A DNA stretch of 64,000 nt from Candidatus Chloroploca sp. Khr17 (lineage in GTDB: Bacteria; Chloroflexota; Chloroflexia; Chloroflexales; Chloroflexaceae), in NCBI RefSeq assembly GCF_004138165.1, contig NZ_RYFF01000023.1:1-64000 (forward strand), in the 5' to 3' direction. The position numbers and the translations under genes are program-made. This document shows, one piece after another, positions 1-64,000 of this stretch. The notes beneath the pieces were generated by a model, which saw only the letters and a list, made by a program, of their open reading frames with translations, ran no database searches and was not told where the DNA came from. The first letter of the stretch is position 1, and each line of letters starts with the position of its first letter.

Positions 1-1019
1 ATTTCTCCAAACGACCACCGACGTACGCGAGTATCGACGCGCCATCGCGGTGCAGTTGGCGCTCCAGGGTACACCCTATGCAACCATCCAGGAGGTGCTT
101 CCCGTTTCAAAAGCGTTTGTCAGCAAATGGAAGAAGATCTATCACGCGTTGGGAACCGACGGTTTGCGCATCGGCTACCGTGGCTCGGAAAGCTATCTGA
201 CGGCGACGCAACGGACGGAGGTGCTCATCTGGATTGCCGCGCAGTCCCCCTGCGATGTCGCACGGTTGCGGGCGCATCTGCAGGACCAGTATGGGGTCGT
301 GTATCAATCGGATCAAAGCTACTATGCGCTCCTCCACGCCGCCGGCCTGAACTGGAAGAAGGTGCAGGCGAGCAATCCCAAAAAAACGATGCCCAGGTCG
401 CCGCGAAACATGCCGAACTGACCGCGTATGTGACGGAGCATCAGGACGCAATTGAACGAGAGGAACGCGTGCTGCTCTTTGTGGACGAATGCTTCCTCCA
501 TTGGGGGGACGTCTGTGGGTATGCTTGGGCCAAGCGCAACGAGCGCGCGACGCTCGACGTCGTCAACACGCAGGCGCGCCAACCTTTTTATGGAGCGCTC
601 GACGCCTTGACGGGCGAGATGCACCTGATGTCCTATCCGGTGACCCAAACGGACAATACCACCGATTTCCTGGTCGAACTGCGCCTGCGCTATCCGGACG
701 CCAAACTCACGATCTGCTGGGATAATGCACGCTGGCACAAGGGGAAGGAGATGGAGCGCTTTCTCGCCGAGGTGAACGGTGACCTTCCCCCTGAGGATTG
801 GCCGATCACCTGTATCAACTTTGCCCCCCATGACCCGACCCAGAACCCCATCGAAGAAGTTTGGCGCCAAGGCAAAGCTGCCATCCAGAAGCTTCGCCTC
901 GTCGCTACGAAGTTTCAGGACGTCATCGACGCCTTTGAGCAGGGCTTGGAACGCCACACCTTTGACTTTCCCAACCGTCAGCGTTATGGCCGTTTACAAA
1001 TAATTTAGGACTGCTATAT
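1..1019 (+). mobile_element. IS630-family insertion sequence, left part outside the window
   Basis: The element is recognised from its transposase, which is open to the first base of the window, so the left end lies upstream. The right end is placed just after the transposase stop, near the sequence TTTAGGACTGCTATA (about 1005-1019). This is an inference: IS630/Tc1 elements insert at TA, and the left inverted repeat is not available for comparison. The GNAT gene starts about 70 bases downstream, so the element may have landed in front of a gene cassette. Confidence 0.75.
2..1008 (+). CDS. IS630-family DDE transposase encoded in two frames
   Basis: This cuts and pastes the element at TA dinucleotides. 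The first frame (open from base 2, with an internal GTG at 50, to the stop at 421) encodes the helix-turn-helix N-terminus (SKAFVSKWKKIY and following). The second frame, shifted by -1, carries the catalytic domain to 1008. The DDE residues are visible: VDECFLHWGD, then WDNARWHKG, then NPIEEVW about 35 residues later. The frames join at a run of seven A at 380-386, where a -1 slip turns NPKK into QKNDAQVAAKHAELTAYV. Two-frame transposases joined by -1 slippage on A runs are known in IS630, so this may be programmed rather than decay. The start lies outside the window. Confidence 0.85.
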   Translation, partial: SPNDHRRTRVSTRHRGAVGAPGYTLCNHPGGASRFKSVCQQMEEDLSRVGNRRFAHRLPWLGKLSDGDATDGGAHLDCRAVPLRCRTVAGASAGPVWGRVSIGSKLLCAPPRRRPELEEGAGEQSQKNDAQVAAKHAELTAYVTEHQDAIEREERVLLFVDECFLHWGDVCGYAWAKRNERATLDVVNTQARQPFYGALDALTGEMHLMSYPVTQTDNTTDFLVELRLRYPDAKLTICWDNARWHKGKEMERFLAEVNGDLPPEDWPITCINFAPHDPTQNPIEEVWRQGKAAIQKLRLVATKFQDVIDAFEQGLERHTFDFPNRQRYGRLQII

Positions 1020-1086
1020 GAAATGAATCTTTTCAATTACGAGGCTCACGACACTCACAGGACACCAGAACAACTCAGGGAAGACC

Positions 1087-1542
1087 ATGACCAGCTTTCG
1101 GATCAACTTCGTCACCGAACATGACAAGGCTCAGTGGCGTGTCCTCTTTGACGGGTACGCTGACTTCTATGGTGCGCCGATGGATGACGCCACCGCAGAT
1201 AAAGTCTGGGATTGGCTGCTTGATCCAGACCACGTCTTGGAAGGCTTGGTCGTGCGTGATGAAGGCGGAGCTATCGTTGGCCTTGCGCATGTCCGCGCCT
1301 GTCCCCGCCCCCTCGGCGGCTGCGATGTCGGCTTCCTGGATGATATGTACGTCTCGCCAGAGGCTCGTGGCAGCGGCGCGGCAGATGCTCTGTTCGAAGG
1401 TTTGCGCGCCCTAGCCGCCGAGCGAGGTTGGCCGGCGCTGCGCTGGATTACGCAACACTTCAACGAGCGCGGACGCGCGTTCTATGACCGCTACACCTCC
1501 GGCCCAAGCGACTTCATTATGTACCAGTGGAAGCAGGGTTAG
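1087..1542 (+). CDS. GNAT-family N-acetyltransferase
   Basis: A 151-residue single-domain GNAT acetyltransferase that should transfer acetyl from acetyl-CoA to an amine; the substrate cannot be read. The CoA-binding motif A is LDDMYVSPEARGSGAADAL (about residues 88-106), with the R-G-x-G pyrophosphate loop, and the C-terminal NERGRAFYDRY fits the usual motif B/tyrosine region. The start has a weak GGGAAG ribosome site. The gene lies between an IS630 element and a 79-bp integron-type attC site that begins 18 bases after its stop. This is the arrangement of a mobile gene cassette, and GNAT genes are common cassette cargo. Its codon use does not look obviously different from its neighbours by eye. 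Confidence 0.88.
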   Translation: MTSFRINFVTEHDKAQWRVLFDGYADFYGAPMDDATADKVWDWLLDPDHVLEGLVVRDEGGAIVGLAHVRACPRPLGGCDVGFLDDMYVSPEARGSGAADALFEGLRALAAERGWPALRWITQHFNERGRAFYDRYTSGPSDFIMYQWKQG

Positions 1543-1560
1543 GCCTGCCCACCCGCATGC

Positions 1561-1639
1561 GTCTAACATCGAGTTGGAGTCCGACCGTTCTAAAGCCGTG
1601 CGGCGGCTTTAGAATGGCGGATCAACTCGGGCGTTAGCC
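1561..1639 (+). other. integron attC recombination site (59-be)
   Basis: This is an imperfect inverted repeat with attC architecture. The outer boxes are GTCTAAC (1561-1567) and GTTAGCC (1633-1639), which pair with one mismatch. The inner boxes CGAGTTG (1570-1576) and CAACTCG (1623-1629) are exactly complementary. The central stem is an 11-bp perfect hairpin (1588-1598 with 1604-1614). Unpaired bases lie on one arm near the inner box, as expected for extrahelical bases. The site directly follows a short GNAT gene. The R box GTTAGCC departs at one base from the usual GTTRRRY. Confidence 0.75.
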
Positions 1640-1682
1640 ACCGGCCTACCGCGGCCTCCCAGCGCAGGGAGGGTGTAGGTCT

Positions 1683-2023
1683 TTCCGGCGGCCAGGCAAG
1701 GGGGGCTTCTGGGACGACCACATCAAGCGCTCCGCGAAGAGCCGCCGCAAGGCCCCGATCTACTGGCTACTGCAAGCACCCAGCGAAACTACGCGCTCTG
1801 GATCTACCTGCACCGCCTGGATGACGATACCCTCTCGAAGGCGCTGGTGAGCTATGTTGAGCCGAAGCTGCGCCGCGAAGAGGAGCGCCTGGCGAGCCTC
1901 TGCGAGGCAAAGAGCCGTACAATAGGGTATGATCTCCGTCAGGCCGAGCGTGCCATCGAGCGACAAGAAGGCGTGATCGCTGATATCCGCGAGCTGCGTG
2001 ACCGGCTCGACCGAGTGGTGGCG
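1683..2023 (+). pseudogene. C-terminal remnant of a PglX/DrmM-like adenine DNA methylase
   Basis: No start codon or catalytic domain remains. Translation gives GGFWDDHIKRSAKSRRKAPI then YWLLQAPS in one frame. After a frameshift near 1790 it continues as NYALWIYLHRLDDDTLSKAL, then SYVEPKLRREEERLASL and a coiled tail. The pattern K-S-R-R-K-A-P-I-Y-W, then Y-x-x-W-x-Y-x-H-R-L, then VEPKLRxEE is characteristic of the C-terminal part of large class I adenine methylases of BREX (PglX) and related defence systems. The part upstream of about 1683 is missing, and the attC site sits there instead. The downstream end runs in frame into an unrelated ImmA-type tail. I infer the relic of a lost restriction or BREX-like locus. 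Confidence 0.65.
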
Positions 2024-2173
2024 CAGCATCACCCGACCTTTAGCACCGCCGTGATCGAACGGTTTGCGGCTGAGCTTGGCATCGCCCCCAGCATTGTCGT
2101 TGGGCGGCTCCAGCGTGAGCAATACGTACCGTATAGCCATTTCAACCGCCTCAAACGAGTCCTACCTGATTGA
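2024..2173 (+). pseudogene. C-terminal remnant of an ImmA/IrrE-like metallopeptidase, fused in frame to the methylase relic
   Basis: The last 45-50 residues before the stop read FAAELGIAPSIVVGRLQREQ followed by YVPYSHFNRLKRVLPD. The G-I-A-P-x-I-V-V-G-R-L-Q signature followed by a short 'hxNxLK' end is typical of the C-terminus of ImmA/IrrE (COG2856) proteins. It is not expected in DNA methylases, whose tail should continue with a 'PDLDDGV' segment. The zinc site HExxH is absent because only the tail is present. The reading frame is continuous with the methylase relic, so deletion between two genes has made a chimeric open frame (1793-2173). Whether it is expressed is unknown. Confidence 0.6.
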
Positions 2174-2316
2174 GTAGCGCGATGAGCAGGCTAGGCATGA
2201 GAGTTTCTAGGAGGACTCTACCGGTTCGAAGTCGGCCTCGCCGCCGACACGGGCAAACTGCGGGTCACGGACGGCATCGAGGGCAAGGTGAATTAGGTGA
2301 GTGAGGAGTACCAACC
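2174..2316 (+). other. short gap with a possible further gene tail
   Basis: This stretch separates the chimeric relic from the ATC-hydrolase gene. One forward frame ending at the stop near 2296 reads YRFEVGLAADTGKLRVTDGI and six more residues, which has a protein-like composition and could be another gene tail. It is too short to assign. Confidence 0.25.
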
Positions 2317-2859
2317 ATGCAAGAACAAGAAGCGGCAAAGAACCTGGCCCAGGGTGCCCTGGCCGATACGGGCAATGCCATCGGGGTGCTGCGTCGGCGT
2401 GAGATCGAGGCGCGGATCGTTGGGCCGTTGTTAGAGGCGCTCGGGGCTGAGTTTGGGCGTGAGGCGGTGCTCGAGGTCGCCCGCACGACGATTGTGCGGA
2501 TCGCCCGCGAGCAAGGGGCGCAACTGGCCGCACAGGTGGGCCGCAATGACCTCGGTGCCTTTGAGCAGACGCTGGAGGCCTGGACACAAGACGATGCGCT
2601 GCGCATCGAGGTCGTCGAGCGCGATGCGCAACGCTTTGGCTTCAATGTGACGCGCTGTCGCTATGCAGAACTCTACCGCGCGCTTGGTATGCCTGAACTT
2701 GGGGCGGTGCTCTCGTGCAATCGCGATTATGCCCTGATCGAGGGTTTTAACCCTGCGGTTGAGTTGACCCGAACCCAGACGATTATGCAAGGGGCGAGTC
2801 ACTGCGATTTTCGTTATCGGCTCGCTGAGGCTGCCGCAGGTGAACCAGAAAAACCGTAG
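2317..2859 (+). CDS. L-2-amino-thiazoline-4-carboxylic acid hydrolase family protein
   Basis: A 180-residue soluble protein resembling the ATC hydrolase family (PF14196), named for the AtcB-type enzyme that opens the thiazoline ring during L-cysteine synthesis in Pseudomonas. Most members have no tested function. The family pattern is in the C-terminal half: [21 protein letters not shown], then [15 protein letters not shown], then [18 protein letters not shown]. It contains the conserved Cys-Asp pairs that suggest a thiol or acid active site. The N-terminal half is helical and Ala/Arg-rich. The start ATG follows GTGAGGAGTACCAACC, a good ribosome site. The last 46 bases overlap the convergent RCC1-like gene. 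No pathway partner is adjacent. Confidence 0.75.
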
Positions 2860-4712
2860 ACCGTTGGCAGATAGAGCCGTACCTTCAGCGGATCGCGTGG
2901 GATGCGGGTCTGCCCCGAACGATTGTCACCCCAGCAGCGCAGTGTCCCACCCTCCAGCAAGGCACAGGTATGGCCGTGGCCTGCGCTGATCTGGGTCGCG
3001 GGAGCAAGATCGGCTGGCACATCCACCTGACCATGGTCGTCACTGCCCCAGCACCGCACAGCCCCATCGCTCGTCAAGGCACAGGAATGCAAGCCGCCGG
3101 CACTGATCTGGGTGGCAGGGCCGAGATCAGGCGGCACGGTGGCCTGTCCTGCTAGCTTGCCCTCCCAATCCACATTGTTCCCCCAGCAACGAACCAGGCC
3201 CTCGTCTGCCAACGCACAGGTATGGTATGACCCTGCACTGACCTGCGTAATCATACCAAGATCTGCTGGGACGGTCGCCTGTCCAAGCGGCTGATCACGC
3301 CAATCTGTATTGCTGCCCCAGCAGCGCAGAGTTCCGTTGCTGGTCACGGCACAGGTGTGATAGCCGCCGGCACTGATCTGGATGACCAAACCAAGGTCAC
3401 GAGGCACCGTTGCCTGACCCTCCCAGTTGTACCCCCAGCAGCGTACGTCGCCACTGCTCGTCAGGCCACAGGTATGTTCGCTGCCTGCGCTCACCTGGGT
3501 AACCGTGCCAAGGTCAGGTGGTATGGTGGTCTGGTCATCTTTGTTGTCGCCCCAGCAACGCAGATGGCCGCTATCAGGTATCGCACAGGTATGAAACCAA
3601 CCAGTGGTCATCGCGGTGACAGGGCCAAGATCCCGTGGCACGGTCGTCTGAGCTGCGATGTTCTCGCCCCAGCAGTGCGCCACCCCGGTACCACTCAACG
3701 CACAGGTGTGCCCCCAACCCGTGCTCACCTGCACGGCATCACCAATATCAGCCGGAACATGCGCCTGTCCATAGGCGTTGTAGCCCCAGCAGCGTACTGC
3801 TCCATTGACTGTCAGCACACAGGTATGCCCCCAGCCAGCACTGAGTTGCGTCGCACGCCCAACCTCAGACGGCACGGTCGTCTGGGCATGGGTATTCTGG
3901 CCCCAGCAGAGGACAAGCCCCCCGCTGGTGAGCGCACAGGTATGGTACCATCCGGCATTGACCTGGGTAAAGCGTCCAAGCGTGCGCGGTACGGTGGTTT
4001 GACCATCGTCATTGGCCCCCCAGCAGCGCACTTCGCCGGTCGTGGTCACGGCACAGGTATGGTACCATCCCGCACTAACCTGGGTAAAGCGCTCATAGCC
4101 GCCAGGCGCGATGGTCTGACCGTCGTCGTTGGCCCCCCAACAGCGGATCACTCCACTGCTCATCAAGGCACAGGTGTGGCCCCAGCCGGCACTGACCTGG
4201 GTCACACTGCTGAGGTCAGGCGGTACCGTGGTCTGACCATCATCATTATTGCCCCAGCACCGCACCTCCCCGGTCTTCACCAGCGCACAGGTATGCAACC
4301 CACCGGCACTCACCTGGGTAACGATGCCAAGCTCACCAGGCACGCTCGCTTGACCATCAGCATCCCACCCCCAACACCGCACCTCCCCGGTCTTCGTCAG
4401 CGCACAGGTATGCGCCGAACCTGCACTGACCTGGGTGACAAGGCCGAGATCTGTGGGCTGATCACTGGGCAAGCCCCAACACGAAAGCTGACCCACACCA
4501 TTGATTACACACGTATGCGTGCCACCTGCCTCAACAACCGGTAGCGCAGGGAGACTCGCCGGGAGCACCGGGGTGGTTGCATAGGCGACCGAAGCGGGTT
4601 GAGCCGCATTGCCCGCTGGCAACCCGGTAGTGGCCCACAACTGCGCTGCCCCCAAGCCAAAGACCGTTCCGAGGCACACGAGCAAAGATATGGCCCAACC
4701 GTAGCGAATCAT
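2814..4712 (-). CDS. secreted RCC1-like beta-propeller protein with 14 Cys-paired repeats
   Basis: A 632-residue exported protein. The start at 4712 is chosen because an AAGGA site precedes it and because the longer frame reads through a heptamer repeat tract. The N-terminus is a membrane/signal segment (about residues 5-30). The rest is 14 repeats of about 39 residues with the pattern TQVSAGxxHTCAL-x-x-x-G-x-VRCWG-x-N-x-x-GQTTVP-x-DLG, as in RCC1-type seven-bladed propellers. Fourteen repeats fit two seven-bladed propellers. Nearly every repeat has one Cys in HTC and one in CWG, so disulfides are likely in the oxidised exterior. The end, [12 protein letters not shown], resembles the YLPLV tails of two other secreted proteins here. 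The ligand is unknown. It is single-copy in context and converges on the ATC-hydrolase gene. Confidence 0.88.
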
Positions 4713-4731
4713 GCCGTCTATCCTTAGACAA

Positions 4732-4767
4732 GGAAATAGGGAATAGGGAATAGGGAATAGTGAATAG
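4732..4767. repeat. heptanucleotide tandem repeat (GGGAATA)
   Basis: About five tandem copies of a 7-bp unit, GGGAATA, with one-base variants at both ends. It lies just upstream of the RCC1-like gene start. Read on the minus strand it would encode SLFPIPYSLFP, which explains a spurious N-terminal extension of that frame. Confidence 0.85.
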
Positions 4768-4895
4768 GACGAGCGTATCAGGAGGGGTTGTATCACCCTG
4801 GGCGAAGCGAAGGATCTCGGGCGTCCAGTTGGCAGCGCTGCTTCGCTGCGCTCCGAAGTAACAACATCTCATGCGCGGAGCGCAACGCCTCCGTT

Positions 4896-4977
4896 GTCAT
4901 TCCGAACGAAGCCGCAGGCGCAGCGAGGAATCTGCACTGAGTCGTCATGGAAGACCCCTCACTTCGTTCGGGGTGAC
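4896..4977 (+). repeat. dispersed palindromic repeat, family A copy 1
   Basis: It begins GTCATTCCGAACGAAG and ends CTTCGTTCGGGGTGAC, so the ends are inverted repeats and the middle contains GAGGAATCTGCACTGA and GGAAGACCCCTCAC. Two near-identical copies lie at 35490-35568 and 35624-35692. In translation this family yields the well-known spurious 'CHPERSEGS' peptides. An 18-bp relative, CACTGGCCCGCGGGCCAT, occurs at 5017-5034 and again at 35730-35747. Confidence 0.85.
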
Positions 4978-5116
4978 AAGGGCGAGTCTGGGCAACACTC
5001 TGGTTGCTCACGGCGTCACTGGCCCGCGGGCCATGTGATACTCAGGGTGACAAAAAGTCAGAAAACTTCATTCACAGACTAATCAGTAGTGTGTAACAAA
5101 AGTTTCCCGGTAGCGC

Positions 5117-5205
5117 CGCCGACCACGAATACTGAGCACGAATATACGAATAGGAGCGTTGCGGTGCGGTATTCGTTTATTCGTGGCCCCCATTCGTGGT
5201 CGGCG
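5117..5205 (+). repeat. 89-bp inverted-end dispersed repeat, family B copy 1
   Basis: Bounded by CGCCGACCACGAAT (5117-5130) and ATTCGTGGTCGGCG (5192-5205). A second copy of the same length lies in the opposite orientation at 21420-21508, and similarity extends into the flanks on both sides. The element has no coding capacity. It resembles a small non-autonomous or REP-like palindromic unit. The whole interval 4713-5219 is repeats and I see no gene in it. Confidence 0.85.
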
Positions 5206-5219
5206 AACGCCCCCCCTTT

Positions 5220-6146
5220 TCAGGCAGCGTCTGACGAGCGTTGGAGTAACCGGCGCACGATCAACATCTGGGTCAGCGCGAGGCTACGGCTATGCTGAGC
5301 GGTATCGTCGGTTCGGATCTGTCCAAGATTGACACACTCGGCCAGTTGAAAATCGGGAATGCCGACGCCGAGAATCATCGCGGCTGCCGTCGCTGCTGAC
5401 TGGCTGATCGTGGCCTCAATGGTCACCAGATCGGCGGGCTTGCCATCGTCATCCTGGTCGAGTTGCGTGATACGCAGGCCAGGCACATTGGCCTGTTGGA
5501 GCCGCGCCAGCAACGGATCGAGTGGGGTTGCGCGATCGGCGCGGCGCAGGATCAATTCGGCATCAAGATCGGGGTTCACGCCACTGGGACGATCATGAAA
5601 GCGCACCACCACATCGGCCAACACGCGCTGCACCCGAATAAAGCGAGCCCCATCACGTTCGCGCCGCTCACGCTGTTCCAATACTTCGGCGGGCGTATAC
5701 CCACGCTCACGCACGTCTCGCGCCAGTCGCCACGCTCGCCGCAGCGCCTGGTCGGGTTCAAGATAGACCGTCAGATCAAAGAGCGGTAGCAGATCAGGCA
5801 GCGCCAGCGTCAACATCCCATACGCCAGCACCAAACCTGTCGCCGCAACCTCTTCGGGGCCACGCAGCGTACCGGTGCGATGGTCGTAGAAAGGCTTGCG
5901 GACGGTGCCACCGGCCCGGAGGGTCGCGAGGTGCTGCATCATCAATTCGAGATCGTTGGCGGCTGGATCGGCTTCGGTGAGCCCACGAGCGCGGCGATCG
6001 GCGCGCGAATACCGATAATAGTCATCGAGACAGATCGGCGTCACCCCCTGATTGCCAAGCAGACGCACCACCCCGCGCACCAGGGTCGTCTTGCCGGAAG
6101 CCCCATCACCGACAAGCCCTAACATCAATGGCTGCATCGTTTCCAT
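5220..6146 (-). CDS. phosphoribulokinase/uridine kinase family protein
   Basis: A 308-residue P-loop kinase. Residues 11-20 are the Walker A GDGASGKTTL. ICLDDYYRYSRADRRARG (about 38-55) matches the catalytic Asp and substrate-binding Arg region of phosphoribulokinase, RKPFYDHRTGTL (about 83-94) matches the KPIYNHVTG segment, and AWRLARDVRERGYT matches the lysine/arginine lid region. The family phosphorylates ribulose-5-phosphate or uridine with ATP. The usual V-I-E-G-L-H-P segment is replaced by LVLAYGMLTLAL, so the conserved Glu is missing and activity is uncertain. The start codon directly follows the transaldolase stop, so the two form an operon; a pentose-phosphate or Calvin-cycle role is an inference from that pairing. 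No RuBisCO gene is in the window. Confidence 0.75.
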   Translation of the reverse strand: METMQPLMLGLVGDGASGKTTLVRGVVRLLGNQGVTPICLDDYYRYSRADRRARGLTEADPAANDLELMMQHLATLRAGGTVRKPFYDHRTGTLRGPEEVAATGLVLAYGMLTLALPDLLPLFDLTVYLEPDQALRRAWRLARDVRERGYTPAEVLEQRERRERDGARFIRVQRVLADVVVRFHDRPSGVNPDLDAELILRRADRATPLDPLLARLQQANVPGLRITQLDQDDDGKPADLVTIEATISQSAATAAAMILGVGIPDFQLAECVNLGQIRTDDTAQHSRSLALTQMLIVRRLLQRSSDAA

Positions 6147-6794
6147 CTAGGTTCGTGATTTCCAATCGGCAAGAAATTGTTCAATCCCGCGATCAGTGAG
6201 TGGATGGCGCATGGCCTGTTGCAGCACCTTGAAAGGGCATGTCGCAATATCGGCCCCGGCAAGCGCCGAATCAATAATATGGCGTGGGTGGCGAATCGAC
6301 GCCGAGAGGATCAGCGTCGTAATGGCGCGATCCTGACGATAGATGGTCGCAATTTCGCGGATCAGTTGCATCCCATCAACGCCCGTATCGTCAACCCGCC
6401 CAACAAAGGGACTAATGATAAAAGCCCCTGCCCGCGCCGCCATCAGCGCCTGGGCTGCATTGAAACAAAGCGTCACATTCGTGCGAATGTCACGTTTCGC
6501 CAGTTCATAGACCGCCTTGAGACCCTCGGTGGTACTGGGCACCTTGATGATGACGTTCGGATGCCACGCGGCATATTCCAGGCCCTCTTTGATCATGCCC
6601 GGGGCATCGAGCGAGATGGTTTCGGCACTGATGGGCCCATTCACCAGCTCGGCGATCTCGCTAATCGTCTGCTGGAAATCCGCCCCCTTCTCGCGTGCAA
6701 TCAGGGTTGGATTGGTCGTGACCCCGCTCAAGATACCCCAACTCGCTGCTTCGCGAATCTCGATGAGATTCGCGGTATCCAGATAGAGCTGCAT
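6147..6794 (-). CDS. tal: small-type transaldolase / fructose-6-phosphate aldolase-like
   Basis: A 215-residue TalC/FSA-type protein that moves a dihydroxyacetone unit between sugar phosphates through a Schiff base (non-oxidative pentose phosphate pathway), or cleaves fructose-6-phosphate. The beta-barrel motifs are complete: [39 protein letters not shown] with Schiff-base Lys84, [29 protein letters not shown] and [20 protein letters not shown]. Length is normal for the short family. The ribosome site GGAGA lies a few bases upstream of the ATG. It is the first gene of a two-gene minus-strand operon with the kinase-like gene and is divergent from purL. Transaldolase and F6P aldolase activity cannot be separated with certainty from sequence alone. 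Confidence 0.92.
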
Positions 6795-6832
6795 GACGTC
6801 TCCTTTTGCGTTGCTTAGGCAACATTTTGGCT

Positions 6833-6838
6833 ATTATA
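6833..6838 (-). promoter_or_regulatory. probable -10 box of the transaldolase promoter
   Basis: The minus strand reads TATAAT here, 39 bases before the tal start codon. No good -35 box is visible at the usual distance, so the assignment rests on the -10 hexamer and position. Confidence 0.45.
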
Positions 6839-6854
6839 GCATGCTCCTCATTGC

Positions 6855-6884
6855 TTGACGGGCTTGCAACTGATCGGCTACAAT
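6855..6884 (+). promoter_or_regulatory. sigma-70-type promoter of purL
   Basis: TTGACG (6855-6860), an 18-base spacer, then TACAAT (6879-6884). The purL ATG at 6924 follows with GGAGG at 6911-6915. The predicted leader is about 30 bases, too short for a purine riboswitch. Confidence 0.6.
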
Positions 6885-6923
6885 CGCGTCCATCCTTGAC
6901 GATCCCCGCCGGAGGCAAAACCT

Positions 6924-9869
6924 ATGGCTCAGTTCCTGGTCACAGTTGTTCCACGCGAGCCGACCGCGTATCACGAGCAGTTGCATCTGCTCTATTTGCT
7001 TGCTGGTGAAGCGTTGCACGCTGCATCAGTTGCCCGCCTGACCGACGAACTGTTGCACGATCCCGTGGTGCAAACAGCGACCTGGTGTGCGCTCGATCGA
7101 GTGGCGCTGGCGACCGAGCCGATCGTAGCTGCGGCCCACCTCATCGAGGTCGCCTATCGTCCGGGGGTCACCGATAACGAAGGTGAAAGTGTGCGGATTG
7201 GGGCCCACCGCCTCGGCATCGAAGCGGTGGAACGCGCCCGCGCTCTGCGACGCTATCTCTTGCCACCCAGCGGCGATCCCGCGCAACGGGCCAGCGAGCT
7301 CGCCATCGATCTGGTGCAGACGACCTTGATCTATCAACCTGGCGGTGCGTTTGATGAGCGCCTGGGTTTCTATGACACCCTGCTGGCGGCCCCAACCGAG
7401 CACGCCCTCCATGTGACGGCGGTGCCTTTGTTGGCTGCCGATGATGAAACGTTGCTCCGCATGAGCCGCGAGGGCGTGCTTGCGCTCGATCTGGCCGAAA
7501 TGCAGGCCATCCGCGCCTATTTTGCGCACCTCGGGCGCGACCCAAGTGATGGCGAGCTCGAGACGCTCGCCCAGACGTGGAGTGAACATTGCAGCCACAA
7601 GACGTTTAAGGCTGAAGTTAGGTATCAACAGGATCTTCGTGAAGACACCGCAGCACCGCCTCCCGGGGCTCCAACGCTCTATCCGATGTGGCACGAGCTT
7701 GCCAATGCGCCAGTGACGATCAGCAGTCTGATCCGCCACTATCTGATGGCGGCCACCGACGCAGTGCTCGCCGCCCGCGCGGCGCACACCAGCACGCCGT
7801 GGGTCTTGAGTGCATTTGTTGATAACGCGGGCATCCTCGCCTTTACCGACGAGCACGAGGTTTCGTTCAAGGTCGAGACCCACAATCATCCGAGTGCGCT
7901 CGAACCCTTCGGCGGGGCGAATACGGGGGTCGGCGGGGTGATCCGTGATGTGCTCGGTGTTTCCGCTGAACCAATCGCCAATACCGATGTGCTCTGCTTT
8001 GGGATGCCCGATACGCCCCCTGAGCGCTTGCAGCCAGGGGTGTTGCATCCGCAGCGTGTCGCCACCGGGGTTGTTGCCGGCGTGCGCGACTATGGCAACA
8101 AACTGGGCATTCCGACGGTGAATGGGGCGGTGCTCTTTGATCCGGGCTACACGGCCAACCCGCTCGTCTATGCCGGCACGGTCGGTTTGGCCCCGCGGGG
8201 CTACCACCCGCGCCAGGTCGCCCCAGGGGATGCCGTGGTCGTGCTTGGCGGGCGCACCGGGCGCGACGGCATTCACGGGGCGACGTTTAGCAGCATCGAG
8301 TTGACCCACGAGACAGCGACGACGGTGGGCAGTGCGGTGCAGATCGGCGACCCGATTACCGAAAAGAACGTGCTTGATGTGCTGCTCCAGGCGCGTGATC
8401 GTCGCCTCTACAGCGCCATTACTGACTGTGGCGCGGGCGGGCTCTCCTCAGCCGTTGGTGAAATGGGCGCCGAGTGCGGCGCAACGGTGGAACTAGCACA
8501 GGTTCCCCTGAAGTACGCCGGCTTGCAACCCTGGGAAGTCTGGCTCTCGGAGGCGCAGGAGCGCATGGTGCTTGCGGTGCCCTATGCGAACCTCGACGCA
8601 TTCATGGCGCTCTGCGCAGCCGAGGATGTCGAAGCAACGGTGATCGGGCAATTCACCAACGACAAACACCTGCGCGTCACGCACAGTGGGCTGAATGTGG
8701 TTGATCTGACGATGGACTTTCTGCACGATGGAAGGCCGCAACGCATCCTTGAGGCCCGCTGGTCAGGGGAAGGCAAACCCGCCCCCCTACCGGCAACCGG
8801 CCCGTCCGACCAAACTGCGGGCGAGCTCCTGATGGCCTTGCTCGCACACCCCAATATTGCCTCAAAAGAGGCGATCGTGCGCACCTACGACCACGAAGTG
8901 CGTGGCGCAACGGTGATCAAGCCGCTGGTCGGGGCACAGATGGATGGCCCCGGCGATGCGGCGGTGCTGCAACCCGTGCCAACGACCACGCGTGGTCTCG
9001 CCCTTGGCTGTGGCATCAATCCACGTTACGGGTACCTTGACCCCTACTGGATGGCGCTCGCCGTAGTTGACGAGGCCCTACGCAACGTCGTTGCTGTCGG
9101 CGGTGACCCCGCGCAGACAGCGATCCTCGACAACTTTTGCTGGGGCGATCCACGCCAACCTGATCGCATGGCCGGGTTGGTGCGCGCCACCGCAGGTTGT
9201 TATGATGCCGCCGTCGCCTTTGGCACTCCCTTTATCTCGGGCAAAGACTCGCTCAACAACGAGTACCGCGACGCTGAGGGCAACCGGGTCGCGATTCCAC
9301 CGACGCTGCTCGTCTCGGCGCTGGCCTTTGTCCCCGATGTACGCCACTGCGTCACGATGGATCTCAAGCGCCCAGGCAATGCGCTCTACCTTGTCGGCAC
9401 GACCCGCGCCGAACTCGGGGGCAGTCACCTCGGCCTCGTGGATGCCCATGCGTATCCCGGTAGCACCCAGGTGCCCCGGGTCGACCTGGAGATAGCGCGC
9501 ACAACCTTCAAAGCGATCCATGCGGCCATCACAGGCGGACTGGTTGCCGCCTGCCACGACCTGAGCGAAGGCGGGCTTGGGGTCGCCGCTGCCGAGATGG
9601 TCATTGCGGGCCAGCTTGGGCTCGACCTGACGCTTGATCCGATCTTGCTGCCCGAAGGCGTCGCCGTCACCTTGTATAGTGAAAGTCCGAGTCGTTTTCT
9701 GATCGAAGTGCCGGTAGAAGAGCGTGAAGCATTTGAAGACGCCTTGCGCGGAGTGCCGTTGGTGCGGCTTGGGACGGTCACCGTTGACCCACACCTGCGG
9801 ATCGAAGCCGAGGGTGCGAGTGCGCTCAACTTGCCGCTTGAGGCGTTACGCACAGCGTGGAAGAAGTAA
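6924..9869 (+). CDS. purL: phosphoribosylformylglycinamidine synthase, PurL subunit with N-terminal PurS-like region
   Basis: It catalyses the ATP-dependent amination of FGAR to FGAM in de novo purine synthesis. The protein has 981 residues. Signature segments are QTWSEHCSHKTFKAEV (about 217-232), FKVETHNHPSALEPFGGANTG (about 316), LTDCGAGGLSSAVGEMG-type DCGAGG, and the second AIRS-like half with FISGKDSLNNEY and HDLSEGGLGVA. The N-terminal 150 residues include VAYRPGVTDNEGESVRIG, which resembles the PurS 'PGV-D-x-x-G' motif, so PurS appears fused. There is no C-terminal glutaminase domain, so a separate PurQ must supply ammonia, and it is not in this window. It has its own sigma-70-type promoter and is divergent from tal. 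Confidence 0.95.
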   Translation: MAQFLVTVVPREPTAYHEQLHLLYLLAGEALHAASVARLTDELLHDPVVQTATWCALDRVALATEPIVAAAHLIEVAYRPGVTDNEGESVRIGAHRLGIEAVERARALRRYLLPPSGDPAQRASELAIDLVQTTLIYQPGGAFDERLGFYDTLLAAPTEHALHVTAVPLLAADDETLLRMSREGVLALDLAEMQAIRAYFAHLGRDPSDGELETLAQTWSEHCSHKTFKAEVRYQQDLREDTAAPPPGAPTLYPMWHELANAPVTISSLIRHYLMAATDAVLAARAAHTSTPWVLSAFVDNAGILAFTDEHEVSFKVETHNHPSALEPFGGANTGVGGVIRDVLGVSAEPIANTDVLCFGMPDTPPERLQPGVLHPQRVATGVVAGVRDYGNKLGIPTVNGAVLFDPGYTANPLVYAGTVGLAPRGYHPRQVAPGDAVVVLGGRTGRDGIHGATFSSIELTHETATTVGSAVQIGDPITEKNVLDVLLQARDRRLYSAITDCGAGGLSSAVGEMGAECGATVELAQVPLKYAGLQPWEVWLSEAQERMVLAVPYANLDAFMALCAAEDVEATVIGQFTNDKHLRVTHSGLNVVDLTMDFLHDGRPQRILEARWSGEGKPAPLPATGPSDQTAGELLMALLAHPNIASKEAIVRTYDHEVRGATVIKPLVGAQMDGPGDAAVLQPVPTTTRGLALGCGINPRYGYLDPYWMALAVVDEALRNVVAVGGDPAQTAILDNFCWGDPRQPDRMAGLVRATAGCYDAAVAFGTPFISGKDSLNNEYRDAEGNRVAIPPTLLVSALAFVPDVRHCVTMDLKRPGNALYLVGTTRAELGGSHLGLVDAHAYPGSTQVPRVDLEIARTTFKAIHAAITGGLVAACHDLSEGGLGVAAAEMVIAGQLGLDLTLDPILLPEGVAVTLYSESPSRFLIEVPVEEREAFEDALRGVPLVRLGTVTVDPHLRIEAEGASALNLPLEALRTAWKK

Positions 9870-9894
9870 GGGGAACCTACGGCCCCCAAGCAGC

Positions 9895-9916
9895 GCTGCT
9901 TTGCTGGCAAAGCAGC
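9895..9916 (+). terminator. small hairpin after purL
   Basis: GCTGCTTTGC (9895-9904) pairs with GCAAAGCAGC (9907-9916). No U tract follows, so it may be a weak terminator or a 3' end stabiliser. Confidence 0.35.
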
Positions 9917-9957
9917 AAGTTATAAAGGCAGCGGCTCAGCCTCGACTTGGTGAATGT

Positions 9958-10530
9958 ATGCGCGAATATCCTATCTTTGATGAACTACGGCAGCGGATTT
10001 ACCCAATGCTCAAACCGATCCAGTTGCTGGTGGCGATTCGCGAGCGCAAACTCCCGATGATTGTCTACCGCCCCTTCCTGGCCGATCTGATGCTTACCTA
10101 CGTCATTGATGAACAGACGAGCATTGCCTATCTCAATGAGGATCATCTGGAACGTTGGGAACTGACGGAACACGACCTGCACCCAACGGCGATCGCCAAT
10201 CTGCGCCAGCGTACCGAAGAAAAGACCAGTTACACGATCGCTGGTGAGGGGGCTTCGCGACTTCTGATCTATAATACCCTTGACGGGTTTGATGCAACCC
10301 GTCTGCTCTTGCCGAAGCTGCTCGAGCGCCATCGCATCAATTTTCCTGGGCAGATGGTAATCGGCATTCCCAATCGCGACTTTCTGATTGCCTTTAGCGA
10401 TGCTGACCGCGAGATCCTGACCAATGTCGCGAATCAGATCCAACGTGATGCAGCCGAACGCGACCACGGGTTGACCGATCAACTCTTTACCCTGCGTGGA
10501 GGCCAAATACGTGAGTATGAGTGGCAGTAG
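9958..10530 (+). CDS. DUF1444 (YtpQ-like) family protein
   Basis: A 190-residue soluble protein without signal peptide. It fits the DUF1444/YtpQ family: a hydrophobic segment near residues 33-50 (MIVYRPFLADLMLTYVIDEQ), then IAYLNEDHLERWELTEHDLHPTAIANLRQRTEE, and a later GQMVIGIPNRDFLIAFSD stretch in which the family has its conserved 'PNRD' motif. The function of the family is not established. The open frame continues upstream to 9724, but that part overlaps purL; ATG 9958 removes the overlap. The gene is followed by a hairpin terminator, so it seems to be its own unit behind purL. Confidence 0.75.
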   Translation: MREYPIFDELRQRIYPMLKPIQLLVAIRERKLPMIVYRPFLADLMLTYVIDEQTSIAYLNEDHLERWELTEHDLHPTAIANLRQRTEEKTSYTIAGEGASRLLIYNTLDGFDATRLLLPKLLERHRINFPGQMVIGIPNRDFLIAFSDADREILTNVANQIQRDAAERDHGLTDQLFTLRGGQIREYEWQ

Positions 10531-10557
10531 CAGCGGCGACACACGCCGCTGTGCTTT
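10531..10557 (+). terminator. intrinsic terminator after the DUF1444 gene
   Basis: CAGCGGCG (10531-10538) pairs with CGCCGCTG (10544-10551) around ACACA, followed by TGCTTTT. A classical hairpin with a short U run. Confidence 0.6.
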
Positions 10558-10596
10558 TACCAGGGCGGGGCTCAACCTGACCTGTCGCAACGGCGT

Positions 10597-11325
10597 ATGA
10601 GCGAATTTTTAACGATTCTCCTGTTGCTGATCTGGTATGCAGCCATCGGCTCTTTCAGTTGGACGCAACGTACACCCATCTACCTCTTTACACTGCTTGC
10701 CGGTCATGTGAGCGCCCTTGCCCTCCCCCTCTGGAGCCTTGCGTATGGCGTTGAGTATCGCCTTGATGTGGTGACTGTCCAGATCCTTGCGGCTGAACCT
10801 GTTCCTTTAGGAATTATGTTAAGTAGTGCCTGGCTGTTTCCCCTACCAGCGCTAGCCGTCTTTACGCTCTACCGATTGCGCTGGTGGTTCCCTGGGCATG
10901 TCACCGGTCTGCTCACCTATCTGGTCTTCCTGCTCTACCACCTGCTCATCGAAGTAGCAGGGATGCGCCTGGGGTTCTGGAGCTACGCAGGCAACGGCGA
11001 GCTGCCGTTCGGGTTGAGTGCTTCGCTGCTCGCGGCAATGATGGCGAGCCTGATCAGTTACGGTCTGCTCTACCTGCTGCTGGTCGTCCAGCGCTTTGCG
11101 TGGTCAAGCATGCTCATCGCGTTGCTTCCAGCGATCCTGGGCTTGAGCCTGCTGATGTACGGGGTGCTGGGGGCGCCACTCTGGCTGGCATTGGTGCTAA
11201 ACGGGGCGGACTGGACGATCACGGCCGGCCTGGTCAGCACGTTGCTGTTCCTAGTCTGGGGATGGCAGATCATCACCAGAGGGATCAAGCAGACTGAGCA
11301 GCGCTATGGCGAGGTTCGACGGTGA
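10597..11325 (+). CDS. integral membrane protein of unknown function
   Basis: A 242-residue protein with about seven hydrophobic helices: roughly residues 3-20, 28-50, 70-92, 102-125, 140-165, 170-195 and 200-225. Few charges lie in the helices, and the basic C-terminal tail KQTEQRYGEVRR is probably cytoplasmic. A notable loop is HLLIEVAGMRLGFWSYAGNGELPFG, where a Glu in a helix is followed by a W-x-Y turn. I do not recognise the family. The stop codon overlaps the GTG start of aat (GTGA), so the two genes are co-translated, but this need not mean shared function. Confidence 0.6.
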   Translation: MSEFLTILLLLIWYAAIGSFSWTQRTPIYLFTLLAGHVSALALPLWSLAYGVEYRLDVVTVQILAAEPVPLGIMLSSAWLFPLPALAVFTLYRLRWWFPGHVTGLLTYLVFLLYHLLIEVAGMRLGFWSYAGNGELPFGLSASLLAAMMASLISYGLLYLLLVVQRFAWSSMLIALLPAILGLSLLMYGVLGAPLWLALVLNGADWTITAGLVSTLLFLVWGWQIITRGIKQTEQRYGEVRR

Positions 11326-11909
11326 CGAGCTTGACGCCTGACATGCTGATCGCGGCGTATAGCCAGGGCATCTTTCCGATGGCGGATGAAGACGGCGCCA
11401 TTGCGTGGTACGAACCCAGAATCCGAGCTATTATCCCCCTGGACGGGTTTGTCGTGCCACGACGACTGGCGCGTACCGTGCGCAGCGGGCGCTTTGAGGT
11501 ACGGTACGACACGGCCTTTCGCGACGTGATGCAGGCCTGTGCCGAACCAGCCCCGGGCCGCGAGCAGACCTGGATTAGCGACGAGATGATCGCGGCTTAC
11601 ACCGTCTTGCAGCGGCTCGGCTTTGCGCACAGCGTCGAATGCTGGCGGGACAACCAGCTTGTCGGGGGGCTGTACGGGGTCGCCCTTGGCGGCCTCTTTG
11701 CGGGCGAGAGCATGTTTCACTGCGAGCGTGATGCGAGCAAAGTGGCGCTGGTGCATCTGGTCGAACGATTGCACGCCGGGGGCTTTGTTTTGCTCGATTC
11801 GCAGTACATTGTGGGCGACCATATGCTACAATTCGGTACCATCGAGATCTCACGCAATGAATACCATCGCCGCTTGCGCGCAGCCTTGCGTGTAACGGCC
11901 CGGTTTTAA
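11322..11909 (+). CDS. aat: leucyl/phenylalanyl-tRNA--protein transferase
   Basis: It transfers Leu or Phe from aminoacyl-tRNA to the N-terminus of proteins that begin with Lys or Arg, marking them for the ClpS/ClpAP N-degron pathway. The 195-residue protein shows the family motifs: YSQGIFPMADEDGAIAWYEP (about 12-31), TWISDEMIAAYTVLQRLGFAHSVE, GGLYGVALGGLFAGESMF (about 112-129), and FVLLDSQYIVGDHMLQFGTIEISRNEYHRRL. Length is slightly shorter than E. coli Aat (234), as often seen for short versions. The GTG start overlaps the stop codon of the upstream membrane-protein gene. Confidence 0.95.
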   Translation: MTSLTPDMLIAAYSQGIFPMADEDGAIAWYEPRIRAIIPLDGFVVPRRLARTVRSGRFEVRYDTAFRDVMQACAEPAPGREQTWISDEMIAAYTVLQRLGFAHSVECWRDNQLVGGLYGVALGGLFAGESMFHCERDASKVALVHLVERLHAGGFVLLDSQYIVGDHMLQFGTIEISRNEYHRRLRAALRVTARF

Positions 11910-11915
11910 GGTGTT

Positions 11916-12128
11916 ATGGACGATCTGCTGCTTGAAGAATACGAACTGTGCGCTGCCTTGCGCACCTGGATGGAACAGGCTCCGCCAACGGCGTTTGCGG
12001 TCTCACTTGAACGACTCAGCGATGGGCGCGTATTGCTGCGCCCGTTACCTGAAGCAAGCCCGGAATTGCTCGCCCGCCTGCGCATCACGATGGCAAAATA
12101 TCGTGAAGCGCTGATGAACCTGACCTGA
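11916..12128 (+). CDS. small protein upstream of tandem Doc genes, candidate antitoxin
   Basis: A 70-residue acidic-to-neutral protein of unknown family. It begins MDDLLLEEYELCAALRTWME and ends in a helix, LLARLRITMAKYREALMNLT. It sits 6 bases after aat and 5 bases before the first Doc-type gene. Doc toxins are normally preceded by a small antitoxin gene in this position and size range, so an antitoxin role is likely by context. No Phd/YefM DNA-binding motif is evident. The alternative start at 11911 is in another frame and gives a Cys-rich unlikely peptide. Confidence 0.5.
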   Translation: MDDLLLEEYELCAALRTWMEQAPPTAFAVSLERLSDGRVLLRPLPEASPELLARLRITMAKYREALMNLT

Positions 12129-12133
12129 GGCCT

Positions 12134-12526
12134 ATGCACTATCTGCATGCAACCGACCTCCTCATTATCCATCAAGCGCTGATCGAGCAGTTTGGCGGGA
12201 TGCCCGGCATTACCGAGGCGGGCTTTGCCCGTCTGCAAGCTGCCGCCGCGACGCCGCAACAAAGCATGTTTGAGGTCGATTTATATCCTGATCTGGCGAG
12301 CAAGATCGGGGCGCTGGCCTATGCGCTTATTCGCGGGCATCCCTTTTCGGATGGCAATAAACGCGTTGCGGTTGTGGCGCTTGACCTGATGGCAACGCTG
12401 AATGGGGCACGGCTCACCGCGAGTAACGATGAGATGTATGCCCTAGCACTTGAGGCCGCTGAACATCACGCACGGGCCGAGGTTATTGCCTGGGTACGTG
12501 AACATCTGATGGTGACAAACGCATGA
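12134..12526 (+). CDS. Doc-type Fic domain protein, toxin candidate 1
   Basis: A 130-residue Fic/Doc protein. The active-site motif is HPFSDGNKR at residues 69-77, matching H-x-F-x-D-G-N-K-R. The Doc-like N-terminus is LHATDLLIIHQALIEQFGG, and LASKIGALAYALIRGHPF precedes the motif. Doc of phage P1 phosphorylates EF-Tu, and most Fic proteins AMPylate targets; the Gly after Asp fits canonical AMPylating Fic more than Doc (which has Ala), so the chemistry is open. Its stop overlaps the start of a second Doc-type gene by ATGA. Together with the 70-residue gene it forms a tight three-gene unit downstream of aat. Confidence 0.85.
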   Translation: MHYLHATDLLIIHQALIEQFGGMPGITEAGFARLQAAAATPQQSMFEVDLYPDLASKIGALAYALIRGHPFSDGNKRVAVVALDLMATLNGARLTASNDEMYALALEAAEHHARAEVIAWVREHLMVTNA

Positions 12527-12936
12527 CCCACCATATTACGCTGGGGGATTTGGTAGATATTCGTGACCGTATTGCCGTCGATGATCCATGGCGTTTCGAG
12601 ATCGTCAATTCCTCGGGGCTGCTCTCGGCGCTCACGACGCCCTTTCAGGCCGCCTTTGGGCAAGAATCCTTTCCCAGTCTCGCCGACAAGGCTGCCGCCC
12701 TTGTCTTTCTGCTGATCGCGAATCATCCCTTTCGTGACGGCAACAAACGCATCGCCGGCGAGGCGATGCGGCTCTTTCTCAGCCGCAATGGCTTGGCCTT
12801 GCAGGCAACCAGCGAGGATCTCGATGCCCTGACGAGGCTTGCCACGACCACGCACGATCCCCGTGATCGCCTGCTCACCACCTGGATCGTGGAACATACC
12901 ACGGCATCCCCCCCGGGTGCGCCTGCTGTGCTGTGA
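12523..12936 (+). CDS. Doc-type Fic domain protein, toxin or regulator candidate 2
   Basis: A 137-residue Fic/Doc protein with motif HPFRDGNKR at residues 68-76 and the preceding helix FPSLADKAAALVFLLIANHP. It is clearly related to its upstream neighbour in the core but differs in the N-terminus (ITLGDLVDIRDRIAV). It starts within the stop codon of the first Doc gene. Two complete Fic motifs in adjacent genes suggest duplication followed by divergence, or a pair acting as a heteromer. The C-terminus is Thr/Ala/Pro-rich (VEHTTASPPGAPAVL). No third antitoxin-like gene follows. Confidence 0.82.
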   Translation: MTHHITLGDLVDIRDRIAVDDPWRFEIVNSSGLLSALTTPFQAAFGQESFPSLADKAAALVFLLIANHPFRDGNKRIAGEAMRLFLSRNGLALQATSEDLDALTRLATTTHDPRDRLLTTWIVEHTTASPPGAPAVL

Positions 12937-12948
12937 AGTAAGCCGTAC

Positions 12949-12994
12949 GTTGCAGGGAGGTTGGACGACTTCGCCGCCCACACCTCCCTGCAAC
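12949..12994 (+). terminator. hairpin after the tandem Doc genes
   Basis: GTTGCAGGGAGGT (12949-12961) pairs perfectly with ACCTCCCTGCAAC (12982-12994) across a 20-base loop. There is no U tract. It lies between the Doc unit and the ppdK promoter. Confidence 0.45.
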
Positions 12995-13055
12995 AATTCA
13001 CCCTCTCGCCAGATGAGGAATATGTCACAAATCTCGGTTTCGTGCCATAAATCTT

Positions 13056-13084
13056 TTGACATTTGACGATCAGAGCGTTATAGT
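13056..13084 (+). promoter_or_regulatory. near-consensus sigma-70 promoter of ppdK
   Basis: TTGACA (13056-13061), a 17-base spacer, and TATAGT (13079-13084). The hexamers and spacing are close to ideal. Transcription should begin near 13091, which supports a ppdK start at 13129 rather than at the earlier in-frame ATG at 13090. Confidence 0.75.
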
Positions 13085-13128
13085 TTGATATGGTTTTTAA
13101 GACTACGCCATCAGGAGCAGGAGTCTCT

Positions 13129-15759
<2,631 letters not shown>

Positions 15760-15770
15760 GTGGCTCTCTG

Positions 15771-15796
15771 CTGACGCCTGTCTTGATGGGCGTCAG
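15771..15796 (+). terminator. hairpin after ppdK
   Basis: CTGACGCC (15771-15778) pairs with GGCGTCAG (15789-15796). There is no strong U run, so termination may be partial and could allow read-through into the microprotein gene. Confidence 0.4.
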
Positions 15797-15877
15797 TAGC
15801 GACGTTTCATAGCGAGGGACGCGACAAGCACGAGGATTGCGTGGAGCGTCACCGCGCTGGCGTGAAAGGAGGTCTGG

Positions 15878-15991
15878 ATGAAGCCTGAGTGGAGTGGAAG
15901 TCCGGAAGTTGGGCCTACGGTCTTGATGTTTACCCTGGCCGGGGCACTGTCGTTTATGTTGCTCGTCTTTGTCTTTGCTTTTTACTGGTAG
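15878..15991 (+). CDS. 37-residue single-span membrane microprotein
   Basis: A short open frame starting at ATG 15878 with a strong ribosome site, AAAGGAGGT at 15865-15873, about 5 bases upstream. The peptide has a polar N-terminus (MKPEWSGSPEVGP) and one hydrophobic helix (TVLMFTLAGALSFMLLVFVFAFYW), ending at the membrane edge with an aromatic belt. A bidirectional terminator follows at once. The ribosome site, transmembrane design and terminator together argue that it is real. I do not recognise the family; small one-helix subunits of respiratory complexes have this look, but no such genes are adjacent. It lies downstream of ppdK on the same strand. Confidence 0.6.
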   Translation: MKPEWSGSPEVGPTVLMFTLAGALSFMLLVFVFAFYW

Positions 15992-16005
15992 AGATAGTGA
16001 CGAAT

Positions 16006-16055
16006 ACCGAGCGGCCCGCCCGTCCTTGCAGGACGAGCGGGCCGCTCGGTGTTTT
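16006..16055 (+). terminator. strong, probably shared terminator
   Basis: ACCGAGCGGCCCGC (16006-16019) pairs perfectly with GCGGGCCGCTCGGT (16037-16050), with an inner CGTCC/GGACG stem, followed by GTTTTGC. It lies between the plus-strand microprotein gene and the convergent sugar operon. Confidence 0.8.
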
Positions 16056-16070
16056 GCTTGTACGAGGCCC

Positions 16071-19000
16071 TCACTTCGCCTCTCCGCCGTCGTGGTCGGG
16101 CCTCAGCCCGACCACGACGGCTTCGATTACCCCTGTGCGCTCGAAGATGCTGCGACTCGTCGCGAGACCCAGGGTGTCTCCAGGTATCGTCTGTGTGGTA
16201 CCGTCGGTGAGTTGAAGCGTGATCTGCGCCCGGTCGCCACGCTGGTAGACCACCGGTACCTGGCAGAAGGTGAAGGCGAGCGCATCCGCCGGGAGGGGCA
16301 GGGTGCGACGCTGGCCGGCGACATCAAGGTAGTTGAAGACACTCGCTGCACGCCCCCACTCGGCGGGATCGAGCAGGTGCGGGCGGAAGGCGAGACATCC
16401 GCCGTCAACCACAAGGCCGAGTTCACCCATCCGCGTGAGCAGTTCCTCTTTGACCTGACCGGTCATGCCAGGTTGTTGCGCCCCACGTCCAAGCGGGGTA
16501 TGCGAATAGGGATCGAACGGAAAAGCCCCGTACGTGGCCGGGTCTTTGCAAAAGCCGAGCCCCGCCCGTACGCTGTGGTACGCCTCGGCAAGCCCGTTGA
16601 TCGTCACAGCATCAGTACCGTCGGCAAGAGCCCGCGCATGCGTCTCTTGCACCGCCAGCAACAACTTGGCAACCATGTGCCAGTAGATGCTGCCGAGACC
16701 CTCGTAGGCAAAGAAACTGCCCGAGCGTCCGGTGAATTCGCTGTGACGAAAGACTTCTTCAAAGAGCGCGGCCAGCCTGGCACCATCGGTGGCAACGTGG
16801 GGCGCAAACTGCGCGTCACGACTCAGTTCGGCCAAGAGCGCCTGCAGATCACGGAGGTTGTGGAGATCGCCGCCAAAGTGGTAATCACCGTCAGCGTCGC
16901 GCACAAGCAGTCGGCGATCACCAGTGGCTTCGAGCGCCGCAACCAGCCCGAGATCCTGCAGATGCGTGGCCGCGACATGGTTCTTCTGCAGAAAACCGGG
17001 CAGATCGCGATTCGGATAGAGGATGTAGCTCTGCTGGTCGGCTCGGTAGAGGGCACTGGTGCGCAGCGTGCCGAGCAGCGCCAAACTCGCTTCCGCACTC
17101 AGCAGGCCCGACGAAAGGATGGCGACTTGGCCCTCCAACATTTCGCCGAGCCGACCAATGGACGCCCGATCCTCCTCAAGCCGTAAGAGATTGTAGCTGT
17201 GATAGAGGCCGTCGTCACGCCGATTGACCTGCAGGCTCTGTTCGACAAAAGCGAGCGCAAGCTCGAGACGCTCAACGACGGTGCTGCGTGCGAGCAGGCG
17301 GAATGCACCGCTCAGCCCAGAGGCATAGAGGCCTTCGCGGTAATGCTCGCCCACACTGCCCAGCGCATCCATCAAGATGCGGCGGCTTGCATCGTCAAAG
17401 CCAGTCGGCAGCAACAAGCAGGCCGACTCCAACAGGCCAAAGACGCCGTCGAAGAGCGAGCGCAGCTCGGCGGTTACGGTGAGATCGCCGGGACTACTGG
17501 CAAACAGGGCACGGCAAAAGATGAGGTAGCGCCGCAGGTAGGCGAGGGTGACCACCGAGAGGCCCTTGCCGACGAGAGCATTGTTGGCATCGTTCCATTC
17601 AGGGCGCTGGGTATTCATCCAGATGCCGCCCTCGGGCACGAAATTGACGAGCTTGGCAAGCAACAGCACCAACAACTTTTCGGCCAGACTCACGTGGAAG
17701 ACACGTCCGTCGGGGCCGGGGAGGAGTTTTCCATCGGCACCCTGCGCGGCAACCCGCTGCTCGATCAGGCGCTCACGCTCCCAGTCAAAAACAATCGTAG
17801 CGGTTGGATCGGCAAGCAGCGCCGCATACGGCTTAATGCGGTACGGCACCTCAACATGGCTATAGCAGCGCCGGTTGAGCAGCGTACTGAGCCGCCCCGG
17901 CTCAAAACGCTCAGTAGCCTCGAGCAGCTTGAGCAAATAGATAATCTGGTGGTCGCTCCAATAGCCAATGTTCGCCCAGGGATTCTCGGGCTCGGGCACT
18001 TCCCATTCAACACCCGACCGGGCGAGCCGATACGGATTGTAGCCATCAGCGGTCGTGGCATTGAGGAAGAGCGCCACCATGCTTTCGAGGTAGGCCGGAA
18101 ACGCATAGCCGAGTGGTTCCCAATTCTGGAAAAGGTCGCGCCAGTTGCCCTCATACGTGAGGCGGCGGCACCCGTCGTGGGTACGGACATTGATCCTGAA
18201 GCGATTCCACGGGCGACTGGGATCGCCGTGGCGACGGCTGAAGGTGAGGGGCAAATATTCGGTGCAGAGTCGTTCGAGATCGGGAAGCCCACTGGCCGTC
18301 GCCTTCTTCCGCAGGTCGCGGAGTTCAAACTGACGGGGCAGATGCGTAAAAAAAGCGCGGTGCTGGTCAAGCAGGTGCGGGCTCCGGTCAGCTATAAAAG
18401 CACGCAGATCATCAGCATCCAGACGATAGCCCTCGGCAAAGACCCCGCCGCGCATAATATTAAAGAGGGTATTGGCGGCGTGATGGGCAATCGTCATCGG
18501 ATCGGCGCTCTGTTGCAGACCATCGGCGGCAGCGACGAGCGCCTCGACCTCAGCGCGGCCACGGGCAATGTCGGCCTCGAGGTCAGCGACGAGGCCGGCG
18601 GGAGCATCGCGCAGCGCCCGCGCAAGATCGGCGACCGCAGCGGCATCCTGGGCCACATCGGCCACGATACGCCACGTATGGGCCGTACCGGGGGCCAATT
18701 CAAGCGTCGTAGCAAGCAGATACGCGCCGCGTTGGCCGCGCACATCGTGCTCGGGGACGAGGGGCGCATTGCGGCGGAAAGCCCTGACCTGCGCCGAAGA
18801 GAGCAGCGTCACCGCGTTGGGCAGCCCGTGTTGCCAGGCCACCGTCGCCCGCAGCGACTCGCTCGCCTCGGCGAGATCCGTGAGGGTGGAACTGAGCGCA
18901 AAGATCGCCAGGCCACTCGGGTCAAGCTCGGTGCGCTTATAGGCATCGAGCAGATTGCTCAGCTGTGACTGGGTAAGCCTGGTCACCCCGTGAGGCAGCA

Positions 19001-19502
19001 TATTCTGCAGACCATCAAGCAGACGGATCGTACATGGCGTCCCAGTCAGTTCGTGGAGGCGACACGTACGCACAAAACCAAAACGCGGGCTTGTCTGCCA
19101 GGTCATCGTACACGCAAGCCCGAGCTCATCGTTCACCTCTTCAAAGATCAGGGTCGTGCTGAGCGCATCCTTGTAGAGATGCTGCGTAATCTTTTCATCG
19201 TATTGGTCACGGCGCACAAAAGGTTCCCAGATATGGGTAAGGCCCGCACGAGTAACCGCAACGACCGTCAGCGGGCCGGTGTGGGCATGGCTATCATAGA
19301 GCCGATCCACCGTCTCGTACGGAAAAAGCGCCGTATCAGGACTCACGCGGCCAGCGGTGAGGCCCCCGCTGCTCGTCACAAACATCCAATGATCAGCCGC
19401 ACTCACCAAACTCATCAGAAAGGGAGGCATCTGATCAATGTTGCTGATCCGGTAACACGCCAACCCTTCGCGCTCCACAAAATCACCCTGCACCTCAACC
19501 AT
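16071..19502 (-). CDS. very large putative carbohydrate-active (alpha/alpha)6-barrel enzyme
   Basis: A 1143-residue cytoplasmic protein without signal peptide. The ATG at 19502 is preferred over 19508 because GAGGAG then has an 8-base spacing. The N-terminal 280 residues look like a beta-sandwich (MPPFLMSLVSAADHWMFVTS then GGLTAGR). A mid region has W-rich helices (TYEGNWRDLFQNWEPLGYAF, NPWANIGYWSDHQIIYLLKL) and then NTQRPEWNDANNALVGKG. This layout resembles large inverting glycoside phosphorylases and hydrolases of the GH94/GH149/GH161 type, but I cannot name the family. It is the last gene of a sugar ABC-import operon, so it probably cleaves the imported oligosaccharide. A perfect 14-bp hairpin (16087-16100 with 16107-16120) lies inside its last codons. 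Confidence 0.7.
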   Translation of the reverse strand: MVEVQGDFVEREGLACYRISNIDQMPPFLMSLVSAADHWMFVTSSGGLTAGRVSPDTALFPYETVDRLYDSHAHTGPLTVVAVTRAGLTHIWEPFVRRDQYDEKITQHLYKDALSTTLIFEEVNDELGLACTMTWQTSPRFGFVRTCRLHELTGTPCTIRLLDGLQNMLPHGVTRLTQSQLSNLLDAYKRTELDPSGLAIFALSSTLTDLAEASESLRATVAWQHGLPNAVTLLSSAQVRAFRRNAPLVPEHDVRGQRGAYLLATTLELAPGTAHTWRIVADVAQDAAAVADLARALRDAPAGLVADLEADIARGRAEVEALVAAADGLQQSADPMTIAHHAANTLFNIMRGGVFAEGYRLDADDLRAFIADRSPHLLDQHRAFFTHLPRQFELRDLRKKATASGLPDLERLCTEYLPLTFSRRHGDPSRPWNRFRINVRTHDGCRRLTYEGNWRDLFQNWEPLGYAFPAYLESMVALFLNATTADGYNPYRLARSGVEWEVPEPENPWANIGYWSDHQIIYLLKLLEATERFEPGRLSTLLNRRCYSHVEVPYRIKPYAALLADPTATIVFDWERERLIEQRVAAQGADGKLLPGPDGRVFHVSLAEKLLVLLLAKLVNFVPEGGIWMNTQRPEWNDANNALVGKGLSVVTLAYLRRYLIFCRALFASSPGDLTVTAELRSLFDGVFGLLESACLLLPTGFDDASRRILMDALGSVGEHYREGLYASGLSGAFRLLARSTVVERLELALAFVEQSLQVNRRDDGLYHSYNLLRLEEDRASIGRLGEMLEGQVAILSSGLLSAEASLALLGTLRTSALYRADQQSYILYPNRDLPGFLQKNHVAATHLQDLGLVAALEATGDRRLLVRDADGDYHFGGDLHNLRDLQALLAELSRDAQFAPHVATDGARLAALFEEVFRHSEFTGRSGSFFAYEGLGSIYWHMVAKLLLAVQETHARALADGTDAVTINGLAEAYHSVRAGLGFCKDPATYGAFPFDPYSHTPLGRGAQQPGMTGQVKEELLTRMGELGLVVDGGCLAFRPHLLDPAEWGRAASVFNYLDVAGQRRTLPLPADALAFTFCQVPVVYQRGDRAQITLQLTDGTTQTIPGDTLGLATSRSIFERTGVIEAVVVGLRPDHDGGEAK

Positions 19503-19523
19503 ATGCATAGCTCCTCACCCCTT

Positions 19524-19562
19524 GCTGGGCGGGGCAGCGGCAAAACCGCTGCCCCGCCCAGC
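19524..19562 (-). promoter_or_regulatory. intercistronic hairpin between permease and enzyme genes
   Basis: A 17-bp perfect stem, GCTGGGCGGGGCAGCGG (19524-19540) with 19546-19562, and a 5-base loop. On the transcribed strand the T-run comes before the stem, so it is not a normal terminator for this operon. It may stabilise or attenuate the message. Confidence 0.5.
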
Positions 19563-19570
19563 AAAAAACC

Positions 19571-20443
19571 TTACCCCTTGACGGCACCTGCGGTCAAGCC
19601 TGAAACGATATAGCGTTGCAGGACAAGGAAGAGCAGCAACATCGGCAAGGTCATAATCAGAACGGCAGCGGCGAGCGTCGGCCACTCACTGCCATAGACG
19701 CCCTGGAAGACGATCATGCCACGGGTGATGGGATAGTAATCCTTGCTGGTCAAATAGATCGTCGGCAAGATCAGTTCGTTCCAGATCCCGATGGCGTGCA
19801 GCACCGCGATCGTCGCAATCGCCGGCTGGATCAACGGAAAGACAATCGAGGTCACAAAGCGGAAGTAGCCGCAGCCATCCATCGCCGCCGCCTCGTCCAA
19901 CTCGATTGGCAACGTCTTGATATAGTTGACCAGGATCACAATGCCAATCGGATTGACCAGGAAGAGCATCACATAGCCGAACGGGTTGTTGTAGAGGCCC
20001 AGGCCGAGCATCAATTGGAACTGAGGAATCAGCGCGACGGGCAAAAAGAGCGCAATGACATAGAGCGTAAGCAACCAACCCGCACCCTTGACATAGCCAC
20101 GGGAAATCGGGAACGCGACAAAGACCGCCATCACCACATAGACCACCGTCGCCGAAACCGTATAGAGCAGCGTATTGGTCATGTAACGCAGGAAATTGGC
20201 CCGCTCCCAGGCATCAATGAAATTCTGAAAGTGCAAGCCAGAGGGCAGCGCCGTCGCACTCTTCATAAACTCGGGCATCGTCTTGAGGGACGTAATGACC
20301 AGCATCATCAACGGCCCGAGGTAGACGATGGCAAAGAGACCAAGAATAAGATAGGAGACCAAGCGGATCCAGTTGAAGCGTCTGACCGGAAATGATCGTT
20401 GCTCAGGAAGCGCCTTTGTTTCAGGGTTCGTTATGGTACTCAT
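19571..20443 (-). CDS. carbohydrate ABC transporter permease, MalG type
   Basis: A 290-residue inner-membrane permease with six predicted helices. The EAA loop that docks the ATPase is IELDEAAAMDGCGYFRFVTS followed by IVFPLIQPA (about residues 193-221), with the conserved E-A-A-x-x-D-G core. The N-terminus (MSTITNPETKALPEQRSFPV) is cytoplasmic and polar, and the C-terminus RYIVSGLTAGAVKG is typical of MalG-type subunits. Its ATG overlaps the stop of the MalF-type gene by four bases, so the two subunits are translationally coupled. No ATPase gene is present in the operon; a shared MsmK/UgpC-type ATPase encoded elsewhere is likely. Confidence 0.93.
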   Translation of the reverse strand: MSTITNPETKALPEQRSFPVRRFNWIRLVSYLILGLFAIVYLGPLMMLVITSLKTMPEFMKSATALPSGLHFQNFIDAWERANFLRYMTNTLLYTVSATVVYVVMAVFVAFPISRGYVKGAGWLLTLYVIALFLPVALIPQFQLMLGLGLYNNPFGYVMLFLVNPIGIVILVNYIKTLPIELDEAAAMDGCGYFRFVTSIVFPLIQPAIATIAVLHAIGIWNELILPTIYLTSKDYYPITRGMIVFQGVYGSEWPTLAAAVLIMTLPMLLLFLVLQRYIVSGLTAGAVKG

Positions 20444-21369
20444 CCAAGAATCCTCTTTTCACGCTGCTGGAGGAAATACTGCACCGGCAAACCAATCGCC
20501 AGCACGATAAAGAAGAGCACAATCGAGGCCGAAGCCGCATAGCCCTGGCGGAACGCACTCGTCACACTCCCCGAGGTCTGCCCAAAGCCCTGGGCAAAAA
20601 TGAGATAGCCGAGCACCTGGGTACCATTGCGATAGCCGATGAGCACCAGGAACAACTGCCAGGCCTGGAGTGAGCCGATGATATTGAGCAGCAAATTCGT
20701 ATTGACACTCGGCGTCAAGAGCGGCCATGTCACATGGCGAAAGGCTTGCCAGCCGCTCGCGCCATCAATGCGCGCACTCTCGTAGAGATCGGAAGGGATC
20801 GTCTGCAACCCGGCGATGAAGATCATCATCGTCACGCCAACATTAGCCCAGATCTGGACAAAGATCACCCAGGCGATCGCCGTCGAGGGTTGCCCACCGA
20901 GAAACTCCGAGCGGATGCCAAACGGCTCAAGCATCGTCGCAAGCGGCCCACCGAGCGGATAGAGAAAGAGTGACCAGATCAGACCTTGGATCACCGCGCC
21001 GAGGATCACCGGCATAAAGAAGATCGTCCGAAAGATATTGACACCAATCAGACGCTGGTTCACCAGCAAAGCAAGGAAAAGCCCAAGACTAAACTGGATG
21101 CTGGTCACAAAAAACGAAAAGACGAGCGTTCGCCAGAGGGCCCCGTAGTTATCGATGGAAGCCTGGCCCATAAAGAGGAACTCGCGATAATTCTCGAACC
21201 CAATCCAGTTGAGTTGCGACCCCTGGATGCCACTGGCATCCGTGAACGAATAGACCGCCGTCGCCAGCGAAGGGCCGAGCATAATCAGGACGTAAAAGAA
21301 GAAACCGGGGAGTAATAGCAGATAGGGAGCCCACCTCGCTCGGCCACGCCCAAAATGATAGTTATGCAA
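20440..21369 (-). CDS. carbohydrate ABC transporter permease, MalF/UgpA type
   Basis: A 309-residue permease with six helices. The first is YLLLLPGFFFYVLIMLGPSL near residues 13-32. The EAA loop is SDLYESARIDGASGWQAFRH followed by VTWPLLTPS. I start it at TTG 21369, because GGAGGT (21375-21380) lies 5 bases upstream and the longer frame (to 21429) reads into a dispersed repeat. It pairs with the MalG-type permease to form the channel for a sugar or oligosaccharide. The gene is separated from the solute-binding protein gene by about 380 bases of repeats and hairpins, which may set different expression levels. Confidence 0.92.
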   Translation of the reverse strand: MHNYHFGRGRARWAPYLLLLPGFFFYVLIMLGPSLATAVYSFTDASGIQGSQLNWIGFENYREFLFMGQASIDNYGALWRTLVFSFFVTSIQFSLGLFLALLVNQRLIGVNIFRTIFFMPVILGAVIQGLIWSLFLYPLGGPLATMLEPFGIRSEFLGGQPSTAIAWVIFVQIWANVGVTMMIFIAGLQTIPSDLYESARIDGASGWQAFRHVTWPLLTPSVNTNLLLNIIGSLQAWQLFLVLIGYRNGTQVLGYLIFAQGFGQTSGSVTSAFRQGYAASASIVLFFIVLAIGLPVQYFLQQREKRILG

Positions 21370-21419
21370 GCTACACCTCCACACTGAGTAGTTGGGGAAA
21401 TAAGTTTTCTGGGGTCGTT

Positions 21420-21508
21420 CGCCGACCACGAATGGGGGCCACGAATGAACGAATACCCCACCGCAACGCCCCTATTCGTTTCTTCGTGATCAGTATTCGT
21501 GGTCGGCG
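21420..21508 (-). repeat. 89-bp inverted-end dispersed repeat, family B copy 2
   Basis: Same element as at 5117-5205 but in reverse orientation, with the same length and CGCCGACCACGAAT / ATTCGTGGTCGGCG ends. The adjoining 21517-21565 is itself an inverted repeat (GGAACACTTC with GAAGTGTTCC). It sits between the binding-protein and permease genes. Confidence 0.85.
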
Positions 21509-21567
21509 GTGCTACCGGAACACTTCATTCACACACCACTGAGTAGTGTATGAACGAAGTGTTCCAG

Positions 21568-21619
21568 GGAGTGCCGACTTCAGTCGGCTTCCGGGTCAGC
21601 CGACTGAAGTCGGCACTCC
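21568..21619. repeat. 22-bp perfect inverted repeat
   Basis: The arm GGAGTGCCGACTTCAGTCGG plus CT (21568-21589) pairs perfectly with 21598-21619 across an 8-base loop. It lies inside the solute-binding protein to permease gap, where such stems often act as processing or attenuation sites. The remainder of the gap, to 21751, has GCGCCGTTGCG-type low-complexity repeats and no gene. Confidence 0.75.
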
Positions 21620-21751
21620 GCCTATGCCCAGTTGCACTACTTTTCAAAGAAGCTCACGCAAAGGCGCGAAGGGTGAACGTACCTACGCGAAAGTCCTTGC
21701 GCCGTTGCGCCGTTGCGTCAAAACAACCGCCTTCTTTGCAAGGCATTGCGC

Positions 21752-23077
21752 CTAATTGCTATCGAGACCCGACTGCAGATCAGACTGCACGCGATCGGCA
21801 AGTTCCTGAGGATCATCAAAGGTACCAAAGGGCTTGAAGTAGGAAGCAAACGGATTGGCATACTCGCCGGCACCCTTGGGGGCAACCCAGTACTGCTCGT
21901 AGCCTACGCGGAAATTCGCGAGATAGGGAGCCACTTCCGAGCCGATAAAGGTATCGAGCGTAGCGCCGGGCTGCGTCGGAATAAAGCCAACGGCATTGAT
22001 AAAGGCCTGATAGTTCGCTGGCTCTGAGAAGGCCGTCAGATACTTGATGCCCGCCTCGGTATTGGGGCTCTTGGCGGCAAGTGCCCAGCCCTGGTCATAC
22101 TTGCCAAAGAGGAAGCTGTTGTCAGCAACATCATTGCTGCCTGGGAAGGGAATATAGCCCCACGCAAACTCAGGCTCAGCCGCCTCGATCGCCGAAGCGT
22201 ACCAGGTACCACCGGGGAACATCGCGACCGCACCCGAAGCAAAGCGACCAGGCGCAGCATCGCCCGCGATCCCACTCGCCCCTGGCTCCATCATCTGCTG
22301 AGCATAGATCTGCATCCGTTCCCACATCACCATCGACTCGTCATCGTTCCAGGTTCGCGCCCCAGTCCAGAGGTCTTCGACCAGTTGGGCCTGATCGGGG
22401 AACAACGCACCAATCAACCCATAGGCCCCGACGAAGATCGGCCAGCCATCTTTGCCACCCGCCGTCATACAAGAGATATTCGCCTGCGCAAAGGCATCAC
22501 ATGCTTGCACCAACTCGTCCCAGGTGGTGGGTACGGCAACATTGTTGGCCGCAAAGAGATCCTTGTTGTAGTAGATGCCACTGTACGAGACACGGCCCAG
22601 GTTGATATGATAGACTTGGCCGTTGTAGGTGCCCGCATCGCGGATCGAGACCTCGTCATAGTTCTTGACGAACGGCTGATCGGTGATATCAAGCAGCAGA
22701 CCAGCCTCAATCAGGGTCTGCCAGTTCGGCGGCGTCACATTGGACATGAAGGGTTGAGCCTGATTCGAGAAGCCAAAGATGCCAATCACATCAATGTCAT
22801 TGGCCGTCAGGCGGGTCTGCGTCACCGTGCTAAGTTCATTCGCATTGACGACCGTCATATCAACCTTAATGTCGGAGTTAGCGGCCTCAAAGGCCTTATT
22901 GAACTCCTCCATAAAGGCGACCATTGGGGGATTCTGATGGACAAGCACGCGAAGGGTTGTCGACGAACCGGTGGTAGTCTGACCGCCCGGGGTGGACGAA
23001 GAAGAGGCACCACACGCCGACAGGAGCAGCGCAAAGACAAGGATCACGCCGAACATCGTTGAACGCCATCTAGACAT
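21752..23077 (-). CDS. carbohydrate ABC transporter solute-binding lipoprotein, family 1
   Basis: A 441-residue extracellular binding protein. The start at 23077 is chosen because GGAGGT precedes it by about 6 bases, giving the signal MSRWRSTMFGVILVFALLLS and lipobox LLSAC, with Cys22 as lipid anchor. A Ser/Thr-rich linker follows, then a type-I sugar-binding fold: IKVDMTVVNANELSTVTQTR, DIDVIGIFGFSNQAQPF, and the hinge-region segment AMFPGGTWYASAIEAAEPEF. It captures a sugar or oligosaccharide for the two downstream permeases. It is the first gene of the operon and is divergent from the LacI-type regulator. The ligand is not readable. Confidence 0.93.
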   Translation of the reverse strand: MSRWRSTMFGVILVFALLLSACGASSSSTPGGQTTTGSSTTLRVLVHQNPPMVAFMEEFNKAFEAANSDIKVDMTVVNANELSTVTQTRLTANDIDVIGIFGFSNQAQPFMSNVTPPNWQTLIEAGLLLDITDQPFVKNYDEVSIRDAGTYNGQVYHINLGRVSYSGIYYNKDLFAANNVAVPTTWDELVQACDAFAQANISCMTAGGKDGWPIFVGAYGLIGALFPDQAQLVEDLWTGARTWNDDESMVMWERMQIYAQQMMEPGASGIAGDAAPGRFASGAVAMFPGGTWYASAIEAAEPEFAWGYIPFPGSNDVADNSFLFGKYDQGWALAAKSPNTEAGIKYLTAFSEPANYQAFINAVGFIPTQPGATLDTFIGSEVAPYLANFRVGYEQYWVAPKGAGEYANPFASYFKPFGTFDDPQELADRVQSDLQSGLDSN

Positions 23078-23175
23078 ACGAAACCTCCCAGAGCTTTGAG
23101 CGACACGTCGCCATTGACTTGCAACGATGCGTTGCCGGTGCATCATTTGACCGGTGTTGGCTCGTTGCCTGATTA

Positions 23176-23189
23176 AGAAAGCGGTTTCA
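23176..23189 (-). promoter_or_regulatory. LacI-type operator O1
   Basis: AGAAAGCGGTTTCA, reverse complement TGAAACCGCTTTCT, matching the LacI/GalR-type palindrome TGAAANCGNTTTCA. It is about 100 bases upstream of the solute-binding protein start, so it is placed to control the sugar operon. Confidence 0.7.
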
Positions 23190-23433
23190 GAAATTCAGAC
23201 TCACCACAATGGTATGTTCTGGGGCTTGCTACAGGTAGACGTCGCCCTCACGTTCGCCGCAAAAGAGCACAAAGAGCACAAAAAGACGCAACAACTCGTC
23301 CTATGTTTGGACACTTGACCTTTTTTTTGCGGCAAATACCAATGTGCCCATACGGTGCGATGCAGAGCGGCAGTCAGCGTGAGTAACTGTGAAAAACAGG
23401 TATGATGATGTGGATACCACGGATCCTGAACTC

Positions 23434-23447
23434 TGAAACCGATTTCA
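23434..23447 (+). promoter_or_regulatory. LacI-type operator O2
   Basis: TGAAACCGATTTCA, a near-palindrome with the central CG. It is in the middle of the divergent region, about 170 bases before lacI. Confidence 0.7.
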
Positions 23448-23496
23448 TTATACAAGGTTAAAATAATCCTGTCAAGTTGTTTTAGGCTTAAATCTG

Positions 23497-23510
23497 TGAA
23501 ATCGCTTTCA
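23497..23510 (+). promoter_or_regulatory. LacI-type operator O3
   Basis: TGAAATCGCTTTCA, the same motif as O1, O2 and O4. It lies about 20 bases upstream of the -35 region of the putative regulator promoter. Confidence 0.7.
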
Positions 23511-23529
23511 AAATCATGCCGCTCAAGTG

Positions 23530-23558
23530 TTGGCTATTTTTTGCTTCTATGGTAGAAT
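23530..23558 (+). promoter_or_regulatory. putative promoter of the LacI-type gene
   Basis: TTGGCT (23530-23535), a 17-base spacer, and TAGAAT (23553-23558). Operators lie on both sides, which suggests autoregulation. The rest of 23190-23433 holds a CGCCGCAAAA/TTTTGCGGC inverted pair and no gene. Confidence 0.5.
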
Positions 23559-23586
23559 ACGTCGGTCTATTGCGCATAACAGTTCT

Positions 23587-23600
23587 TGAAACCGCTGTCA
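23587..23600 (+). promoter_or_regulatory. LacI-type operator O4
   Basis: TGAAACCGCTGTCA, one mismatch in the right half-site. It sits just downstream of the predicted transcription start and 19 bases before the regulator ATG, a position suited to autorepression. Confidence 0.65.
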
Positions 23601-23619
23601 AAGAATAGGGCTTGTTCCT

Positions 23620-24624
23620 ATGTCAAAGCAACCAACCGTCAGTGATATCGCCCGGCTCGCCCATGTCTCGCCAAGCACGGTTTCGCGGGTACTCACCGGG
23701 AACAGCCGGGTTCACCCGGCCAAGAGTGCGGCGGTGCTTGCGGCCATCGAGCAGTTGAACTTTCGGCCCAACCTGACGGCCCGTGCGCTCGCGCTTGGGA
23801 AGTCGATGGTGATCGGTATTCTGACCCAGAGCATGATGAGCCAGTTCTATGGCGAGCTCGCCCAGGGCATCGAAGATGGCCTGGCAGGCAGTGGGTACCA
23901 AGGGGTCTTTGCGAGTGGTCACTGGGAGTCGCTCGATGAACAGGCGGCGCTCGATATTCTGCTGGCCCGCCAGGTTGATGGCCTGATCGTGCTGGGGGGC
24001 TATCATCCTGATACCGCTTTGCGTGCGATCAACAAGCAGATCCCGTTGATTGCCGTCGGACGCCACATCGAGGGGCTCGAAGATCACTGCATCCGCGTCG
24101 AGAATGCCTCTGGCTCTTTTCAGGCTGTGCGCCATCTGATCGATCTCGGGCATCGGCGCATCGCCCACATCGGTGGCATTCCATCCCACCTTGATGCGTG
24201 CGAACGGCAACGCGGGTATACCGAGGCGCTCACCTCAGCCGGGCTGGCCGTTGATGAACGCCTGATCGTCGAGGGTAACTTCACCGAACAGAGCGGCTTG
24301 CTCGCCCTTGAGACACTTCTAGCGCGGGGGAGCCATTTCACGGCGATCTTTGCCGCCAACGACCAGATGGCCTACGGCATCAGGCTCGGCCTCTACCGCC
24401 GCGGGCTGCGTGTGCCCGATGATATTTCGCTCGTCGGCTTTGACGATCTGCTCGGCTCAGTCTATACCACCCCGCCCCTGACAACCGTCCGCCAATCAAT
24501 GCTTGAGCAGGGCCGCCAGGCCGCCCGTGGGTTGCTACGCCTGCTTGCCAACGAGCCACCCGCGCTTCCCTCGATCACGACCGAACTCGTGATTCGGGAA
24601 ACGACCGCCCGCGTACGCGGCTAA
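23620..24624 (+). CDS. LacI/GalR-family transcriptional regulator
   Basis: A 334-residue repressor-type regulator. The N-terminal helix-turn-helix is TVSDIARLAHVSPSTVSRVL (residues 5-24), followed by the hinge region (FRPNLTARALALGKSMVIGI). The periplasmic-binding-protein-like effector domain runs from about 60 to 330, with DGLIVLGG, DLGHRRIAHIGG and DISLVGFDDLLGSVYTTPPLTTVRQ. It should bind the four TGAAANCGNTTTCA-like operators between itself and the divergent sugar operon and respond to the imported sugar. No ribosome site is strong before ATG 23620. The C-terminus PSITTELVIRETTA is the usual family end. Confidence 0.95.
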   Translation: MSKQPTVSDIARLAHVSPSTVSRVLTGNSRVHPAKSAAVLAAIEQLNFRPNLTARALALGKSMVIGILTQSMMSQFYGELAQGIEDGLAGSGYQGVFASGHWESLDEQAALDILLARQVDGLIVLGGYHPDTALRAINKQIPLIAVGRHIEGLEDHCIRVENASGSFQAVRHLIDLGHRRIAHIGGIPSHLDACERQRGYTEALTSAGLAVDERLIVEGNFTEQSGLLALETLLARGSHFTAIFAANDQMAYGIRLGLYRRGLRVPDDISLVGFDDLLGSVYTTPPLTTVRQSMLEQGRQAARGLLRLLANEPPALPSITTELVIRETTARVRG

Positions 24625-24653
24625 GGCAAGGCTGAGGCGCAGCGGAGTGCGCT

Positions 24654-26279
24654 TCACCTATCAGGGCCACGTAGGAGTAACTGGGGACGTTCACGCTCAA
24701 GATAGGCGAGCTCCCACTCGCTCGTAAAGAGCAGCACCGGATCACCATTGTGATCGCGCATCTGGCGTACCGTCGAAAAGAGCCGCGTCTCAGACAACAC
24801 CTCGGGTGTGCAGGTCGGCCAACGGGCAGTGGTATATGCCAAAGGCTCAAGGGTGGTCTCGACATTGTACTCGGCGGCCATCCGCGCCTGTACCACATCA
24901 AACTGCAACTCACCGACAGCAGCGAGAATTGGCTCACGCCGCAGGCCATCAGGGTCATAGAGCAACTGCACAACCCCTTCTTCAACCAGTTGTTCAAGGC
25001 CCTTGTGGAATTGCTTGTGTTTGGCGAGGCTGCGATTCTGCAGTACCGCAAAACACTCGGGCGCAAAACGCGGGATGGCGGTGAACGTCAAGGGTGATCC
25101 GGCACAGAGCGTATCACCAATGGCAAAAACCCCAGGGTTCGTCACGCCGATCACATCGCCCGGGAAAGCCTCGCTCACCGTCTCACGCTCGCGGGCAAAC
25201 ATCCGACTCGGGCGGGTGAGCCGGATGCTCCGCCCAAGGCGCGGGTTCTGAACCTGCATATCCTTGGTGAAGCGACCCGAGCAGACCCGAATAAAGGCGG
25301 TGCGGTCGCGATGCTGGGGATCCATATTGGCCTGAATCTTGAAGACAAAGCCCGCGAAGGGTTCAGCAATTGGATCGATCAAGCCCCGGTCACTCATCCG
25401 CATCCCAGGCGGCGGGGCGAGTTCAACCAGCGTCTGCAAGAAGGCCTCGACCCCAAAGTTGTTCAGCGCACTGCCAAAGCAGACCGGCGTCACCTCACCG
25501 CGGAGGAAGGTTGCCTCATCAAACGCTGCGCCAGCCCCTTCCAGCAGCGCCACATCATCACGCAGGCGCTGGGCAGCCGCAGCGCCAATCAGGGTCTCAA
25601 GCGCCGGATCAGCGAGATCAGCCACCTGAACTGGCGCACGGTGGGCACCATGGGCGGTACGCGTAAACCGTAGCACCTGACGCTCAGACAGATTGTAGAC
25701 GCCCTGAAAATCCCCGCCCGAGCCAATGGGCCAATTGAGCGGCGTCGCACCGATGTCCAACACCCGCTCGATCTCGTCAAGCAGATCAAGCGGCTCGCGC
25801 CCTGGTTGGTCAAGCTTGTTGATAAAGGTCAGAATCGGCACCCCCCGGCGGCGACAGACTTCAAAAAGCTTGCGCGTCTGCGCTTCAATGCCCTTCGCGG
25901 CATCGAGCACCATAACGGCACTATCAACCGCCATCAGCGTACGGTAGGTATCCTCGCTGAAATCCTGGTGGCCGGGGGTATCAAGCAGATTGATCCGATA
26001 GCCGGCATAGTCAACCGCCAGCACCGTGGACGTGATCGAAATGCCACGCTCACGCTCCATCGCCATCCAGTCAGAGGTCGCATGGCGCTGGTGCTTGCGG
26101 GTTCGCACTGAACCGGCAAGATCGATGGCCCCCGCGTAGAGCAGCAACTTCTCGGTGAGCGTTGTCTTGCCTGCATCGGGATGCGAAATAATCGCAAACG
26201 TACGACGGCGGGCGGTCTCGGAAACCAACTGCTGATCGGCAAGCGTTTGCTCAGTTGGTGGGGTGATCATCATAGACAT
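24654..26279 (-). CDS. prfC: peptide chain release factor 3
   Basis: A translational GTPase that ejects RF1/RF2 from the ribosome after peptide release. The start at 26279 gives 541 residues; the longer frame (26327) lacks a ribosome site, while GGAGATA lies upstream of 26279. G1 is SHPDAGKTT (residues 32-40). RF3-specific features are RTRKHQRHATSDWMAMERERG (with G2 nearby), DTPGHQDFSEDTYRTL, and NKLDQPGREPLDLLDEIE. The C-terminal part ends LYDPDGLRREPILAAVGELQ and LLLRGPDR, which match family ends. An XRE-cupin regulator gene lies 35 bases upstream on the same strand; this spacing may mean co-transcription, though no functional link is known. Confidence 0.95.
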   Translation of the reverse strand: MSMMITPPTEQTLADQQLVSETARRRTFAIISHPDAGKTTLTEKLLLYAGAIDLAGSVRTRKHQRHATSDWMAMERERGISITSTVLAVDYAGYRINLLDTPGHQDFSEDTYRTLMAVDSAVMVLDAAKGIEAQTRKLFEVCRRRGVPILTFINKLDQPGREPLDLLDEIERVLDIGATPLNWPIGSGGDFQGVYNLSERQVLRFTRTAHGAHRAPVQVADLADPALETLIGAAAAQRLRDDVALLEGAGAAFDEATFLRGEVTPVCFGSALNNFGVEAFLQTLVELAPPPGMRMSDRGLIDPIAEPFAGFVFKIQANMDPQHRDRTAFIRVCSGRFTKDMQVQNPRLGRSIRLTRPSRMFARERETVSEAFPGDVIGVTNPGVFAIGDTLCAGSPLTFTAIPRFAPECFAVLQNRSLAKHKQFHKGLEQLVEEGVVQLLYDPDGLRREPILAAVGELQFDVVQARMAAEYNVETTLEPLAYTTARWPTCTPEVLSETRLFSTVRQMRDHNGDPVLLFTSEWELAYLERERPQLLLRGPDR

Positions 26280-26313
26280 CAGGCAGGTATCTCCTGGGAT
26301 AACGTGGACAGCA

Positions 26314-26952
26314 TCAATGCAGTTCATCGCGCCGCGTATCGCTCTGGGTTTTCAAGGCAAGCACATCCTGAACAAGATCACTCCGCCCGCTGCCACCAAC
26401 CAGAAGCACGGTGGCCGGGAGTTCGCTCTGGTTGGCCCAGGCAAACGCCATCCCAGAGGGCAGATAGGCACTATCACCAGCCGAAAGGATCTCAACTCCA
26501 TCATTAGTAACAAGCGCAAGGCTGCCGCTCAGCACCAGCGCAAACGTATCGTGGCGATGCACTTCGGGATGCTGGCTACTCATCCCCGCAGGCGCAATGA
26601 CCAACTCAACGGCGGCGAGACGCCGCTCAGGCGAAGCGTCGCTCAGCACGCTGATCGTCGTCTGGGAGCAGGCGCTCGTATGGCTCGCACGATCACCACG
26701 GCGAATTACCGTTCGCACCGCAGCATTCTGTTCAAGCGAGCTAAAGAGTTGGCCGAGGGTTACTCCGAGGGCACTGGCAATCTTCTCGAGTGACGCAAGC
26801 GAAGGCGAGGCGGCATCGGCCTCAATCTGCGAGATAAAAGAGGGCGAAAAGCCAACCTGGGCGGCCAACGTCCGCACCGAAAGCCCGCGCTGGGTACGCA
26901 ACTCGCGCAGCATTACCCCAAGGCCCTGATGAGCCCGTTCTCCTGATGCCAT
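26314..26952 (-). CDS. XRE-family transcriptional regulator with C-terminal cupin domain
   Basis: A 212-residue regulator. The helix-turn-helix occupies about residues 10-66 (RTLAAQVGFSPSFISQIEAD, SPSLASLEKIASALGVTLGQ). After a linker, a cupin beta-barrel follows from about 125 to 200: EVHRHDTFALVLSGSLALVT, with the first His pair, then GDSAYLPSGMAFAWANQ. PuuR/SutR-type regulators have this layout and sense small metabolites. It is transcribed towards prfC. The promoter is probably in the AT-rich segment 26990-27035, where TATTGTATATATG occurs. The regulated genes are unknown. Confidence 0.92.
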   Translation of the reverse strand: MASGERAHQGLGVMLRELRTQRGLSVRTLAAQVGFSPSFISQIEADAASPSLASLEKIASALGVTLGQLFSSLEQNAAVRTVIRRGDRASHTSACSQTTISVLSDASPERRLAAVELVIAPAGMSSQHPEVHRHDTFALVLSGSLALVTNDGVEILSAGDSAYLPSGMAFAWANQSELPATVLLVGGSGRSDLVQDVLALKTQSDTRRDELH

Positions 26953-27030
26953 CCAGATGCATCCCTGTTATACCGTGCGCAGCAATTGCGTCGTAACCTC
27001 AGGCCCATATTGTACACTAGTATTGTATAT

Positions 27031-27374
27031 ATGTGAAACAGGAGTGATCAAGTACGCAGGGCTGATTGCCGAGGCGAAGTTGACGGGGGTGGTGCAGACC
27101 CGCGTTGAAGTCGCAGCACCTGCCCGATGGGAACACCGCCTGGGTCGTGGCCGCCATCTGGGTGGATCTGGCCGCATGGCAAGCCATGGGTGCGCGGTTG
27201 GGCTGGCAGGTCTCTGTGACCAACACCACGCCTGCGCAGGATGACGTCGCGGCGCTGGTGACAAGCTCTCACCAGCAACCGGTGCATGAGCGCAGCTTCA
27301 GTCGGCTCAAGACGCGCAATCTGCACGCCCCAGCGGCGCTAAGCCCAAAGTCGGCGCTTTTTCAGGCCCGGTAG
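27031..27374 (+). pseudogene. degenerate IS1634-type transposase C-terminus
   Basis: No full gene remains. The frame ending at 27374 reads RLGWQVSVTNTTPAQ, then SHQQPVHERSFSRLKTRNLH, matching the 'LGW-x-V-Y-V-T-N' and 'E-R-x-F-x-R-L-K' region of IS1634/IS4-group DDE transposases. The last residues after LHAPAAL are unrelated. The part before about 27105 is in a different frame. I count it as a decayed 3' end. Confidence 0.55.
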
Positions 27375-27387
27375 CCTTCAAAACGCT

Positions 27388-27675
27388 TTGAAAACGGTGA
27401 GCAACGCGATGGTCAAGCCGCTTATTGGCCCCCCCGGGACCATCTTCACAGTGATCGGCATTGGTTTCGCGCCGGGTGAGAAAGTCGGGGTCTACGTCAC
27501 CGCACCGGATGGACAGGTCGATGGCGCACCTTTCCAGATCGGCGCGAACGGCGTTGGCTTCACAGATAAAGTCTCTTTTGAGACGGAGGCGGATATCCAG
27601 CTTGGTGTATGGGCAATGACCTTTGAGGGGGTGAGCAGCGGCCATAAGGCCATCGCCTACTTCCGCATTCAGTAG
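27388..27675 (+). pseudogene. C-terminal Ig-like domain fragment of a larger protein
   Basis: A 95-residue frame with TTG start and open reading frame upstream to about 27340. Sequence is beta-rich: PLIGPPGTIFTVIGIGFAPG then EKVGVYVTAPDGQVDGAPFQ. This resembles 'GxxGTxFTFxGxGFxPGExVxxxxTxPDG' domains repeated in secreted Chloroflexi proteins. There is no signal peptide or preceding domain, so it is probably the leftover C-terminus of a longer exported protein. It could alternatively be a small stand-alone protein. Confidence 0.45.
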
Positions 27676-27745
27676 CACGCGCTGTTCAGGGAGGGCAAGC
27701 CCTCCCTGAGAACCCCTCCCTACCGCAACTTTTCCCTGGAAGTCT

Positions 27746-27928
27746 TTAGAGGCTGCCTGAAAAGGGTGTGAAGGCGATCCGGCGCCGTGGTTGCGGCGCA
27801 TCACGATGAATGAGCAGGTAGGCCAGGAATGCCTGGAGGCGCGGCGCATGCAGGGTATGCAGCGGCGTTCCGCCTACGTACACCTGAAAGGTTCCGAGCA
27901 TCTGGATCGACATGGGCTGATGATCCAT
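27746..27928 (-). pseudogene. N-terminal fragment of a SARP/BTAD-type transcriptional activator
   Basis: From ATG 27928, preceded by CAGGAGAGCGG, the frame reads MSIQMLGTFQVYVGGTPLHT and then LHAPRLQAFLAYLLIHRD, followed by APQPRRRIAF. This is the start of the OmpR-like winged-helix domain of AfsR/SARP regulators ('LLGxFxVxxxGxPlxxLxSxRxQALLAYLLLHR'). After RRRIAF, where 'LFWPDS' is expected, the sequence becomes TPFSGSL and stops. The remaining 800 or more residues of a typical family member are gone. I infer a truncation by insertion or deletion at about 27765. Confidence 0.65.
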
Positions 27929-28218
27929 TGCCGCTCTCCTGAACCGTACATAATATGCTGCAGCCATCATCAGAATCAGAACTGCGCATATTCGGATAGC
28001 CGCTGAATGAAGCACAAGCGACTGTTACGACAGGTAGCAAAACATCAGATAGTGAACAAACACCTGCTTATCGTAGCATAAATCAAGTGAAATGACTGGA
28101 GCGAAAAGGAGTTGCTAACTTATGGTATATTGCCTTAACGGATGCCTGCTTCTACGGTGAGGCGGGTAAGCTTGGTACAATAGCAACAGCATCTTCCCTG
28201 CCCTGCTGAGGATACGCT

Positions 28219-29382
28219 ATGCGCGAGATTGACGTCATTCGTGAAACCCGTCGGTTGTTCCAGGCTCACGGGTTGCTTGGGCAACCGATCCTGGATCTCT
28301 ATACCGATGCACATCCATCATTAATAGGCGATCCTTCTTTAGAGCCATTTCAGCGCTTCACCCTCCAATTTGATGCGTTTGCCACCCATCCAGATCTGGT
28401 TGGCCGCCTCGCTGATGGCGCAACCATGTTTGCAGTTGAAGCCAAAGGCGAAATGGATTGGCTCAAAGGCCTCGCCCAGGCCGAGACCTATCGCTATGGC
28501 TTTCACGCCGTGCTCATGGCGGTCGCGGGCACCCCCTCACCAGATCTCGTCACATTTGCCCGGCAACGAGGAGTGGGCATCCTCGCGATCACAACCGGTA
28601 CGCTGCAACTCCTGGAGCCTCCGGTGCTCCACTTACCTCTGCTGAAACATGCCGAGCATATTCGGCGTCAGTTTGCCACGGGAAGTGCGCTGCGCACCCA
28701 GTTTAGCTACAATCTCCCGACCCACTACCTCGCCTGTGCCGCCTGTCTGTATGCCTGGGAACGTGAGGAGGGGGTTGCGCCGGTTGCGCTTGCGCAGCTC
28801 GAAGCGGTGGTACGCCAGCACTATCCCGTCATGCCCCGCCAGTTCAAGCCAGCTTTGCAGGGAGCCGAAAAACTGGGCCTACTCGTGATCCAGGGGCGAA
28901 CGATCAGCCTCAGTCCGCTGGGGCGTACCTGTGCCAGCTTATTGCCTCCCGCGGTGGAACTCGCCACCTTGCATCGTGCCGCGATCAAGCGGCAGCCGCT
29001 CGTTGACCTTGATCCGCGTACGGCGGCGGTCTTGCGCATCCTGTTGCTTCGCGATCCCATTGCCGGATTCTTACACGAGATCCTCACGCAGATCGGCCCG
29101 CAGCAGCCGGTACCCATGCCCGTGCTCGTGGAAACCGCCGCCCGGTTCGACAAACTCCTTACGCCGCTGGTCTTCTTCTTTCCCCGTGATGTCGCAACGT
29201 TGCTTGACGACCAAGGCTTTCTGATCTGGCGCAAGATCCAGCCCCAACACTATCGTACATCCATTTATATGCAGTACAAGCAGATCATGACCCACGCTGG
29301 CATGCTGCACTACCACGGTGTCGGGGGAACATCGTCGCAGCACTATCAGCCCGAGCGCGATCTTTGGGAGGTACGGCTCTAA
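28219..29382 (+). CDS. putative PD-(D/E)XK nuclease-like protein
   Basis: A 387-residue soluble protein of no family I can name. Near residue 52 it has FDAFATHPDLVGR, and FAVEAKGEMDWLKGLAQAET lies near 75-94. The pattern D then E-x-K, followed by a helix, fits the core of PD-(D/E)XK nucleases. AVLMAVAGTPSPDLVTFARQ then GVGILAI adds the next beta-alpha units. The C-terminal two thirds is helical with winged-helix-like stretches (LQGAEKLGLLVIQGRTISLSPLG). GAGGA precedes ATG 28219, and a TACAAT -10 box lies near 28176. It converges with, and overlaps by about 98 bases, a second gene with a nuclease-like core. Involvement in restriction or in a repair pathway is open. Confidence 0.55.
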   Translation: MREIDVIRETRRLFQAHGLLGQPILDLYTDAHPSLIGDPSLEPFQRFTLQFDAFATHPDLVGRLADGATMFAVEAKGEMDWLKGLAQAETYRYGFHAVLMAVAGTPSPDLVTFARQRGVGILAITTGTLQLLEPPVLHLPLLKHAEHIRRQFATGSALRTQFSYNLPTHYLACAACLYAWEREEGVAPVALAQLEAVVRQHYPVMPRQFKPALQGAEKLGLLVIQGRTISLSPLGRTCASLLPPAVELATLHRAAIKRQPLVDLDPRTAAVLRILLLRDPIAGFLHEILTQIGPQQPVPMPVLVETAARFDKLLTPLVFFFPRDVATLLDDQGFLIWRKIQPQHYRTSIYMQYKQIMTHAGMLHYHGVGGTSSQHYQPERDLWEVRL

Positions 29383-29947
29383 ACGGAGGTACGGATGCCA
29401 TCCGTATATTCCCCACAAAATGCAATCGCCGCTGATCCGTTGCAACAACCGGAGCAATCAGCGTGAACACCCGCTCTATCTCCCGATCTGGATAAAGATC
29501 AGGATACATCGGTATTGGATCTATTGATAAAGCATTTAATTGTTTAATCTGAGCAGCTGTAAACTGCGGAAGCAAGGTCGTCTGAAACGATTGCACACCC
29601 ATCTTCCGCATCAAAAAAATCATATTGGCGGCGAGATGAGAGCGCCCATAGGTGACATGTGGGCTGACCATAGAGATAAAGGTGTCGTGATGCAGCTGCG
29701 AATTCCGCGCATGAGCAACCAGAAACTTGGCATGGTTGGCGACGGGATCCGCACGACTGACTTCAAATTCAACCCACACCGCGTGTCGTCCATCGTTATG
29801 GCGAAAAAGCACATCAACCCGCGATGAATAGCCCATACGTCGTTCAAATGTTTCTGAAAGAAGGCGTTGTTCGGTGTGACACGTCCAGCCGATTGGACAT
29901 TGCTGCTTAAACATAGTCTGCAAATATTCAGCGAGGAAGCCCATCAT
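29285..29947 (-). CDS. putative endonuclease-like protein of unknown family
   Basis: A 220-residue protein. The segment YSSRVDVLFRHNDGRHAVWV then EFEVSRADPVANHAKFL resembles a PD-(D/E)XK core, with Asp on one strand and E-x-E on the next, followed by a helix. FERRMGYSSRVDVLF is preceded by TEQRLLSETF, and a helix-rich C-terminus follows. I use ATG 29947 rather than the GTG two codons earlier; the ribosome site is weak. The last 30 or more residues (PPFRAVPPKDRARADSAATM and on) overlap the convergent gene and look low in conservation potential. The pairing suggests an accessory module, but function is not shown. Confidence 0.45.
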   Translation of the reverse strand: MMGFLAEYLQTMFKQQCPIGWTCHTEQRLLSETFERRMGYSSRVDVLFRHNDGRHAVWVEFEVSRADPVANHAKFLVAHARNSQLHHDTFISMVSPHVTYGRSHLAANMIFLMRKMGVQSFQTTLLPQFTAAQIKQLNALSIDPIPMYPDLYPDREIERVFTLIAPVVATDQRRLHFVGNIRMASVPPFRAVPPKDRARADSAATMFPRHRGSAACQRGS

Positions 29948-30108
29948 CTGCACTTTCTAGTTGCTCGCAATGGTGCAAAGAATTGCCAGCGATCGCTGGA
30001 ACCATTTTAGCGCTTGCGTTTGCAATAGGATGTGATTAACACACTCATCCCAATCTTGTCAGGCACTTAAGCGTGGCCTAGGGATTATTGCGATCTAGCC
30101 TGCACAGA

Positions 30109-30330
30109 TCAGGCACCACCGTTAGCTTCCCAACGTTGCAAAGCATGAGCGGGAACAGTAATTACCCCTCGCGTCGTACCGTCTGCGTCAAAAAACTCCA
30201 CACTATATCCCATCTCATAACCCGGGCGGTCATGACGATCAACGACGGTACCGACAGCGCCAGCAAACATACCCTCTTCCGGTATATCAATCAACAACAA
30301 AACATCTTCATAGAGTGAAAACTTTAGCAT
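30109..30330 (-). CDS. DUF4926 family protein
   Basis: A 73-residue single-domain protein. It starts at ATG 30330, where AGAGG lies 5 bases upstream; the in-frame ATG 24 bases earlier has no such site. MLKFSLYEDVLLLIDIPEEG then GAVGTVVDRHD and GYSVEFFDADGTTRGVITV match DUF4926: a small SH3-like beta-barrel whose 'GdxGtVV' turn is conserved. Members are found near toxin and nuclease genes in many genomes. A strong terminator lies on its far side (30370-30400). Its role is unknown; the setting is accessory. Confidence 0.75.
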   Translation of the reverse strand: MLKFSLYEDVLLLIDIPEEGMFAGAVGTVVDRHDRPGYEMGYSVEFFDADGTTRGVITVPAHALQRWEANGGA

Positions 30331-30369
30331 AACGCCTCTTTCTAAAAACAACATTTTACATCATTGCAC

Positions 30370-30400
30370 AAAAAGGATCCCATAGAATGGGATCCTTTTT
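30370..30400. terminator. bidirectional intrinsic terminator
   Basis: AAAAAGGATCCCAT (30370-30383) and ATGGGATCCTTTTT (30387-30400) form a 14-bp stem with a 3-base loop and U runs on either strand. It lies upstream of the DUF4926 gene and downstream of the AAA ATPase gene, so the latter is its likely client. Confidence 0.85.
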
Positions 30401-30517
30401 GACCTTGACCTTGTCCACCGGAACAGCGCTTCCTTGCTTATTCCGGGTCTGGTGCGCTTAAACGCTCGTCACGTATGGCGTCAAGACGCTCGCTTTTCCC
30501 CAGAAGGTAGGATGGCA

Positions 30518-32065
30518 TCACCCCCGCACCAGCGTCACCACGCGCCCGCTCGTCGTGGTGGCGCTGGTCGCGCTGGTGCGTTCGGCAATGGGTGGCTGCC
30601 CTGGGCGCTGGTCGAAGACCACCAACCAGCCGGTGTCGAGGCCCAATCCGGCTAGGTAGCCATCGAGTTGGGCCAACCCTTCGGTCTGCGGGTCGGGGTT
30701 GCCTTCCCGCCAGACCTTCACCTCAATCGGCAGGACCACGTTACCAAACTCCAGGCGCAGATCGAGTCGCCCGCGCCCCACGGCGGCCTCGCGCTCGACA
30801 CGCCCGCCACCATTGGCGACCCGATCGAGGAAGGCCATCAACACGAGGTGGGGCGCGATCTCATGGTAACTGGTCGTGCCCAACAGGGGCTGCCCGTGCT
30901 GCCGCCAGAACGACAGAAAGGCCTCCAGCAACCGGGTTGGCTCAAGCTGCCCATCTGGGCCGATCCATGTCGGCACCACCGGCGGAAAGAACGAGCGCGT
31001 CGTGAAGGTCAGCGTGCGCGGAATGACCGCCGCATAGATCGGGTTGGCCAGCACCAGACCCTGATGTGCATCGAGGCGTACCAGGCCAAGATCCAACACG
31101 AACTGAATATCATCATTCGGCATGTTGCTGGGCAACAGCCCCGCCAACAGCGGCTCGATCACCGCACGCACCCGCGGTTCGCGCAAGCGCTCGGCCAGAC
31201 TATCGAGGTGGGTATCCTGCCGTTCGATCAGCACATCCCTCGCGGCGCTGATCAACTCCGGCGTAATTGGCGTTGCCGGGTCGGGCGCGAGTTCTTCGAC
31301 CGCGACTTTGGCCAGCGCATTGACCAGCCACGGTTGGCCCTGGGTCAGCGTGAAGGCCAACGCGCTCGCCTCGGGGGCAAAGAGTTGGCCGGTGTCGGTG
31401 GTGTGCTGCGCGTAGAGGGCCGCAACATCATCCGCATTGAAGTTGTCCAGCGTCAGCGAACGCGTCTTGATGTTGAAAGGGCTGGCCGTGCCGAGGCGGG
31501 TAGTTCCGCCAGCGGCAACCTTATAATCACGCACATCGCGCATGCCGATCAGGGCCAGGGCATGGGGAAAGCCGTCGGGGCGATCCGGATAACCCGTCCG
31601 CAACTGGCGCAAGACCGCGATCAGCGCCGCGTCCTGCAAGGCGTCAATCTCATCAATCAGGATCACCAGCGGGCGGGGCGAGGCTTGAGCCCAAGCGCGC
31701 AGCGCGGCGCGGATCGCTGTCCCAGACTCAGCGGTGGGCCAAGGTGGCGGTTGCAGTTCCGGCGGCAAGCGTAGCAGCGCATCCTCGCGCCACGAATCCA
31801 AGATCGCCGCCTCGGCCTGTTCTGGCGTCGCCGAAAATGGTGCCCCCACCTCGACCGAGAGCATGATCGCCGTCCAGTCTCCGCTCGCCGTCAGCGCCTG
31901 GGCCAACGCCAACATCGCGGTGGTCTTACCGGTCTGGCGCGGGGCGTGCAGCACAAAGTAAGACTGCTGCACAATCAGGCGCTCAAGCTCAGGCAGCCGC
32001 GCCAACGGCGGGAGCATATAGTGAATAGTGGGGCGGCAAGGGCCAGCCACGTTAAACCAGCGCAT
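30518..32065 (-). CDS. AAA-type ATPase with C-terminal PD-(D/E)XK-like domain
   Basis: A 515-residue protein. I start at ATG 32065, where AAGGA precedes; longer forms read into noncoding DNA. Walker A is LHAPRQTGKTTAMLALAQAL (about residues 37-56) and Walker B is PLVILIDEIDALQDAALI. A Sensor-like region and a winged-helix part follow. The C-terminal domain has GRGRLDLRLEFGNVVLPIEV followed by KVWREG, the D...E-x-K core of PD-(D/E)XK nucleases, as in PDDEXK_9 proteins. Related ATPase-nuclease fusions are widespread and poorly studied, and some are linked to defence or mobile islands. The start lies only about 100 bases from the truncated metalloprotease gene on the other strand. Confidence 0.8.
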   Translation of the reverse strand: MRWFNVAGPCRPTIHYMLPPLARLPELERLIVQQSYFVLHAPRQTGKTTAMLALAQALTASGDWTAIMLSVEVGAPFSATPEQAEAAILDSWREDALLRLPPELQPPPWPTAESGTAIRAALRAWAQASPRPLVILIDEIDALQDAALIAVLRQLRTGYPDRPDGFPHALALIGMRDVRDYKVAAGGTTRLGTASPFNIKTRSLTLDNFNADDVAALYAQHTTDTGQLFAPEASALAFTLTQGQPWLVNALAKVAVEELAPDPATPITPELISAARDVLIERQDTHLDSLAERLREPRVRAVIEPLLAGLLPSNMPNDDIQFVLDLGLVRLDAHQGLVLANPIYAAVIPRTLTFTTRSFFPPVVPTWIGPDGQLEPTRLLEAFLSFWRQHGQPLLGTTSYHEIAPHLVLMAFLDRVANGGGRVEREAAVGRGRLDLRLEFGNVVLPIEVKVWREGNPDPQTEGLAQLDGYLAGLGLDTGWLVVFDQRPGQPPIAERTSATSATTTSGRVVTLVRG

Positions 32066-35000
32066 AGATATCCTTAGGCTCATGCAGGCCAGTAGTGTCC
32101 ATTGTACCATTAGACCATTAGACCAGACCTCACAGGTCTTCAAGAGCTGTAGGGGGGACTTTCATGATCACGAGCCAACGATCACCATCGCCCAGAGTGG
32201 CAGCAACGGCAGCATGCGCCGCGACTATCGGCTGGCGATTGCGACCACCGGCGAGTATGCTCAGTTCCACGGGGGCACCAAGGCCAGCGTCATGGCTGAA
32301 ATCGTCAATGTAGTGAATGCGCTCAATGCGATCTACGAGCGCGACATGGCGGTGCGCTTTACGCTGGCCGCCAATACCGACCAACTCTTCTTTCTTGATC
32401 CAGCGACCGATCCCTATCCCAATGATCCTGATGGGGATGATCGACGCGATTTGCGCCTGATCAACAATCAGGTCATTCCCAATACCATTGGCATTGATAA
32501 TTTTGATCTTGGACACGTATTTTCAACAGAAAATGGCGGCACCGCAGGTAGTCTTATCTGTGCAAACACCCAGGGGCGATCACTGCGGAAAGCTGAAGGA
32601 ACCAGCGGTAATCCAACCCCAGCAACTGCAGCCATTGTGCGGATTACAACCCACGAAATTGGTCATCAGTTTGGGGCTGATCATAGTTTTAACAGTACGG
32701 CTGGACGCTGTGGTGGTGTAGGGCCAACCAGTGGCAATCCCTCACGAGCTGAAGGATCAGCCTATGAAGCCGCAAGCGGTACGACGATTATGAGTTATGC
32801 GGGCATCTGTGCGCCAGAGAATATCCAAAATCGTGCCGATGCTTATTTTCATAGCCACAGTTTAGGGCAGATGCAGAGTTGGATTCGAGGTTCGCTGGCC
32901 AGTTCGTGCGGTACCGATGTTCCCTCCGGCAATGGTTCGCCCGTGGTGGATGCGGGGCCGAGCTATACGATCCCAGCACGCACGCCGTTTGAACTGGTTG
33001 GTACGGCGAGCGATGTAGATGGCGATGCGCTCACGTTTACCTGGGAGCAGTACGATCTTGGGCCGCCCTCGCCGCCACTGACCGATGACGGGGCGCGCCC
33101 GATCTTCCGTTCGTTCCCGCCGAGCGCCAGCCCGAGCCGGCTCTTCCCGCGCTACCTCGACATTGTGACGGGGCAGGAAACCATTGGCGAGACGCTGCCA
33201 ACGACCAATCGCACGCTCACCTTTCGCTTCACCGTGCGCGATAACCAACCCGGTGCGGGAGCCTTTGCCTTCGATAGTACGGCGCTCACGGTGGTGGCTG
33301 AGGCTGGCCCGTTCCAGATCACGAGCATTGCCGGCGGCGAACGCTTCGCCCAGGGGGCAAGCCTTGGCGTGACCTGGGATGTTGCCAATACCAACCTCGC
33401 GCCGATTAGCTGTGCAAACGTGCAGATCGATCTCACCGAAGATGCTGGCTCTACATACACCGCACTGCTCGCCAGCACGCCCAACGACGGCAGCGCTAGT
33501 GTCACCCTCCCCAACCGTGCCATGCTCGCCGCCAACCTGCGCGTCAAATGTGCCGACAACATCTTCCTCGACCTCTCGCCCACCTTCAGCACGGCAGGTT
33601 CAATCGTCACCAAAACCAGCGACGACAACGGCACCTGCACGCGTGAGGATTGTGCGCTGCGTGAAGCGGTCGCGTTGGTCAACGCCCTCCCTGGCGCGAA
33701 CATCCTTGAACTGAACGCCGGGGTGTACCAACTCAGCCTGAACGCGGCAGGGCCACTGGTGCTCAGCGATACGCTGACGATCGAAGGCGCTGGGCCAGAT
33801 CAGACGATCATTGATGGCGGGGGGCTGGATCAGATTATCCGCGTTACCCGCGAGACCAGCGTGACCCTGCGCAATCTGACTCTGCGCAATGGCACAACAA
33901 CGGTTGACGGCGGGGGGCTCAGCAATCAGTTTGGCAACGTGACCCTGATTGATGTCATTGTAGAGAACAATCACGCCGACGGACGCGGTGGCGGGGTACA
34001 TAACGATGGACAGATGCGGATCGAGCGCAGCATCATCCGCAATAATCGTGCGAAAACAGATGGCGGTGGGATAGGCAGCAGACTCTCGTTCCGCTTCTTC
34101 GATTACGATCCGCTCGGTTCGCTAGAGATTGTAGATAGTGTTATTCGTGATAATACTGCCGATAATCGCGGCGGCGGCGTCTACTTCTCCAGTTTCTCAG
34201 CTGATCCGGCGGCGCACTTGCGTATCGAGCGTAGTGCGCTAGTGCATAACACGAGTCTCAGCGGCGGGGGTGGTCTCTCATTCCTCACCAATAACTCCAC
34301 CAGTCAGAGTGTGATCGAAAATGTTACCTTTAGTGGCAACAGTGCCGACTTTGGTGGCGCTATCGAGACCTTCGCCAGCACGCCCAACGAGGTCCGTTTC
34401 GCCTTTAATACCCTGACAAACAACCGTGCCCGCTTTGTTGGCGGCTTCTACTGGGGTGGCAGTGCAGTCACTGCGACGGGCAACATCATCGCCGCGAATG
34501 GCGACCGCGACTGCGGTTTTCCTAGTGATGCCGCCACGCGCCCAGGCAGCCTCACCTCTGGCAGCTCCAATCTCGTTGGCGATGGAACCTGCCTGTTTGA
34601 CGCCACCTCAGACCAGAGCGGCACGCGCCAGGCTCCGCTTGAACCTCGCCTCGCCCCGCTCAGCGATTACGGCAGCACCACGCTCACCCACCCGCCCTAC
34701 GATGAGAGCCCTGCACTCGACGCGGCGGGAGGCACCTGCCCCGCCACCGATCAACGGGGTATCGCCCGCCCGGTTGGGCCAGCCTGTGATATCGGTGCCG
34801 TCGAGCGCAGCGCCAGTGATCCCCTTGCGCCCACGCCTACGCCTACGAGTACACCCACGGCAAGCCCATCACCCACCACCACCACCTCACCCACCGCTGG
34901 GCCGTCAGCTACAACCACCGCGAGCCCGTCACCCACCGCTGACCCGTCAGCCACCCCGACCACCACACCCACCGCTGGCCCGTCGCCCACCCCGACGACC

Positions 35001-35246
35001 ACACCCACCGCCGGCTCGTCACCCACCCCAACCACCACACCCACCGCTGGCCCGTCGCCCACCCCAACCACCACACCCACCGCTGGACCGCCAGGGACAC
35101 CCACGGCGAGCCCGTCACCCACCGCTGACCCGTCAGCTACGCCCACCACCGCGCCCACCGCTGGCCCGTCGCCGACGCCATCACCCACCCCAACAACTGG
35201 CACGATCAACGCGAATCGGGTCTACCTGCCGCTGGTGCGGCGCTAG
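32028..35246 (+). CDS. metalloprotease with beta-helix and Thr/Pro-rich tail, N-terminus missing
   Basis: Homology begins at about 32163 (DHEPTITIAQSGS); upstream residues are not protein-like and no signal peptide or propeptide is present, so the gene is probably 5'-truncated. Residues about 62-290 form a reprolysin-like zinc protease: RLAIATTGEYAQFHGG, NAIYERDMAVRFTL, and zinc motif HEIGHQFGADH (His209, His213, His219) followed by MSYAGIC. Ig/fibronectin-like regions follow to about 520. EDCALREAVALVNALPGANI begins a parallel beta-helix with many GGG/GGGV turns (about 540-920). Residues about 930-1058 are TPTPT repeats, and the end is RVYLPLVRR. It would be a cell-surface or extracellular enzyme. 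The open frame is otherwise intact, but a missing signal peptide should block export. Confidence 0.75.
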   Translation: MGRQGPATLNQRIDILRLMQASSVHCTIRPLDQTSQVFKSCRGDFHDHEPTITIAQSGSNGSMRRDYRLAIATTGEYAQFHGGTKASVMAEIVNVVNALNAIYERDMAVRFTLAANTDQLFFLDPATDPYPNDPDGDDRRDLRLINNQVIPNTIGIDNFDLGHVFSTENGGTAGSLICANTQGRSLRKAEGTSGNPTPATAAIVRITTHEIGHQFGADHSFNSTAGRCGGVGPTSGNPSRAEGSAYEAASGTTIMSYAGICAPENIQNRADAYFHSHSLGQMQSWIRGSLASSCGTDVPSGNGSPVVDAGPSYTIPARTPFELVGTASDVDGDALTFTWEQYDLGPPSPPLTDDGARPIFRSFPPSASPSRLFPRYLDIVTGQETIGETLPTTNRTLTFRFTVRDNQPGAGAFAFDSTALTVVAEAGPFQITSIAGGERFAQGASLGVTWDVANTNLAPISCANVQIDLTEDAGSTYTALLASTPNDGSASVTLPNRAMLAANLRVKCADNIFLDLSPTFSTAGSIVTKTSDDNGTCTREDCALREAVALVNALPGANILELNAGVYQLSLNAAGPLVLSDTLTIEGAGPDQTIIDGGGLDQIIRVTRETSVTLRNLTLRNGTTTVDGGGLSNQFGNVTLIDVIVENNHADGRGGGVHNDGQMRIERSIIRNNRAKTDGGGIGSRLSFRFFDYDPLGSLEIVDSVIRDNTADNRGGGVYFSSFSADPAAHLRIERSALVHNTSLSGGGGLSFLTNNSTSQSVIENVTFSGNSADFGGAIETFASTPNEVRFAFNTLTNNRARFVGGFYWGGSAVTATGNIIAANGDRDCGFPSDAATRPGSLTSGSSNLVGDGTCLFDATSDQSGTRQAPLEPRLAPLSDYGSTTLTHPPYDESPALDAAGGTCPATDQRGIARPVGPACDIGAVERSASDPLAPTPTPTSTPTASPSPTTTTSPTAGPSATTTASPSPTADPSATPTTTPTAGPSPTPTTTPTAGSSPTPTTTPTAGPSPTPTTTPTAGPPGTPTASPSPTADPSATPTTAPTAGPSPTPSPTPTTGTINANRVYLPLVRR

Positions 35247-35489
35247 GGGTGGGTGCATCGTTACAGTTGTTACCGCTGCCACAGCGGGGGTGCGGGGCCT
35301 GCCCTGAGCTTGTCGAAGGGGCATGGCTCCCGCAAAACCCCCATTCCGATGGGGTGGATGCAGAGGGCAAGAGAAAGCTGAAAGCTGAAAGCTGAAAGCT
35401 GAAAGCTGAATCTTCACTGATCTTCATGGAAGACCCCTCGCATCCGCTCCTAAGAAACAACCCGTGTTGTCGGCTCCAGCGTGTCCTCG
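35247..35489. repeat. intergenic repeat region including an AAAGCTG heptamer tract
   Basis: At 35374-35408 there are five tandem AAAGCTG units. CCTGAGCTTGTCGAAGG lies at about 35304-35320, a palindromic motif common between bacterial genes. No gene is supported. The whole interval 35247-36040 is noncoding. Confidence 0.75.
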
Positions 35490-35568
35490 GTCATTCCGAA
35501 CGGAGCGGAGCGCAGTGAGGAATCTGCACTGATCCGCACGGAAGACCCCTCACTCCGTTCGGGGTGAC
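35490..35568 (+). repeat. dispersed palindromic repeat, family A copy 2
   Basis: GTCATTCCGAACGGAG to CTCCGTTCGGGGTGAC. Near-identical to the copy at 4896-4977 and to the next copy 55 bases downstream. Confidence 0.85.
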
Positions 35569-35623
35569 AGGGCGGGCGCAACGGGGTGAGAGGGCGGGCG
35601 CAGCGGGAGGCAACGCCAGCCAT

Positions 35624-35692
35624 GTCATTCCGAACGCAGTGAGGAATCTGCACTGATCCGCACGGAAGACCCCTCACTCCGTTCGGGGTGAC
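35624..35692 (+). repeat. dispersed palindromic repeat, family A copy 3
   Basis: Third copy, about 10 bp shorter at its left side because GGAGCGGAGC is absent. CACTGGCCCGCGGGCCAT follows at 35730-35747 as it does after copy 1. Confidence 0.85.
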
Positions 35693-35922
35693 AGGGCGGG
35701 CTACGCACCGGCACTGTTTCTCTCCCCACCACTGGCCCGCGGGCCATAGGATACTCGGGGTGACATGGGGGGCAACGCATCCGCATTGGTTTCCCTCCGC
35801 ACCAGTGGACTGCCGGCCTTTGAACACTCAGCATGGACCTTGCGGCATCATCAACAGTAATTGGTATAACTCACCGCAGCAGCAAGCGCACTGACATCAG
35901 GCGATAACAAGATTGTCATCCA

Positions 35923-35960
35923 AAACGCCCCTTCTCGCGCAAGCGCGGGAGGGGGCGTTT
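35923..35960. terminator. strong hairpin upstream of the LGFP protein gene
   Basis: The arms 35923-35940 and 35943-35960 pair throughout with two G-U pairs around a 2-base loop, and each end has AAA/TTT. The other bases of 35700-36040 contain no gene. Confidence 0.6.
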
Positions 35961-36040
35961 GGCTACTTATTGATGTCCACCGAAAGCACGCTGTTTGATG
36001 TGTCAAAACGTCAGCCTTCTGCACATGTAAGGAGACAACC

Positions 36041-37069
36041 ATGCGTCGTATGCCCACCCTCTTGTTCGCCCTACTGTTCGCCCTGCTGCTCGTCAGCTTC
36101 ATGCCCGCCCACGCTACCCACGCCCAGACCGCCCAGCGCTGTTTTGCCGAGACCAATCAGTGCATCAGTGGGCCGATCCGTCAGTATTGGGAGCGCAACG
36201 GCGGCCTGGCCGTCTTTGGCTTCCCGATCACCGCACAGAACGCTGAGACCGTCGAGGGCCAGACGCTGCAAGTGCAGTGGTTCGAACGCGACCGCCTCGA
36301 AATCCAGGCCAATGGTCAGGTAACCGCCGGACGACTCGGGGTCGAGTGGCTGGCACAGCAGGGGACCCCCTGGCAATTCGGCCCCGGCGAAGCTGCAAAT
36401 GCGGACTGTCTCGCCTTCGCCGAAACGGGCCACCGTGTCTGTGGGGCGTTTGCCACCTACTGGCAGCGTAACGGCGGCCTAGAGCGCTTCGGTTTCCCGA
36501 TCACCGGTGCGTACGAAGCGGAGATCGAGGGCAAGCGTCTGACCGTCCAGTACTTCGAGCGCCGCCGCTTCGAGTTGCACGATGTCAACACAGTGCTGCC
36601 CGGATTGCTCGTCAGCGAAGTGCTACAGGGGCGCGGTGGAGTGTCTGTGCCCGTTCCAGCAACCGAGCCAGCACCGGCAACCGAGCCAGCACCGGCAACC
36701 GAGCCTGCGCCGGCAACCGAGCCTGCACCCGCACCTGCGAATTGTGACGGGATTCCGGAATGGGTTGGCGATGGGGTTATCTTCTACGACTTCAATGAAG
36801 AGGAACTCCTGCTTACCGACTGCTTATATCCCTCCAATGATTTTTTTATTTGGATCTATGACTTCCGCGCCAATGAACAGATCCGCTGGCGTACAACCGG
36901 GCCAGATGGACGAGTCACTGAGCAAGTCGTTCAGGCCGATCGTGATGGCAGTTGGTTCGAATACTTTGTACCGCCCTCTTCTGGCTGGCCGCTGGGCGAT
37001 TACAAAGTTGAGTTCACCGGCCAGAGCAGCGGTAAGGTTGTCATCCTCTACTACCGGGTGATTCCCTAA
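36041..37069 (+). CDS. secreted protein with two LGFP-like repeats and PATEPA linker
   Basis: A 342-residue exported protein. The signal peptide runs from residue 1 to about 29 (LLFALLFALLLVSFMPAHAT, cleavage near AHA-QT). Two tandem modules follow, each with the pattern C-x-S/G-x-F/I-x-x-YW-x-RNGGL-x-x-FGFPIT and an acidic YFER/WFER-x-R strand (about 35-115 and 126-195). Next is a PATEPA linker with four tandem repeats (about 208-232), then a C-terminal beta domain ending YKVEFTGQSSGKVVILYYRV, a common ending of cell-surface Ig-like folds. LGFP repeats are thought to bind cell-envelope glycans. ATG 36041 follows AAGGAGACAACC, an excellent ribosome site. Confidence 0.85.
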   Translation: MRRMPTLLFALLFALLLVSFMPAHATHAQTAQRCFAETNQCISGPIRQYWERNGGLAVFGFPITAQNAETVEGQTLQVQWFERDRLEIQANGQVTAGRLGVEWLAQQGTPWQFGPGEAANADCLAFAETGHRVCGAFATYWQRNGGLERFGFPITGAYEAEIEGKRLTVQYFERRRFELHDVNTVLPGLLVSEVLQGRGGVSVPVPATEPAPATEPAPATEPAPATEPAPAPANCDGIPEWVGDGVIFYDFNEEELLLTDCLYPSNDFFIWIYDFRANEQIRWRTTGPDGRVTEQVVQADRDGSWFEYFVPPSSGWPLGDYKVEFTGQSSGKVVILYYRVIP

Positions 37070-37072
37070 GAG

Positions 37073-37124
37073 AAGGCGCGAAGGCGCAAAGGTTTACATC
37101 CATACCTTTGCGCCTTCGCGCCTT
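37073..37124. terminator. shared terminator hairpin between convergent genes
   Basis: A 21-bp perfect stem (37073-37093 with 37104-37124) around a 10-base loop. It belongs to the GCGCCTTCGCG repeat family also seen at 59104-59401. It lies between the LGFP gene and the convergent enolase gene. Confidence 0.7.
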
Positions 37125-37142
37125 TGCGTCAAATAAATACCC

Positions 37143-38441
<1,299 letters not shown>

Positions 38442-38486
38442 CTATCATGCGTCTTGTTTTGCAGCCCCAGGCCACATACGCCCGCC

Positions 38487-38516
38487 AGTATAGCATATCG
38501 TATTTTTGACTGCCAA
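38487..38516 (-). promoter_or_regulatory. sigma-70-type promoter of eno
   Basis: Minus strand TTGGCA (38511-38516), 18-base spacer, TATACT (38487-38492). About 58 bases separate the -10 box from the enolase start. Confidence 0.6.
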
Positions 38517-38543
38517 TCCTCAATGATGGAATCGCTTTACTGA

Positions 38544-38580
38544 GACGCACAAAAGCCAGCATTGCTGGCTTTTGTGCGTC
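38544..38580 (-). terminator. terminator after the DUF4397 gene
   Basis: A 17-bp perfect stem, GACGCACAAAAGCCAGC (38544-38560) with 38564-38580, loop ATT. The T-run is inside the stem. It separates the DUF4397 gene from the enolase promoter. Confidence 0.65.
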
Positions 38581-38609
38581 ACGGTAAGAATGGGCTGTGC
38601 CTATGGCAT

Positions 38610-40013
38610 TTAGTTGGCAACAAAGGGCAAGTAGACCCGATTCGGCTCACGGAGACCAAGCACAACCGTGCCTACATCCTGATTAACCCCATCACCAACC
38701 GCAAAGACGGTGATGTCGTCGCCTGCGACCAGCGTAAACGGCGGCAGGTCGAGCAACGTGGTAGAGCCATCCGGCGTGGCAATGATCAGGTCATACGTCC
38801 CAGGAGGCAAGTCCAGGGTGCCCGTACCCTTGTACGGCACATTGCCCAACCCAGGCACGAGCGTGCCATCCTGAAGACGGATCGAGACATTTGCCCCTTC
38901 ACCAGCGGCAAACGGCGCAGCGTGGTAGATCCGCACCCGCGCCGTATCAGTGATTGGGGGTGTGATGGGATCGTTCAAGAGCACCAACTCAGGCGCAAAG
39001 CCATTGGCCCCACCAATCGCCATCGCCGTGTAGCGCATCCCCGGCGCAAGCGTCACCGACCCCGAAATCGCCACGGTGTCGGCCAGCGCACGCGGCGCAC
39101 TCGGAATGACCACATTGATCGGATAGGTGCCATCAGTCAATGGCACATAATCAGTCGTATCGCCAAACCCAAAATCACTGACCAGGGTCAACGGCGTGTC
39201 ACCCGGCACAACCACATTCACCGCCGCACGGCCCCCCGCAAACGGGGCCAGGTGCGCCAGGCGAACCTGCGCAGGGACACGCTGCGTGCCGCCCAGGAAA
39301 AAGAACTCGGCAGGGTACGTTGCCGTGCCAGTCCCAATCGCAAAGACCGTCGTGATCGACTGGGACGGGACATTCAAGTTGGCCGGGCCAATAATGGGCG
39401 GATCGGCCATAGGATTGCTCGTAGGCACCACCTTGACCGGAATGTCGGTATCGCCAGGCACAGGGAGATAACCACTGAAGGCACCAAAGGCGACCCCGGT
39501 GAGCCCGCCAATCACTTCATTGGTCGTTGCATTGCGGAGATCAACCGCTGTGTCGGCCAGGGGCGCGAATGGTGCCGCATGAACCACGCGTACATTCGCA
39601 TTCGGAGCCGCAGGCACGCTGTTATTGTCAACGAGAGGGAAGAGGCCGAGCGGAATGGTATTCGCACCCCCACCGGCAAAGACAGTGTAATCAGTACCGG
39701 CCTCAAGACTCAACGTTGCCGTAATCGCCGGGGCAACTTCGAGATCGGTTCCCGCAAAGACCTCTACCGTGTAATCACCAGGGGGCAGCGTCGCGGTCAG
39801 CGGGGCATCCTTGTACTTGAAGTCACTAGCTAGCGTTGCGCCATTGACCACCACCGTCACCGCCGTACCATCAACTGTTGCCGCAAAGGGGGCCAGATGC
39901 AGGATGTTCACCCGCGCATTCGCCTGGGCGCGACTCGGGGGCGAAACGACAAACAGACCAACCACCAGGGCAGTAATGACCGCAACAGCTACCGACAAGA
40001 CACTCCGTCGCAT
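38610..40013 (-). CDS. secreted protein with four DUF4397 domains
   Basis: A 467-residue exported protein. The signal peptide is about residues 1-30 (VLSVAVAVITALVVGLFVVS, cleavage after SRA). Four repeats of about 100 residues follow, each beginning A-x-V-R-x-x-H-x-A-P-F-A (VNILHLAPFAATVDG, VRVVHAAPFAPLADT, VRLAHLAPFAGGRAA, VRIYHAAPFAAGEGA) and containing P-x-G-x-Y-x-x-x-V strands, as in DUF4397. Function is unknown; members are usually surface-exposed. The end NRVYLPFVAN is the same tail type as in the metalloprotease. AAAGGAG precedes the ATG, and a TGTACAGCCAA palindrome lies about 35 bases upstream. Confidence 0.9.
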   Translation of the reverse strand: MRRSVLSVAVAVITALVVGLFVVSPPSRAQANARVNILHLAPFAATVDGTAVTVVVNGATLASDFKYKDAPLTATLPPGDYTVEVFAGTDLEVAPAITATLSLEAGTDYTVFAGGGANTIPLGLFPLVDNNSVPAAPNANVRVVHAAPFAPLADTAVDLRNATTNEVIGGLTGVAFGAFSGYLPVPGDTDIPVKVVPTSNPMADPPIIGPANLNVPSQSITTVFAIGTGTATYPAEFFFLGGTQRVPAQVRLAHLAPFAGGRAAVNVVVPGDTPLTLVSDFGFGDTTDYVPLTDGTYPINVVIPSAPRALADTVAISGSVTLAPGMRYTAMAIGGANGFAPELVLLNDPITPPITDTARVRIYHAAPFAAGEGANVSIRLQDGTLVPGLGNVPYKGTGTLDLPPGTYDLIIATPDGSTTLLDLPPFTLVAGDDITVFAVGDGVNQDVGTVVLGLREPNRVYLPFVAN

Positions 40014-40045
40014 GCATTGCTCCTTTTGAATGCAGAGAGAGGCTA

Positions 40046-40070
40046 TGTACAGCCAAGCTTTGGCTGTACA
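40046..40070. promoter_or_regulatory. palindrome in the divergent region
   Basis: TGTACAGCCAA (40046-40056) pairs with TTGGCTGTACA (40060-40070), loop GCT. It is upstream of the DUF4397 gene and about 140 bases upstream of the DsbA-like gene. It may be an operator or a hairpin in a leader. A TATAAT box for the rightward gene is at 40160-40165. Confidence 0.4.
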
Positions 40071-40207
40071 AGCACCACTTTTCAGGCTTCACCAGATTGC
40101 GTTACGTAGGCTGCACTGTTCTGTACGTACACTGGTAAGATCTGGATGCATTGAAAGAGTATAATAGAGGTATAAGTGCTGAGAAGGATAGTGAAGGAGC
40201 AAAGTTT

Positions 40208-40933
40208 GTGAAGCGTCTTTCTCTCTGGATGATCTTTGTCTTCATCCTGACCGCGTGTGGCAGCTATGCCCCACCGGTAACTTCCGAGACAACCGAAGAA
40301 CTTCGTCAGACAAATATAGCGATCAATCGGCCCCCAACCATCCCTCCCTTGCCACCTGGGCCAACGCCAACACCGCGCCCAGAACTGGCCGCGATCTTTG
40401 ATCTTCGTGATGACGACCCCCGTGCGCTTGGCGATCCCAATGCGCCCGTGTTGATCGTAGAGTTTACCGACTTTGAATGCACTTTTTGCCAACGCTTTTT
40501 TCAAGAGACCCGACCGCAGATGTTGAGCGAACTGGTCGAAACGGGCAAAGTGCGCCTGGTTGTGCGCGATCTGCCGCTGACCACGATCCACCCCTCAGCG
40601 CTCGTCGCTGCGGTCGCGGCGAACTGTGCCGCTGATCAAGGCCAGTTTTTTCCGATGTACGAGCGGCTCTTTAGCAGTCATCAGCAAGAATGGGGCGGGG
40701 TTCCCCAGCGTGATCGCGTTGTGTTTGGCGAATTTGCCGATCAACTGGGCCTTGACGGTACCGCCTTCCGCGCGTGCCTCGATGACCCCGCAAGCGAAAA
40801 AGCGGTCTTGAATGAAATGCAGGCCGCGCTGGCACTTGGCATTAACTCAACACCAAATTTTGTTGTCAATGGGCAGCTGGTGCGCGGAGCCCAGCCGTTC
40901 CGTGTCTTTGAGGAACTGGTCAGCCAGCAATAA
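40208..40933 (+). CDS. DsbA/thioredoxin-fold lipoprotein
   Basis: A 241-residue exported thiol oxidoreductase. I start at GTG 40208 because AGGAG (40195-40199) lies 8 bases upstream and the result is a clean lipoprotein signal: KRLSLWMIFVFILTACG with lipobox LTAC. A Pro-rich linker (PPTIPPLPPGPTPTPRPEL) follows, then a DsbA-like domain with active site CTFC at Cys91-Cys94 in FTDFECTFCQRFFQETRPQM, and the cis-Pro loop INSTPNFVVNGQLVRGAQPF. It would oxidise or reduce protein thiols outside the membrane. Forty bases downstream is a REC-GGDEF gene, possibly in the same transcript. The many Cys-paired RCC1 repeats elsewhere in this window would be natural substrates. Confidence 0.9.
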   Translation: MKRLSLWMIFVFILTACGSYAPPVTSETTEELRQTNIAINRPPTIPPLPPGPTPTPRPELAAIFDLRDDDPRALGDPNAPVLIVEFTDFECTFCQRFFQETRPQMLSELVETGKVRLVVRDLPLTTIHPSALVAAVAANCAADQGQFFPMYERLFSSHQQEWGGVPQRDRVVFGEFADQLGLDGTAFRACLDDPASEKAVLNEMQAALALGINSTPNFVVNGQLVRGAQPFRVFEELVSQQ

Positions 40934-40973
40934 GTTCTGCTTGCGCCCACATCAGGCGCGTAAGGACGTTCAG

Positions 40974-41906
40974 ATGGACCCACAACCTGAGCCACGGCAA
41001 AAGATCCTGCTGGTTGACGACACACCGGCGAATCTTGTCATTCTTGGTGAGGAATTACAACACGATTATGAGGTTTTTGTCGCTACCAATGGGTTCCAGG
41101 CGCTCAAAATAGTTGACTCTAATCCACCCGATCTGATCTTGCTTGATATCATGATGCCGATGATGGATGGCTACGAGGTGTGTCGTCGCCTCAAAGATAC
41201 TTCCGAAACCAGTGGCATTCCGATCATCTTTATTACAGCCATGGACGCCGAAGAAGATGAAGCCCGCGGGCTTGAAGCGGGGGCAGTGGACTATATCACC
41301 AAGCCGTTTCATCTACCCATCGTCAGAGCCAGAGTGCGCACCCACATGGATTTGAAGCGCAAGACCGATATCTTGCAGCACCTCTCTAGCCATGATGGCC
41401 TGACGGGGATTTTCAACCGCCGTCGTTTTGACGAAGTCATCGATCGCGAATGGCGTCGCGCCGCACGAAAAAGACAGTCATTATCATTAATCCTGCTGGA
41501 TATTGATGGATTCAAAGGCTACAACGATAACTACGGTCACCTGATCGGTGATCAGTGTTTGCAACAGGTAGCCACCATTTTGAACGCCTCGTTGCGCCGG
41601 GCCGGTGATTTCCTTGCCCGCTATGGTGGCGAGGAATTTGTCGTGGTGCTGCCCGATACCGACGTCGATCAGGCTATCTATATCGCCGAGCGCATGCGTC
41701 AGGCGGTCGCAGAAAAACGTATTGAACATGCGTTTTCACATGTAGCCCCCTACATTACGATCAGCGTAGGGGTTGTCTCGACGAAGCCAGGCAATATCAT
41801 CAACCATCAGGCCCTGCTTGAACTAGCTGATCAAGCGATGTATTGCGCAAAAAACTCGGGACGCAATTGTGTTGTCCATCAGGTGCTGCCACACACCAAT
41901 ACGTGA
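40974..41906 (+). CDS. response regulator with GGDEF domain (diguanylate cyclase)
   Basis: A 310-residue REC-GGDEF protein of the PleD/WspR kind that would make c-di-GMP from two GTP when phosphorylated. The receiver has ILLVDDTPANLVILGEELQ near residue 10, phospho-acceptor Asp58 in LILLDIMMPMMDG, and the conserved Lys in YITKPFHLPIV. The GGDEF domain has DGLTGIFNRRRFDEV, LLDIDGFKGYNDNYGHLIGD and the active motif GGEEF at 218-222, so it should be catalytic. AAGGACGTTCAG precedes ATG 40974. It follows the DsbA-like gene, and a TnpB element now separates it from the binding-protein and hybrid-kinase genes, its probable partners. Confidence 0.93.
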   Translation: MDPQPEPRQKILLVDDTPANLVILGEELQHDYEVFVATNGFQALKIVDSNPPDLILLDIMMPMMDGYEVCRRLKDTSETSGIPIIFITAMDAEEDEARGLEAGAVDYITKPFHLPIVRARVRTHMDLKRKTDILQHLSSHDGLTGIFNRRRFDEVIDREWRRAARKRQSLSLILLDIDGFKGYNDNYGHLIGDQCLQQVATILNASLRRAGDFLARYGGEEFVVVLPDTDVDQAIYIAERMRQAVAEKRIEHAFSHVAPYITISVGVVSTKPGNIINHQALLELADQAMYCAKNSGRNCVVHQVLPHTNT

Positions 41907-41909
41907 CTC

Positions 41910-43190
41910 AGTCAGATACCCAGCGCTAAAGCTACTGGGCTTGTGCTCGCTCCTCCACCCGAAGGTGGCGCAGCACCATAGGCCGTCTGACGTGCGGCCC
42001 GAAAGGCGATATTCACCGCAGCGTTTGTGTCAGCGTTTGCCGTATACCCGCACGAGAGGCACTTGAAATGGGCCTGATCTGCACGGTTCTTCTTGTCGCA
42101 ATGTCCGCAGACCGAACAGGTGCGGCTGGTGTTGCGCGGATCTACCGCAATCACCAGAACGCCCGCCTGCTGCGCCTTGTAGGTGACAAAGCTCCGCAAC
42201 TGCCGAAAAGCCCAACTTGTGCGAAGACGACGCTGCGAACGTCGACAACCATTGTCTGTGCGCGTGCGGATATGGCTCAACTCCTCAAGCGCCAGTGCCT
42301 TCCGTTCCGTCTTCGCTTTTGCCACCAGCTTCTTGCTGATGCAGTGATTCACATCCCGCTGAAAGCGTGTCTCACGACGGGCGTTCTTCCTCAACCGCCA
42401 GCGGGCGCGGCGCGTGTTGGCTTTTTGAAGTCGCTGACGGTGGCGGAAGCGCCGTTCACGAGTCTGCTTCACATCCTCGCCGCTCTACGTTTCACCATCA
42501 CTATCGGCGGCAAGGTTGACAATGCCGAAATCAACACCCAGGAAGCCGGTCGGCTCGTCGGGCGCAGGGCTGGCCTTGGTCTGCGTGATGTGCAGGAAGA
42601 ACTGCCCGTCCCGCTGCATCAGCTCGGCGCCGCCAATCTTCCAGCTCGTATCGTACAGATAGCGTCGCTGAAACTCGCCCAGCACCAGTTGGCCCATGAC
42701 CCGCCCCGTCAGGGTGTTCAGGCTCACGCGGTCGAGGCTCATCAGGCGATAGGTGCGTGCGTCGTAGCGGATCGAGCTATCCGGCTTAAAGGTAGGACAG
42801 GTGTCCGAACCATTCGCCCGCGCCGCTCGAACCGCTTCAGCCGCCTTGTCCCTGGCGCAACAGGCCAGTTGCGCTCCCAGACCGTAATTGACGCGGGTGG
42901 GGCCGTAGACGACGTGATGGAGCTTGTTCTTATTGGTGATACGCTCCTCCCACGCAACCGAGGCGCAGTAGGTTGCCGCCGCGTTGAACGCTTCTGCCGT
43001 CGCAAGAATAGCGGCAACAGCGTCGGCATCAAGCGAGAGCTTGCAGCATACGGTTCGTGTGGAGAGCATTTGTATCATAAGACAAGTATACCACATATCG
43101 AACGCCCGTGCGAGCGCACGCTGAAGCGGGCTAAAGCAGAGCGCTCCTCCCAGCGCGAAAGCTGCTGGGTTTCCGCGCCTAAAGGCAAGC
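41910..43190 (-). mobile_element. IS605-group tnpB-only element
   Basis: The body encodes a TnpB-type nuclease with no TnpA. Near each end is the same hairpin on the plus strand: CCCAGCGCTAAAGCTACTGGG-type (41919-41939) and a copy with two base differences at 43149-43169. Subterminal hairpins are expected of IS200/IS605 ends. The element lies between a GGDEF gene that stops at 41906 and a binding-protein gene that starts at 43196, so boundaries can be placed within a few bases. Mobilisation would need a TnpA elsewhere. Confidence 0.7.
41912..43078 (-). pseudogene. tnpB: RNA-guided nuclease TnpB with an internal stop codon
   Basis: One frame of about 388 codons from ATG 43078, broken by one TAG at 42485-42487, after SDGET and before SGEDVKQTRERRFRHRQRLQ. 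TnpB relatives have Tyr at this position, so a single base change from TAC or TAT explains it. RuvC-I GVDFGIVNLAADSDGE, RuvC-II LALEELSHI, zinc finger C-x-x-C (CSVCGHCDKK ... FKCLSCGY) and RuvC-III ADTNAAVNIA are all kept. Frame and sequence are otherwise intact, so the change is recent or is read through. The guide RNA of TnpB elements overlaps the 3' end of the gene and the right end, which here would be the minus-strand segment near 41905-42050. Confidence 0.85.
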
Positions 43191-43195
43191 ATTCT

Positions 43196-44497
43196 ATGAA
43201 CAAGACCAAGTGGACACGATTCAGATCAACGTTGATCTTGCTGTGCTTCTTGCTTGTTGCCGTACTAGGCTGGGGTTGTCAACTCACCAGTACGAGTTCG
43301 TCCGAGCCAATCAAGGTTGGCATTCTCCATTCCCTGACGGGGACGATGGCCATCAGTGAACAGAGCGTGAGCCAGGCTACGCTGCTTGCTATTGAAGCGA
43401 TCAATGCCCAGGGGGGCGTGCTTGGCCGCAGGCTCGAGCCAGTCCTTCGCGACGGTGCCTCGCAGAGCGCTATCTTTGCGCGTGAGGCCGAGGCCTTGCT
43501 TGTCGAAGAAGACGTGGCCGTGATCTTCGGCTGTTGGACCTCGGCGGCGCGCAAAACGGTCAAGCCCATCGTCGAACAGTATCAGCGCCTCCTCTTCTAT
43601 CCAGTGCAGTATGAGGGCCTCGAGGCGTCACCCAACATCATCTATACCGGGGCCGCCCCCAATCAGCAGATCATTCCCACCGTCAAATGGGCGATGGATA
43701 ACCTCGGCCAACGCTTTTTCCTGATCGGCTCGGATTATATTTTCCCGCACGCCGCCAATGCGATCATGAAAGACCAGATTGGCTCGCTACGTGGCACTAT
43801 CGTCGGTGAACAGTATGTGCTGCTGGGCAGTACCGACGTCGCCGGAGCCGTCGAGGCGATTGTGCAGAGTCGCCCGCAGGTCATTCTGAATACCCTCAAC
43901 GGCGATAGCAATGTCGCCTTTTTCCAGGCCCTCCGCGCCCAAGGCATTACGCCACAGGATATCCCTACGATTTCGTTCAGCATTGCAGAAACTGAACTCG
44001 CGACGATGGGCAGCGCTGCATTCGCGGGTGACTATGCCGCATGGGGCTATTTCCAGAGTCTCGCTGGGCCAGTCAATGCCGCGTTTGTCCAGGCCTATCA
44101 GGCCCGGTATGGCGCTGATGCGGTGATCACCGACCCGATGGAGGCAGCCTATCTGGGGGTCAAGCTCTGGGCCGCTGCGGTTGAGCAAGCAGACAGCCTG
44201 GAATTCAACCGGGTACGCAATGCGCTGCACGGCCTCTCGCTTGAGGCACCCCAGGGTGCGATCAGCGTTGACCCTATAAGCCAGCACCTCTGGCGTACGG
44301 TGCGGATTGGGCAGATCCAGCCTGATGGTCAATTTGAGGTCGTCTGGAGCTCGACCAAGCCCGTGCGTCCGTTGCCCTATCCAGCCTATCGCTCGGTCGA
44401 ACGCTGGGAAGTGTTGCTCAGCGAGCTTCATACCCGCTGGCAAGGCCAGTGGCAGAATCCGTTTGCCCTCCCAACCATTATCGAGGCCGAACCATGA
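43196..44497 (+). CDS. UrtA/AmiC-like ligand-binding lipoprotein, probably sensory
   Basis: A 433-residue type-I periplasmic binding protein (Peripla_BP_5). I start at ATG 43196: the longer open frame runs through the TnpB element. The lipoprotein signal is LILLCFLLVAVLGWGCQL with Cys28. VGILHSLTGTMAISEQSVSQ, EAINAQGGVLGRRLEPVLRD, IFGCWTSAARKTVKPIVEQY and YPVQYEGLEASPNIIYTGAA match the urea/amide-binding UrtA/AmiC group. There is no permease or ATPase gene nearby. Its stop overlaps the ATG of a hybrid kinase by four bases, so a role as the ligand receptor of that kinase, like TorT-TorS or LuxP-LuxQ, is more likely than transport. Ligand: urea, short amides or branched amino acids are candidates. 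Confidence 0.88.
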   Translation: MNKTKWTRFRSTLILLCFLLVAVLGWGCQLTSTSSSEPIKVGILHSLTGTMAISEQSVSQATLLAIEAINAQGGVLGRRLEPVLRDGASQSAIFAREAEALLVEEDVAVIFGCWTSAARKTVKPIVEQYQRLLFYPVQYEGLEASPNIIYTGAAPNQQIIPTVKWAMDNLGQRFFLIGSDYIFPHAANAIMKDQIGSLRGTIVGEQYVLLGSTDVAGAVEAIVQSRPQVILNTLNGDSNVAFFQALRAQGITPQDIPTISFSIAETELATMGSAAFAGDYAAWGYFQSLAGPVNAAFVQAYQARYGADAVITDPMEAAYLGVKLWAAAVEQADSLEFNRVRNALHGLSLEAPQGAISVDPISQHLWRTVRIGQIQPDGQFEVVWSSTKPVRPLPYPAYRSVERWEVLLSELHTRWQGQWQNPFALPTIIEAEP

Positions 44498-47400
44498 TCA
44501 AACTCAAATCTATTGCAACCGAACTCGGCCTGATCTTTTTGACTATTGCCCTTGTGCCAGTCCTGATTGGCTCGATCGTCATCAATCAAGCTTTCAGCAA
44601 CGCGATGCAGCAAAAAGAGCGTGACGCCCTTGCTGAACGTGCTGATGCGGCCCATACCCGCATCGAGAGCTATGTGCTGAACATGATCCAGGATGCCACG
44701 ACCCTCGCAAACTTGCCCGACCTGCCTCCTTTGTTCGATGCCCCCCCAGGTATCATCTCCCCATCTTATGAACTCATCGCCTACCTGAAAACGTTCATTG
44801 CCGAGAAGGGCTACTACGACCTGCTGCTCATTGATCAGGGCGGGACGATCCGCTATTCGCTCAAGGCCGAGGCCGATCTGGGCCAGAATATCTACGATGA
44901 AATGCTTGGGCAGACCGAATTGGCCCGTACGATTGATGCCGCCAATACCCTCTTGCAGACCGAGGTCTCTGATTTTGGTTTCTATGCGCCCAGCAATGCT
45001 CCGGCCGCGTTCCTCGCTGCCCCGATCTTCCAAGATGGCGTCATCGTCGGCAATATCGTCTTGCAAATCGAGCCGCAGGAACTCTACGCGATCGTCAATC
45101 GCTTCGCCGGGCTCGGAACAACGGGCGAAATCCTGATGGGGGCCTATGATCATGAACGCCTGATGATCACGGTACCACCCCGGCATAACCCCGACCTGCC
45201 GCATCAAGCGCTTGACGAGGCCGCCTTTCTCCCCCTTCGCGAGGCCTTGCGGGGTGCGCAGGGTAGCGGGATCTATCCAGACTATCGCAACGAGGAGACG
45301 CTGGCCGTTTGGCGGTATCTTCCCTCGCTCAACTGGGGCATGGTCGTCAAAATTGACACCGCCGAACTCTATGCCCCGATTCGACGCAACGAGATGATCG
45401 GACACTGGATTTTGGGCGGGTCGCTCATTCTGGTCATTGGGGCAATGTTGCTCGCCAATCGGTTGATTTCCCAACCAATCATTCAGTTCTCACAGGCCGT
45501 ACGGGCCCTGCGCCATGAGCCCATGCCATCGCAGGTGCAGATCAAGGCTCGTCACGAGATCAAAGAGTTAGTGGATGATTTCAACCTCTTGATTGTTGAT
45601 GTCCGCTCAGAATTCGAGCATCTCGTGGCAGATCGCACGGGTACCATCCAAGAGAGCATGGAACGTTTTGATCAACTGGCCCGCCAGAGTCGCACCGTTA
45701 CCTGGGAAGTTGATCCCACCGGATGCTTCCGCTTCCTCAGCCCGGTCGCCGAAGAGGTCTTTGGCTATCATCCTGAGGAGATTATCGGGAAGAAGTATTT
45801 CTACGACCTGCACCCTCCCGAGGAACGTGAACGCTTTAAAACCGAGGTATTCGCGGCCTTTGAACGTCGTGAGGCTTTTGTCGATCTCGTCAATCCCATC
45901 GTTGCCAAAGATGGACACCAGATCTGGGTCGCCTCCAACGCCTTGCCAATGCTCGGCCCGGATGGTGAACTGCTTGGCTATCGTGGGACTGACACCGATA
46001 TTTCGGCTCGCAAAGCGCAAGAACAACATCTGCTTGAAACGAGTCGCTTTCATGCCACAGCCGCGAAACTCGCCACCGCCAATGCCAATCTGCGCATTGA
46101 TGCGATTGATGAGGGCATCCATGCATGCCTCGCGATTCTCGGCGAGTTTATGTCAGCCCAACGCGCTTATGTCTTCAGCAATGATTTCGCCAATGAAACC
46201 TGGTCAAACACCTACGAATGGTGCGCCGAAGGCGTGGCGTCACAGATCGCCGATCTGCAAGACGTCCCGTTTGACACGTTTCCCGGGTTGATCGAACGGT
46301 TCCAGCGTGGCGAGCTGCTCGCGCTCGGTAGCCTTGACCAGATCCCTGCCGAGATGCAGGATGCCGCTGCGCTCCTGGAGATGCAAGAGATCAAGGCAAT
46401 GATTATGCAACCAATGATCGTTGACGGTGCCTTGATCGGGTTTCTTGGGTTTGATGATACGACCCGGGAACGGGTTTTTACCAATACCGAATATGCCCTG
46501 CTCGCGCTTGCCGCCGATAATTTTGCCGCCACGCTGGCCCGTCACGGCCAGTTTATGCGCGAGAAAGCAACCAATGAGCAACTCAAGCAAACCATCGCCC
46601 GGGCCAACGAATTGGCCATCCGTGCCGAGGCCGCCAGTGTCGCCAAGTCCGAGTTTCTCGCCAATATGAGCCACGAAATTCGCACCCCCCTCAATGCGAT
46701 CATTGGCTTCCTGGAACTGGCCCTCAAGACCGACCTTATGCCCAAACAGTCTGATTACCTCGTGAAGAGCCGTTTTGCGTCGCAGACACTGCTCAGAACG
46801 ATTAACGATATTCTCGATTTTTCGAAGATCGAGGCAGGCAAGCTAGAACTGGATCATGCCCCGTTTGTGCTGGCCGAAACGCTCAACAATGTCTCGAATA
46901 TGCTCGCCGAACGAGCCGCCCTCAAGGGCATCGAATTGTGCCTTCACCTTGACCGTACAATGCCCAGGATGTTTGTGGGCGATGCCTTCCGCCTCGAACA
47001 GGTGCTGATCAATCTGGTCGGCAATGCGATCAAGTTTACCGAGACCGGTGAAGTCAATGTGCGTGCGGAACTGGCCGAACACCACGACGATCAAGTCTTG
47101 CTGCGCTTCACGGTGCAGGATACCGGTATCGGGATGGCTGCCGAGGAACGTGCCCGCCTCTTTGTTCCCTTTGTCCAGGCCGATGGCTCAATGACCCGCC
47201 GCTTTGGTGGCACCGGGCTGGGCCTCGCGATCTCACGTTCGCTTGTAACGATGATGAGTGGAACCATTGAGGTCACAAGCACGCCAGGCGAGGGCAGTAC
47301 GTTTGCTTTTACCATAGCCTGCAGGCTCGCCGATGAACAGATGCAGCCTCACCCCGATTTTGCCTTGCCCGCCACGTTGCACGGACGCAAAGCACTGGTG

Positions 47401-48945
47401 GTTGACGACAACGCGCATGCCCGTGAACTCTTGCAAGAGATGCTCCAAACGTTTCAATTTCGTGTAACGACGGCTGCATCGGGTGAAGAAGCCCTCGCCC
47501 ACCTCGAAGCAACGCCCGCCGATGACCCCTTTGCGCTCGTGCTGATGGACTGGCGTATGCCAGGGCTCGATGGCATTGAAGCAACAACCCAGATCCAGCG
47601 CAAGCTTGCCGATCGCGCGCTGCCGCTCATCATTATGGTCACTGCCTATGGCCGCGAAACAATTATGCGCCGCTCGGCAGAGGTCGGCATCGGTGCCTTC
47701 CTCACCAAGCCGATCAACGAAGCGTCGCTCTACCATGCCATCCTCGATCTCTTTGATCAGCCTGACAACCTGAACCTTCACCACGACCAAACAGCCGGGG
47801 CTACCACGATCGAAAGCTATCGCAACAACCTCATGGGCCGTCGCATCCTCCTGGCCGAAGACAGTCCCTTCAATCAACAAGTCGCGGTTGAATTACTCGC
47901 CGAAGTGGGCATCGAGGTTGCCGTGGCTTGGCATGGCCGCCAGGCGGTCGAGATGTTGCTGGGCGACGATCCAAAGCGCTACGATGCCGTCTTGATGGAT
48001 GTGCAGATGCCCGTTATGGATGGCTTCGAGGCAACCCGTACGATTCGCGAAGACGCAGCGTTGCGCGATCTCCCGATTATCGCCCTGACCGCCCACGCCA
48101 TCAGCGGCGACCGCGACCGCTGTCTGGCCGCTGGCATGAACGATTACATCAGCAAGCCGATCGCAAGCCAGCAACTCTTTCAAACCCTGCTACGCTGGGT
48201 ATCACCTGGTGAAGAACCGGGTACACTACCGCCGATCATCACAGGAAGAGCGATGTCGCCCCAAACAGACCCCGCGGAAACCGACCCGCCTGAAGCAAAC
48301 CAGGCCCTCCCAGAAACACTTGAAGGCCTCGCCATCAAGCGGGCGATCCAGCGTCTGGGGGGCAAAACCAAACTCTATCGGCAACTCATCCAGAGTTTTC
48401 TGGTTGAGCATGGCAATGATGCCGAACGCATCAAAGAGGCCCTCACGACCAATCAACCCAACGAGGCGCTGCGCATTGCACACACCCTGAAAGGCGTTGC
48501 AGGAACTATCGGGGCAACCGAATTGCACACCGAGGCCGATCGCATTGAACAGGCCCTCAAAACCGCCCCCAACGAACCACTGGATCTGAAGGCTCTGCAG
48601 CAGACCTGCACGCGTCTCAAAAACCTCTTGCCAACCCTCTTCCACCAAGAACAAGAGGAGGTGGAAACAAGGACACAACCTTTGCCGCTCCTCGATGATC
48701 AGACACGTCTCCTTGCCCAACCACAATTTGAACAATTAGCGGCTCTACTCAGCACCGGCAACTTTGCCGTCCGCAAATACCTCACCTCGCTCGAGCAAAG
48801 CATCCCTAGCCTCAGCAGCCTCCCCGAATTTCAAACCCTCGCGCGCCACGTCAACAACTTTGCCCTCGACGAAGCCCGCACCGCCCTCCCCCACCTCACC
48901 GCCCGCCTTGGCTTCACGCCTATGAACGATCCACCTGAGACATAA
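44494..48945 (+). CDS. hybrid sensor histidine kinase with two receivers and an HPt domain
   Basis: A 1483-residue membrane phosphorelay protein. ATG 44494 overlaps the stop of the upstream binding-protein gene. TM1 is about residues 10-32, then a roughly 270-residue extracytoplasmic dCache/PAS-like domain, and TM2 is about 308-328 followed by a HAMP-like segment. A PAS domain (VTWEVDPTGCFRFLSPVAEE, about 400-525) and a GAF-like domain (about 535-690) follow. The dimerisation helix has His727 (FLANMSHEIRTPLNAIIGF), then the ATPase domain (NLVGNAIKFTETGEV, GTGLGLAIS). Receivers have Asp1019 (LMDWRMPG) and Asp1169 (LMDVQMPVMDG). The HPt has His1330 (IAHTLKGVAGTIG). The final phosphate acceptor may be the REC-GGDEF protein encoded just before the TnpB element. 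Confidence 0.93.
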   Translation: MIKLKSIATELGLIFLTIALVPVLIGSIVINQAFSNAMQQKERDALAERADAAHTRIESYVLNMIQDATTLANLPDLPPLFDAPPGIISPSYELIAYLKTFIAEKGYYDLLLIDQGGTIRYSLKAEADLGQNIYDEMLGQTELARTIDAANTLLQTEVSDFGFYAPSNAPAAFLAAPIFQDGVIVGNIVLQIEPQELYAIVNRFAGLGTTGEILMGAYDHERLMITVPPRHNPDLPHQALDEAAFLPLREALRGAQGSGIYPDYRNEETLAVWRYLPSLNWGMVVKIDTAELYAPIRRNEMIGHWILGGSLILVIGAMLLANRLISQPIIQFSQAVRALRHEPMPSQVQIKARHEIKELVDDFNLLIVDVRSEFEHLVADRTGTIQESMERFDQLARQSRTVTWEVDPTGCFRFLSPVAEEVFGYHPEEIIGKKYFYDLHPPEERERFKTEVFAAFERREAFVDLVNPIVAKDGHQIWVASNALPMLGPDGELLGYRGTDTDISARKAQEQHLLETSRFHATAAKLATANANLRIDAIDEGIHACLAILGEFMSAQRAYVFSNDFANETWSNTYEWCAEGVASQIADLQDVPFDTFPGLIERFQRGELLALGSLDQIPAEMQDAAALLEMQEIKAMIMQPMIVDGALIGFLGFDDTTRERVFTNTEYALLALAADNFAATLARHGQFMREKATNEQLKQTIARANELAIRAEAASVAKSEFLANMSHEIRTPLNAIIGFLELALKTDLMPKQSDYLVKSRFASQTLLRTINDILDFSKIEAGKLELDHAPFVLAETLNNVSNMLAERAALKGIELCLHLDRTMPRMFVGDAFRLEQVLINLVGNAIKFTETGEVNVRAELAEHHDDQVLLRFTVQDTGIGMAAEERARLFVPFVQADGSMTRRFGGTGLGLAISRSLVTMMSGTIEVTSTPGEGSTFAFTIACRLADEQMQPHPDFALPATLHGRKALVVDDNAHARELLQEMLQTFQFRVTTAASGEEALAHLEATPADDPFALVLMDWRMPGLDGIEATTQIQRKLADRALPLIIMVTAYGRETIMRRSAEVGIGAFLTKPINEASLYHAILDLFDQPDNLNLHHDQTAGATTIESYRNNLMGRRILLAEDSPFNQQVAVELLAEVGIEVAVAWHGRQAVEMLLGDDPKRYDAVLMDVQMPVMDGFEATRTIREDAALRDLPIIALTAHAISGDRDRCLAAGMNDYISKPIASQQLFQTLLRWVSPGEEPGTLPPIITGRAMSPQTDPAETDPPEANQALPETLEGLAIKRAIQRLGGKTKLYRQLIQSFLVEHGNDAERIKEALTTNQPNEALRIAHTLKGVAGTIGATELHTEADRIEQALKTAPNEPLDLKALQQTCTRLKNLLPTLFHQEQEEVETRTQPLPLLDDQTRLLAQPQFEQLAALLSTGNFAVRKYLTSLEQSIPSLSSLPEFQTLARHVNNFALDEARTALPHLTARLGFTPMNDPPET

Positions 48946-48972
48946 GAAACGTTGGATTGCGCACCCCAGGCA

Positions 48973-49026
48973 TCTCTTCGAACGCTTCCGGGAAGCTCTC
49001 ATGCTTCCCGGAGGCGTTCGAAGAGA
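48973..49026. terminator. large hairpin between the kinase gene and the glucosylglycerate operon
   Basis: The arms 48973-48996 and 49003-49026 form a 24-bp stem with one internal mismatch or U-G pair and a 6-base loop. There is no U tract. A TATAAT box at 49042-49047 just downstream probably belongs to the next operon. Confidence 0.6.
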
Positions 49027-49115
49027 TGGTACAATACCCGGTATAATCCCTAAAGCCCCGGTGCAACCATGGGCCTCGGGGTCCAACGTGTACCTCACAT
49101 CATGGAGGAGCGCTT

Positions 49116-50882
49116 GTGTATGTTCCGGCATCGCCGTATCTGCTTGGCCTGGAAAACCGCATTCGGCTTCAAAAGATCCCTTTTAGCGATCGAGGCTCAC
49201 GGTTACTGATCTATCAAGAACGCCGCATTCCCGATACGCTCTATCTGAAACTGGCCGAACGCCTGACCGCCCTTACCCCCGGCCTCTCTTCATATCGCGC
49301 ACGACCACCGTTTATCTCCAATCTGCGCCTGGTTGATGCCGAGGGACGCCCGGTGCGCTTCGAGGTGACAACCTATCCCCACGCGCTTGTCTTTCAAACC
49401 CCGATCGGTGAGTTCCGGCTTGTGTTTCAAGATCATCAGACGGTCAGTTTTGGGCTCCCCAATGGGATCGCTAGTGGAATTCGCTTTACCGTCTCACCCG
49501 ATCTCGCCCGGCCAGATGCCTACGGCGGTGAGTTCAAAACGGTACGCAACTGCGCCTATTCAACCAATGGCGAATTGGTGCTCAATCAGGTGGAACATAA
49601 TGGCAGTGGCTACGATGTTATTTTAACGGCTCAGGGCGACGCCGATACGGCCATTACGCTGCATATTCAACCCGGGATGGAACTCGACCGTACCATCGTC
49701 CCGTTTCGGGCAGCGCTCGCCGCCGCCGAGGTTCGCTGGCACCGCTGGTTTGATGCCGTGCCCTCGGTTGACGAACCCTATCGTTCACAGTACTACTACG
49801 CATGGTGGGTGCTTGGTAACAATATCCTCGCGCCGTATGGCTATTTTCGCCGTGAGAGTGTCGCCCCTAGCAAGGCTCACTATGTCGGTGCGTGGCAGTG
49901 GGATAACTATTTTCACGCCCTGGCCTTTCGCTATACCGATCCCCGCCTCGCCAGCGATCAGATCCAGTTTATGCTCGACCATCAGTTGCCCGATGGCATG
50001 ATCCCCGATGCAGTCTACGATGAAGGGACGATTACCCAACTCGAGGTGCCCGTCGCCGCAGCGGTGACTAAACCCCCTATTGCCGCCTGGGTCGCCATGC
50101 TGGTCTATGCCCAGACCGGGGATATGGCGATGCTCCGTGAGATCTATGATCCACTGGTGCGCTGGAATTCATGGTGGTTTGGCCTTAATGACGATGATGC
50201 CGATGGCATTGTGCAGTATTCCCATCCCTTCTCTTCTGGCCTCGATGATAGTCCACTCTGGGATTATGGCATGCCCGTTGAAGCTGTCGATCTCAATACA
50301 TATCTTTGTTTACAGATGGAAGCTTTAGGAAAAATGGCCCGTCTGCTCGGGCGCAACCGTGAGGCCGAGCTGTGGAAACATCGTTCCGCCGCCCTGGCCC
50401 ATCGGATGATCGAGCATTTTTATGATGCCCAGCGCGGCCTCTTCTGGTCACACCATCACCATCAGCCTCTCCAGGTGATGACCCCTTTTAGCCTCTACCC
50501 GCTCTGGACAGGGCAGATGAGTCCGGCCATCAATGATCGGTTGGTCGCCCATCTCCACGATGCGGGGACTTTCTGGACGCCGCATCCATTGCCGACGGTG
50601 GCGATCAGCGATCCCCACTTCGACCCCAACCAGATGTGGCGCGGCCCCGTCTGGATCAATATTAACTATATCTTTGTCGAGGCCCTGCAACGCACTGGCT
50701 ACCGCGATCTGGCCCAAACGCTCGCCGAACGCACGCTGCGTCTAGTGATGGGGCAAAGCGATATTTATGAGTATTATCATCCACTGACTGGTGAACCGCC
50801 GCCCAAAGCAGCCCCGATGTTTGGCTGGTCGGCGGCATGTTATATTGATCTGGCGATCCGTATGAGTCGAGGGGAGATCTAG
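49116..50882 (+). CDS. GH63-like glycoside hydrolase, glucosylglycerate/mannosylglycerate hydrolase candidate
   Basis: A 588-residue protein starting at GTG 49116, with GGAGGAG five bases upstream. The N-terminal 230 residues form a beta-sandwich-like part. The (alpha/alpha)6 domain shows HYVGAWQWDNYFHALAFRYT (about 248-267), DHQLPDGMIPDAVYDEGT, and a C-terminal MWRGPVWININYIFVEALQR and EYYHPLTGEPP. The W-D-x-x-F and E-Y-Y-x-P segments carry the acidic pair typical of GH63-type enzymes such as mannosylglycerate and glucosylglycerate hydrolases. The next genes make glucosylglycerate, which supports that substrate. Annotation as a generic glycogen-debranching or trehalase-like enzyme is the alternative. 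Its TAG overlaps the GTG start of the following GT4 gene by one base. Confidence 0.75.
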   Translation: MYVPASPYLLGLENRIRLQKIPFSDRGSRLLIYQERRIPDTLYLKLAERLTALTPGLSSYRARPPFISNLRLVDAEGRPVRFEVTTYPHALVFQTPIGEFRLVFQDHQTVSFGLPNGIASGIRFTVSPDLARPDAYGGEFKTVRNCAYSTNGELVLNQVEHNGSGYDVILTAQGDADTAITLHIQPGMELDRTIVPFRAALAAAEVRWHRWFDAVPSVDEPYRSQYYYAWWVLGNNILAPYGYFRRESVAPSKAHYVGAWQWDNYFHALAFRYTDPRLASDQIQFMLDHQLPDGMIPDAVYDEGTITQLEVPVAAAVTKPPIAAWVAMLVYAQTGDMAMLREIYDPLVRWNSWWFGLNDDDADGIVQYSHPFSSGLDDSPLWDYGMPVEAVDLNTYLCLQMEALGKMARLLGRNREAELWKHRSAALAHRMIEHFYDAQRGLFWSHHHHQPLQVMTPFSLYPLWTGQMSPAINDRLVAHLHDAGTFWTPHPLPTVAISDPHFDPNQMWRGPVWININYIFVEALQRTGYRDLAQTLAERTLRLVMGQSDIYEYYHPLTGEPPPKAAPMFGWSAACYIDLAIRMSRGEI

Positions 50883-52117
50883 TGGAGACGGTGGCTATCT
50901 TGCACTACGCTGGTCCGCCCTATGTTGGTGGGGTCGAAATGACCATGGCCGCCCATGCACGGGTGCTGGCTGCCAACGGGTATGCGGTGCGTATGATGAC
51001 AGGCAAAGGTGAGGCGACTGGTTCCAGCCTTACCCAGGTGACCATCCCTGAGCTTGACTCACGTGGGGCGTTGCTTGAAACAATTGCCCGTGAGTTGGCG
51101 CAGGGCCAGGTCAGCGCGACCTTTGAGGCTCTGGTTGATCAGTTGAGTATCTGCCTCGCCGAAGCGCTCGTCGGGGTCAAGGCCCTGATTGTCCATAATG
51201 TGCTCAGTTTGCACAAAAATCTCGCTTTTACCGCTGCGCTGCACCGTCTGCACCGCAGCGGGCAGCTGCCCCCCTTGCTTGCCTGGTGTCACGATTTTGC
51301 CTGGCTCGATCCTCTGTATCTTCCCGAACTTCATGCCGGCTATCCATGGGATCTCTTGCGTCAACCATGGCCCGGGGTGCGTTATGTTGTGGTCTCGGAA
51401 GATCGACGAGGGATGCTGGCAGGTTTGCTTGGTCTTGATCCCGCCGAGGTGACGGTCGTTACCCCCGGGGTCGACCTGGCAACGCTCCTTCATCTGGGGC
51501 CTGCCACCCTGGAACTGGTCAACCGCCTCGGCCTCCTCAACGCCAATCCGCTCTTGCTCTTGCCCGCACGGATCACCAGGCGCAAAAATATTGAACTGGC
51601 GATCACGCTTACCGGAAGTTTACAAGCCTACGGGTATGCGCCCCAACTGGTCATCACCGGGCCACCAGGACCACATAACCCAGCCAATGCCGCCTACCTC
51701 GCTGAATTATTCGCCGTTCGCGAAGCCTCTGGGGCCAAGGTTGCCTTTCTCTATGAAGCCTATACCGATGCGGCAGGGCAGCCGCTGCCCGTTTCCGACG
51801 CGATGGTCGCAGATCTCTTTCGTCTGGCCGATGGGCTGCTCTTTCCGAGTCGCTACGAGGGTTTCGGCATCCCCATGCTCGAAGCTGGTCTGGTCAATCT
51901 GCCCATCTTCTGTAGCGATCTTCCGCCTCTGCGGGCGACTGCTGGCAATGCCGCCACCTATTTCCAGCTTGACGAGCCACCAGACCAGATCGCCAGGCGG
52001 ATGGCGTCCGTGTTTGCCGCCGATCCACGCACCGCCCTCAAACAGCGTGTGCGCACACACTATACATGGGAGGCGATCTTTCACCGTGAGATTGCGCCCT
52101 TGCTTGCTGATGGGTAA
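50882..52117 (+). CDS. GT4-type glycosyltransferase
   Basis: A 411-residue GT-B glycosyltransferase. The N-terminal domain opens with AILHYAGPPYVGGVEMTMAA (residues 4-23), the G-G-V-E loop that binds acceptor, and VHNVLSLHKNLAFTAALHRL. The C-terminal domain has LLLPARITRRKNIELAITLT and the donor-binding FPSRYEGFGIPMLEAGLVNL with E-x-x-x-x-x-x-E. GTG start overlaps the preceding stop. Its location between a hydrolase and a glucosyl-3-phosphoglycerate synthase suggests it acts on the same compatible solute, for example as a mannosylglucosyl-3-phosphoglycerate synthase (GT4, MggA) or as an alternative synthase. That assignment is by context only. Confidence 0.85.
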   Translation: METVAILHYAGPPYVGGVEMTMAAHARVLAANGYAVRMMTGKGEATGSSLTQVTIPELDSRGALLETIARELAQGQVSATFEALVDQLSICLAEALVGVKALIVHNVLSLHKNLAFTAALHRLHRSGQLPPLLAWCHDFAWLDPLYLPELHAGYPWDLLRQPWPGVRYVVVSEDRRGMLAGLLGLDPAEVTVVTPGVDLATLLHLGPATLELVNRLGLLNANPLLLLPARITRRKNIELAITLTGSLQAYGYAPQLVITGPPGPHNPANAAYLAELFAVREASGAKVAFLYEAYTDAAGQPLPVSDAMVADLFRLADGLLFPSRYEGFGIPMLEAGLVNLPIFCSDLPPLRATAGNAATYFQLDEPPDQIARRMASVFAADPRTALKQRVRTHYTWEAIFHREIAPLLADG

Positions 52118-52169
52118 GCCTATCACCAAGCAACTGTCGTCACAACCCTAACTACGGCGAGAGGAAAGT

Positions 52170-54038
52170 ATGACTCAGATACACAATGGAAATGGTGATT
52201 TTGTGGTGCTCATGCCAGCCCGTGACCCTGATAAGGTTCAGGTGCTGCTCCCTACCGCTACGGCCCTCGCCCATCACCACAATGGGCGTGTGATTATCCT
52301 CGGCATTGCCCAGGTGCCCGAAGGTCAGCCGTTGAGCGATGGCATGCTCGAAACTCGTCGCATCCGCGCTGGCTATGATACCCTCAGAGACCTGAATGCC
52401 TCGGGGGTTCCCGTCAGTACGATGATTATGGTGGCCCACGATCTGACCGAGGGCATTCGTACCGCCGTCAAAGAACAGGCCGCTGGGATGATTTTGCTCG
52501 GCTGGCAGGCCGATCAGTCTTCGTCAGAACGGCTCTTTGGGCCACCAATTGATACGTTGTTGCGTGAACCCCCTTGCGATGTGGTGGTGATCCGTTTGCA
52601 AGATGGCGAGCGCTGGCGCCGCGTGCTCTTGCCTGTCCGCGGTGGCCCGCATACGCCGCTGGCCTGCGAAGTCGCGCTGGCCCTGGCGGAACAGCACGAG
52701 GCCGCGATCAGTGTGCTCTATGCCGCGAATCCGCGCATGCCCGATAATGTCGCCGTGCGCGAAAGCCTCCAGGCGCTCCGGACGATGCCTCGGGTCACAC
52801 GCTGGCTCGAACGCACGATTCCTGCCGAACAAGCGATCCTTTCTGAGGCCCCTGACCATCAGGCGATTGTGCTCGGCGTCACTGGGCGTCAGGGCGATCC
52901 CGAAGCCCCCCTTGGCCCCCTTGCCGACCGGATTTTGCGCCACGCTGACACAACCGTTGTCCTCGTTCGCCACCGGATGGCCCAGGACGAAGAGCGCGCC
53001 CAACAGATCTGGCAGCAGAATCGCGATCTCTCGGCGACCGTCGATCGCTGGTTCGCCGAAAATACCTTTAGCTCCTCTGAGTTTGAAGATCTGCAACGCT
53101 TGCTCGCACTCAAGCAACAGCAGGGGGTGACGATTAGTCTGGCCCTGCCAACGCTCAATGAAGAAGAGACGATTGGGCCGATTATCGAGCAGTTGCAAGC
53201 ACAACTCGTTGCCGGAACACCAATCCTTGATGAACTGGTCTTGATTGATAGTGGCTCCGATGATCGTACCCGCGAGATCGCCGCGAGCCTCGGCGTTCCT
53301 GTCTATGCCCATCAAGAGATCTTGCCCCAGTATGGCTCCTTTGTCGGCAAGGGCGAGGCGCTCTGGAAGAGTCTCTATGTGCTCAACGGTGATCTGATTG
53401 CCTGGTGCGATACCGATATCAGGAATTTCCATCCCCGCTTTGTCTTCGGCGTGCTTGGCCCGCTGCTCCACGATCGCCGCATCGTCTATACCAAGGGCTT
53501 TTATCGTCGCCCGCTTCAGTTTGGCGATCAGTTGACCGCCAGCGGCGGCGGACGCGTGACCGAACTGACCGCACGCCCGCTCCTCAATCTCTTCTACCCC
53601 GAGCTCTCGGGCATGCTGCAACCCCTTTCGGGTGAGTATGCCGGGCGACGCACGGCCCTCGAGCAGATCCCCTTCTTTACCGGCTATGGCGTGGAAACCG
53701 GGATGCTGATCGATCTGCTCGAACGGTATGGCCTCGGTGCGCTGGGCCAGGTTGACCTGCTCGAACGGGTGCATCGCAATCAGACGCTGGTGTCACTCTC
53801 CAAGATGGCCTTTGCCATTACGCAGGTGGTCATTCAACGCATGGAACAGCGCCAGCGTGTCAGCCTGCTTGAGCCAGTGAACCAGACGATGAAGCTGATT
53901 ACGCAACGTGACGACGGCGGCTTCCACCTCGAACTCCGTGAAATTCGTGACCACGAGCGCCCAGCAATGGTGGATATCCCCGAGTACCGCCGTCTCCGCG
54001 GCCTCGAGAGTGACGCTGAACCGCGTCAGGAAGGCTAA
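52170..54038 (+). CDS. gpgS: fusion of two UspA domains with glucosyl-3-phosphoglycerate synthase
   Basis: A 622-residue protein. Residues about 10-145 and 148-265 are two universal-stress-protein (UspA) modules, with FVVLMPARDPDKVQVLLPTA, MILLGWQADQSSSERLFGPP (the G-x-x-x-x-G nucleotide-binding turn) and a second VLLPVRGGPHTPLACEVALA. From about 310 to 610 is a GT81 synthase: ISLALPTLNEEETIGPIIEQ, VLIDSGSDDRTREIAASLGV, LIAWCDTDIRNFHPRFVFG, TASGGGRVTELTARPLLNLF and GEYAGRRTALEQIPFFTGYG. GpgS joins UDP- or GDP-glucose to 3-phosphoglycerate, the first step in glucosylglycerate synthesis. GpgS is usually about 320 residues, so the UspA half is an addition that could make it respond to ATP or stress. 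Confidence 0.9.
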   Translation: MTQIHNGNGDFVVLMPARDPDKVQVLLPTATALAHHHNGRVIILGIAQVPEGQPLSDGMLETRRIRAGYDTLRDLNASGVPVSTMIMVAHDLTEGIRTAVKEQAAGMILLGWQADQSSSERLFGPPIDTLLREPPCDVVVIRLQDGERWRRVLLPVRGGPHTPLACEVALALAEQHEAAISVLYAANPRMPDNVAVRESLQALRTMPRVTRWLERTIPAEQAILSEAPDHQAIVLGVTGRQGDPEAPLGPLADRILRHADTTVVLVRHRMAQDEERAQQIWQQNRDLSATVDRWFAENTFSSSEFEDLQRLLALKQQQGVTISLALPTLNEEETIGPIIEQLQAQLVAGTPILDELVLIDSGSDDRTREIAASLGVPVYAHQEILPQYGSFVGKGEALWKSLYVLNGDLIAWCDTDIRNFHPRFVFGVLGPLLHDRRIVYTKGFYRRPLQFGDQLTASGGGRVTELTARPLLNLFYPELSGMLQPLSGEYAGRRTALEQIPFFTGYGVETGMLIDLLERYGLGALGQVDLLERVHRNQTLVSLSKMAFAITQVVIQRMEQRQRVSLLEPVNQTMKLITQRDDGGFHLELREIRDHERPAMVDIPEYRRLRGLESDAEPRQEG

Positions 54039-54045
54039 CGCAACG

Positions 54046-55779
54046 ATGCACGCGACCTCTCAAGACCGGATCGAGGCGCTGCTCGCCTCACTCTACGGGG
54101 CAGACGTGGGCCAGCAAACCAGTCAGCGCTTGCTGACCATGCTTCAGGCCTATGCTATCCGCTGCCCCCAACCCGGCCCGGCCCGCCCTCTCGATGAACG
54201 CCTGGCCGCCGACGATATCATCCTGATTACCTACGGCGATCAGTTCCGCGAGCCAGAACGCACGCCGTTGCAGAGCCTGGCCTCGGCGCTGGACGGTCCT
54301 TTTGCCAATATTGTCAGTGGCGTTCACATCCTGCCCTTCTATCCCTCCACCTCTGACGATGGCTTCTCGGTGGTTGACTATACGGCCGTTGACCCTGCGC
54401 TCGGCACCTGGCACGACATTGAGGCGTTACGGGCCAGGTATCGCCTGATGTTCGATGCTGTGGTCAATCATATTTCGGCCAGTAGCACCTGGTTTCGCGA
54501 TCTGCTCGCTGGCGTGCCCGGTGCCGAGGCACGTTTTATCAGCCTCGACCCCAACACTGATCTCCGCCAGGTCACCCGCCCCCGCGTCACGCCACTCCTG
54601 ACGCCCTTCAAGACGCCGATGGGGGTGCGGCATATTTGGACAACCTTCAGTGCCGACCAGATCGATCTCAATTTTGCCAATCCCGACCTCTTGCTCGAGA
54701 TGACCGCCGTGCTGCTGGAGTATGTCGCCAAGGGTGCCAGTTTGATCCGGCTTGATGCCATCGGCTATTTGTGGAAGGAGGTCGGCACACGCTGCATCCA
54801 TCTCCCCCAGACCCATCAGGTCGTCCAACTCTGGCGGGCGGTACTCGATCACGTCGCCCCCGATGTGCTACTCATCACCGAGACCAACGTGCCCCATGCC
54901 GATAATGTCAGCTATTTCGGCGACGGTAGCAACGAAGCCCAACTTGTCTACCAGTTCCCGCTGGCCCCCCTGGTGCTGCATAGCATCGCAACCGGCGACG
55001 CCCGTCAACTCAGCGGCTGGGCCGCCGGGTTAAGCCTGCCATCGTCAACGACAACCTTCTTCAACTTCCTCGCCTCGCACGACGGCATCGGCGTCGTGCC
55101 GGCAACAGGCATCTTGAGTCAGGCGGAGATCGGGGCGCTCTGTGGCCAGATCGAGCGCCATGGGGGGCGCGTCTCGTACAAGTCCAACCCCGACGGCTCG
55201 CAGAGTCCCTACGAGATCAATAGCACCTGGTTCGATGCGCTCTCTGACCCAGCGAGCGACGAACCGATGACCCGCAAAATCGACCGCTTCATCGCCTCAC
55301 AAGCGATCATGCTGGCCCTCCAAGGCGTCCCCGGGGTCTACATCCACAGCCTGGTCGGCTCAGGCAACGATCACGCCGGCCTACAAGCGAGTGGCATCCA
55401 CCGACGACTCAACCGCGAAAAATGGGGTCTCGCCGAACTAACGGCGCGGCTCGCCGATTCTACCCGACGTGAAGGAACGGTGCTCGCACGCATGGCGCAC
55501 CTCATCCGCACCCGCCGCGCTGCACCCGCCTTTCACCCCAACGGCAGCCAACAGATCCACAATCTCGACCCCGCCATCTTCGCCGTCGAACGCCACGCAC
55601 CCGACGGCAGCCAGCGGATCCTCTGTCTCCACAATGTCAGCGCCACAACCCGGCAAGTCAACCTACCAACGGATCCAACCTGTACCCTGCTCGATCTGAT
55701 CAGCGGCAGACCCGTCACCCTCACCGGCTCAACGTGTACCCTAGAACCATACCAGGTACGCTGGCTCACCGTGAGCTAG
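54046..55779 (+). CDS. GH13_18 phosphorylase, glucosylglycerate phosphorylase candidate
   Basis: A 577-residue member of the sucrose-phosphorylase subfamily of GH13. ATG 54046 follows TCAGGAAGG, 7 bases after the gpgS stop; the longer frame lies inside gpgS. Conserved regions are HILPFYPSTSDDGFSVVDYT, MFDAVVNHISASSTWF, SLIRLDAIGYLWKE with the nucleophile Asp, VLLITETNVPH with the acid/base Glu, and FNFLASHDGIGVVPATGILS with the third Asp. Subfamily members split sucrose, sucrose-6-phosphate, glucosylglycerate or glucosylglycerol with phosphate. Next to GpgS, glucosylglycerate phosphorylase is the best guess, giving glucose-1-phosphate and glycerate. Together with the GH63-like gene the operon would have two routes of breakdown. 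Confidence 0.85.
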   Translation: MHATSQDRIEALLASLYGADVGQQTSQRLLTMLQAYAIRCPQPGPARPLDERLAADDIILITYGDQFREPERTPLQSLASALDGPFANIVSGVHILPFYPSTSDDGFSVVDYTAVDPALGTWHDIEALRARYRLMFDAVVNHISASSTWFRDLLAGVPGAEARFISLDPNTDLRQVTRPRVTPLLTPFKTPMGVRHIWTTFSADQIDLNFANPDLLLEMTAVLLEYVAKGASLIRLDAIGYLWKEVGTRCIHLPQTHQVVQLWRAVLDHVAPDVLLITETNVPHADNVSYFGDGSNEAQLVYQFPLAPLVLHSIATGDARQLSGWAAGLSLPSSTTTFFNFLASHDGIGVVPATGILSQAEIGALCGQIERHGGRVSYKSNPDGSQSPYEINSTWFDALSDPASDEPMTRKIDRFIASQAIMLALQGVPGVYIHSLVGSGNDHAGLQASGIHRRLNREKWGLAELTARLADSTRREGTVLARMAHLIRTRRAAPAFHPNGSQQIHNLDPAIFAVERHAPDGSQRILCLHNVSATTRQVNLPTDPTCTLLDLISGRPVTLTGSTCTLEPYQVRWLTVS

Positions 55780-55811
55780 CAAAGTGGTTGTCACTTCAGC
55801 AAAACGCACAA

Positions 55812-55855
55812 TGCACCAGGCAGGGCAGCGCGTACGCGCTGCCCTGCCTGGTGCA
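55812..55855. terminator. 44-bp perfect palindrome after the glucosylglycerate operon
   Basis: The two 22-base halves, starting TGCACCAGGCAGGGCAGCGC, are exact reverse complements with no loop. As RNA it would be a long hairpin without a U run. It lies just after the phosphorylase gene. The region to 56015 holds no gene. Confidence 0.65.
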
Positions 55856-56015
55856 ACATTTCCCGCACAATGTTCGTTGTATAACTAGGTCGCCTTGTAC
55901 GTAAGCCAAGGTTTCAAGCTATGGTACAGTTCGAAGGCGTGCATCGCATGCTGATGCGGTCGGCTCTACTTCCTATTTTCTACTTCCTAACTGCTTGTCG
56001 AAGGAGAATCTCATC

Positions 56016-56591
56016 ATGGGCGGATCTCTCATCTTTATCCTCTTGATCGTCATCGTCCTGGCCGGTGCTGTCACGTTCCTGGTGCTCTACAACAGCCTGA
56101 TTGGCAAACGCAACCAGGTTGATCAGGCCTTCGCCAGCATTGACGTGATGCTCAAAAAACGCTACGACCTGATCCCGAACTTGATCGCGACCGTGCAAAC
56201 CTATATGGGCCACGAACGCGCCTTGCTGACTGAATTGACCGAACTGCGCACGCGGGCAATGGCCGGGGATATTACCCCCGAACAACGCGTCGCGACCGAG
56301 AATCAGATCAGTGGCGCCATTGGGCGTTTGATGGTGTCAGTCGAGAATTATCCCGATCTGAAATCCAGTCAGAACTTCTTGCAACTTCAGGCCAGCCTAA
56401 ACGAGACCGAAGAGCAGATCTCGGCCTCACGGCGCGCCTACAATGCGGCAGTCACCGACTACAATAATGCCGTGCAGATGGTGCCGACCAATATCATTGC
56501 CGGCATGATCGGGATGCAGCCCCGCACCCTCTTTGTGGCCGCCGAAGCCGAGCGCCGCAACGTTGATGTGCAGAGCATGTTTCAGAGGTAA
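56016..56591 (+). CDS. LemA family protein
   Basis: A 191-residue membrane protein. I prefer ATG 56016, which has AAGGAG 9 bases upstream, over an earlier TTG. The N-terminal helix (about residues 4-26, LIFILLIVIVLAGAVTFLVL) anchors it. The rest is a helical domain with the family pattern NQVDQAFASIDVMLKKRYDL then IPNLIATVQTYMGHER, and SENFLQLQASLNETEEQI-like near the middle (here SSQNFLQLQASLNETEEQI), ending in TLFVAAEAERRNVDVQSM. The LemA function is not settled. Only 5 bases separate it from a DUF3137 gene, a pairing common in bacteria, so the two probably work together in the cell envelope. Confidence 0.95.
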   Translation: MGGSLIFILLIVIVLAGAVTFLVLYNSLIGKRNQVDQAFASIDVMLKKRYDLIPNLIATVQTYMGHERALLTELTELRTRAMAGDITPEQRVATENQISGAIGRLMVSVENYPDLKSSQNFLQLQASLNETEEQISASRRAYNAAVTDYNNAVQMVPTNIIAGMIGMQPRTLFVAAEAERRNVDVQSMFQR

Positions 56592-56596
56592 CGGCT

Positions 56597-57601
56597 ATGA
56601 CTGATCATACGACAACGCTTGCATCACTCTACGAGCGCGAGTTGCGACCTATTGCAACCGAACTTGAGCAGCATCGGCGTAGTGTGCGTCAACGTGCGAT
56701 GGTCGTAGGGCTAGGCCTGTTTGGCGGCACAGCCCTCCTGCTCCTCCTTAGTCTGATCATCGTGCCCACAAGCTTCTTCTTCTTCGTTGCCTTTGGCCTC
56801 ATTGCCCTTGCCGTTGTTGCCTGGAATGCCCTTATGAATGGAGCGTTTCAGAACTATCGCCGCTCCTTCAAAGACAATGTGATCACCCGCCTCGTCAAAC
56901 TGGTTGACGATTCATTGCAGTACGCCCCGGGTCAGGGCATCTCCCGGGAAGAGTTCCGCACTAGCCAGTTGTATACCCACGGCATCGACCGCTACAAGTG
57001 CGAAGATCTCTTTTATGGGCTGGTCGGCGCAACGGATATCCGCTTTTCCGAGATCCACGCCGAATACAAGCAGACGTCAACCGACTCAAAGGGCAATACG
57101 ACCACAACCTACCACACCATTTTCAAAGGCGTCTTCTTCATTGGCGATTTTCACAAGGATTTTCTCGGCCAGACGATCGTTATGCCAAGTGGAGGCAGTG
57201 GTCTCCTGGCCGACTTCGGGCGCACGCTGCAAAACTTTGGCACAACGCTGATCGGTCAGGGTGACCGCATCGTCCAGCTTGAAGACCCTGAGTTTATGGA
57301 ACTCTTCTCGGTGCGTTCCACCGATCAGGTCGAAGCACGGTATATTCTTTCCACAAGCCTAATGCGCCGCCTGATCGAGTTCCGCACCCGCCTCAACACA
57401 CCAATTGCGGTCTCATTTATCAATTCCAACATCTACATCGCGATCCCGACCACCAAAGACCACTTCGAACCACCCGGGCTCTGGTCGGGCAATGCGCAAC
57501 TCTCGATGCAACAATTCGAGGCCTACCTCGAAGATATTCGCCTCGCCGCAGCGATTGTCGAGGATCTCAACCTCAACACCCGCATCTGGAGCAAGCAATA
57601 G
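56597..57601 (+). CDS. DUF3137 family membrane protein
   Basis: A 334-residue protein with two adjacent helices (about residues 36-80) near the N-terminus and a large C-terminal domain. DRYKCEDLFYGLVGATDIRF, SEIHAEYKQTSTDSKGNTTT, TIFKGVFFIGDFHKDFLGQT and VQLEDPEFMELFSVRSTDQV match DUF3137, a galanin-like/PH-domain-like family commonly next to lemA. The function is unknown. It is the second gene of the lemA operon; GTAACGGCT is all that separates the stop and start. Two short imperfect repeats and relics follow the gene. Confidence 0.88.
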   Translation: MTDHTTTLASLYERELRPIATELEQHRRSVRQRAMVVGLGLFGGTALLLLLSLIIVPTSFFFFVAFGLIALAVVAWNALMNGAFQNYRRSFKDNVITRLVKLVDDSLQYAPGQGISREEFRTSQLYTHGIDRYKCEDLFYGLVGATDIRFSEIHAEYKQTSTDSKGNTTTTYHTIFKGVFFIGDFHKDFLGQTIVMPSGGSGLLADFGRTLQNFGTTLIGQGDRIVQLEDPEFMELFSVRSTDQVEARYILSTSLMRRLIEFRTRLNTPIAVSFINSNIYIAIPTTKDHFEPPGLWSGNAQLSMQQFEAYLEDIRLAAAIVEDLNLNTRIWSKQ

Positions 57602-57687
57602 TGATCTGTTGCCACCAATGGTCGTGAGCCGATCATGCTCGGGTTGGTCGCGAGCATGATCGATCGGCTGAAGCTCAAAACGACTCC

Positions 57688-58023
57688 TTTATCCGCAAAT
57701 TGTTTTTGTCCGCAGATTACGCAGATTTCTTTAGGTGTTTTCTTGTAGATTTAGAACTATGCGTTTGTGTTGTAGACTTTTATTGCCAAAGTTGAGAAGT
57801 AGCCCTTTGTGTTTTTTGCTGGCCTTCAGGTAGTTCAGTAATGGTACACGGCCTCAAGAAAGCCGTGGCCTAGCTCACGATGTACGGCCATAGCTGCGCC
57901 AATAAGGGCGTAGGTTTGGGGATCGCGTTGCGCGTTGTGATCCATGATCGTAAAATCCGTCTACTCTACAAATAAGAAAATCTGCGTAATCTGCGTAATC
58001 TGCGGACAAAATTTGCGGATAAA
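57688..58023. repeat. inverted repeat pair bracketing a gene relic
   Basis: The left arm TTTATCCGCAAAT ... GTCCGCAGATTACGCAGATTT (57688-57728) is matched in reverse by AAATCTGCGTAATCTGCG ... GCGGATAAA (57978-58023). The right arm has one extra 9-bp unit, TAATCTGCG. The two bracket a GxxExxY gene relic, like the ends of a small mobile unit. Confidence 0.7.
57731..57945 (-). pseudogene. internally deleted GxxExxY protein gene
   Basis: From ATG 57945 the minus strand reads [20 protein letters not shown] then EAVYHY and a stop, the start of GxxExxY proteins (family named for G-x-x-E-x-x-Y, here G-H-G-F-L-E-A-V-Y). The next frame then reads YLKASKKHKGLLLNFGNKSL then QHKRIVL, the family's C-terminal end. 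The middle 60-70 residues are missing, so a deletion with frame change has joined the two ends. The family is a PD-(D/E)XK-like group of unknown role. Confidence 0.75.
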
Positions 58024-58065
58024 TGAGGCGTTTGACGGTAAAACTCCCATGGGCGCTGCGCCGGA

Positions 58066-58356
58066 TCAGACATGAATAGCTTCCTTCTCGATCGTCGGTC
58101 GCAACTCCGACCGGAGGGCCTTTTCCGTGACCAGATCGACTGGGCAGCCAAACAGGTCTTCCAGGTAGAACTGCACCCCAAAGTACCGCGCCGAGGTAGC
58201 AGGCCCATCGAAGGCCACCAGAATATCAATGTCGCTATTGGGGCGCGCTGCATTGCGTGCGGTAGAGCCGAAGAGAGCCAGACGCACGACACCATAGCGC
58301 TCCATAAGCATAGGCTTGACCCGTGTCAGTAACTCAAGAACCTGTGCTGCATTCAT
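58066..58356 (-). CDS. MNT-type nucleotidyltransferase domain protein (orphan)
   Basis: A 96-residue minimal nucleotidyltransferase. The fold motif LALFGSTARNAARPNSDIDI then LVAFDG (residues 26-51) has the G-S and D-x-D residues that bind metal and nucleotide, and VDLVTEKALRSELRPTIEKE is the normal C-terminal strand-helix. MNT proteins usually act as antitoxins of HEPN RNases by AMPylating or phosphorylating them (MntA-HepT). Here no HEPN gene follows; the downstream side holds a repeat-bracketed relic, so the partner may have been lost. No clear ribosome site is seen. Confidence 0.8.
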   Translation of the reverse strand: MNAAQVLELLTRVKPMLMERYGVVRLALFGSTARNAARPNSDIDILVAFDGPATSARYFGVQFYLEDLFGCPVDLVTEKALRSELRPTIEKEAIHV

Positions 58357-58659
58357 AAGTGGTTTCCTTTAGGAAGGGAAGCCTCCGGTGGGTAAAACGT
58401 TCAAGAATCGCTCTGTTCTATTATATATACATTGCAGCCAATTGCTGTTGCAGCTTCCCCGCCGCCGTCACGCTGATCAAGCGCTCCTTAACCAAACGCT
58501 CAACGATACCAGAGAGCAGAAGATAACGTAGCTCTTTTAACGCCCTAGCGTAAGGCGGTACCGTTCACCCCTTGTCCTCAGCATGGTGCGCGTCGGCTTG
58601 ATGCACGCGAAGCCGCGAAGCCGCGAAGGCGTGGGGGATTTATGCGAAGCTGGTATACT
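58357..58659 (-). other. gene-poor segment with a possible relic and a direct repeat
   Basis: On the minus strand a frame at about 58420-58540 reads LKELRYLLLSGIVERLVKER then LISVTAAGKLQQQLAAMYI, which has a protein-like composition but no start or family I recognise. A 62-bp unit with the motif CAGCATGGTGCGCGTCGGCT (58570-58631) recurs at 58665-58726 with one mismatch. No intact gene is supported. Confidence 0.4.
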
Positions 58660-59103
58660 TCATTCCTTGTCTTCAGCATGGTGCGCGTCGGCTTGATGCA
58701 CGCGAAGCCGCGAAGCCGCGAAGGCGGTGTGGTTGTTCACAATGCGTTTGATGCCGGCTTTAAAGGTTGGAGCACCGAAGTTGATCAACAACCCAAGCGG
58801 TAGCCGGAGCAGGCGCAGGTAGGTAAGCACCTGTTTGCTGTGAACCGGCGCGAGTTATTCGACGGACTTCAATTCAACCAGCAGACGACCTTCAATCAGC
58901 AAATCAGCGCGAAACCCTTCCGCAAAGGTGATACCCTCAAACTCAATAGGCACCGGGAACTGTCGTTGCACATGCAATCCACGCTGTGCGATGGTATGCG
59001 CCAGCACAACTTCATACACCGATTCGAGCAATCCTGGCCCAAGACCGGTATGAACCTTATAACCACAATCGACAACCACCTCGGCAAGCGCTTCAATCTC
59101 CAT
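58660..59103 (-). pseudogene. GxxExxY protein gene with a nonsense codon
   Basis: From ATG 59103 the frame gives GYKVHTGLGPGLLESVYEVV (G-L-L-E-S-V-Y), FPVPIEFEGITFAEGFRADL and LLVELKSVE, then TAA at 58855-58857. After it the same frame continues LAPVHSKQVLTYLRLLRLPL then GLLINFGAPTFKAGIKRIV, the expected rest of the family. One base change (CAA to TAA) accounts for the stop. The C-terminal tail, HTAFAASRLRVHQADAHHA, is made of the repeat sequence. This is a full-length copy next to the deleted copy at 57731-57945. Confidence 0.8.
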
Positions 59104-59401
59104 CGCCCCAATCCTCCTCCTCTTGCGCCTTCACCCCTTCACCCCTTCGCGTGAGTCCCTCTTCACCCCTTCACCCCTTCGCGTGAGCCCCCTTCGCGCC
59201 TTCGCGTGAGCCTGAGGGCGCAGCAGCAATGAGACCTGCCTCTGCACCCCGGGCCGGCCAGGGGCTGCTGCGCCCCTACGTGCACGATCAAACCCTTCGC
59301 GTCCCTCTTCGCGCCTTCGCGGCTTCGCGTGAGCCCCCTTCGCGCCTTCGCGCCTTCGCGTGAGCCCCCTTCGCGCCTTCGCGCCTTCGCGTGAGCCCCC
59401 T
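59104..59401. repeat. tract of CTTCGCGCCTTCGCGTGAG-type repeats
   Basis: Many copies of CTTCGCG(CC), CACCCCTT and CGTGAG-CCC motifs between the GxxExxY relic and the M24 peptidase gene, with a GC-rich palindromic insert at about 59220-59285. Shorter relatives are at 21700-21730 and 37073-37136. There is no gene; translations are AKARR-type artefacts. Confidence 0.8.
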
Positions 59402-60514
59402 TCACAACACCATCAACTCCCGCGCAAACGTCGTCAGGCTGCGCGCCCCATCAGCGGTGAGCACCATATCGTCTTCGATCCGCACACCAAACCGCCCAGG
59501 CAGATAAATCCCCGGCTCGACCGTAAAAGTCGTGCCCGCCACCAGCGGCTGATCACTCCCAGCCACAATCTGCGGCAGCTCGTGGGTCTCAAGCCCAAAG
59601 CCATGGCCCGTGCGATGAATGAAATACTCCCCATACCCCGCTTGCGCAATAACGTCGCGGGTGGCCGCATCAATGGTCGTACCAGTGACCCCAGGGCGAC
59701 AGGCGGCGCGGCCAGCAGCATTCGCCCTCAGCACCAACTCATACACCTCACGCGCCTCGGGTGCGGGTTCGCCAAGCGCCACAGTACGGGTGATGTCAGA
59801 CACATAGCCACGATACCGTGCCCCACAATCAAGAATGATCAGCTCACCCTGTTGCAACGGGCGGTCACTGTTCAGATGATGCGGACTCGCCCCATTAGGA
59901 CCTGAGGCAATCAGATTCGCAAAACTCTCTTCGTCGGCACCTGCGGCGATGATCGCATCGGTGCAGATCCGCGACAGCGCACGCTCGGTCAGGCCCGGCT
60001 TGATCTGCGCCAACACACGCTGCAGCGCCGTCTCGACGATCTGCACGGCTCGTTCGATCAAGGCCAATTCGTCGGCATCCTTCACCATCCGCAATCCGGC
60101 AAAAAGGTGCGTCGCATCATACGTCGCCACCCCCGGCATCACCGCTTCGAGCGCACGCAGGTGCATCACGGTCATCGCGCTGGGCTCAATCGCCAGACGC
60201 AGCTCACGGGCGTCACGGCCAAACGCTGCCGTCACTGCCGCCGCAAGCGCCGCCAACGGCCCATCCTGATCCGCCCACGGAAACAGACGCACAGGCACCT
60301 GCGCGTTTGCCTCGGCCTGCATCTGTTCAAGCGCAGGCACGACCAGACAGGGCAGCGCACCACTGGCCGGAATGAGCGTCAGGTTCAAACGTTTGCCATG
60401 ATGAAAATTCAGCCCGGTAAAATAGTGCAGATTCGCATCAGGGGTCAACACCAGTCCAGCGAGACCGAGCGCCTCAACCTCGGCCATCATCCGTTCGATT
60501 CGTTGCTTATGCAT
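59402..60514 (-). CDS. M24 family metallopeptidase (Xaa-Pro peptidase-like)
   Basis: A 370-residue cytoplasmic aminopeptidase-fold enzyme. An N-terminal creatinase-like domain (about 1-135: VLTPDANLHYFTGLNFHHGK) precedes the pita-bread domain. Metal ligands are visible: Asp in ILDCGARYRGYVSDITRTVA (two Asp), His in FIHRTGHGFGLETHELPQIV, Glu in TFTVEPGIYLPGRFGVRIED (first Glu, then Glu in VRIEDD). Family members cleave Xaa-Pro bonds in dipeptides or at peptide N-termini. There is no signal peptide. It is transcribed in the same direction as, and about 30 bases after, the antiporter gene, so it may share that transcript. Substrate specificity cannot be read. Confidence 0.93.
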   Translation of the reverse strand: MHKQRIERMMAEVEALGLAGLVLTPDANLHYFTGLNFHHGKRLNLTLIPASGALPCLVVPALEQMQAEANAQVPVRLFPWADQDGPLAALAAAVTAAFGRDARELRLAIEPSAMTVMHLRALEAVMPGVATYDATHLFAGLRMVKDADELALIERAVQIVETALQRVLAQIKPGLTERALSRICTDAIIAAGADEESFANLIASGPNGASPHHLNSDRPLQQGELIILDCGARYRGYVSDITRTVALGEPAPEAREVYELVLRANAAGRAACRPGVTGTTIDAATRDVIAQAGYGEYFIHRTGHGFGLETHELPQIVAGSDQPLVAGTTFTVEPGIYLPGRFGVRIEDDMVLTADGARSLTTFARELMVL

Positions 60515-60545
60515 CGTCGCGCCATCCTTCCCGCTCCATGCTTCC

Positions 60546-62012
60546 CTACTTCAGCACCAACTCACCCCGTGCATGCAGTTCCTGAACTCTCGGCAACATT
60601 TCGGGCGTGGCTAGCACCAGCAGATGATCATCAGGCAGCAGCACCGTTCCGCCATTGGGAATCAACAACTCTTCACCGCGTTGGATCTGCACCACCAGCA
60701 AGCCCCGCGGCAGATCGAGCTGAATCAAGGATTTGTTGACCACCGACGAGTCCGCAGGCACCACAATATCAAGCATACGACTACGCAGGCTCACATCAGG
60801 CACATAGGTCTGCGTCTCAGGTGGGCGTGGACGATCCGCATTGAGCTTGAGCCACCGTGCAACATGGCTGATCGTCATCCCCTGGAGCAAGACCGAGACA
60901 AGCACGATAAAAAAGACGAGGTTAAAGATCATCCCTGCGTGAGGCACCCCAGCAATCAAGGGAAAGGTCGCCATCACAATCGGCACAGCCCCGCGCAAGC
61001 CCGCCCACGAAACCATCAAGATCTCGGCGGGGCCACGACGAAACCAGATCAGCGAGGCAAAAACACTCAGTGGCCGCGCCACAAAGGCGAGAAAGAGCGC
61101 CAGCAACAACCCGCTTCCCGCCACCGGAATGAGTTGCGAAGGAAAGACAAGCAATCCGAGCGTCAAGAACATCGCAATCTGCATCAGCCAGGCAATGCCA
61201 TCATGAAAGCGCAGGATCGAACGCTTATGCACCAGATTATAGTTGCCAATGACAATGCCAGCCAGATAAACCGCCAGAAAGCCATTGCCCCCAATCAGTG
61301 ACACGAGCGCGTAGATCAGCAGGATCAGACCGAGCGTCAAGACAACATACAAACCCTCTTGCTGGAGGCGAATGCGGTTAATGATCACCACCGCTAACCG
61401 GCCAAGTCCATAGCCACCCAGGGCACCGAGACTCATTTGCAGCAGAAAACTGGGCACCAGATCAAGCAGCGAGCCATTGGGGTTGAGCAGCAAACCGGTC
61501 AAGCCGAGCGTCAAAAAGACGGCAATCGGATCATTCGAGCCCGACTCAAGCTCAATCAGCGGCTCCAGATTATGCTGAAGATTGACGCCGCGCTCGCGCA
61601 TCACGGCAAAGACTGCGGCAGCGTCGGTCGAAGAGACAATCGCTCCGATCAAAAGCGCTTCGAGCAAACCAAACCCGAGCAACCACATGGCAAAAAGGCC
61701 CACAATGGCCGCGCTCAACAAGACCCCAAGGTTCGCCAGCACCAGACCCTGCCCAAGCACAGGCCGGATGGCCTTCCAATCAGTATCGAGGCCCCCCGAA
61801 AAGAGGATGTAGATCAGCGCGATCACGCCAACCGTCTGGGCAAGTTGATAATCGGCAAAGGCAATGCCCCCGGGACCCTGGCTACCGGCCAGAATGCCAA
61901 TCGTTAAAAAGAGGATCAACCCCGGCACACCAAACCGATTCGAGGCACGCGTGGCAATAATGCTCAAGATGAGCAGGCCCGCCGCGATGAGCAACGTCCA
62001 TTCTATGCTCAT
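60546..62012 (-). CDS. CPA1-type potassium/sodium-proton antiporter (CvrA/NhaP2-like)
   Basis: A 488-residue membrane protein with about 12-13 helices followed by a C-terminal TrkA-C/RCK-type regulatory domain (about 410-488: MLDIVVPADSSVVNKSLIQL, then GTVLLPDDHLLVLATPEML). The transport core carries the CPA motif LFSGGLDTDWKAIRPVLGQG and the S-S-T-D-A-A-A motif in LIGAIVSSTDAAAVFAVMRE, then ELESGSNDPIAVFLT with the paired Asn-Asp. YhaU/CvrA and NhaP2 have this layout and expel K+ or Na+. Its ATG overlaps the stop of the upstream KefB-like gene by four bases, so two different antiporters form one operon. Confidence 0.9.
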   Translation of the reverse strand: MSIEWTLLIAAGLLILSIIATRASNRFGVPGLILFLTIGILAGSQGPGGIAFADYQLAQTVGVIALIYILFSGGLDTDWKAIRPVLGQGLVLANLGVLLSAAIVGLFAMWLLGFGLLEALLIGAIVSSTDAAAVFAVMRERGVNLQHNLEPLIELESGSNDPIAVFLTLGLTGLLLNPNGSLLDLVPSFLLQMSLGALGGYGLGRLAVVIINRIRLQQEGLYVVLTLGLILLIYALVSLIGGNGFLAVYLAGIVIGNYNLVHKRSILRFHDGIAWLMQIAMFLTLGLLVFPSQLIPVAGSGLLLALFLAFVARPLSVFASLIWFRRGPAEILMVSWAGLRGAVPIVMATFPLIAGVPHAGMIFNLVFFIVLVSVLLQGMTISHVARWLKLNADRPRPPETQTYVPDVSLRSRMLDIVVPADSSVVNKSLIQLDLPRGLLVVQIQRGEELLIPNGGTVLLPDDHLLVLATPEMLPRVQELHARGELVLK

Positions 62013-64000
62013 ACCGTCACCCCATCAGCATTGTCGTCTACCCTTTGCGCCACAGGTTGCCCCTGCAGCACCAGCGTAAGCGCGCTCAGTTGCTCGGCAT
62101 CACCAATCACCCCCACCAGATCCCCGACCTGAAAGGTTGTGCTTGATTTGGGATTCGCGATCAGGTGCTTGGCGCGAATCAAAGCAATCACCGAAGCCCC
62201 CGTGCGCGCCCGCAGGTTTGCTTCAGCCAGACTCAAGCCCACAATCAAACTCGTATGCTCCACCGTCAACCAGGCAATCTCCATCCCTCGCACCGTACGC
62301 AGCAACTGCTCAAGCACCTGCTGTTCTTCCGGCGTCGAAATCGACGTATCATAGCGATCGCGACGCACCGCATCGGCATAACGTTGCACCTCACCCGCCG
62401 GATACCCCAGGCTCAACAGCGTATGGCGCATCACTTCTAGCCCGCCTTCAAGCTCGGGATGAATGACATCCCGAGCCCCAAGGTGGGTCAACCGTTCAAT
62501 CCCCGAGGTTGTCGCCGCCCTGGCGATCACCGGCAAATGCGGGGCCAGATCGTGAGCAGCCGCCACAACAATCTCCGAAGCCGCCTCATCGGGCAGCGTC
62601 ACCACAAGCGCACGAGCCTGTTCAAGGCGCGCATGCGTTAACACCTCAGAATTTGCCGCATCACCATAGAGCGTCGGCACCCCACGTGCCTCGAACTCAG
62701 CGGCCCGTCGCGCATCAATTTCAACCACAAGATGAGGCACACCGAGGTGTTTCAACACATTAATGATATGCTCGCCCACCCGCCCATAACCAACGACCAC
62801 CACATGCTCAGTTACCGATTTGGCCAGTGGATCAGGCGGAGGAGGATGGCGGTCAAGCAAAGCCCAGAACGCAGGGATACGCTGCAAAAACCGCTCGGCG
62901 TGAGGAATTGCACGAAACATCAATGGGTTGACCATAATGGACAATAGAGCACCGGCAAGCACCAGTGCATACTGATCAGAACTGAGCACCCCCAGCATCA
63001 CCCCGGCCTGACCCACAATGAACGCAAACTCACCAATCTGGCTCAACCCGGCTGCCACCACCAGCGCAATCCGCCCACTGACCGGCAAGATCAACCCGAG
63101 GCTCAAGGCAATGATGGCCCGACCAACGACAATCAAGGTCGTCACAAGCAAGACATCCCCGGCATGATTGAGCAAATAGAGCGGATTGACCAGCATCCCA
63201 ACCGACACAAAAAAAATGACCGCGAAGGTCTCGCGGAAGGGTAACACTTCATTGCCAACCTGAAGGCCAACCTCCGACTCGCCGAGCACCACCCCGGCGA
63301 GAAAGGCCCCCAGGGCCAGCGAGACCCCAAACAGCGTGGCCGCGCCAAACGCAATGCCGAGTGACACCGCTACTGCCGCAAGGATAAAGAGCTCACGCGA
63401 GCGCGTCCGCGCAATGCGAATCATCAACCAGGGCATCACCCGCGCCCCCACAAAGAGCATCAAACCAATAAAGGCAGCCGCTTTCAGCAGCGCGGTTGTT
63501 ATCGCTACCCACGAGGAACCATCAGTTGAACCACTGATCACGAGCGCGGGCAACAACACCAGGATAAGCACCGTCGCCAGATCTTCGAGCACCGTCCAAC
63601 CAACAACCACACGCCCAGCATCCGTTTTCAGCAAGCCGTTGTCCATCAAGCCACGCATCAAGACAACCGTACTCGAAATCGACAGCGAGAGCCCAAAGAC
63701 AAGGCTGGCCCCAAAAGACCACCCCCACGCTTGCGTCAGCCCAAAGCCCAGCGCAACGACAGTGATCATTTGCAGGATCGCACCAGGGATCGCAACCCGA
63801 CGTACAGCCCAAAGATCTTTGAGCGAAAATTGCAACCCCACGCCGAACATCAAAAAAATAACCCCGAGTTCAGCGAGTTGGCTAATTTCGCCCACATCAC
63901 CCACAAACCCAGGCGTAAACGGGCCAATCGCCATACCCGCAAATAGATAGCCCACAATCGTCGGCATCCCAAAACGACGTGCAAGCAAACCGCCGACAAA
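62009..64000 (-). CDS. CPA2-type cation/proton antiporter with TrkA-N and TrkA-C (KefB/YbaL-like), partial
   Basis: The N-terminus is beyond the window; the frame is open to base 64000, and the TTG near 63988 lies inside the protein. About 660 residues are visible. The membrane part has LGVIFLMFGVGLQFSLKDLW and SISSTVVLMRGLMDNGLLKT, typical of KefB/KefC and YbaL (Na+/H+ or K+/H+ exchange). The NAD-binding TrkA-N has VVVGYGRVGEHIINVLKHLG, an intact G-x-G-x-x-G, then VEIDARRAAEFEARGVPTLY. A C-terminal TrkA-C (TGASVIALIRAKHLIANPKS) follows. Only the first exported helices are missing. Redox or nucleotide binding by TrkA-N should regulate it. The C-terminal TGA overlaps the start of the second antiporter gene. 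Confidence 0.92.
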   Translation of the reverse strand, partial: FVGGLLARRFGMPTIVGYLFAGMAIGPFTPGFVGDVGEISQLAELGVIFLMFGVGLQFSLKDLWAVRRVAIPGAILQMITVVALGFGLTQAWGWSFGASLVFGLSLSISSTVVLMRGLMDNGLLKTDAGRVVVGWTVLEDLATVLILVLLPALVISGSTDGSSWVAITTALLKAAAFIGLMLFVGARVMPWLMIRIARTRSRELFILAAVAVSLGIAFGAATLFGVSLALGAFLAGVVLGESEVGLQVGNEVLPFRETFAVIFFVSVGMLVNPLYLLNHAGDVLLVTTLIVVGRAIIALSLGLILPVSGRIALVVAAGLSQIGEFAFIVGQAGVMLGVLSSDQYALVLAGALLSIMVNPLMFRAIPHAERFLQRIPAFWALLDRHPPPPDPLAKSVTEHVVVVGYGRVGEHIINVLKHLGVPHLVVEIDARRAAEFEARGVPTLYGDAANSEVLTHARLEQARALVVTLPDEAASEIVVAAAHDLAPHLPVIARAATTSGIERLTHLGARDVIHPELEGGLEVMRHTLLSLGYPAGEVQRYADAVRRDRYDTSISTPEEQQVLEQLLRTVRGMEIAWLTVEHTSLIVGLSLAEANLRARTGASVIALIRAKHLIANPKSSTTFQVGDLVGVIGDAEQLSALTLVLQGQPVAQRVDDNADGVTV

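Follow-up and report, generated by a model that had tools for sequence, protein, structure and literature searches.

The window analysed here is a 64,000-nucleotide stretch of contig NZ_RYFF01000023.1 from Candidatus Chloroploca sp. Khr17, a member of the Chloroflexota, in which no tRNAs were found. Four genes occupy positions 49116-55779, all on the + strand. The first (49116..50882, GTG start, 588 aa) encodes a GH63/MGH1-like glycoside hydrolase, a candidate for hydrolysing glucosylglycerate or one of its derivatives. The second, which overlaps it by 1 nt (50882..52117, GTG start, 411 aa), encodes a GT4 glycosyltransferase and is a candidate elongation enzyme. The third follows a gap of 52 nt (52170-54038, ATG start, 622 aa) and encodes a Usp-Usp-GpgS fusion. 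Here, a tandem Usp module and linker helix (52170..53036, residues ~1-289, with PF00582 in 2 stretches) precede the catalytic domain of a predicted glucosyl-3-phosphoglycerate synthase, GpgS (53037..53981, NF010496). The fourth gene encodes a predicted GH13_18 glucosylglycerate phosphorylase (54046..55779, 577 aa from the ATG at 54046).

The frame of the phosphorylase is open from a GTG at 53908, and its first 46 residues would then fall on the tail of the GpgS gene and on the bases right after it. The ATG at 54046 lies 7 nt past the GpgS stop. Since the orthologue at locus L042 is also 577 aa long and starts 8 nt past its own GpgS stop, ATG 54046 is the likelier start. The spacing of the genes (a 1-nt overlap, a 52-nt gap and 7 nt before the phosphorylase ATG) agrees with the first-pass annotation, which had described a four-gene cluster with overlaps or short gaps. 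The same fusion and the same gene order recur in relatives; hence, the fusion is not an effect of chance or assembly. Two unstranded inverted repeats flank the cluster, one of 26 nt (96%, 48971..49028) before it and a perfect one of 22 nt (55812..55855) after it, and each is possibly a transcription boundary. A terminator scan of the cluster picked up neither repeat and called one site, against a mean of 4.5 in shuffles.

The C-terminal part of the fusion is probably a glucosyl-3-phosphoglycerate synthase using an NDP-glucose, either GDP- or UDP-glucose. Residues 290-603 match the GpgS model NF010496 with 366.2 bits and bases 53037..53981 with 368.5 bits, above the curated cut-off of 262, and structure comparison with the R. 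xylanophilus MpgS (3o3p) gave a Z of 39.0 at ~39% identity. The available text of PMC2581804 assigns roles in GpgS to a DSD motif, Val186-Thr187 and His258. By our reading of the alignment, this metal motif, acceptor loop and metal-loop histidine correspond to D414 and D416 (DxD), G460-T464 (GGRVT) and His535 of the fusion, which are kept in 62/62 aligned fusion rows. The 62-row alignment (A2) was hand-picked, and omits from A1 L059, L062, L070, L072, L076 and the degenerate paralogue L077. The genomes of L059 and L070 recur in the set of best 80 of 582 loci described below; only that of L059 enters A2, as L104.

The GH13_18 enzyme is probably a glucosylglycerate phosphorylase (GGaP). In the accessible part of the 2020 review PMC7178133, the fingerprints of GGaP are (T/S)ETN at strand 5 and a glutamate in loop A. 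The window phosphorylase (P0004) has both, as TETN and the loop-A Glu. Across an alignment of 30 different GH13_18 rows, the glutamate occurs in all 30, TETN in 29 and SETN in 1. The score against TIGR03852 was 200 bits, below the cut-off of 334. The claim that synthesis and recycling genes share one cluster is supported.

The hydrolase matches PF22422 with 240 bits. It scored 93.4 bits against the glucosylglycerate hydrolase (GgH) model NF047898 (cut-off 550) and 126 bits against the alpha-glucosidase model NF007525 (cut-off 625). Judged by these scores, the GH63-like protein is related to both models and a member of neither. Two presumed catalytic regions align with those of T. thermophilus 2z07, and we take the Asp and Glu of these regions to be catalytic. 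Both patterns are present in 28 of 29 homologues, a count in which one genome may enter twice.

Gene neighbourhoods were compared in the best 80 of 582 loci. This set is biased to close relatives and gives no phylum share. It yields 79 named loci rather than 80 because L156 was assigned to the MGS-like GT, where its entire 1026-aa frame scores best; the upstream sequence exceeds 700 nt in 75 of the 79. A GT4 gene lies directly upstream of GpgS, within 300 nt, in 52/79 of these best-scoring loci. An MGS-like GT takes its place in 9/79, and the remaining 18/79 have neither directly upstream. In 15 of the same 79 loci, a His_Phos_1 gene lies no further than 300 nt downstream. One such phosphatase matched the solved GpgP 4pz9 with E 2.9e-24; other phosphatases score higher. 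That phosphatase has 6 matches in the Khr17 genome, with identities of up to 41%, and all lie outside the contig of the window. Many loci are without GH63 or GH13 nearby. In the window, two cation antiporters with TrkA-C domains are encoded on the opposite strand ~5 kb downstream of the cluster.

The window GT4 protein (P0003) matched PF00534 in a profile search. It scored 45 bits against TIGR04047 (cut-off 260) and, over residues 4-248 of 411, 43.5 bits against the mannosylglucosylglycerate synthase (MggS) model NF041101 (cut-off 640). These two were the sole models matching all 38 GT4 family members at E 1e-5. Residues E326 and E334 are invariant in the 38 rows. A search with the GT4 sequence against solved structures returned nothing at E 0.001.

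We consider it quite probable that the cluster is a glucosylglycerate-centred compatible-solute operon, with GpgS under an inherited regulatory tandem-Usp module. Glucosylglycerate is a sugar acid that protects cells against salt. The GpgS domain would transfer glucose from NDP-glucose to 3-phosphoglycerate, and an unlinked histidine-type phosphatase would then remove the phosphate. The GT4 enzyme, which stands as the elongation candidate that the first-pass annotation had proposed, would probably attach a further sugar to glucosylglycerate. Once stress is over, the phosphorylase, and probably also the GH63-like hydrolase, would degrade the solute.

The final product could instead be a trisaccharide acid, such as mannosylglucosylglycerate or glucosylglucosylglycerate, with an MggS-like GT4 and a GH63-like enzyme that trims the product. 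We put this a little short of an even chance. Its case rests on GT4 being the most constant neighbour in the best-80-of-582 set, on the loci in that set where an MGS-like GT substitutes, and on NF041101, which is one of only two models common to the family and spans the N-terminal half of the three GT4 proteins with coordinates. Conversely, the NF041101 score is far from the MggS cut-off, and TIGR04047 outscores NF041101 in all three GT4 proteins for which scores were seen, which sets the GT4 family apart from MggS proper. In addition, glucosylglycerate itself is the expected substrate of the phosphorylase.

The fusion had been taken as rare and called undescribed. GpgS was found in at least 117 of 400 sampled Chloroflexota genomes. 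Among the matches listed, 117 of 118 Chloroflexota GpgS copies are in long frames extending into the Usp part; in the 117 fused genomes the full-protein alignment, judged by eye, begins at query residue 127 or earlier. Here, as in the Actinomycetota sample, only the best few candidates per genome were scored. Most Actinomycetota GpgS among the matches listed are unfused. A hand count among the Actinomycetota matches listed gave 23 frames of at least 560 aa, and 20 were examined: 7 have Usp and 13 lack it at E 1e-3, in a test that used the window's Usp as query and that a divergent Usp could escape. The other three (G423, G424 and G433) were known beforehand to be fused. The Usp-Usp-GpgS fusion is no local oddity; across the phylum sample, GpgS is almost always fused.

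A GpgS tree of 93 rows required two changes, interpreted here as a single gain of the fusion and a single loss. The tree was built in quick mode from 93 of 161 sequences, with hand-picked fused rows and all 43 unfused ones, and has several long branches. L189 is a nested GpgS without the tandem-Usp module.

The earlier interpretation is partly supported. The fusion itself is real: its Usp part matches PF00582 with 72.4 bits in 2 stretches (Pfam cut-off 24), its GpgS part is above the NF010496 cut-off, and it recurs in relatives. Rarity is rejected by the Chloroflexota sample counts, since nearly every GpgS there is fused. As to novelty, limited searches of a CC-licensed literature subset found no published description of a Usp-GpgS fusion, so that part of the claim stands within those searches.

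The Usp module gave tied structural matches, with VIA Z scores of 19.8 to 3g40, 19.4 to 3loq and 19.1 to NKCC1/KCC3; 3ab7 scored 18.8. Foldseek matched the module to Rv2623 (3cis). The AF2 model of the fusion has a pTM of 0.64, and the domain arrangement is uncertain. In the phylum, the top-scoring non-GpgS Usp-pair relatives that were followed up proved to be domains at the C-terminus of amino-acid permeases, and Usp-DUF389 proteins. On transporters, Usp modules are known as regulatory domains. Some weaker Usp matches lie in frames of ~290-350 aa, which resemble free tandem Usp proteins.

The first-pass annotation had also suggested coupling to ATP. The canonical motif G-2x-G-9x-G(S/T) occurs in 3 of 62 fusion rows and is degenerate in 59, so ATP coupling through the classical motif is not supported; the second Usp domain of the window carries G-2x-G-9x-G-P. 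The missing motif leaves room for ATP, however, as some Usps bind it despite a degenerate motif (PMC3673472, available part). The KdpD-type c-di-AMP motifs SXS-X20-FTAXY and (A/G/C)XSXSX2N, as given in the accessible sections of PMC4686210 and PMC8214093, were likewise considered as a ligand signature and are absent, each in 0 of 62 fusion rows. All 62 rows retain the first nucleotide-loop Gly, as does c-di-AMP-binding KdpD in the available text of PMC8214093. The Khr17 genome encodes a diadenylate cyclase domain (144 bits), which lends c-di-AMP weak support because such a domain is also present in 11 of 14 control genomes.

Could the module be a structural or dimerisation domain with no ligand or regulatory role? 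Mean pairwise identity is 0.29 and 0.31 for the two Usp domains and 0.64 for GpgS, and with Usp domains so much more variable such a role, or dispensability, is possible. The degenerate ATP motif, the absent KdpD-type motifs, the one loss read from the tree and the stable homodimers made by Usp proteins (PMC3673472, in the part available) point the same way. Conversely, almost all GpgS copies in the phylum sample retain the module, R66, G158 and G236 are invariant in 62 rows, and the followed-up relatives sit on transporters. A purely structural role is a real possibility, and clearly the less probable one. In the preferred reading, the committed enzyme would have inherited the tandem-Usp module as a regulatory domain, comparable in kind to the modules found C-terminally on APC-superfamily transporters. 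The module would most likely tune GpgS activity or assembly according to the stress state or the presence of a small ligand. A more specific version seems unlikely to us, namely that the module serves APC-superfamily transporters and GpgS alike as an allosteric sensor whose ligand is an adenine-type second messenger. Here c-di-AMP would be a candidate, given the cyclase domain, the retained Gly and the two cation antiporters downstream of the cluster. If true, one signal would set both osmolyte synthesis and solute or ion transport, and a tandem-Usp domain would directly gate a compatible-solute enzyme in most GpgS of a phylum.

A GT4 enzyme is also active in the mycobacterial methylglucose lipopolysaccharide pathway. 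Despite this parallel, and although that pathway has GpgS among its key enzymes (PMC2581804, available text), it is very improbable that our cluster begins a long methylated polysaccharide rather than a small solute, as the conserved neighbours named (phosphorylase, hydrolases, phosphatase, GTs and antiporter) fit a solute that is turned over.

The proposed operon predicts that many Chloroflexota produce glucosylglycerate or a derivative; limited searches of the CC-licensed literature subset found no report of glucosylglycerate in this phylum. If the module is regulatory, the committed step of compatible-solute synthesis would carry its own allosteric control in nearly all GpgS copies of the phylum sample, and could help to find out what tandem-Usp domains sense.

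Compared with solved GpgS and MpgS (3o3p and mycobacterial GpgS), the catalytic domain is alike and every checked motif is retained. However, the Khr17 enzyme has a tandem-Usp module in front, whereas the matched solved chains are 326-387 aa long and align to the GpgS part only. The module shares its fold with the tandem Usp proteins Rv2623 (3cis), TTHA0350 (3ab7) and AF1760 (3loq), but those are free proteins, and the ATP motif is degenerate in the fusion. Usp modules at the C-terminus of amino-acid permeases are relatives, and the cytoplasmic domain of cation-chloride cotransporters (3g40, NKCC1, KCC3) gives tied structural matches; there the module is on a transporter, and in Khr17 on a soluble enzyme. 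All 38 operon GT4 members match the MggS model at E 1e-5, but the operon GT4 is far below its curated cut-off. With the GGaP clusters of Meiothermus silvanus, Spirochaeta thermophila and E. coli, as described in the available part of PMC7178133, the locus shares a GH13_18 enzyme with (T/S)ETN and the loop-A Glu, and a GpgS close by. Conversely, the Khr17 locus adds a GT4 and a GH63-like hydrolase, and its four genes include neither a phosphatase nor a glycerate kinase.

In a search with protein profiles, the 622-aa protein contained two Usp stretches and a glucosyl-3-phosphoglycerate synthase (GpgS) domain that scored above the curated cut-off. The first-pass annotation had placed such a UspA-UspA-GpgS fusion within a four-gene operon, and this observation was right. 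All four genes, encoding a GH63-like hydrolase, a GT4 glycosyltransferase, the fusion and a GH13_18 phosphorylase, were found on the plus strand at 49116-55779. The spacing between them is a 1-nt overlap, then gaps of 52 nt and 7 nt; the last figure assumes that the phosphorylase starts at ATG 54046, chosen because the orthologue at L042 has 577 aa. The window comes from a Candidatus Chloroploca genome: the fusion is 98% identical to its counterpart in Ca. C. mongolica and 97% identical to that in Ca. C. asiatica. Long inverted repeats flank the cluster upstream (48971-49028) and downstream (55812-55855) and could be the borders of a transcription unit; neither was among the sites from the terminator scan. 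Just 5' of the cluster is a large hybrid histidine kinase gene (44449-48945, plus strand; Cache, PAS, GAF, HisKA, two receivers and Hpt), which adjoins the cluster in both other Chloroploca genomes. A LemA and DUF3137 gene pair (55995-57601, plus strand) lies directly 3'.

Judged from sequence, the reading of this cluster as a glucosylglycerate pathway is well supported. The DxD motif, the GGRVT acceptor loop and the metal-loop histidine of the GpgS domain were kept in all 62 hand-chosen, aligned fusions. The predicted fold of the fusion (mean pLDDT 88, pTM 0.64) placed the GpgS domain close to R. xylanophilus MpgS (Z 39.0) and mycobacterial GpgS (Z 34 to 36). Two fingerprints of glucosylglycerate phosphorylases, TETN and a loop-A glutamate, are described in a 2020 review (PMC7178133), and the GH13 protein has both. 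Across 30 aligned GH13 rows the glutamate was invariant, and TETN was present in 29 with SETN in the other. The GH63-like protein is kin to mannosyl- and glucosylglycerate hydrolases, yet scored far below the glucosylglycerate hydrolase cut-off. For the 38 members of the GT4 family, the only models common to all were TIGR04047 and mannosylglucosylglycerate synthase; the GT4 protein of the window was below the cut-off for both.

We compared neighbourhoods from other genomes. A GT4 homologue adjoins the fusion in 34 of 41 neighbourhoods (the window and 40 fetched), and all four genes occur in the same order in 10. Within 300 nt upstream of the fusion, 79 named loci had GT4 (52), an MGS-like glycosyltransferase (9) or neither (18). 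The MGS-like enzyme may provide an alternative second sugar step in place of GT4; at L071, L079, L128, L134 and L139 the replacement is a homologue of the L079 glycosyltransferase (PF21969, MGS_GT). Within 300 nt downstream, the same number of loci had a His_Phos_1 phosphatase (15), GH13 (4), an antiporter (1) or none of these (59). The phosphatase at L058 matches the solved GpgP (4pz9). Because matches to other phosphatases score better, we grade its predicted role as GpgP only as likely. The genome of the window encodes six relatives of this phosphatase, none on the contig that carries the window. Adjacent cation:proton antiporter genes (60546-62012 and 62009-63988, both minus strand) lie ~5 kb downstream of the cluster; both products carry TrkA-C and one also TrkA-N. 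Antiporter homologues directly adjoin the fusion at L069 (by Pfam assignment), L073 and L074.

The fusion had been proposed as an undescribed rarity. Our limited literature searches found no published account of it, but rarity is refuted: within the Chloroflexota sample, GpgS normally has this architecture. A GpgS match with E of at most 1e-40 was found in 117 of 400 genomes, and in 115 it exceeded the cut-off. Of 118 GpgS places, 117 were within open frames of at least 480 aa; the other was a second copy in a 309-aa frame. Read by eye, alignments of the full-length fusion reached the Usp part in those 117 genomes, starting at or before query residue 127. In a sample of the phylum of G423, labelled Actinomycetota in the records for L157 and L169, 151 of 296 genomes had GpgS, mostly in frames below 500 aa among the matches listed. 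Among those of at least 560 aa in the same matches, 10 of 23 had Usp (seven newly checked, three known beforehand); none of the 30 loci L191-L220 from this sample did. In the phylum of G425, a genome labelled Deltaproteobacteria, GpgS was present in 6 of 148 genomes, and the one fused case was G425, the genome at the centre of that sample.

Two changes were required on a tree of 93 GpgS domains, built from 50 hand-chosen fused and all 43 unfused sequences. On these sequences, they read as a single gain plus a nested loss, at L189, where no Usp frame was found within 1.4 kb upstream of GpgS. Rows labelled Actinomycetota, Deltaproteobacteria, Acidobacteria and others nest amid Chloroflexota rows, and therefore point to later spread of the fused gene or to some mislabelled bins. 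In this lineage the fusion is an old trait and no local accident. Two variants were also seen. A second Usp-Usp-GpgS-like protein in G316 (L077:8358-10250) retains the Usp pair, but its DxD and GGGRVTEL motifs are gone and its score of 122 bits is below the cut-off of 262; it is likely a pseudo-enzyme. A single 1026-aa open frame (L156:5849-8929) contains both an MGS-like glycosyltransferase and Usp-Usp-GpgS and may be a three-part fusion.

A regulatory role for the Usp module is plausible. The enzyme is less variable than the module (mean identity 0.64 versus 0.29 and 0.31 for the Usp domains), and module residues R66, G158 and G236 are invariant in the 62 fusions. The canonical ATP motif was present in only three. 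In the Usp2 nucleotide motif the first Gly was kept in 62 and the last in 57; at the S/T position, 35 fusions have Pro and 11 have S or T. Since the genome encodes a diadenylate cyclase domain, c-di-AMP is a possible ligand; the two published KdpD c-di-AMP motifs were absent from the module in the aligned set.

Among the matches listed, the best-scoring non-GpgS Usp matches in the phylum were in frames of ~770-1100 aa. Weaker matches, in frames of ~290-350 aa, resemble free-standing tandem Usp proteins. Eight long Usp frames were examined, seven from the phylum and one from the genome of the window; six had a permease domain and three DUF389, with both in one. At L179, L180 and L183, Chloroflexota proteins of which one is from the genome of the window, DUF389 is joined to a Usp pair, or to a single Usp stretch in L183. 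Na+/H+ antiporters, chloride channels, amino-acid permeases and kinases are named as Usp-bearing multidomain proteins with ligands yet to be found (PMC8214093); that passage does not list glycosyltransferases. By structure, the GpgS-fused Usp module gave tied matches to the cytoplasmic domain of a prokaryotic cation-chloride cotransporter (Z 19.8), soluble tandem Usps (Z 19.4 and lower) and NKCC1/KCC3 (Z 19.1).
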